The notes under the pieces: generated by a model
The model's database searches: none
Seen by the model: only the letters and a program-made list of their open reading frames with translations
What the model was told of the DNA's origin: nothing
Shown here: positions 1 to 22,508 of the stretch, piece after piece
Layout: each line of letters starts with the position of its first letter
Numbering within the stretch: position 1 is the stretch's first letter
Origin: a virus
DNA: 22,508 nt
Virus record (IMG/VR): IMGVR_UViG_3300027608_000167
Span: 1 to 22,508 of that record
Reading direction: 5' to 3' (one strand)
Made by a program: the position numbers and the translations under genes

Positions 1-349
1 TTTGGTGTAACCAGACCTTGACTGCCGGACTCTTCATGAGGTCAGGGTCAGAGACACCTAAACGGAACCAAGGACGCGCAGGACTCGTCATGCCACTCAT
101 CATGCCCGCGGCCAGCACGCGCAGTGCACGCGTACCGGTCGAGTCGTAGATGTTGTTGTGTCGACGCCAGCCCTTGTCGCGGTCTTGGATAAAGAAGCGC
201 CCCGAGCGCGGGAGCATGTAGTCCGAGATCTCTTTCCAATGAGAGAGCCAGGTAGCGCGCTCAGACTTCAAAGCGCCCCAGCGTGTAAAGAGCTTGTCGC
301 GTTTGGGCAGCTTGCTGTTGGACTGTGCGTCCGAAGTGTATTCGCTCAT
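1..349 (-). CDS. Portal (head-tail connector) protein, N-terminal part
   Basis: This frame is open from an ATG at 349 to the window edge, so only about 116 N-terminal residues are visible. The portal ring is the dodecameric channel at one capsid vertex through which DNA is packaged and ejected. The residues resemble the podovirus head-tail connector family (PF12236, T7 gp8-like): a RWxALKSER..W..HW.EISDYMLPR opening, then a D(R)DKGWRRHNNIYDSTGTRALR-type block and an AGMMSGMTSPARPWF segment. GGAG lies just upstream of the ATG and the preceding gene stops on the base before it (TAA then ATG), indicating translational coupling. Its position downstream of the terminase fits. The family call is from memory of conserved blocks, not a search. 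Confidence 0.88.
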   Translation of the reverse strand, partial: MSEYTSDAQSNSKLPKRDKLFTRWGALKSERATWLSHWKEISDYMLPRSGRFFIQDRDKGWRRHNNIYDSTGTRALRVLAAGMMSGMTSPARPWFRLGVSDPDLMKSPAVKVWLHQ

Positions 350-1030
350 TTAAACTCCAATCATTGTGTTTTTGTTGAGCTTGTATTCGTTGTCCGGCCC
401 GGCGACGGTGCGCGATGACGTAGAGCTCACACCGCCACCACCGGTTGCAGCCGGGTCAGTCAGGGAGGTGTTTTTAGACTCTTGGTTTTGCGTCAGCGTT
501 GACTCAGCAGACGTTGCCTGCGTAGAGGGTTGGTTGGGCTTAGGCGCCAGGCCCAGGTCTGTGGCCGCGGTCATGGCTGTTTTAACGACGTCGCCCACAA
601 TGCTTTTGGCACCTTGGCCTAAATCTTGGAGAGCTTTACCTGGGTCAAGTTTTAAAATGTCTGTGCCCACCGCTCTCGCCGTGTTCCAGGTCGAGTTGAG
701 GGCATTACCTGCGCCCTTAATAATGTTGCCAAAGAAACCACCTAAAAATTCTGGGTGACCGGTCTCTGGGTTGATCTTGTTCTTAGCGTTACCTACGGTG
801 AACTCTTCGATGTCAGCACCGGCGAGCTCAAACATCATGGTCAGCATGGCCAGCGCTTGCTGGTTTTGTGCGATGGGCAAGGGCACCACGATCTCACCCG
901 TCGTCAAGTGCCCCATCACATCATCCGTGCCCCGCCCCTTCTCGGCCATCGTGTCCATGGACTGGTCCATAGACTGGTCCATGGCTTGGCTTGCTGGCGC
1001 TGGTGTTGGCACTGATTGCTTGGTAGCCAC
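350..1030 (-). CDS. Conserved phage virion-region protein, function unknown
   Basis: A 226-residue protein starting at GTG 1030 (weak GGCGG upstream), 3 nt after the preceding stop and abutting the portal start. The N-terminus carries a short tandem repeat (MDQS twice, encoded by 12-bp repeats at 953-988). Next comes a well-formed block, DDVMGHLTTGEIVVP followed by LPIAQNQ, that I associate with hypothetical proteins of podovirus structural modules. The middle is glycine/alanine-rich with an amphipathic character (FLGGFFGNIIKGAGNAL), and the C-terminal 70 residues are low-complexity Ser/Thr/Gln/Gly. Such proteins between terminase and portal are often minor virion or ejected proteins. That role is inferred from position only; I recognise no catalytic motif. 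Confidence 0.75.
   Translation of the reverse strand: MATKQSVPTPAPASQAMDQSMDQSMDTMAEKGRGTDDVMGHLTTGEIVVPLPIAQNQQALAMLTMMFELAGADIEEFTVGNAKNKINPETGHPEFLGGFFGNIIKGAGNALNSTWNTARAVGTDILKLDPGKALQDLGQGAKSIVGDVVKTAMTAATDLGLAPKPNQPSTQATSAESTLTQNQESKNTSLTDPAATGGGGVSSTSSRTVAGPDNEYKLNKNTMIGV
953..988 (-). repeat. Three tandem 12-bp repeats inside a virion gene
   Basis: Three adjacent 12-mers at 953, 965 and 977 (GTCCATGGACTG, GTCCATAGACTG, GTCCATGGCTTG). They are in frame and encode the MDQS-type repeat near the N-terminus of the overlying protein, so copy-number change would alter length without shifting frame. Confidence 0.85.
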
Positions 1031-1033
1031 GTC

Positions 1034-1363
1034 TTAGCCGCCCAGCAATGTGCTTTTGGACAAGGACAAAGACGTCGGATCAATACCGGCAGGACCAGTG
1101 AGCATGGTGCCCGACTGGCCCCCGCGCGCCGAGTTGGACTGCTGCGACATGATGGCCGCTACGTCAGGAGACTTGGCGTTGGCTTTGTTGTAGGCTTGTT
1201 CTTGCTGCGCAAATTGCTTGTTTGCATTGGTCTGCGCGTTATCCATCGCCTGCTTTTGCAGCGCGTTGGACTTCTTGGCCTGCTCGTTGGCTGCAATCGT
1301 GCCCGCGGCCAATGTGCCTACGCCAATCATGGCCCAAGTTGCTGCCGATACTCCAAAGCTCAT
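1034..1363 (-). CDS. Small membrane-associated virion-type protein
   Basis: A 109-residue protein with a hydrophobic N-terminal segment at about residues 6-25 (AATWAMIGVGTLAAGTIAAN). An Ala/Gln/Asn/Lys-rich stretch follows (about 26-66) that should form a long helix or coiled coil, and then a Ser/Gly-rich tail. Proteins of this shape lie next to podovirus portal genes and are usually annotated as hypothetical or internal-virion/ejection-type proteins; that role is an inference. The ATG at 1363 overlaps the TGA of the upstream gene (ATGA) and AAGGAG lies 7 nt upstream, inside the preceding coding sequence, so expression should be translationally coupled. Confidence 0.78.
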   Translation of the reverse strand: MSFGVSAATWAMIGVGTLAAGTIAANEQAKKSNALQKQAMDNAQTNANKQFAQQEQAYNKANAKSPDVAAIMSQQSNSARGGQSGTMLTGPAGIDPTSLSLSKSTLLGG

Positions 1364-2205
1364 ATTGTTTCTCCTTGAAACAGGTGTGCGGCTGTGTTGA
1401 CACTTGCTGCCTGCCTGTAATTGATAGTGATTTCTTCACCCATCTCGATATCGCGCAAAGCGTGCATATCTATTCCCTCGTCTGTTTTGAGGAAGTAAGC
1501 GTTTGGATCGGGGGAATGGTTGGTAAAGCGCCCTGCCACTGCACGCATTTGATTGGTCTGGGCTGGCGCAATGCGCATGCCCTCATGCAAGTTATGTCTA
1601 GCAAACACGCCCGTACCATGAATGCTTGATGCACGCTTTTCTAAATGAATCAAGCACTCATCAGTCACCACCAAGTCGCCGGTGTATTGCATCATTGCAT
1701 TCATCATCTCGACATTGATGTTGAGCTCTTTTAAGAACATTTGAAAGTCGTCAGTAACTTCTATTGCCTTGGCAACTTTGAAGTAGGTGATGCCGTCACG
1801 CTGGGTTTGCAGCATGTAGTCCTCATCCGTCATCTCGCGCTCGATGTCCGCTATCTCTGTCTTCTCGGTTGCGAAGACAGTCGTCCAGTGCGTGTCTGCA
1901 TGGGTCCAGCCCGCTCGCTTAAAACCTGCTTGCGCTGGTAGCACGTTAAAGCCTTCCAGCCTCTTGGTGCCCTCATCGGTCGTGACGGTGATGTCGCCAT
2001 GGATGATGCAAATGTTGTCGCAGTTGGTGAGCGCACCGGTTAAGACGGTGCCCGCTGGTATGAAGATGGTGCGTGCACACATGCCACCATGCACGACGTG
2101 CGTTGTGCTCAAGTCGACCTGGGGTTGTTTGATCAGCTCGGCTTCGAGCTCACGCACCCGCTCCACGCTTGGCATAGCTTTTAAAACGCTTGCGACAGTA
2201 TTCAC
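1360..2205 (-). CDS. Cupin-SET fusion protein, putative protein-lysine methyltransferase
   Basis: A 281-residue protein from GTG 2205, with GGAG 6 nt upstream deciding the start. Residues about 35-113 read as a small cupin-like beta-barrel (TIFIPAGTVLTG, IHGDITVTTDEG, LPAQAGFKRAGWTHAD). Residues about 184-264 carry the SET signature in correct order: GTGVFA at 197-202, NHSPDPN at 229-235 and GEEITINY at 256-263. In SET enzymes these bind S-adenosylmethionine and supply the catalytic tyrosine. No post-SET cysteine cluster is seen. SET proteins methylate lysines; the substrate here is unknown and could be a virion or host protein. The gene lies between the large terminase and a small virion gene and overlaps the latter by ATGA, so it should be expressed late. 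The SET call is strong, the cupin call moderate, and activity inferred. Confidence 0.82.
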   Translation of the reverse strand: MNTVASVLKAMPSVERVRELEAELIKQPQVDLSTTHVVHGGMCARTIFIPAGTVLTGALTNCDNICIIHGDITVTTDEGTKRLEGFNVLPAQAGFKRAGWTHADTHWTTVFATEKTEIADIEREMTDEDYMLQTQRDGITYFKVAKAIEVTDDFQMFLKELNINVEMMNAMMQYTGDLVVTDECLIHLEKRASSIHGTGVFARHNLHEGMRIAPAQTNQMRAVAGRFTNHSPDPNAYFLKTDEGIDMHALRDIEMGEEITINYRQAASVNTAAHLFQGETI

Positions 2206-2267
2206 ACGCAGTACTCCAACAGTGTTGCGCGACTATAAAAGCGCAATGCTGTGTGACGCGCACCGCC

Positions 2268-3587
2268 CTATCTCAAACCCTCATACGGGTTGTATTCCTT
2301 CTTCGCTGCACGCCCACCACCATAGACCTCGAGCATGGTCTTCTTATACACAGGGAATGCAAAGGTGAGCGCCAGCGCGTCCCCCAGGTCAGGGCTGGGC
2401 AGGCCCCGCTTCTTGATGTCGTCCTTGGGCTCGAGCTGCAACCGACCCATCGCGTCGTACCAGTAAATGGGTGCAGCCAAGTCTTGTTTGAGGTCCACCA
2501 GGTTCGGTATCGCGCCCCCCATGCGCAACCACTCACGCATCTCGAACCACATCTCGGCTCGTTTGTTCAAGTACATCGGGTCGGTGGGCCGTCCCCCAAA
2601 GTGCACCTCAATCGGGTCATAGCCGAGCTGGCGCAACCGGTCAATCACCCCTCCCCCCTGGCCAGAGTCGATGAAGGTGGCGTCCGGCTTCCACTCGTCG
2701 ATCTTTGCTGCCACTCGTGCAGCCAAGTCCATGTTGTCAATGCCGCGGTAGATGATGGGAGCCAAGGCACCAATGCCCTGCCTGGGGAAGATCACGCTGC
2801 GGTCGTCTCCAAAGCGTGCCGGGTCCACGCCCAGGATACGCGGTGCATACTCGACCTCAACCGGTGTCACCTCACGCTGTGCTGCTGACTCCACATCGGA
2901 GAGGGATATCAACTGGTCGTCACCGGCTGCACTGAAGTCGCAGAGGTACTCACGCTGGAACGAGGTCTCGCTCATGTCGCGCTTTAACCTGCTCACCTCA
3001 TCAGGGTCAATCGAGTGCGTGTCATAGACCGTGTACTTGGCTGAGTGCCAGTCATCGTATTGAGCAGCTCTGAAGTAGAGCTCAGAGAACAGGTTGACCC
3101 CAGCCGGTGTGCCTATGAAAAGTGCCCAGCCCTTGCGGTCTGATAACGCAGGTTGTAAGACATCGTTCCACACCGCGGGCTTGATCTGTGCCACCTCATC
3201 GATCACGCAGCCGTCAAGGCGGACGCCGCGCATGGCTTCCCCGTTGTCGGCGCCAAAGATGCGCACGATGGCACCGTTGTGAAGGAAGCGCACACTGAGC
3301 TCGCTCTCGTTGATCTCCACCGCTGAGTGCTGGCGCATGGGCTCCAAGCGTGCTTTGAGGCGTGCCCAAGCAATGGCCTTGGCCTGCTTTAAGAACGGTG
3401 CAACGTAGAAGAACAGGCCCAGGTCAAGCTTAAATTTGAGTGCCTCGTGCAAGAGCTCCATGATGGCCAGCTCCGTCTTGCCGGCACGCCTGTGCAGCGC
3501 CAGCACCGTGAAGCGCTTACGCGAGCGATGGCACTGCTTTTGCCAGTCGCGTGGGAAATAGCCCAGGCCCACATCTTTCTCAGTCAC
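2268..3587 (-). CDS. terL: Terminase large subunit (packaging ATPase-nuclease)
   Basis: A 439-residue motor protein that pumps DNA through the portal and cuts concatemers. The ATPase half shows an arginine-rich Walker A (HRRAGKTE, residues 32-39), Walker B plus catalytic Glu (GCVIDEVAQ, 126-134) and the coupling motif FIGTP (157-161). The RNase H-like nuclease half shows acidic residues in GVDPARFGDDRS (253-264, Asp255), FIDSGQGGG (305-313, Asp307) and SPDLGDALALTF (398-409, Asp403). Length is typical of compact podovirus terminases. It starts at GTG 3587, overlapping the preceding gene by 8 nt without a clear Shine-Dalgarno, which suggests re-initiation. A 62-bp gap (2206-2267), holding only a weak TTGCGC/GCGCAA dyad, separates it from the SET gene. 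Confidence 0.96.
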   Translation of the reverse strand: MTEKDVGLGYFPRDWQKQCHRSRKRFTVLALHRRAGKTELAIMELLHEALKFKLDLGLFFYVAPFLKQAKAIAWARLKARLEPMRQHSAVEINESELSVRFLHNGAIVRIFGADNGEAMRGVRLDGCVIDEVAQIKPAVWNDVLQPALSDRKGWALFIGTPAGVNLFSELYFRAAQYDDWHSAKYTVYDTHSIDPDEVSRLKRDMSETSFQREYLCDFSAAGDDQLISLSDVESAAQREVTPVEVEYAPRILGVDPARFGDDRSVIFPRQGIGALAPIIYRGIDNMDLAARVAAKIDEWKPDATFIDSGQGGGVIDRLRQLGYDPIEVHFGGRPTDPMYLNKRAEMWFEMREWLRMGGAIPNLVDLKQDLAAPIYWYDAMGRLQLEPKDDIKKRGLPSPDLGDALALTFAFPVYKKTMLEVYGGGRAAKKEYNPYEGLR

Positions 3588-3927
3588 GGGTAATGCCCGT
3601 GATCACGTTGATCGTGATGCCACCCTCTATGTTGCCCTTCAACTCGGTGGGTAAGACTTTACCGATCAGCCCCATAAAGGCCCCTGGGTTGGCCTTGGCC
3701 TGCTCGGTCAAGTACACCTGGCCACCGGCGTCGTGCAAGGCGCCAATGATCATGTCCTTGATCTGCTTGTTCATCTTGTTGGGCTCACCTTTAGTGCGTC
3801 CCTGCCCCATTCGCAGGTTGGCCAACGACCGCTCACGGCTGGTAAGCGCTCGAGCCGGTGTTGCGTCCAGCGCAATGTCTGTGATATCAGTAAATGTCTC
3901 TACTTTTTTGACGTCTGTCTTGCTCAT
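3580..3927 (-). CDS. Putative terminase small subunit
   Basis: A 115-residue protein immediately upstream of, and overlapping, the large terminase gene. The motif GQGRTKGEPNKMNKQIKDMI followed by GALHDAGGQVYLTEQAKANPGAFMGLIGKVLP resembles the GRPKGTPNK-type basic tail plus helical block common in phage proteins encoded next to terL. Small terminases recognise the packaging site and regulate the motor. Position supports that job, but the sequence does not prove it; a DUF5681-like protein of unknown function is the alternative. The ATG at 3927 overlaps the upstream TGA (ATGA) and is preceded by GAGGTGG, a good ribosome-binding site. Confidence 0.62.
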   Translation of the reverse strand: MSKTDVKKVETFTDITDIALDATPARALTSRERSLANLRMGQGRTKGEPNKMNKQIKDMIIGALHDAGGQVYLTEQAKANPGAFMGLIGKVLPTELKGNIEGGITINVITGITRD

Positions 3928-4181
3928 TCATCCACCTCGAGTCTCTTCCAACCGAATGGCGTCTGCGCCCGTCGGCGGTACTGACAGACCCCGGCAATCA
4001 TGCTTTTGGAGACCCCGTACATCTCTGCGAGCTGTGAGTATTTCAAATCATGGTCCTCGTGCAAGTCCCGTATCCTGTCGATCTGCTCATCGGTGAGCCG
4101 GGCGTTGGGGTGGTCCTCCCCAATGCGCTTGCCGTCCGCGTTGTATGCAAACATCTTGTGCCTGGCCATAAGCATGTCCAT
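3924..4181 (-). CDS. Small helix-turn-helix protein, first gene of the terminase operon
   Basis: Residues in the middle read LTDEQIDRIRDLHEDHD, then KYSQLAEMYGVSKSMIAGV and a basic CQYRRRAQTP segment, a convincing resolvase/sigma-like helix-turn-helix. It may be a late regulator or a DNA-recognition subunit for packaging. An ATG at 4211 is in frame, but it lies upstream of the predicted transcription start (-10 at 4202-4207), so I place the start at ATG 4181, preceded by AGAGA at 5 nt spacing; ATG 4175 or 4169 is also possible. The stop overlaps the next start (ATGA). The gene sits directly behind the repressor-type promoter at 4202-4232. The HTH is clear and the function open. Confidence 0.75.
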   Translation of the reverse strand: MDMLMARHKMFAYNADGKRIGEDHPNARLTDEQIDRIRDLHEDHDLKYSQLAEMYGVSKSMIAGVCQYRRRAQTPFGWKRLEVDE

Positions 4182-4201
4182 AGTTGTCTCTATGGCCGAA
4201 G

Positions 4202-4232
4202 ATATTAACATTGTATTAATATAATCTCAACA
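4202..4232 (-). promoter_or_regulatory. Leftward terminase-operon promoter with overlapping operator
   Basis: Read on the minus strand: -35 TTGAGA (4230-4225), 17-bp spacer, TGT extension and -10 TAATAT (4207-4202). The -35 lies at positions 3-8 of a 19-bp imperfect palindrome (4214-4232, 6 of 9 symmetric pairs). The layout is identical to three other elements in this window. It occupies the 59-bp space between RusA and the HTH gene and implies that packaging genes start a new, repressor-controlled transcript near 4195. Confidence 0.7.
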
Positions 4233-4240
4233 CGTTGCGT

Positions 4241-4594
4241 TTATGTAAACACTCTGATGTAAACAACTACCCTCCCAGGCTTTGCAGGCTCGGCCCAAAT
4301 GATGTGCTTGGACCGGATCTGCGAGTCGTCCCGCCATACGTTGGCCTTGGTCAGCGCGTCGCCAATCACCTTCCACGCGTTGTCCATGTCTCTGACCCGC
4401 TTGTCCGGGGGGGATAAAAGAACCTCAATGACCAGCGCCTGCTCCAACCCCATGCAGGCACCCTGAAACCGGCAGGCATGGGCCACCGCGGCGTAGTACT
4501 CAACCACCCCCTTGACCAGGTAATGGCGCCCACCCTTGGTGTGCCTGTACATGTGGTTGCCCGATATCGGTGGGTATGGGATAACAAGGTTCAT
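4241..4594 (-). CDS. rusA: RusA-family Holliday junction resolvase
   Basis: A 117-residue protein (PF05866 size) that cuts four-way junctions during phage recombination and before packaging. The N-terminus PYPPISGNHMYRHTKGGRHYL matches the RusA PPxxNxxYR opening. The acidic catalytic region PPDKRVRDMDNAWKVIGDAL, then NVWRDDSQI, contains the family's D-x-D-N and W-x-D-D-S-Q patterns. The ATG at 4594 has only a weak upstream Shine-Dalgarno. It is the last gene of the leftward replication operon, and the repeat-rich non-coding stretch 4595-4835 lies between it and the next gene upstream. Confidence 0.9.
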   Translation of the reverse strand: MNLVIPYPPISGNHMYRHTKGGRHYLVKGVVEYYAAVAHACRFQGACMGLEQALVIEVLLSPPDKRVRDMDNAWKVIGDALTKANVWRDDSQIRSKHIIWAEPAKPGRVVVYIRVFT

Positions 4595-4635
4595 TTAGGC
4601 TATGAGTACTTTCAGACTAGTGGTGATTTATGCCC

Positions 4636-4812
4636 GTCCACTCCAGTCCACTTGTAAAGTGGTGGACTGGCGGACTGGTGGATAACTTTTTTGCAGTCCG
4701 CTTTTGCGGACCGGAAAAAGTGAGCATTTATAAGGGTTAGCAGGGTGTTTTTGAAAAGCAGTCCGCAAACAGTCCGCTGCCTAAAAAACAGGCTAGTCCG
4801 CTTAAACGGACT
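4636..4812. repeat. Non-coding cluster of AGTCCGC direct and inverted repeats
   Basis: The gene-free stretch 4595-4835 contains about ten copies of AGTCC(G/A)C. Forward copies lie at 4636 (partial), 4645, 4695, 4760, 4771 and 4795; inverted copies at 4662, 4670, 4706 and 4807. Pairs form dyads: a perfect 9-bp arm CCAGTCCAC (4643-4651) with GTGGACTGG (4662-4670), GTCCGC/GCGGAC around TTTT (4696-4711), and AGTCCG/CGGACT (4795-4812). A reading frame crosses it on the minus strand, but its composition is dictated by the repeats, so I regard it as non-coding. Candidate replication origin or binding site for a phage protein. Confidence 0.72.
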
Positions 4813-4835
4813 GACTTGGTGTAACTCTTTGTGAT

Positions 4836-4946
4836 TCATTTGATCTCAAAGAACCACATCACGCATGCCAGGGCAAACAAGATTACAAACACCACAATGA
4901 GTAGCCCCAACGTCAGCAGCGCACAGCCGACCAGGAGATCAATCAT
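4836..4946 (-). CDS. 36-residue single-span membrane protein
   Basis: A tiny gene from ATG 4946 to TGA 4838-4836. The product is almost entirely one hydrophobic helix (starting MIDLLVGCALLTLGLLIVV, ending MWFFEIK). The start overlaps the stop of the upstream gene (ATGA) and a GGGGTGA ribosome-binding site lies just before it, which makes it more than a chance frame. It should insert in the inner membrane. Its place in the replication operon gives no function; a membrane-tethering or exclusion role is only speculation. Confidence 0.6.
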   Translation of the reverse strand: MIDLLVGCALLTLGLLIVVFVILFALACVMWFFEIK

Positions 4947-5206
4947 GACTTCACCCCGCAAATTTTTTCCATGTAAGCCACATAGCATTGGTCAGGTGTT
5001 TCAAATGCTCTTGAATCACCATCAACAAACCAATATCGCTTCCCTGTACCCCATTTGCCAGTCCGTTTGTTTCGGTCGGTGTACACCTCAACTTGAATGC
5101 TGTGCTTGTCGTTGCGATACATACGTTGTGCGCCAGTATCATTGGTTATTCCCATCCTGTACTCAAAGCGCAGTTCGCAGAATTCATCAAATGTCAGTTG
5201 ATTCAT
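4943..5206 (-). CDS. Hypothetical protein, 87 residues
   Basis: Starts at ATG 5206 behind a good AGAGGTG site and overlaps the following tiny membrane-protein gene by ATGA. The product (opening MNQLTFDEFCELRFEYRM) is rich in aromatic and charged residues, with a likely beta-strand section (HSIQVEVYTDRNKRTGKWG, then KRYWFVDG) and a short helical tail. It has no transmembrane segment, signal peptide or catalytic motif that I recognise. It sits among small accessory genes between the primase-helicase and RusA, so it is probably expressed early with the replication functions. Confidence 0.66.
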   Translation of the reverse strand: MNQLTFDEFCELRFEYRMGITNDTGAQRMYRNDKHSIQVEVYTDRNKRTGKWGTGKRYWFVDGDSRAFETPDQCYVAYMEKICGVKS

Positions 5207-5233
5207 GCTTCACCTCTGGCTCTTGTGAGGAGA

Positions 5234-5362
5234 TCAATCAATATCATCGATCCACTCCTTGGCCTCTATCATTGCCTGCATAACCTTAGCTGCAAAATAA
5301 TCTCGAAGCTCCATACCAATAAATTCATTGCATGGAAATGCGTACATCTTTGGTTTAGTCAT
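5234..5362 (-). CDS. 42-residue conserved-type phage protein
   Basis: Runs from ATG 5362 to TGA 5236-5234. The start overlaps the upstream stop (ATGA) and AAAGGAC lies about 9 nt upstream. The product begins MTKPKMYAFP and contains GMELRDYFAAKVMQAMI, a motif I recall from small phage proteins of otherwise varied length that share a G-M-x-L-R-D-Y-F-A-A core. Here it is short and ends in an acidic WIDDID. The function of that family is not known to me. Coupling, ribosome-binding site and motif together support a real gene despite its size. Confidence 0.68.
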   Translation of the reverse strand: MTKPKMYAFPCNEFIGMELRDYFAAKVMQAMIEAKEWIDDID

Positions 5363-5598
5363 CGCTTTTGTCCTTTCATGTAAATACAAAACCCGGCCAA
5401 GGTGTCCTTGCCGAATGACTTCTCAAAATCGCGCTCAAATGAACTCACCACATGCTCCAGGGCATCGTTCCAGCCGGACAAATAACCAGCGTCGTAGGAC
5501 ACATCGACCGCGTTTTCAAACTCGGCGTGTCGCAGCTTCTTGTACTTAAAGCCCGGCGCACTTTGTGCCATGGTGGGTTTGTTGAATGGTTGGCTCAT
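5359..5598 (-). CDS. Hypothetical protein, 79 residues
   Basis: Starts at ATG 5598 with AGGAG about 7 nt upstream and ends in an ATGA overlap with the 42-residue gene. The product has a Lys-rich N-terminal third, an acidic/aromatic middle (HAEFENAVDVSYDAGYLSGW) likely to be helical, and ends CIYMKGQKR. I see no membrane segment or known domain. It belongs to the run of small coupled genes downstream of the primase-helicase. The coding assignment is good; the function is unknown. Confidence 0.68.
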   Translation of the reverse strand: MSQPFNKPTMAQSAPGFKYKKLRHAEFENAVDVSYDAGYLSGWNDALEHVVSSFERDFEKSFGKDTLAGFCIYMKGQKR

Positions 5599-5607
5599 CT
5601 CAAGCTC

Positions 5608-5796
5608 CTATTTCCTTTTTGTGCTTTCTTTGAATTTCCCCGCCTTGCGAAATATCGTCAGCAACGACTTGTAGGCAACACCGAACCGTTTGGATATTTC
5701 CAACTTGCTGAACCCCTGCTCATGCAAGCTGAATGCCCGTCTCTCATCGATCTGGATGGGCTTACGGCCCGACCCCGCTCTTGCTCCACCTGTCAT
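5608..5796 (-). CDS. Small helix-turn-helix DNA-binding protein
   Basis: A 62-residue protein beginning MTGGARAGSGRKPI, the basic GGxRxGSGRKP opener seen in many small phage DNA-binding proteins. It is followed by ERRAFSLHEQGFSKLEISK and RFGVAYKSLLTIFRKAG, a resolvase-type helix-turn-helix. The ATG at 5796 overlaps the stop of the primase-helicase (ATGA) and uses an AAAGGAG site located inside that gene. It may help the replication protein find its origin or regulate the operon, both inferred from position. Another basic HTH gene, at 3924-4181, lies further down the same strand. Confidence 0.75.
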   Translation of the reverse strand: MTGGARAGSGRKPIQIDERRAFSLHEQGFSKLEISKRFGVAYKSLLTIFRKAGKFKESTKRK

Positions 5797-7697
5797 TCGT
5801 AATCTCCTTTGGGCTCGTGATAGAACTTCACACCTGCGGGCCTACCAGGTAGCCCAGGCTTTGCGTCCACCTTCAGCCCAGCGCCCAACCTGGACAAAGC
5901 AGACAGGCCCTCGGGGGTGAGCTTTTTGCCATCAATGAACTTGTAGCTGGCCAAGGTCGCCAAGGCTTTGCGCATTTGTCGGTGCGAGCACACCACCTCT
6001 TTTTCTAACTTCGCCTCAGAGATAGCGCCCTGTTCATTCAAAACGCTCAAAATCTCGTGGGCATAAATACTCGTCTTGTCGTCACGATGGGCCACTACTT
6101 GCAGTGCCAAGTTGCCCGCGTGCTCAAGCACCGCACTGGTGACGGGCAAGCCTTCGTCGTCCAGCAAACCGAGGTCCACACCCTTTAAAGACATCACCAT
6201 CTCGGGCGGTATGTCGGCGTCCTTCATCTTGGTCACGCGAATGGTGACAACGCCCGCCGCGTCCTTGGTGATCTCAACCTCTGAGTCAACCGCAGCGCGC
6301 AGTGCAGAGCTCCCCCGCGCGCGCTCCATGCTGTGCCCAGAGTGATGAACGATCAGCACTAGACAGTTCCACCGCTGACGGATGTGCTTGTCCAGGTGGT
6401 GGATAAATTTGCTCATGTCCTCGGTGGAGTTCTCGTCCCCGGCACCAAAGTTACGCGCTAAGGTATCGACCATCACAGCCGCTGGCCACTCACCCGTGAC
6501 CTTGTAGCGTCGCTCGATCTTTCTCACCATCTTCAACACCTGGGCTTCATCCAGAATGGACAACGCACCCGCGGATTTGTAAATCTTGTCCCTGGGCACC
6601 ACCACCCCACGCGCCAGCTCCCACGCCTTAAAGCGCCTGGCCAGCCCGTTGTGGCCCTCGCCTGCGATGTAGAACACAGAGCCCGGTTTTGTTTTATGGC
6701 CAAACCACGGGGTGTTAAGCGCGATAGAGCTTGCGATGTCAACCGCAAAGAAACTCTTCCCACACCCCGGCTGGCCATACACCAACGCAATCGAGTCGCG
6801 CTCAAAATAATCGCGCACCGACCAATCGATCTGCTTGATGTCTTTGATCAGGTCATGCACATCGATAAAATCAAAATCATCGTCGTCTTCGTCTTCGTCA
6901 CTGTCGAATGCCTCGACCGCATTAGCCCGGATCTCTTTAAGCCCAGCACCCGCGGCCACCCAGTCGGCCAGGTCCTTGCCGACCAAGGGCTTCAATGTCT
7001 TAATACTTTGCGCCTTGCCCTGCAATGTCTGCAACACCCAAGCAGAGTGGCGCTCGCCCGACACATCCTGGTCAGGGATCACGACAACATCAGCACCCTT
7101 AAACACATCCCCAAACTCACGGGCCCACTTGTTGCCGGTGCCGTTGTCCGCACCCATCGCGTTGCAGGTCGCGACCAAGCCAAGGGAGCGGGCGACCTCT
7201 ACGTCCTTTTCGCCCTCGCAGATGTAGATTGTTTTTTTGTTGGCAATGCCCTCGAGCACCTCGGGTAGGCGGTACAACACGCGCCTGGCCCCCTTGATGG
7301 ACCAGTCCCAGGTGTTCTCTGTGAGGGGCCTGCGCTGTCTAAAATCTTTCGGCTCATACCGCACTGCTTGGTAAAGCAGCTCGCCCTCTTCGTCCACATA
7401 GTCGTAGGTGGCCACGATGGTTTTAGGTTGGCCAACCGTGGGCAAATCAATGATGACGGGTGTAGGCGCTTTGTAAGGCTCGGTGCTCGTTGGCCACAAG
7501 CCCTGCATGCGCAGGTAGCTGATTACCTCCACCGGGTCACACCCCGCGTGGCAATGAACCAGCATCTTTCCGCTCTTGTCCGTGATCGACAAACTGGCGT
7601 GCGCGTCCTCGTGCGCTGGACACCGGCATGACCAGTTATCCCCCGAGAGTCTGGCACCTCCCAGGTTTCGGGCAATCGCTTCAGCCGATATTTCCAT
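5793..7697 (-). CDS. Primase-helicase (zinc finger, TOPRIM, RecA-like ATPase)
   Basis: A 634-residue replication protein. Residues 24-53 form a CHC2-type zinc finger (CRCPAHE, then VHCHAGC). A TOPRIM primase domain spans about 155-250 with EGEKD at 161-165 and PDQD at 208-211. A strongly acidic linker (265-279) follows. A RecA-like helicase/ATPase domain (AAA_25 type) starts at about 290, with Walker A GQPGCGKS at 308-315 and Walker B VMVDTLARN at 408-416; the VLIVHHSGH strand is at about 447-455. The C-terminus resembles a winged helix. It should prime and unwind phage DNA. A GTG at 7703 is in frame, but the ATG at 7697 has AAGGA at 9-nt spacing and is preferred. It is transcribed from the promoter at 7816-7846. 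Confidence 0.92.
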   Translation of the reverse strand: MEISAEAIARNLGGARLSGDNWSCRCPAHEDAHASLSITDKSGKMLVHCHAGCDPVEVISYLRMQGLWPTSTEPYKAPTPVIIDLPTVGQPKTIVATYDYVDEEGELLYQAVRYEPKDFRQRRPLTENTWDWSIKGARRVLYRLPEVLEGIANKKTIYICEGEKDVEVARSLGLVATCNAMGADNGTGNKWAREFGDVFKGADVVVIPDQDVSGERHSAWVLQTLQGKAQSIKTLKPLVGKDLADWVAAGAGLKEIRANAVEAFDSDEDEDDDDFDFIDVHDLIKDIKQIDWSVRDYFERDSIALVYGQPGCGKSFFAVDIASSIALNTPWFGHKTKPGSVFYIAGEGHNGLARRFKAWELARGVVVPRDKIYKSAGALSILDEAQVLKMVRKIERRYKVTGEWPAAVMVDTLARNFGAGDENSTEDMSKFIHHLDKHIRQRWNCLVLIVHHSGHSMERARGSSALRAAVDSEVEITKDAAGVVTIRVTKMKDADIPPEMVMSLKGVDLGLLDDEGLPVTSAVLEHAGNLALQVVAHRDDKTSIYAHEILSVLNEQGAISEAKLEKEVVCSHRQMRKALATLASYKFIDGKKLTPEGLSALSRLGAGLKVDAKPGLPGRPAGVKFYHEPKGDYE

Positions 7698-7739
7698 GCG
7701 CACCCGTCCTTCATTTTTACCCTGCCCAAAGAGTCAAAA

Positions 7740-7815
7740 GGTGCCAGCGCTGACGTTGGGACAGGAGATCAACACCCAATTGGGATCAGCAATAAGGTCC
7801 AGCGCTGGCGGTTGG
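7740..7815. repeat. Two related 20-bp repeats in the primase-helicase leader
   Basis: Segments 7740-7759 and 7796-7815 are near copies built around CCAGCGCTG, the second containing a perfect CCAGCGCTGG palindrome. A CCCAATTGGG palindrome lies between them. They fall in the roughly 110-nt untranslated leader between the leftward promoter and ATG 7697, where no gene is evident. They may be a protein-binding or RNA-structural control site. Confidence 0.5.
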
Positions 7816-7846
7816 AATATAACACCGTGTTGAGATAATCTCTACA
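7816..7846 (-). promoter_or_regulatory. Leftward primase-operon promoter with 19-bp operator
   Basis: Read on the minus strand: -35 TAGAGA (7844-7839), 17-bp spacer ending in TGT, -10 TATATT (7821-7816). The overlapping palindrome at 7828-7846, TGTTGAGATAATCTCTACA on the plus strand, is symmetric at 8 of 9 positions and is the best operator in the window. It overlaps the stop codon of the Cro-like gene. Repressor bound here should block replication genes. Confidence 0.75.
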
Positions 7847-8132
7847 TTCCAGACAGATCAAAAACTGTCAAGGTGTGACCCTGGTCCTGCGCAGCAACAA
7901 TTAATGGGCCCCAATACTTCTGTGGAATCCTGCCGCCCGTGCCATTCGCAGCAGCCGAGGTCGTCCAGCGTGACACAGTGCCCGGGTTGAGGTTCAAAAT
8001 ACCCGCCAATTTACGGCACCCACCAAAGGAATCCACCACGCTTCGCGCAGGCTGCGCATTGTGTTTGATGTTGTTGGTAATCATTTTATTTTCAATATTG
8101 TTATTTAGACCAATATTTTCATTTTTATACAT
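7842..8132 (-). CDS. Cro-like helix-turn-helix regulator
   Basis: A 96-residue protein read leftward, divergent from the repressor gene. The first 28 residues are Asn/Lys-rich and probably disordered. The rest (SVVDSFGGCRKLAGILNLNP, then GTVSRWTTS) is a typical short Cro/YdaS or carph-isopro-type helix-turn-helix as found opposite phage repressors, ending AAQDQGHTLTVFDL. The ATG at 8132 has AAAGGG 5 nt upstream. It likely opposes the repressor at the shared operators and favours lytic growth. A weak promoter (-35 in the 8189-8208 operator, -10 near 8166-8171) could serve it. Confidence 0.78.
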   Translation of the reverse strand: MYKNENIGLNNNIENKMITNNIKHNAQPARSVVDSFGGCRKLAGILNLNPGTVSRWTTSAAANGTGGRIPQKYWGPLIVAAQDQGHTLTVFDLSGM

Positions 8133-8188
8133 ACAAACCCTTTATGACATATCTGTTACACATGTTAAAAATCATTCCGAGCAAAAGT

Positions 8189-8208
8189 TGTTGAGTCTTA
8201 CGACAACA
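8189..8208. promoter_or_regulatory. Second operator in the immunity region
   Basis: TGTTGAGTCTTACGACAACA, with outer arms TTGTTG (8188-8193) and CAACAA (8204-8209). It shares the TGTTGAG half-site with the other operators but has one extra central base. It begins 24 bp before the operator at 8213, suitable for cooperative binding. On the minus strand TCAACA (8194-8189), a 17-bp spacer and TGA-TTTTTA (to 8166) form a weak candidate promoter for the Cro-like gene. Confidence 0.5.
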
Positions 8209-8212
8209 AATA

Positions 8213-8243
8213 TGTTGAGAAGGTCGCAACAGTATGATATTCT
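8213..8243 (+). promoter_or_regulatory. Repressor promoter with overlapping operator
   Basis: -35 TTGAGA (8215-8220), 17-bp spacer ending TGA, -10 TATTCT (8238-8243). The 19-bp operator TGTTGAGAAGGTCGCAACA (8213-8231) is symmetric at 7 of 9 positions and covers the -35, so the repressor probably limits its own synthesis. Predicted transcription start is about 8250, just before the C tract. Confidence 0.68.
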
Positions 8244-8258
8244 ATCCTCAATTTATCA

Positions 8259-8269
8259 CCCCCCCCCCC
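8259..8269. repeat. Run of 11 cytosines in the repressor leader
   Basis: An uninterrupted C11 tract lies between the predicted repressor transcription start and the chosen GTG start. Such tracts are prone to slipped-strand change and to sequencing error. Confidence 0.9.
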
Positions 8270-8313
8270 AGCAAGTCACGGGCCAGGCAGTCTGTAACGA
8301 TGTAGAAGCTCTT

Positions 8314-8910
8314 GTGAATAACATCATCGATCATTTGTGGTTTGTAGATAAGTTGAGATCGCTCAAGCTGTCTCAGCGCCAGCTTGCCAAAATGATGGGC
8401 GTCGACCCCGCCTCCGTCAGCTACATGCTCCGAGGTAAACGCAACATGTCCATGGGCGAGGCCAAAGAGATCGCTGGCTACTTGAACGTCAACGTCACCG
8501 AGGTCATGCGCCGCGCCGGTATCAACGTCACCGACGACATGGGCCAAATACCCATCGCTGGTTACATCACCAAGGGAAGCCTGGTCTCCCTCCTCCCACC
8601 CGGCACACACGACATGGTCCACGCCCCCGCGGACACACCCCGTGGGTCATACGCGCTGCAAATGCGCAACGTCAACTCAAGTCGCGATGGGTGGCTTTAC
8701 TTTGTAAGCGGCGTGAATGTGACCCCCGAGGACGCACTCGACAAAGCCTGCGTAGTGGCCATGTCCGATGGCTCCATGATCGTGGCCGTCGTCCACAAAG
8801 GCTACAAAAAAGATCTCTACAACTGCCTCGACTTCTCCAACCAGGACCAAGTCTTCGAGAATAAAGAGATCAAGTGGGCATCCAGAATTCTTTGGATACA
8901 ACCTAGCTAA
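8314..8910 (+). CDS. Phage repressor, HTH plus degenerate S24-like domain
   Basis: A 198-residue protein from GTG 8314. The N-terminal HTH is clear (LRSLKLSQRQLAKMMGVDP, then SVSYMLRGKRNMS). The C-terminal half (IPIAGYITKGSLVSLLPPG, then the PRGSYALQMRN block and DGWLYF) resembles the LexA/CI-type S24 fold used for dimerisation. The usual catalytic Ser-Met motif is not visible, so self-cleavage is doubtful. The frame is open well upstream, including ATG 8212, but that codon lies inside the promoter/operator and has no ribosome-binding site. GTG 8314, with a weak AGAAG, follows the predicted transcript start. The gene is flanked by operators at 8189-8231 and 8961-8979. The repressor role is well supported; the exact start is uncertain. 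Confidence 0.85.
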   Translation: MNNIIDHLWFVDKLRSLKLSQRQLAKMMGVDPASVSYMLRGKRNMSMGEAKEIAGYLNVNVTEVMRRAGINVTDDMGQIPIAGYITKGSLVSLLPPGTHDMVHAPADTPRGSYALQMRNVNSSRDGWLYFVSGVNVTPEDALDKACVVAMSDGSMIVAVVHKGYKKDLYNCLDFSNQDQVFENKEIKWASRILWIQPS

Positions 8911-8960
8911 CCTTTTTCATATTGCAAACAAAAGTCCCAAGGGTTTATATATCTAATATT

Positions 8961-8991
8961 TATTGAGAATATCGCAACATGGTGATATATT
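8961..8991 (+). promoter_or_regulatory. Rightward early promoter with overlapping operator
   Basis: -35 TTGAGA (8963-8968), 17-bp spacer ending TGA, -10 TATATT (8986-8991). The overlapping 19-mer TATTGAGAATATCGCAACA (8961-8979) matches the 8213 operator at TTGAGAA and TCGCAACA. It would drive the whole early operon from about 8998. The rest of the 127-bp gap after the repressor gene shows no gene or clear terminator. Confidence 0.76.
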
Positions 8992-9037
8992 TCGTTTGTG
9001 GCAACCGACGCCATGCAACTACGAAAGGACCCCCGCC

Positions 9038-9229
9038 GTGACCACCCGCCTCTTTATTCGCACCGACCTGGACGTATTCAACGATCCAGACGAGCTGCCC
9101 AGCATCTTTGAGTCTCTCGCCCTGGTCCTACGCAGCACCGGCGACTTCCCCCAAAACATCTCTGACTCTCACGGTAACACTGTGGGCTATGTCATCTCTT
9201 TTTGCGCCAGCAATGATGAGGTAATCTAA
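9038..9229 (+). CDS. Hypothetical protein, first gene of the early operon
   Basis: A 63-residue protein from GTG 9038, chosen because AAAGGA lies 8 nt upstream. A longer frame beginning with TTG 8963 would start inside the early promoter. The product opens VTTRLFIRTDLDVF and has a charged, mixed alpha/beta look (DELPSIFESLALVLRSTG, then GNTVGYVISF). I recognise no domain. As the promoter-proximal gene it should be among the first made on induction, a position where phages often place host-takeover or anti-repression genes. Nothing in the sequence shows which. Confidence 0.66.
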   Translation: MTTRLFIRTDLDVFNDPDELPSIFESLALVLRSTGDFPQNISDSHGNTVGYVISFCASNDEVI

Positions 9230-9231
9230 AC

Positions 9232-9393
9232 ATGTGTAGATACACACAACATACCCTGCTGACCCGTGAAGAACGGATCAGTGAATTGCACCGGCGCCTC
9301 GAGCGCCGCTCCATGGCCGCAGCAGACCTGTTGCTCGCCCTGGTCATTGGCGTTGCCTTGGCCTCTCTCCTTGTGAAGTGGTGGTCGTCTTGA
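9232..9393 (+). CDS. 53-residue single-span membrane protein
   Basis: From ATG 9232 to TGA 9393, two bases after the previous stop, with GAGGT about 10 nt upstream. An N-terminal basic/amphipathic part (TREERISELHRRLERR) is followed by one hydrophobic helix at about residues 30-48 (ADLLLALVIGVALASLLVKW). The topology is probably N-in. Small membrane proteins at this early position can act in superinfection exclusion, but I have no motif to support that. Operon spacing and overlap with the next frame support coding. Confidence 0.6.
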   Translation: MCRYTQHTLLTREERISELHRRLERRSMAAADLLLALVIGVALASLLVKWWSS

Positions 9394-9545
9394 ACAACTT
9401 ACCCCCCATCTTTCAAGAAGCGCTGCGCCCTTTTGCGCCACGCCCTCAACCCTCCTCCCCCACAACCCTCCCCCCTACCCCAATTGGGGGGATACCCCGG
9501 GGCATACCCCAAAACACGTTACTTTTCATAAGTGAATTCTCATGA
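9390..9545 (+). CDS. Proline-rich 51-residue protein (TTG start, tentative)
   Basis: A frame opening at TTG 9390, overlapping the previous stop, reads LNNLPPIFQEALRPFAPRPQ and then a Pro/Thr/Ser/Gly-rich tail. It ends with TGA 9543-9545, overlapping the next ATG (ATGA). The amphipathic LPPIFQEALRPF head looks like a short helical binding motif. Tight overlaps on both sides favour a gene. The GC palindromes CCCCAATTGGGG (9478-9489) and CCCCGGGG (9495-9502) inside it mean that a structured leader for the next gene is a fair alternative. An in-frame GTG at 9381 could also start it. Confidence 0.42.
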   Translation: MNNLPPIFQEALRPFAPRPQPSSPTTLPPTPIGGIPRGIPQNTLLFISEFS

Positions 9546-9937
9546 TCATTGAACTCAACATCCGCCTTGACACCCACGCCGGCAACAACAGCATCGCCGA
9601 GTGCACCCGCCGCGCTATCGACGCCTTGGACTTGCTGCACATCGCTTTTGGTGAAGTCCATGGTCGCCGCCTGGACCTGCAAGTCGAGAACGAGTACATC
9701 GACCGGCTTGACCTTCACCAGCTCCTGCTCGTGCGCATCGACAACTGCAAGTTACCCAAAGACCTGGCCCGCAAAACCATCTTTGATTTGGCCGAGCTCC
9801 TGGAGCAAGACTGCATCGCCGTCTATTACCCCAGCCAACAACGCGGCGAGTTACTGGGCACCCGCTTGGGTGAGTACACCGATGGCTTTGACATCAACAA
9901 ATTCATTGACTTTCAAGAATCCGTTTCAACCAACTAA
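9542..9937 (+). CDS. Hypothetical protein, 131 residues
   Basis: Starts at ATG 9542 with only a weak upstream AAG and probably relies on coupling to the preceding frame. The product begins MIIELNIRLDTHAGNNSI and is acidic with several strands and helices (LDLLHIAFGEVHGRRLDLQV, then HQLLLVRIDN). It looks like a compact soluble alpha/beta protein. No catalytic motif, membrane segment or zinc site is apparent. It is followed after 13 nt by the DUF7173-like gene, so it belongs to the early replication/recombination operon. Confidence 0.68.
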   Translation: MIIELNIRLDTHAGNNSIAECTRRAIDALDLLHIAFGEVHGRRLDLQVENEYIDRLDLHQLLLVRIDNCKLPKDLARKTIFDLAELLEQDCIAVYYPSQQRGELLGTRLGEYTDGFDINKFIDFQESVSTN

Positions 9938-9950
9938 AAGGAGCACCCCT

Positions 9951-10355
9951 ATGAACACAGTTGCCGCCCTCTCCCTGGTCGTCACCCCCGAGCAAATCGT
10001 CAACGAGCTCGTCAAAGCCAAGCACGCCGAAGCCCAGGCCAACAGGGCCCGCGTCGCCCTGGAAGAGCAACTCATTAACTTGCTCGGCAAGCGCCAAGAA
10101 GGCTCCCAAACCCATGACCTGGCCAACGGGCTCAAAGTCACCATCACCGGCAAGCTGTCCTACAAAGCCGACATGGAAAAGCTGCAAGCCATCTGCGCAA
10201 AACTCCCGCTTGAAATGCGCCCGATTAAAACCGAAATCAAGCTCGATGAGACCGGCGCCAAGTTCCTTCGCGCCAATGAGCCCGCCATCTGGGCGCAGCT
10301 CTCCCTCGCCATCACCATCAAGGATGCCAAGCCAAGCGTTGAGGTGAAGGCGTGA
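9951..10355 (+). CDS. DUF7173-like early phage protein
   Basis: A 134-residue protein with an excellent AAAGGAG site before ATG 9951. The first 60 residues are an alanine/glutamate-rich helix, probably a coiled coil (KAKHAEAQANRARVALEEQL). The rest (HDLANGLKVTITGKLSYK, then PIKTEIKLDETGAKFLRANE) matches my memory of a family encoded beside Sak4-type ATPases in proteobacterial phages. Its biochemical role is not established to my knowledge. The frame continues upstream without a good start, so the annotated start is clear. It overlaps the next gene by GTGA. Confidence 0.75.
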   Translation: MNTVAALSLVVTPEQIVNELVKAKHAEAQANRARVALEEQLINLLGKRQEGSQTHDLANGLKVTITGKLSYKADMEKLQAICAKLPLEMRPIKTEIKLDETGAKFLRANEPAIWAQLSLAITIKDAKPSVEVKA

Positions 10356-10540
10356 GTACCGTTGCTGACAAGTACGAAGACAGCGAGTTTGAAGACCTGC
10401 TCGACGCCGCCGCTTCTAGCGCCACCAACGGCTGGGAAGAGCAGTTTGTTTCCGACATTCGCGATAAGTGGGAACAGTACGGTGCTCGCATGTATTTGTC
10501 CGAAAAGCAGGGGGAAATCCTCAACAGACTTGCCGGATAA
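10352..10540 (+). CDS. Small acidic early protein
   Basis: A 62-residue acidic protein from GTG 10352, overlapping the previous stop (GTGA). The tail WEEQFVSDIRDKWEQYGARM then YLSEKQGEILNRLAG resembles a short conserved phage motif (W-E-x-x-F-V-x-D, R/M-x-LS-x-x-Q-x-x-I-L) seen in small genes of recombination operons. It is probably an accessory or protein-protein interaction factor. No enzymatic residues are evident. The 57-bp space after it (10541-10597) shows nothing notable. Confidence 0.7.
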   Translation: MSTVADKYEDSEFEDLLDAAASSATNGWEEQFVSDIRDKWEQYGARMYLSEKQGEILNRLAG

Positions 10541-10597
10541 CAACTAATCTGCTTGGCCTATTGGTCTGGCACCTTTAAACCTAATGAAAGCAACCTC

Positions 10598-11341
10598 ATG
10601 GCTATCGATCTGAAATCCATCAAACGCTCAAGCGGCATCAAAGCGCCCCGCGTCATGCTCTACGGCCCCCACGGCCTGGGCAAAACCACCTTTGCCGCAG
10701 GTGCACCTAACCCCATCTTCATCCTGACCGAGGACGGCTTGGGGCTGCTGGAGGTCGACCACTTTCCGCTGGCCACGTCCTACACCGACGTGATGGACGC
10801 CATCGGCACGCTCTACCAGGAGGACCACAACTTTGGCTCTGTCGTCATCGACTCGCTCGATTGGTTAGACAACCTGATCTGGGTTGACATCAACGCCAGC
10901 CATGACGCCAAAGACCTGGCCTACGGCAAAGGTGCCGTGATCGCTGCCGAGTACTGGAGAGGCATTCTTGACGGCCTAAGCGCCCTGCGCGATGAGCACG
11001 GCATGGCCGTGGTGCTGGTCGCCCACACCGAGATCAAACGCTTTGACTCGCCCGAGACCGAGCCCTACGAGCGCTACCAACCCAAGCTCCAGGCCCGCTC
11101 CTCGGCCATCGTGCAGGAGTGGTGTGACGCGGTTCTTTTTTGCAACTACAGAGTCGTCACCAAAGAGACCGACGTGGGCTTTAACAAGGAAGTGCGCCGC
11201 GGCATCACCACAGGCGAGCGCCTGATCTACACCAACGAGAAACCAGCTTACCTGGCCAAGAACAGGTACGGCTTACCCGACAGCATGCCGCTGGCATGGA
11301 GTAATTTTTCAAATGCAATTTCTTCAACCACCGCCAACTAA
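10598..11341 (+). CDS. Sak4-like RecA-fold ATPase (AAA_24), probable phage recombinase
   Basis: A 247-residue nucleotide-binding protein of the AAA_24 (PF13479) type, the group that includes Sak4 single-strand annealing recombinases. Walker A is GPHGLGKTT (residues 23-31) and Walker B is SVVIDSL (81-87). A VVLVAHTE strand follows at about 138-145, and conserved YGKGAVIAAEYW lies between. These proteins bind single-stranded DNA and support annealing or strand pairing, often with a phage SSB-like partner. The ATG at 10598 is preferred over upstream TTG 10553 because the protein then begins at the conserved domain, though its Shine-Dalgarno is weak. DUF669 follows 12 nt downstream, the usual partner arrangement. 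Confidence 0.85.
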   Translation: MAIDLKSIKRSSGIKAPRVMLYGPHGLGKTTFAAGAPNPIFILTEDGLGLLEVDHFPLATSYTDVMDAIGTLYQEDHNFGSVVIDSLDWLDNLIWVDINASHDAKDLAYGKGAVIAAEYWRGILDGLSALRDEHGMAVVLVAHTEIKRFDSPETEPYERYQPKLQARSSAIVQEWCDAVLFCNYRVVTKETDVGFNKEVRRGITTGERLIYTNEKPAYLAKNRYGLPDSMPLAWSNFSNAISSTTAN

Positions 11342-11353
11342 GGAGTAAAAACC

Positions 11354-11863
11354 ATGGCACAACTTAACTTCCAAGCCGACCCCAACCAAGCTGTCAACAG
11401 CTACGACCTCTTGCCCAAGGGCAAGTACCTCGCCATGGCCATTGCCTCAGAGATGAAGGACAACTCCAAAAAGACCGGCTCCTACCTGCAAATCACCTTC
11501 GAAGTGATGGACGGCCCACACAAAGGTCGCAAAATTTTTGACCGCTTAAATATTCGCAACACCAACAAAGTGGCCGAGAAGATTGCAATGGAGTCTTTGA
11601 ACGCGCTTTGCCTGGCCACCAACATGCACCACTTGACCGACTCCGAACAACTGCACGACCGCCCGGTGCTGCTCGACATCAGCATTGAAGACGGCAAAGA
11701 CGGCTATGACGCACAAAACCGCGTCAAGTCCTACCACCCGGCCAACAAAACAAGCGCCGCTCCAGCGCCTGTGCAAACACACGCAAGTGTCGAGTCAGCA
11801 GCTCAACCGTCCACCAGTGCGGCAACGCCCGTGTGGAAGCAAAAAAAATCCGCAGCGGCCTGA
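11354..11863 (+). CDS. DUF669 protein, possible SSB-like recombination partner
   Basis: A 169-residue protein with a strong AAGGAG site before ATG 11354. Residues 1-125 fit DUF669 (PF05037): a DLLPKGKYLAMAIASEMKDN opening, then KTGSYLQITFEVMDGPHKGR and a beta-rich core. The last 45 residues are Ala/Ser/Pro/Gln-rich and disordered, ending in basic WKQKKSAAA. The body-plus-flexible-tail layout recalls single-strand-binding proteins, and DUF669 genes commonly sit next to AAA_24 ATPases. An SSB-like role is an inference from context, not shown by motifs. Confidence 0.8.
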   Translation: MAQLNFQADPNQAVNSYDLLPKGKYLAMAIASEMKDNSKKTGSYLQITFEVMDGPHKGRKIFDRLNIRNTNKVAEKIAMESLNALCLATNMHHLTDSEQLHDRPVLLDISIEDGKDGYDAQNRVKSYHPANKTSAAPAPVQTHASVESAAQPSTSAATPVWKQKKSAAA

Positions 11864-11902
11864 TCAGCCTGCCTGCCCCTTAACTTAAACAGGAGATCAA
11901 TT

Positions 11903-12205
11903 ATGAAAAAGCTTATTGCACTTGTGTCCTCGGTGGCACTCATCACACTGCTCACCGCATGCGCGGCTGGCTCATCTTGGAACGCAAGCCTGGGCAACCC
12001 CTCCTCCAGCGACACCGACACCAAACTCATTGTCGAAAAGGAAGTGCAGCCCATGAGCAGGAACGAAATCATCGTGGCCGTCAAAGAGTGCGAGACCTCG
12101 GGCCTGCGTGCCGTGGTGGTCTACGCCAAGCGGCGCATCAACGGCGTCAAGTCCGACGTTGTGGCCGATGTCTCTTGCGCACCTAAATTCACTAACCACT
12201 TTTGA
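11903..12205 (+). CDS. Small exported lipoprotein
   Basis: A 100-residue protein with a classical type II signal peptide: MKK, a hydrophobic core ALVSSVALITLL, and the lipobox LLTAC with the lipidated Cys at residue 20. The mature part is about 80 residues, with a Ser/Asp/Thr linker and then a compact domain (NEIIVAVKECETSGLRAVVV, ending in SCAPKF). It contains two further cysteines that could pair in the periplasm. AGGAG lies about 8 nt before ATG 11903. A lipoprotein inside the early recombination operon is unexpected. Phage lipoproteins (for example T5 Llp) can block receptors against superinfection, but that is only a hypothesis here. Confidence 0.82.
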   Translation: MKKLIALVSSVALITLLTACAAGSSWNASLGNPSSSDTDTKLIVEKEVQPMSRNEIIVAVKECETSGLRAVVVYAKRRINGVKSDVVADVSCAPKFTNHF

Positions 12206-12220
12206 AAGCTCATCCCCCCC

Positions 12221-12433
12221 ATGGCAATCATCATCATCACCGTTCAAGACACGCCAGAGGGCTCAATTGACGTGCGCATGCACAGCGAGCCTTTTGTGTC
12301 TCCTGGTCAAACCGACTTCACCCAGGCCCAGCGCATGGGTGCCATCGCATTGAACGCAATACACGGAGCCCTTGAAGAGACCTCGCCCATCGTGATGACG
12401 GGTGGGAACAGCAAAATTTTTATGCCTAACTGA
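12221..12433 (+). CDS. Hypothetical protein, 70 residues
   Basis: Begins at ATG 12221, 15 nt after the lipoprotein stop, with only a poor GAAAG site. The product (MAIIIITVQDTPEGSIDVRM, then a QAQRMGAIALNAIHGALEE helix) has the strand-strand-helix look of small early phage proteins of unknown role. It has no signal, membrane helix or catalytic motif. Thirteen bases separate it from the nuclease gene. Coding is likely from operon fit and composition; the function is not recognisable. Confidence 0.62.
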   Translation: MAIIIITVQDTPEGSIDVRMHSEPFVSPGQTDFTQAQRMGAIALNAIHGALEETSPIVMTGGNSKIFMPN

Positions 12434-12446
12434 TCCGGGAAACGAC

Positions 12447-13547
12447 ATGGCCAAACTACCTGCTCCCATCAACACCACCTCTGAACAGATCGTCCAGTGG
12501 TACGAAAAGAAAACGGAAGCGCCCAGGCCCCACCTGGGCTGCTCCGAGCTTGGCAAAGAATGCAAGCGCGCCCTGTGGTACAGCTTTCGCTGGGCGTCAA
12601 ACAAAAAATTTCCAGGCAGGATCAAGCGCCTCTTTAGCACCGGCTTTCGCGAAGAGGCACGCTTCCTAGAAGAGCTGCGCGGTATCGGTGCCGAGGTCCA
12701 TGAAGTGGACCCAGAGACTCAGCGCCAGCACCGCTTCACCGGCTACAAAGGCCACCTCGCAGGCTCATGTGACGCGATTGGCCGCGGCCTGCCAGAGGCA
12801 CCAAAGACTTGGGCCATCATCGAATTCAAAACCCACGGCGACAAAAGCTTCACCGACTTGGTAAAGAAAAAAGTACAAGAAGCCAAGCCCGAACACTACG
12901 CACAGCTCCAGCTCTACATGGGGTTTGCCGAGCTCGAGCGTGCCCTTTATTTAAGCGTCAACAAAAACACCGACGAGCTCTACAGCGAGTGGGTGACGTT
13001 TGATGCATCAGAGTTTGAAAAGCTCCAGGCCAAAGCGCAACTCATCATCGATGCCGATGAACCCCCGCTAGGAGTCAGCACCGACCCAGCCTGGTACCAA
13101 TGCAAGATGTGCGACCACCACGCGGTTTGCCACACCGACCAGATCCCGCAAAAGAACTGCCGCACCTGCCTGCATTCAACCCCCGTCGAGGACGCCCACT
13201 GGTCCTGTGCGCAGCAAAAAAGACTGCTGCCCTTTGAAGAGCAGCGCCTGGGTTGCCGCTCGCATCTATTTATTCCACCCCTCATCAACTGGGCCGAGCC
13301 CTTGGACGCTGGCGCCGACTGGGTGAAGTACCAAGACCGGGACAGCGGGCTTATTTTTGCAAATGTGTGCGAAGACACCGACCCCTTTGATCCGCTGATG
13401 CCTGCGGACGTGAAGGTCATCTTGACCAGCGCAGAACTTCCTGTGAGTGTGCGCCCCATGGTCAACGACCCGTTTATATCGCAGGTGCAAAAAGCCTATC
13501 CAGGCTCGCGAATCCTGAGCTCCAAAATTACTGAACCGGTGCAATAA
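12447..13547 (+). CDS. Cas4/RecB-like PD-(D/E)XK nuclease with Cys clusters
   Basis: A 366-residue exonuclease-type protein. The PD-(D/E)XK core shows Asp109 (AGSCDAI), Glu126 and Lys128 (IIEFKTH) and the QLQLYMGF motif at 153-160. An N-terminal Cys (LGCSELGKECKRALWY, Cys32/39) plus C-terminal KMCDHHAVC and neighbouring Cys (219, 222, 228) fit the iron-sulfur cluster of Cas4/AddB-like nucleases. A second set (Cys238, 241, 254, 270) could bind zinc. It likely resects DNA ends to feed the Sak4-like recombinase. ATG 12447 (GGGAA upstream) is chosen over in-frame GTG 12402, which would overlap the preceding gene. Confidence 0.86.
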   Translation: MAKLPAPINTTSEQIVQWYEKKTEAPRPHLGCSELGKECKRALWYSFRWASNKKFPGRIKRLFSTGFREEARFLEELRGIGAEVHEVDPETQRQHRFTGYKGHLAGSCDAIGRGLPEAPKTWAIIEFKTHGDKSFTDLVKKKVQEAKPEHYAQLQLYMGFAELERALYLSVNKNTDELYSEWVTFDASEFEKLQAKAQLIIDADEPPLGVSTDPAWYQCKMCDHHAVCHTDQIPQKNCRTCLHSTPVEDAHWSCAQQKRLLPFEEQRLGCRSHLFIPPLINWAEPLDAGADWVKYQDRDSGLIFANVCEDTDPFDPLMPADVKVILTSAELPVSVRPMVNDPFISQVQKAYPGSRILSSKITEPVQ

Positions 13548-13562
13548 AAAAAAGGGACAACC

Positions 13563-13856
13563 ATGAAACGAATCGAATTTTTTCAAAGCGCTATATCCCA
13601 ATCAGAGGCACTAGACCACTGCAAATCTGACCAAATGTTTGATTTGATTGCGCAGTACTGGTCAATCTATTTGACCAAAGAGCTGGGCCAAGAATTTGAG
13701 CTTTGCTCGCTCGATATACCCGCCATGGTCGCGCTCATGAAAATGGCCCACGCCCAAGTTCTTCCAGCCAAGGAAGTGTTTGTTGAAAGTCTGGCCTACA
13801 TCGCTATTGCTGGCGAGATGTATCACAAACACAGCACATCAACACCCGATCAATGA
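13563..13856 (+). CDS. DUF6378-like small phage protein
   Basis: A 97-residue helical protein with AAAAGGG before ATG 13563. The pattern MFDLIAQYWSIYL, then DIPAMVALMKMAHAQVL and a SLAYIAIAGEM tail, matches my memory of DUF6378. That domain is frequent in phages and usually reads I-A-x-x-W-S-x-Y-L, M-x-L-x-K-I-A-R, Y-x-A-x-G. In this copy the middle is somewhat diverged. Its role is unknown. The stop overlaps the helicase start (ATGA), so the two are co-translated. Confidence 0.72.
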   Translation: MKRIEFFQSAISQSEALDHCKSDQMFDLIAQYWSIYLTKELGQEFELCSLDIPAMVALMKMAHAQVLPAKEVFVESLAYIAIAGEMYHKHSTSTPDQ

Positions 13857-15433
13857 AGCTTCGCCAATACCAAACCGACGCCATCGAGTCTATCTACTCG
13901 TGGTTCAGCGCGGGCAAGAATGCCCCGCTGATCGTCACCCCCACGGGCTCGGGCAAGTCGGTCATCCTGGCTGACTTTATTCGCCGGGCCTGCACCGAGC
14001 ACCCCGACACTCGCATCCTGGTCGTGACTCACGTTAAGGAGCTGGTTGAGCAAGATGCGAGGGCTATCAAGACAGTGTGGCCACATGCGTCCATCGGTAT
14101 CTACTCCGCTGGCCTGGGTAAGCGCCAGCTCAAAAATATTACTGTCGCCTCCATTCAATCGATCTACAAACGCACCGAGTTCCATGGCCGCTTCGATCTG
14201 ATCATCATCGATGAAGCTCACCTTATCCCCCACAAAACCAGCGGCATGTACAGGAAACTCCTGGACGCGTCCTTAGCTGCCAACCCCTATACCAAGCTCA
14301 TCGGCCTGACCGCCACACCGTACCGGCTCGACAGCGGCTTGCTTCATGAGGGTGAGGGCGCTTTGTTTGATGGCATCAGCTATGAAGCCAACGTGGCCGA
14401 CCTGATCGAGCAAAGCTTCCTGTCAACGCTTGTCTCCAAGCACGGTGAAGATCCCGACCTGGCAGGCGTCAAAGTCACCGCCGGTGAATACAACCTGGGT
14501 GAGCTATCCGAGCGCATGAGCGCCATCGCCCTTGTCGAGCGCCACGCAAACCTGATTGTTGAGCGCTGCGTGGATCGTCACTCGTGGTTGGTCTTTTGCG
14601 TGACCATCGAGCACGCCAGCCAAATGACCGCAGCTCTTTTAAGACGCAACATCAAAGCGGCCTATGTCAGCGGCGACATGTCCAACACCGAGCGCGACGA
14701 ATACATCAACAGCTTCAAGGCCGGTGAGCTCCAAGCCCTGGTCAATTGCCAAGTGCTGACCACCGGCTTTGACTACCCAGCCATTGATGCCATTGTGATG
14801 CTGCGCCCAACCCTGTCGCCTGGTCTGTATGTGCAGATGGTGGGCCGCGGTCTACGCTTGCATGAGAGCAAGACCAATTGCTTGGTGCTGGATTTTGGTG
14901 GGAACGTGCGGCGCCACGGATTCATAGATCAGGTAGTGCCCCCGCGCAAGGGTAAAAAAGGTCCTCCCGGAATTGCACCGGTGAAGGTTTGCCCGCAGTG
15001 CGCGAGCCACGTCCCGATTATGGTTCATGTATGTCCTGAGTGCGAGTTTAAATTTCCCGTGGCTCCTCGCGAAGCCGAGGTCAAAGAATACGCAGGCGCC
15101 ATGCTTAGCAACCAAGTGCCGCCAGTGCACCTTACTGTTAACCAGGTCGAGTACGCCCGCCACTTCAGCAAGTCCGGCGTCTCCTCCATGCGCGTGACCT
15201 ACTACTGCGGCATCCGAGCCTTTAGCGAATATGTGTGCCTAGAGCACGATGGCTATGCCCGCTCCAAGGCGTCGGCCTGGTGGAGTAAACGCTGCCGCCA
15301 GCCCGCCCCCATTTTGATTGACCAAGCCCTGCGCATGTCCCACGACCTTCTTAAGCCAAACAAGATCGTTGTGAATTTCGCAGCCAAGTACCCAGAGATT
15401 AAGCAGTATTTTTTTGAAGGAGCAACAATATGA
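13853..15433 (+). CDS. SF2 DEAH-box helicase with zinc ribbon
   Basis: A 526-residue superfamily 2 helicase. Motif I is TPTGSGKS (29-36), motif II DEAH (120-123), motif III TATP (153-156). The C-terminal helicase lobe has TTGFDYP (303-309) and motif VI QMVGRGLR (328-335). A zinc ribbon follows (CPQC at 380-383, CPEC at 394-397), then about 125 residues unlike the core that may bind DNA. Such RadD/SSL2-like helicases assist phage replication or recombination by unwinding or branch migration. It is coupled by ATGA overlaps to the genes on both sides and is the largest gene of the early operon. Confidence 0.93.
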   Translation: MKLRQYQTDAIESIYSWFSAGKNAPLIVTPTGSGKSVILADFIRRACTEHPDTRILVVTHVKELVEQDARAIKTVWPHASIGIYSAGLGKRQLKNITVASIQSIYKRTEFHGRFDLIIIDEAHLIPHKTSGMYRKLLDASLAANPYTKLIGLTATPYRLDSGLLHEGEGALFDGISYEANVADLIEQSFLSTLVSKHGEDPDLAGVKVTAGEYNLGELSERMSAIALVERHANLIVERCVDRHSWLVFCVTIEHASQMTAALLRRNIKAAYVSGDMSNTERDEYINSFKAGELQALVNCQVLTTGFDYPAIDAIVMLRPTLSPGLYVQMVGRGLRLHESKTNCLVLDFGGNVRRHGFIDQVVPPRKGKKGPPGIAPVKVCPQCASHVPIMVHVCPECEFKFPVAPREAEVKEYAGAMLSNQVPPVHLTVNQVEYARHFSKSGVSSMRVTYYCGIRAFSEYVCLEHDGYARSKASAWWSKRCRQPAPILIDQALRMSHDLLKPNKIVVNFAAKYPEIKQYFFEGATI

Positions 15434-15651
15434 GCGATGAATTAATGAGCCTTGATGACCTAGCCGCGATGTACAAATGCTCGCGTCGGCATGCCAGGGA
15501 TTCGCTTACCAAGCTAATCGGCTTTCCAGATATTGCACCTGGTTCATCTTCCCGCAACCCGCTTTGGCTGCGCACCGAAGTGCGGGCTTTTCTTCATAGA
15601 AAATCTACAAATTCCCGCAAAAATCCCGCATTTGAAGAGTCTCGCGCCTGA
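15430..15651 (+). CDS. Probable excisionase (AlpA/MerR-type HTH)
   Basis: A 73-residue basic protein, ATG 15430 overlapping the helicase stop (ATGA). MSLDDLAAMYKCSRRHARD then LIGFPDIAPGSSSRNPLWLR and TEVRAFL is the excisionase/AlpA winged-HTH pattern (helix-turn-helix, wing, W-L-R-x-E-V-x-A-F). It is the last early gene, directly before attP and followed by int, exactly where a recombination directionality factor would lie. Its 3' end overlaps the upstream TCCCGCA sites (15550, 15613, 15624), and a CGCAC/GTGCG hairpin sits within it. A transcriptional regulator is the alternative. Confidence 0.75.
   Translation: MSDELMSLDDLAAMYKCSRRHARDSLTKLIGFPDIAPGSSSRNPLWLRTEVRAFLHRKSTNSRKNPAFEESRA
15613..15630 (+). 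repeat. attP left-arm repeat pair
   Basis: TCCCGCA at 15613-15619 and 15624-15630, 11 bp apart, with a further copy at 15550-15556. They have the same sequence and orientation as the array at 15755-15835 on the other side of the tRNA-like core. Likely arm-type integrase or accessory binding sites. Confidence 0.62.
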
Positions 15652-15652
15652 C

Positions 15653-15675
15653 TTCGAGTCCCTTCCTGGGCACCA
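15653..15675 (+). other. attP: attP core: 3' end of a tRNA gene (T-loop to CCA)
   Basis: The 23 nt read as T-loop TTCGAGT, T-stem strand CCCTT, acceptor strand CCTGGGC, discriminator A and CCA, exactly 7+5+7+1+3 as in a tRNA. The bases before it (CTGAC) do not pair with CCCTT, so it is a fragment, not a tRNA. A partner beginning GCCCAGG with discriminator A suggests a host tRNA-Leu gene as attB. The identity block should restore the tRNA 3' end on integration. Confidence 0.78.
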
Positions 15676-15716
15676 ATTATGTGAGTTTACGAGACAAGAC
15701 GCTACAGATACACTAC

Positions 15717-15745
15717 AAGCCTCCCCTCTGGAGGCTTTTTTGTTT
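15717..15745 (+). terminator. Rho-independent terminator
   Basis: Perfect 8-bp stem AAGCCTCC / GGAGGCTT around a CCTCT loop, followed by TTTTGTTT. It would end the early operon before int. Because it trails the tRNA-like core, it could also terminate the rebuilt tRNA transcript after integration. Confidence 0.85.
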
Positions 15746-15754
15746 CCAGTAGCT

Positions 15755-15835
15755 CCCCGCACAAATCCCGCACGAGATCCCGCACGAATATCCCGCATGG
15801 AATCCCGCACGGAAATCCCGCATGGAAGTCCCGCA
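15755..15835 (+). repeat. Seven-copy TCCCGCA array (attP right arm, int leader)
   Basis: Copies start at 15755 (CCCCGCA variant), 15766, 15778, 15791, 15803, 15816 and 15829, spaced 11-13 bp, with consensus TCCCGCAYGGAA. The last copy ends on the A of the integrase ATG and the preceding unit supplies its GGAAG ribosome-binding site. Probable arm-type integrase sites that could also make int self-regulating. Confidence 0.75.
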
Positions 15836-16761
15836 TGGCCTACATCCGAAAACTCACCAACGGCTGGCGCGCCGAAATCCAGGCCAACGGCATCCGCTCC
15901 AGCAAAGTGTGTGAGACCAAGCGCGAAGCCCAGACCTGGGCCATGGAGCAAGAAGCCATGGCCAAGCGATCCAGAGCCGGGGGCAATAAGTTTTTTGAGG
16001 ACGCCGTCCAGCGCTACAGCCAAACAATCAGCACCAACAAAGCAGGCTGCGTCTGGGAGCTGAGAAGGTTGCAAGTTATGTTGAAGCACTTTGGGAACGT
16101 ACCCTTATTAGAGATTGAAGCCCCAACTATTTCGGCATGGCGTGACGCCAGGCTGAAGGTAGTCACCGGCGGCACCGTGCTGCGCGAGTCCAAGTTGCTG
16201 CGCAATTTGTTTCTTATTGCAAAAAACGAATGGCAATGGATGGATCATAACCCCTTCGTGGGAGTAAAACTTCCCAAGGAAAACCCACCACGTCACGCTT
16301 TATGGACCTGGCAACTTATCAAAAAAGTCCTGCGCGCGCCCCGGGTGGGTAAGACCGCGGAGATGCAAGCAGCCTTTCACATAGCCCTGCGCACCGGCAT
16401 GCGGCTACAAGAATCGCTGGCAGCACCAGCCGCGTTTGATGCCCGGCGCCGGGTGGTGACAATCAAGACAAAGACCGAGGCCAGGGCACAAATCCCCATT
16501 GGGCGCCTTGCCGCTAAGTTGCTGGATCGTGAACCTTTTACCGTCGGCGCCAATGAGGGCAGCGTCCTCTTTAGCAAGCTGTGCAGGGAACTCCTAATTG
16601 AAGGCTTGACATTCCATGACTCTAGAGCAACCGCCCTCACCCACCTTTCACGCAAGGTCGATGTGCTCACCCTCGCAAAGATCAGTCGCCACAAAGATTT
16701 GAGCCTATTAAATAATGTCTATTACCGAGAACGAGCCGATCAGATCGCAGCGCGTATTTAA
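15835..16761 (+). CDS. int: Tyrosine-family integrase
   Basis: A 308-residue site-specific recombinase. The N-terminus (MAYIRKLTNGWRAEIQANGI, residues 1-45) is an arm-binding-type beta domain. A SAM-like core-binding domain spans about 52-145. The catalytic domain shows Arg190 (RTGMR), a beta-hairpin Lys (211 or 213), His261 and Arg264 (HDSR), His286 (RHKDLS) and Tyr296/297 (VYY). It would join attP to the tRNA attB. The ATG at 15835 lies at the end of the TCCCGCA array, with GGAAG 6 nt upstream; the other ATGs within the array are out of frame. It is read toward the endolysin gene, with which it converges. It lies directly beside attP and the excisionase-like gene. Confidence 0.95.
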   Translation: MAYIRKLTNGWRAEIQANGIRSSKVCETKREAQTWAMEQEAMAKRSRAGGNKFFEDAVQRYSQTISTNKAGCVWELRRLQVMLKHFGNVPLLEIEAPTISAWRDARLKVVTGGTVLRESKLLRNLFLIAKNEWQWMDHNPFVGVKLPKENPPRHALWTWQLIKKVLRAPRVGKTAEMQAAFHIALRTGMRLQESLAAPAAFDARRRVVTIKTKTEARAQIPIGRLAAKLLDREPFTVGANEGSVLFSKLCRELLIEGLTFHDSRATALTHLSRKVDVLTLAKISRHKDLSLLNNVYYRERADQIAARI

Positions 16762-16768
16762 AATACCC

Positions 16769-16828
16769 GGTAGCAATGCTAGTAAACAGGAATTGTTTTG
16801 GTAGCAATGCTAGTAAACAGGAATTGTT
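16769..16828. repeat. Perfect 29-bp tandem repeat between int and endolysin
   Basis: 16769-16797 and 16800-16828 are identical (begin GGTAGCAATGCTAGTAAACA), period 31, separated by TT. Each copy has a small TAGC-AAT-GCTA dyad. The array fills the 65-bp gap between convergent genes, and the second copy ends inside the endolysin stop codon. Confidence 0.93.
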
Positions 16829-17258
16829 AAGCAAAAGCCCGCGCGCCCGCCTTGTCGATGATCAAAGCCATGGCCCTTGGGTCAGCGTCTTCGGTGTTTG
16901 GGATTGACACATGAGTCCAACGATCAAACTCGCGGATCACCTGGTCGTAAGCTAATCCTGCATCAATGATGGCGCTGACAACCTGGTGAGGTGTCATTCC
17001 TGGCACACGAAAATCAGCCGCACAGCCTAGTCGATGCTGAGATTTGTCAGTTTTAGAACCGACTGCTTTATTGACCTCGGCGGAGCGGTAGGCGCTGTTG
17101 ATCATGATAGGTTTACCGCCTAACACTACCTTAACCTCTTCCAAGAAGTTGGCCAAGCGCACCAGGTTGGCCAGCTCGGCCTCGTTTGGTGTGTTGTCAA
17201 ATTCTCTGTGGTCTGTATGCGTGAGCTCCTCGAGCGTGAAATGTTCTGACAAGTTCAT
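16827..17258 (-). CDS. Endolysin, M15 peptidase family
   Basis: A 143-residue peptidoglycan peptidase. After SEHFTLEELTHTDH comes the M15_3-type block INSAYRSAEVNKAVG, then SQHRLGCAADF with zinc ligands His75 and Asp82, and WTHVSI supplying His116. Such enzymes cut peptide stems (D-Ala-D-Ala or L-Ala-D-Glu type). There is no signal peptide, so release needs the holin. The ATG at 17258 overlaps the Rz stop (ATGA), with GGAG upstream. It is the last gene of the late operon and runs into convergent int. Confidence 0.92.
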   Translation of the reverse strand: MNLSEHFTLEELTHTDHREFDNTPNEAELANLVRLANFLEEVKVVLGGKPIMINSAYRSAEVNKAVGSKTDKSQHRLGCAADFRVPGMTPHQVVSAIIDAGLAYDQVIREFDRWTHVSIPNTEDADPRAMALIIDKAGARAFA

Positions 17259-17710
17259 TGTTTACTCCTTGGAAATGATTCGCTTAGTGTTCGTTGATCA
17301 AGGGCGTGTCCATCAGCTTTTCTCGCCAGCCCTTCAAGAGTTGAAACACACTCTCCGAATACGGCATTAAGGGCTGCGGCGTGCTCTCGGACGGAAGTGC
17401 AGGTAGCGTCGGACATTGCGGCGCTGGAGGCGTCCTGCTGCTTGCGCACCCGATCAAGCTCAGTGCGAGCAGAGTTGGCAGCAATGGCGTTCTGAGCGGC
17501 TTTAATGGTGGCTTGTCGTAGTGCATTGTCTTTGTCCTTTTGCATGCGTGCAGTGTCGGCTGCTGCCTGGGCAGCGGCTTGGGCCTGAGCCTGGGAGTTG
17601 GCGGCTTCGATCTCTGCAATCTGCGCATCCTTGCGCCAGCCCTGCACAGCAAAGCCAGAGGCGAAGGCAGCAGCCAGCATGACCGCAGCAATAGCCAGCT
17701 TAAGCATCAT
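17255..17710 (-). CDS. Rz-like inner-membrane spanin subunit
   Basis: A 151-residue i-spanin. An N-terminal membrane anchor (residues about 3-22, LKLAIAAVMLAAAFASGF) is followed by a long Ala/Gln/Lys-rich coiled coil (about 30-95) in the periplasm and a Cys-containing tail (DATCTSVREHAAALNAVF). It pairs with the nested Rz1 lipoprotein to fuse inner and outer membranes after the wall is cut. ATG 17710 overlaps the holin gene end by 11 nt. Family resemblance is to Rz/DUF2514-type spanins. Confidence 0.85.
   Translation of the reverse strand: MMLKLAIAAVMLAAAFASGFAVQGWRKDAQIAEIEAANSQAQAQAAAQAAADTARMQKDKDNALRQATIKAAQNAIAANSARTELDRVRKQQDASSAAMSDATCTSVREHAAALNAVFGECVSTLEGLARKADGHALDQRTLSESFPRSKQ
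17284..17526 (-). CDS. Rz1-like outer-membrane spanin lipoprotein, nested in Rz
   Basis: An 80-residue protein in a different frame wholly inside Rz. ATG 17526 has AAAGGA 9 nt upstream. It has a lipoprotein signal (PLLPTLLALSLIGC, lipidated Cys27), then a proline-rich mature part (RTPPAPQCPTLPALP) typical of Rz1, and a C-terminal helical segment. The frame is open further upstream, but those codons lack the signal peptide at their start. It stops 29 nt before Rz does, so this is the fully embedded arrangement. Confidence 0.87.
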   Translation of the reverse strand: MHYDKPPLKPLRTPLLPTLLALSLIGCASSRTPPAPQCPTLPALPSESTPQPLMPYSESVFQLLKGWREKLMDTPLINEH

Positions 17711-18029
17711 TCATCTTGCCGCGAATGTAGGCAGTAGCAGCCATGAAGGCGACAACGATGGTGCCCATCGCTGCGGCAAAGGTTGTGGCCAAGCCCATGA
17801 CAATCTGCACCCGCGAGTCGGTGATGTATGGCAAACAAAGAAAAATAACAATTGCAAAAGGTAAACCCATTGCAACCCATGCCATGTATCTCTGTTGATC
17901 CGCGAGCCGATCCATGTTGTCGATCATCAGCATTCGTTCTGACCGCGCCAATTCAGCGTCAGTTACTACGCCATCATGGTCAGAATCAAATTTATTGAAT
18001 TCAGAATTACTCTCAAGTTGCTTTGTCAT
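17700..18029 (-). CDS. Two-TM holin candidate with EF-hand motif
   Basis: A 109-residue protein from ATG 18029, chosen for its AAAGGAG site over an upstream in-frame start (18059) that has none. Residues 15-26 (DSDHDGVVTDAE) are a complete EF-hand loop with acidic or polar ligands at positions 1, 3, 5, 9 and 12. Two hydrophobic helices follow (about 48-69 and 76-101), then a charged tail. Position just before Rz/Rz1 and endolysin and the two-helix topology suggest a holin. The EF-hand suggests calcium binding on the cytoplasmic or periplasmic face. Holin function is inferred; no family was confirmed. Confidence 0.74.
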   Translation of the reverse strand: MTKQLESNSEFNKFDSDHDGVVTDAELARSERMLMIDNMDRLADQQRYMAWVAMGLPFAIVIFLCLPYITDSRVQIVMGLATTFAAAMGTIVVAFMAATAYIRGKMNDA

Positions 18030-18192
18030 TCCTCTTCTCCTTTCGCTGTTGTTGTTCAATTTCCCTGCGCAGTTGTCTTAACTTCTTTGTTTCCTCGGCA
18101 ACCTCTTTTTGCAAAAGCAGCGTGTCTATATAAAGCATTGATCCCAGCGGCAGCATCAGCGCAACGAGTACCAGCGCGGCGACGTAGCCCAT
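18013..18192 (-). CDS. 59-residue membrane protein with coiled-coil tail
   Basis: ATG 18192 shares its A with the previous stop (TGATG), which fixes the start; the frame continues upstream but overlaps the preceding gene. One hydrophobic helix (residues about 2-27, GYVAALVLVALMLPLGSMLY) is followed by a charged coiled coil (KEVAEETKKLRQLRREIEQQ). It may be a holin partner (antiholin) or a second spanin-like factor. Its end overlaps the EF-hand gene by 17 nt. The function is not recognised. Confidence 0.68.
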   Translation of the reverse strand: MGYVAALVLVALMLPLGSMLYIDTLLLQKEVAEETKKLRQLRREIEQQQRKEKRNDKAT

Positions 18193-18893
18193 CAGCTCTT
18201 CGGCAAACGGTTGAGGAGAATAAGAAACACCCACAGGTAAAGGAGGCACCCCGCTGTCCCAAGGAGCCACGCTTGCTTTGCCTTGACGTTTCGTTGGGCT
18301 TCGCGTTGTTGCCATGCCTTGTACCTGTGCTCTTGTTCAAGCTTCTCCCTTGCACCTTGCTGTTCACGTTTGATTGTTTCTCTCATCTTCATGGTCTGCG
18401 CATACAGGTCGCCAAGACCGGGTGTTTCGTAGACCAGGATCTCTGTGATTTGCTGATTGAGCTCTATCATTTGTTGCTCTGCCATGACGCGCTTCAAACT
18501 TGCAGTCATCAAATTTTCGTTACTAACTACTGTCTGACTTTCAATCTCTTGCCTGCGAATTTCAGTGGCTAATTGCTCTTGCAATACAAAAAATTCTCCG
18601 AGGTAATTGACCAGATCTATTTTTATTTGCGTTTGGTCAATTGTTTGCCATGTCTTTTTTTTCTTATGAACTACGGTTGACTTGGCCTGTTCCTTAACTT
18701 GTTTCTTTTCTTTGACAAACCAGCTTGCAACTGTTTGCCAGAACCCTTTTATTTCTTGGCCAGCCTCAACAATTTGCCCAACTGTGTCTTTGATTTCAAC
18801 CAAGCTTTCGTGAGCTGAAGCGAACATCTCAGCCGCAGCTCTGATACTCTTAACCAGAGTTGCTGCGGCCATGCAAATAGTGATCGGATCCAC
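18192..18893 (-). CDS. Coiled-coil protein with C-terminal membrane anchor
   Basis: A 233-residue protein starting at GTG 18893, 1 nt after the previous stop. It is helical throughout: an N-terminal part (DPITICMAAATLVKSIRAAA), a Lys-rich middle (KEKKQVKEQAKSTVVHKKKK), a long coiled coil to about residue 200, and a single hydrophobic helix near the C-terminus (WLLGTAGCLLYLWVFLILL). This tail-anchored layout is unlike usual holins. It lies between tail-fibre and lysis genes, so a role in lysis or membrane attachment is possible. I do not recognise the family. Its codon use is more AT-rich than that of the early genes. Confidence 0.72.
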   Translation of the reverse strand: MDPITICMAAATLVKSIRAAAEMFASAHESLVEIKDTVGQIVEAGQEIKGFWQTVASWFVKEKKQVKEQAKSTVVHKKKKTWQTIDQTQIKIDLVNYLGEFFVLQEQLATEIRRQEIESQTVVSNENLMTASLKRVMAEQQMIELNQQITEILVYETPGLGDLYAQTMKMRETIKREQQGAREKLEQEHRYKAWQQREAQRNVKAKQAWLLGTAGCLLYLWVFLILLNRLPKS

Positions 18894-18894
18894 A

Positions 18895-19050
18895 TCACAG
18901 CTTCAGCACCAACGCCAATAACATGCTAATGATGGCTGCGCAACTGCCGATCAGGATGTGCTCAATGCGTTTCAAGCGAGCGTTGATACTGTAGTAGCGA
19001 ATCTCGCACACCTGTTCGTGCGTATCAAGCCGGGCTTCTGTTGGTGTCAT
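18895..19050 (-). CDS. 51-residue membrane protein of the tail-lysis junction
   Basis: ATG 19050 overlaps the previous stop (ATGA), with AAGGA 8 nt upstream. This excludes the longer Cys-rich upstream extension of the frame. The product (MTPTEARLDTHEQVCEIRYY, then NARLKRIEHIL and one C-terminal hydrophobic helix) matches a common phage pattern: a short helix with heptad-like R-L-x-R-I-E, then a membrane anchor, reminiscent of XhlA/haemolysin-type or holin-accessory proteins. Function inferred only. Confidence 0.72.
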   Translation of the reverse strand: MTPTEARLDTHEQVCEIRYYSINARLKRIEHILIGSCAAIISMLLALVLKL

Positions 19051-19586
19051 GCTGGCCATCCTTGTGCAGTCACCACAGCAATCAAAGCAGGTACATCGGC
19101 AGCGCCAGCAATGGCTGTGACAAGCCTTGTGCATTCGGTAATCACTGCCGCCCTGTAAATGACAGTATCAGCAGAAATAGCCACATTGCGTTCTACCTTG
19201 CGAATCACCATCCAGTCAGACTGAAACAACAGCTTGTTGGCGGTGTCTTTAACTGTGGCAGTCCACTGGTGCTTGAGTCCTTTGGTGACCAAACGCTCTG
19301 TGGTGTTAACCATGCTTCCAAACTCACCCACAGTAGAGTCATAGACTTGCACATACATGGGATTGCCATCTTTGTCAGATTCTTCTCTGTCGTTCAACAG
19401 TTTGGGATTGTCTACACCCCAATAGAAGCGGTCATCGTATGTGACTTGTGTATCTGCCACCTCTGTGATGCCAACAGCGTTCTTCTCTGCAATGCTTGTC
19501 AGGCGCAGCCAGTTGGCAGGGTATGACGTTCCATCTATCTTAAATGGTGTGTCAAGTGGTAATGGGTTGCCGTTAAGTAAAAACAT
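19047..19586 (-). CDS. Tail-fibre assembly-like protein
   Basis: A 179-residue protein with GAGGT before ATG 19586, located inside the end of the fibre gene. The N-terminal part (MFLLNGNPLPLDTPFKIDGT, YPANWLRL, DDRFYWGVDNP) looks like a fibre-associated domain. The C-terminal half (SDWMVIRKVERNVAISADTV, then YRAAVITECTRL) resembles the SDW...R..R motif region of fibre-assembly chaperones such as Caudo_TAP (PF02413). It lies directly downstream of the fibre gene, the usual chaperone position. Its last codons overlap the 51-residue membrane gene. The chaperone role is probable, not proven. Confidence 0.65.
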   Translation of the reverse strand: MFLLNGNPLPLDTPFKIDGTSYPANWLRLTSIAEKNAVGITEVADTQVTYDDRFYWGVDNPKLLNDREESDKDGNPMYVQVYDSTVGEFGSMVNTTERLVTKGLKHQWTATVKDTANKLLFQSDWMVIRKVERNVAISADTVIYRAAVITECTRLVTAIAGAADVPALIAVVTAQGWPA

Positions 19587-19589
19587 GTG

Positions 19590-21998
19590 TTACCTCGCTA
19601 AAGAATTTTTAAATGGGTTTTCGGCAAAGGCGGCGTAAATGTATGTATTGCCAGATACATTAGCCCAATATTGGTTTGCATTTGTTGCACGAATTTTGAA
19701 CCCGTTTGACAAGAAATCTACTTGCTCTATGTTGCTGTATGTTGATTCTGCATTGGCATTGTTTGGAGCTAATCCATCATCCAAAGCATTGATTGTATTT
19801 CTAGCGGTATCCATAATCATCCAAACAGCAACAGATGATGAGTCTTTAAACATGATCCATCTTGGTCTAAACCCAAGATAAACAAATGGCCCATCTGCTG
19901 AGTTATTGCCTGTGTAGCTACCAAATGCTGAATAGCCAGCTACTGCGGCAAAGCAGTAAGCAACAAAAGTGTCTGTATTGCTGTTGTAGTTTGCATTACT
20001 GTCCAAAGAAAATACTGTGGATGTCGGTGCTGTATTGTTCCAATATGTTGCGCCAGACGAACCAGTAGTATTCAGATTTAAAGCAAACCCAGTTCCTATT
20101 GATATGTGCCAAACCATCCAGTTACTGCTTGTTGCTGAATTGCGTTTTTTGACAATCAGCATCTTAGGTGCAACACCCAACCCATGACCAACTGTTCCTG
20201 TTGAACCATTGCCTGTATACGTCACCACGCTAAAGCCTTGCGTAGCACCTGCACTTACAGTTGATGTGATAGAGCCTGATGTGTTGGATACAGCAGTGCC
20301 GCCAGCTTTCCATTGCCACGCAACGTAGGTGTATGTGCTTGCGTTAATTGACCCTTGTCCAGCATTGTCAATGCCAACAGAAAATCCATTTGAATTAAAT
20401 GCCGTTAATCCATATCCTGCCGCTTCTTGAGATGCGTCGTTTGTATTATTAGTAGAAAGTACATTGCCAATACCACGAACAGAATCAACTAATACATGGC
20501 CTGTTGCGTTACTTCTAGATTTAGCCCACACGAAGTCAGGCTGAAAACCTCCAGAGTTTGTGATGGTCTGTGCTGAATTAGTACCTGTATACAGCGTAGC
20601 CGCCATGTAATTAGCACCATTGCTAATAGTAGGTGCTGGTAGGTTCTGCGTGTTCAGTGCAACAAAGCCTGTAGGTGGTGTGTAGGTGAAGGGGCGTTGA
20701 CCGAAGTTAATTGAGCCAGATTTTGTACCCGCACTGTTGTCTGTCTCAATACTTGCGGTCAAAACAAGATTTGCAGTGAAAGTATTGGTTGGGCTTGTTC
20801 CAGCAGAAGGACTGCCCGATTGAAATGTATTGTTTTTGGCAAACCAAATTTTTCCTGCGTCAGCATCCCACGCAACACCAATTACATCCCCAGTTGTCCA
20901 AGATGAATAGCCGGTTGTACCCCCACCTCCAAATGATGAAGAATAAGACCCATTGTTTCTATAAAAAGAACTGCTCTTTGTTATGAAATCTATTAAACCA
21001 ACAGAATAAACTCCAGTGCTTGATGAAGTAAGTTCAAAATAATATTTACCAGACGCTGACCCCATTGTTCCAATTACGCCTGTATTAGCGGTTGTAGCAT
21101 CACTGAAACTTAAATTGCCGTTGGAAGTGCTTGTTCTAGTTGCAACAGAAGTATATGCAGTAGGATTTAAAACGCAATAATTTCCCCGCCCATTTCCACC
21201 ATCAGCATAAGGTGTAGGCACATCCAACATTGAGTCATATGTCACACCAGCGGTCACGCTGATACCCGCAGAAGGTGTAAAGTTATTGCCGTTACCTGAA
21301 CTATCTTTGCCAATGGCAGCTGCGGTGGCTGCGCTGTTGTCATTGAAGTTTAGATAGAAACCGTTAGTGCCGTATGTACCAGCATATTTTTTAGGTTGCC
21401 ACACACCTGTAACAGCATTGGTTTCACCAAAGGATGATGGTGTTAATTGCTGTCCATCGACAAAGTTGACCTCAGCGAGGTAGCCGTCAAAGTAAGAAGA
21501 CCCACCAACATTATTAGAAAATTGGTGATTGATTGTATTGTTTACTCCACCATCATAATTTAGAGTAGGCCAGCCGGAACCTGACCCCGATGTTGTTGAT
21601 TGAAGAACGCCATTAGCATAAATTTTTATTCTGTCTGTATCAGTTGCTTGAGTGCTATCAAACGCAACTACAAAATGATACCAAGCAGAATAATCTCTAA
21701 AAACTGCCGAGGTAAGCCTAAAATATGGATAAGTACCAATATAAGCATATACAAGAAGTTGACCACCCACATCTAATTGAATGGTGTAGTAATTAGAGCC
21801 AGAAGTTGAGGCTACAAATAAACCCGTAGTTGAGGCTTTTCCTATCTTAACCCAACCACTCCAAGTCCATGTTTTGCGATTGGTTGCACTTGCTGGAGTT
21901 CTATTTAAATACGCCGAAGCAGATTGACGCACTCGCACACTACGGCTGATTTGATAGCCACTAGGGCGGGTAAGGAGAGTGTCTTTAGCTGCAAACAT
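19590..21998 (-). CDS. Tail fibre/receptor-binding protein (LamG-like, SPRY-like)
   Basis: An 802-residue protein. Residues about 25-190 read as a concanavalin/LamG-type lectin sandwich (WTWSGWVKIG, WYHFVVAFDS, IKIYANGVLQS, YFDGYLAEVNFVDG). About 315-435 resembles a SPRY domain (GKYYFELTSS, GLID, GDVIGVAWDADAGKIWFAKN). The rest is a beta-rich repeat-like region with PDFVWAKSRS, APKMLIVKKRN and a YIYAAFAENPFK end, recalling the DUF7483 fibre tails of aquatic phages. It probably binds surface glycans. ATG 21998 shares a base with the upstream TAA. The gene is visibly more AT-rich than the replication and packaging genes, suggesting exchange of host-range DNA. Confidence 0.83.
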   Translation of the reverse strand: MFAAKDTLLTRPSGYQISRSVRVRQSASAYLNRTPASATNRKTWTWSGWVKIGKASTTGLFVASTSGSNYYTIQLDVGGQLLVYAYIGTYPYFRLTSAVFRDYSAWYHFVVAFDSTQATDTDRIKIYANGVLQSTTSGSGSGWPTLNYDGGVNNTINHQFSNNVGGSSYFDGYLAEVNFVDGQQLTPSSFGETNAVTGVWQPKKYAGTYGTNGFYLNFNDNSAATAAAIGKDSSGNGNNFTPSAGISVTAGVTYDSMLDVPTPYADGGNGRGNYCVLNPTAYTSVATRTSTSNGNLSFSDATTANTGVIGTMGSASGKYYFELTSSSTGVYSVGLIDFITKSSSFYRNNGSYSSSFGGGGTTGYSSWTTGDVIGVAWDADAGKIWFAKNNTFQSGSPSAGTSPTNTFTANLVLTASIETDNSAGTKSGSINFGQRPFTYTPPTGFVALNTQNLPAPTISNGANYMAATLYTGTNSAQTITNSGGFQPDFVWAKSRSNATGHVLVDSVRGIGNVLSTNNTNDASQEAAGYGLTAFNSNGFSVGIDNAGQGSINASTYTYVAWQWKAGGTAVSNTSGSITSTVSAGATQGFSVVTYTGNGSTGTVGHGLGVAPKMLIVKKRNSATSSNWMVWHISIGTGFALNLNTTGSSGATYWNNTAPTSTVFSLDSNANYNSNTDTFVAYCFAAVAGYSAFGSYTGNNSADGPFVYLGFRPRWIMFKDSSSVAVWMIMDTARNTINALDDGLAPNNANAESTYSNIEQVDFLSNGFKIRATNANQYWANVSGNTYIYAAFAENPFKNSLAR

Positions 21999-22508
21999 TA
22001 TGCAAACGCCTGTGCTGCTGTACCAAACCAGCTTGTGCCGTTAGCCACAAAGGTCAGTATGTCAACGCCTGTGGTTGCTGTAGTGGTCAGCGTTGGTGCT
22101 GTTCCACTAGGGAACTTGACCGATGTAAACACCGCAGTGCGTGAGCCTGTGCCATCTTGTGTGCAAATCAGAATAAATGACTTGCCTGCCGTTGCTGTGG
22201 GCATGGTGAACGTACAGTTGCCTGTCATCGTGACAGTCTGCACCGTGCCGTTGGTCAGCGACAGAGTTTGTGAAGTTCCTGAGTTACCAATAGCCACCAC
22301 AGTTTCAACATAGTTAGTTACTGTTGGGTTTGTCAGGGTTTTGTTGGTCAGCGTATCAGTTGTTGCACGACCAACCAAAGTATCTGTCGATGTTGGTAGG
22401 GTCAGAGTACCCGTGTTGACAATACTTGAGATTACAGGGGTTGTGATCGTTGGGCTGGTAGCCAACACAATGGAGCCAGAGCCAGTAGTTGCACTTGATA
22501 ACCCAGAG
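21998..22508 (-). CDS. Tail protein, C-terminal part (5' end outside window)
   Basis: The frame is open through the right edge; an in-frame GTG at 22468 is not needed as a start, because upstream codons read SSATTGSGSIVLATSPT, a repeat phrase typical of phage tail/fibre proteins. The visible 169 residues continue with TSTDTLVGRATTDTLTNKTL, then a beta-rich domain (QTVTMTGNCTFTMP, GKSFILICTQDGTGSR). It is Thr/Ser/Gly-rich and AT-rich like its neighbour. Probably a distal tail or fibre-base component; the exact role is unknown. Confidence 0.8.
   Translation of the reverse strand, partial: SGLSSATTGSGSIVLATSPTITTPVISSIVNTGTLTLPTSTDTLVGRATTDTLTNKTLTNPTVTNYVETVVAIGNSGTSQTLSLTNGTVQTVTMTGNCTFTMPTATAGKSFILICTQDGTGSRTAVFTSVKFPSGTAPTLTTTATTGVDILTFVANGTSWFGTAAQAFA

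Follow-up and report, generated by a model that had tools for sequence, protein, structure and literature searches.

Repressors that act at multiple operators are already known from several phages. In N15 and phiKO2, the operators of the CB repressor overlap the promoters of its own gene, of cro, and of a replication gene, and the residues for self-cleavage are absent from the protein (PMC4997575). For the C1 repressor of P1, 22 operators have been reported across the genome (PMC8546580), and in cluster A mycobacteriophages one repressor acts at many genome-wide sites, the stoperators, some of which are located within promoters (PMC6550527). Coliphage 186, finally, relies on antirepressor-based induction by Tum (PMC3121763).

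We analyzed a stretch of viral DNA of 22,508 nucleotides (the window), for which the initial annotation had proposed that a single 31-bp promoter-operator design is repeated four times, ahead of the terminase operon, the primase operon, the repressor gene, and the early operon. All four elements were found at the proposed positions and on the proposed strands, and they align without gaps, with pairwise identities of 18 to 25 out of 31 positions (Table 1). Positions 1 to 19 of the element form an imperfect 19-bp dyad, TGTTGnG-n5-CnCAACA. The -35 hexamer, TTGAGA or TAGAGA, occupies positions 3 to 8 in each case and is followed by a 17-bp spacer, with TG at positions 23 and 24 and a -10 hexamer at positions 26 to 31 (TAATAT, TATATT, TATTCT, and TATATT, in the order of Table 1). 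This is the promoter architecture claimed at the outset, and a generic consensus promoter scanner also selected all four elements, each with its TGn. A search for the consensus promoter TTGACA-TGnTATAAT with at most one mismatch gave no match. By annotation, the elements stand ahead of these three operons and of the repressor gene, and since an integrase gene is located after the early operon, the phage is probably temperate.

TABLE 1 Promoter-operator elements, additional dyads, and genes of the window
Feature	Position	Strand	Details	Sequence
Element 1, terminase-operon promoter-operator	4202-4232	(-)	Operator 4214-4232; -10 4202-4207; predicted start ~4195	TGTTGAGATTATATTAATACAATGTTAATAT
Element 2, primase-operon promoter-operator	7816-7846	(-)	Operator 7828-7846; -10 7816-7821; predicted start ~7809	TGTAGAGATTATCTCAACACGGTGTTATATT
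Element 3, repressor-gene promoter-operator	8213-8243	(+)	Operator 8213-8231; -10 8238-8243; predicted start ~8250	TGTTGAGAAGGTCGCAACAGTATGATATTCT
Element 4, early promoter-operator	8961-8991	(+)	Operator 8961-8979; -35 8963-8968; TGn 8983-8985; -10 8986-8991; predicted start ~8998	TATTGAGAATATCGCAACATGGTGATATATT
Second operator-like dyad	4233-4251	not assigned	Abuts element 1	CGTTGCGTTTATGTAAACA
Fifth operator-like dyad	9214-9232	not assigned	Without promoter; end of first early gene	
Terminase operon	2268-4181	(-)	Small HTH protein 3924-4181; 115-aa protein 3580-3927; large terminase 2268-3587	
Primase/helicase gene	5793-7703	(-)	First in the operon headed by element 2	
Cro-like DNA-binding protein gene	7842-8132	(-)	Divergent from repressor; weak P22_Cro and YdaS matches	
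Repressor gene	8314-8910	(+)	N-terminal HTH; predicted lambda/186 CI-LexA-like C-terminal domain, no conserved Ser or Lys	
Early operon	9038-15433	(+)	Behind element 4; 63-aa protein, Sak4-like annealing protein, SSB, Cas4-type exonuclease, helicase	
Integrase gene	15835-16761		After the early operon	

We then scanned the whole window on both strands. In leave-one-out scans, each left-out element ranked within the top four. Because a palindrome finder overlooked several weak sites, we used a trained matrix instead, derived from the early elements of relatives (48 in all), with neither the window nor its near twins in the training set. With this matrix, the four elements occupied ranks 1 to 4 in the 22.5 kb, with scores of 32.7, 30.2, 15.5, and 14.7. 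The 4202 element was the weakest of them and would be marginal if taken alone. The matches that followed scored 10 to 12 and corresponded to the same dyads on the opposite strand or overlapping them, plus a site at 9202. Equal matches scattered inside genes, which would have spoken against the design, did not appear, the first unrelated site scoring 5.4. In dinucleotide-shuffled windows, the best match scored 7.1 on average, with 0.11 matches above 12 per shuffle. Similarly, 284 operator sites exceeded the threshold in 649 kb of sequence, compared to 6 in the same 649 kb after shuffling. A loose IUPAC string search allowing three mismatches did not separate signal from noise (20 sites found for 14 expected).

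The four sites are a lower bound on the size of the regulon. A second operator-like dyad abuts element 1, and such an abutting pair is likewise present at the terminase head of one relative (L060). A fifth dyad, without promoter, lies where the first early gene ends; this site, which is partly coding, is retained in another relative (L002).

The same operator is thus present at the early, repressor, primase, and terminase heads, and its sequence is new. As in N15 and phiKO2, operators overlap promoters, including those of the repressor's own gene and of replication, and the repressor lacks self-cleavage residues. However, N15 and phiKO2 are telomere plasmid prophages with five 16-bp operators of unrelated sequence, none of them at the terminase. 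The many dispersed operators recall those of P1 C1, which represses its own promoter, but a P1 operator measures 17 bp and is asymmetric, unlike the 19-bp dyad found here. Stoperators are also asymmetric, are mostly not associated with promoters, and block elongation, whereas the four sites described here are all dyads inside promoters. The less usual parts of the present system are the operators placed directly at the terminase head and a series of registers at the repressor promoter, described below. In a literature search, we found no report of a lysogeny repressor repressing terminase genes directly, although a negative search of this kind does not show that none exists.

To look at conservation, we recovered by alignment search about 75 viral contig loci, from uncultured phages, that encode a related repressor. 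The early element downstream of the repressor gene was retained in 50 of 53 distinct loci, both dyad halves being conserved, and in 42 of 52 loci the -35 of the best early promoter was at operator position 3, with a spacer of 17 bp. The primase element, downstream of the Cro-like gene, was found in 12 loci, 10 of them with the exact register and spacer and 2 with a 16-bp spacer; every locus sharing the N-terminal part of this primase carries it. No operator preceded the genes internal to the early operon (ssb, 0/39; cas4, 0/38; helicase, 0/8; 0/85 in total), while some relatives bear extra operators before the integrase and Sak4-like genes.

The start predicted for element 2 received independent support from a conserved structured leader RNA that begins at its predicted +1. 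In seven phages, 14 of the 19 base pairs of this leader showed compensating changes, and its covariation score of 0.594 exceeded those of shuffles (0.22) and of slid controls (no more than 0.153). The covariance model matched convincingly only at the primase site, in phages with this primase. The leader at the same site of one relative (L049) matches the Rfam int-alpA RNA (RF02996) with 45.3 bits, above the gathering cutoff of 35.8 bits. It is the only one among the relatives to pass, and the window's own leader gave no match to this family at E values up to 10.

The proposal of one design at four places held for this phage but not as a rule for the family, in which the -35 register varies at the repressor and terminase genes. 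Before the genes of the terminase operon, an operator was present in 8 of 14 loci for the 115-aa gene and in 2 of 2 for the small HTH gene, the window included, where about 1.5 were expected overall; in several relatives this operator overlaps the start codon. Most relatives also have an operator overlapping the repressor promoter, but its register usually differs from that of the window. The commonest arrangement, seen in 22 of 39 loci, places the -35 (TTGACT) at operator positions 9 to 14. In 5 loci the -35 is found 9 bp upstream, the right half of the operator then being the -10, and another 5, the window among them, have the register of the early promoter. In each of these three registers the operator overlaps the promoter core and would be expected to repress, which suggests that the repressor, through element 3 in the window, negatively autoregulates its own synthesis. 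In 36 of 39 loci the matrix scored the early site above the repressor site. Early sites had served as its training set, however, and an unbiased half-site count gave no difference between the two (9.92 for early and 10.10 for repressor operators, out of 12). We therefore dropped the ranking of operator strength by matrix score and claim no order of affinity.

The repressor harbors an N-terminal HTH_3 domain (E = 2.3e-10). Its predicted model (pLDDT 88) resembles the C-terminal domains of lambda CI, 186 CI, and LexA, with Z scores of 9.6 to 10 for lambda and 186 CI. Coliphage 186 CI is among the nearest folds for this domain (Z of 9.6 to 9.7), although its sequence is only about 15% identical to that of the repressor. 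An HTH joined to a LexA/CI-like C-terminal domain is one feature of the repressor in a CI/Cro-type switch. The conserved catalytic Ser and Lys of self-cleaving S24/LexA-type repressors were not found: the protein has no S24 Pfam match, and the C-terminal half of 34 homologues contains no invariant or near-invariant Ser or Lys, so that self-cleavage is not expected. A scan for prophage copies in about 85,000 cellular species genomes returned short HTH matches only, none of them full length.

More distant homologues of the repressor, 25 to 35% identical, are encoded by the Bcep22-like podophages JC1 and BcepIL02 and by SopranoGao and Itty13. JC1 forms stable lysogens; the paper reporting this does not mention operators (PMC9144972), and we found no description of operators for Bcep22-like phages. 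In three of these Bcep22-like or related regions, the gene next to the repressor gene is divergent and carries the annotation transcriptional regulator, except in Itty13, where it has none; further genes come after the repressor gene on its strand. The recognition helix of the distant homologues reads SQLSxTF instead of the AAVSxML of the family, and a different 19-bp dyad was found at the corresponding places. JC1 contains six TGGTK-n9-MACCA sites (none for the reversed control pattern), which include the repressor-early gap, the cro-repressor gap (two sites), and a position upstream of the replication operon; the TGTTGnG dyad, with at most one mismatch, is absent from JC1. Itty13, for its part, carries TGTTT dyads, including one at the repressor-early gap. 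That helix and dyad differ together, with the dyads at the same places, agrees with recognition by the repressor. The suggestion that one repressor could shut off all four transcripts thus gains comparative support from operon-head placement, conservation, and the change of the dyad with the repressor helix. Within the family, covariation between operator base 6 (A, C, or T) and the recognition helix was uninformative, because the two halves of a single operator already differ at this base.

We consider it likely that the four elements are sigma-70-type extended -10 promoters in which the left half of an operator doubles as the -35, and that a dimer of the CI-type repressor silences all four and thereby autoregulates. 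We infer that this dimer, bound to the dyad, would cover the -35 and the upstream spacer and exclude RNA polymerase. Such exclusion by an operator-bound repressor is established for the lambda, P1, and N15 repressors. In a lysogen, binding at 8961, 7816, and 4202 would silence the early recombination and replication operon, the primase operon, and the terminase operon, respectively, and would do so directly and not through a cascade alone, while the repressor at 8213 would limit its own synthesis. The two abutting operators at the terminase head (4214-4232 and 4233-4251) may allow cooperation of two dimers. Given that the Ser-Lys pair typical of self-cleaving repressors is not conserved in the C-terminal domain, induction would probably proceed by an antirepressor or by depletion of the repressor and not by RecA-aided cleavage.

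Alternatively, the Cro-like protein could be the main occupant of the sites, or share them with the repressor, in which case the elements would also damp early and repressor transcription during lytic growth. Cro and CI of lambda share operator sites, and the divergent Cro-like/repressor pair is retained in the relatives, the Cro-like HTH gene being present in nearly all loci; the matches of the protein to P22_Cro and YdaS are weak and below the Pfam cutoffs. Furthermore, the Cro-like protein also differs between the JC1/Itty13-type phages and the family, and since both proteins accompany the operators, gene presence does not discriminate between them. We nevertheless regard this as unlikely, since a Cro-only role explains the operators at the terminase, primase, and integrase heads less well than an immunity repressor does, and the Cro protein of phiKO2 binds one operator only (PMC4997575). 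It is still more improbable that the phage borrows a host regulator and that the dyads are its sites. Some phages do borrow host LexA, such as GIL01 (PMC4551915). Here, however, the dyad follows the phage repressor, as seen from the other dyad found at the same places in phages with another recognition helix. Moreover, the dyad consensus is unlike the typical LexA box. Finally, it is scarcely credible that these are ordinary strong sigma-70 promoters, alike through their recurring consensus and with a dyad arisen by chance: the -35 and -10 consensus accounts for part of the similarity, but the right half-site CnCAACA, located in the spacer and without promoter role, is among the most conserved parts in the relatives, and operators also occur without this promoter geometry.

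Beyond repression of the four promoters by the CI-type repressor, we propose tentatively, and as a rather doubtful extension, that in this family a single repressor governs most operon heads by way of a -35-fused dyad, that the repressor promoter is tuned by sliding the -35 along the dyad between fixed registers (position 3, position 9, and 9 bp upstream, each with a 17-bp spacer), and that the structured leader RNA at the primase +1 adds a second control of replication.

For a large group of uncultured phages, these data provide a testable regulon, a consensus operator, and a promoter map, and they link this group to the Bcep22-like phages. With the operator constant and the -35 sliding along it, the repressor promoters of the family form a natural series for studying how register sets autoregulation.

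Comparison of seven phages revealed strong covariation in the leader RNA of the primase operon. At the equivalent site in the relative L049 (9545-9617, minus strand), the leader matched the Rfam family int-alpA RNA. The early transcript also carries a short hairpin near its +1, which was found, with differing base pairs, in about half of the relatives and may stabilize the transcript.

Features in the leaders and where the first early gene ends
Feature	Position	Strand	Remarks
Structured primase-operon leader RNA	7734-7810	-	Starts at the predicted +1 of the primase-operon promoter-operator; covariation
Early leader with short hairpin	8992-9037	+	Also in early leaders of relatives
Two abutting operator-like dyads	9214-9251		End of the first early gene; partly coding

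The first of the two dyads listed is also kept in the related locus L002.

The leader of the repressor gene harbors a run of 11 C residues (8259-8269) between the promoter and the start codon. This run is about 18 longer in the near-identical contig L001, and contig L002 starts within a C run of at least 18. The length of the run could reflect either slippage or an assembly artifact.

At 4640-4815, in the gap that separates the RusA gene from the following open reading frame, we observed about eight AGTCC/GGACT repeats as well as a near-DnaA box (GTGGATAAC). These elements represent a candidate iteron origin.

A scan of approximately 85,000 cellular species genomes recovered no member of the repressor family, only short HTH matches, and the family was found in about 75 viral contigs. 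In Burkholderia phage JC1 (L121 and L125), which encodes a distant homolog, six 19-bp TGGTK-n9-MACCA dyads are located in regulatory gaps. The JC1 paper (PMC9144972) does not mention these dyads, which we propose as candidate operators.
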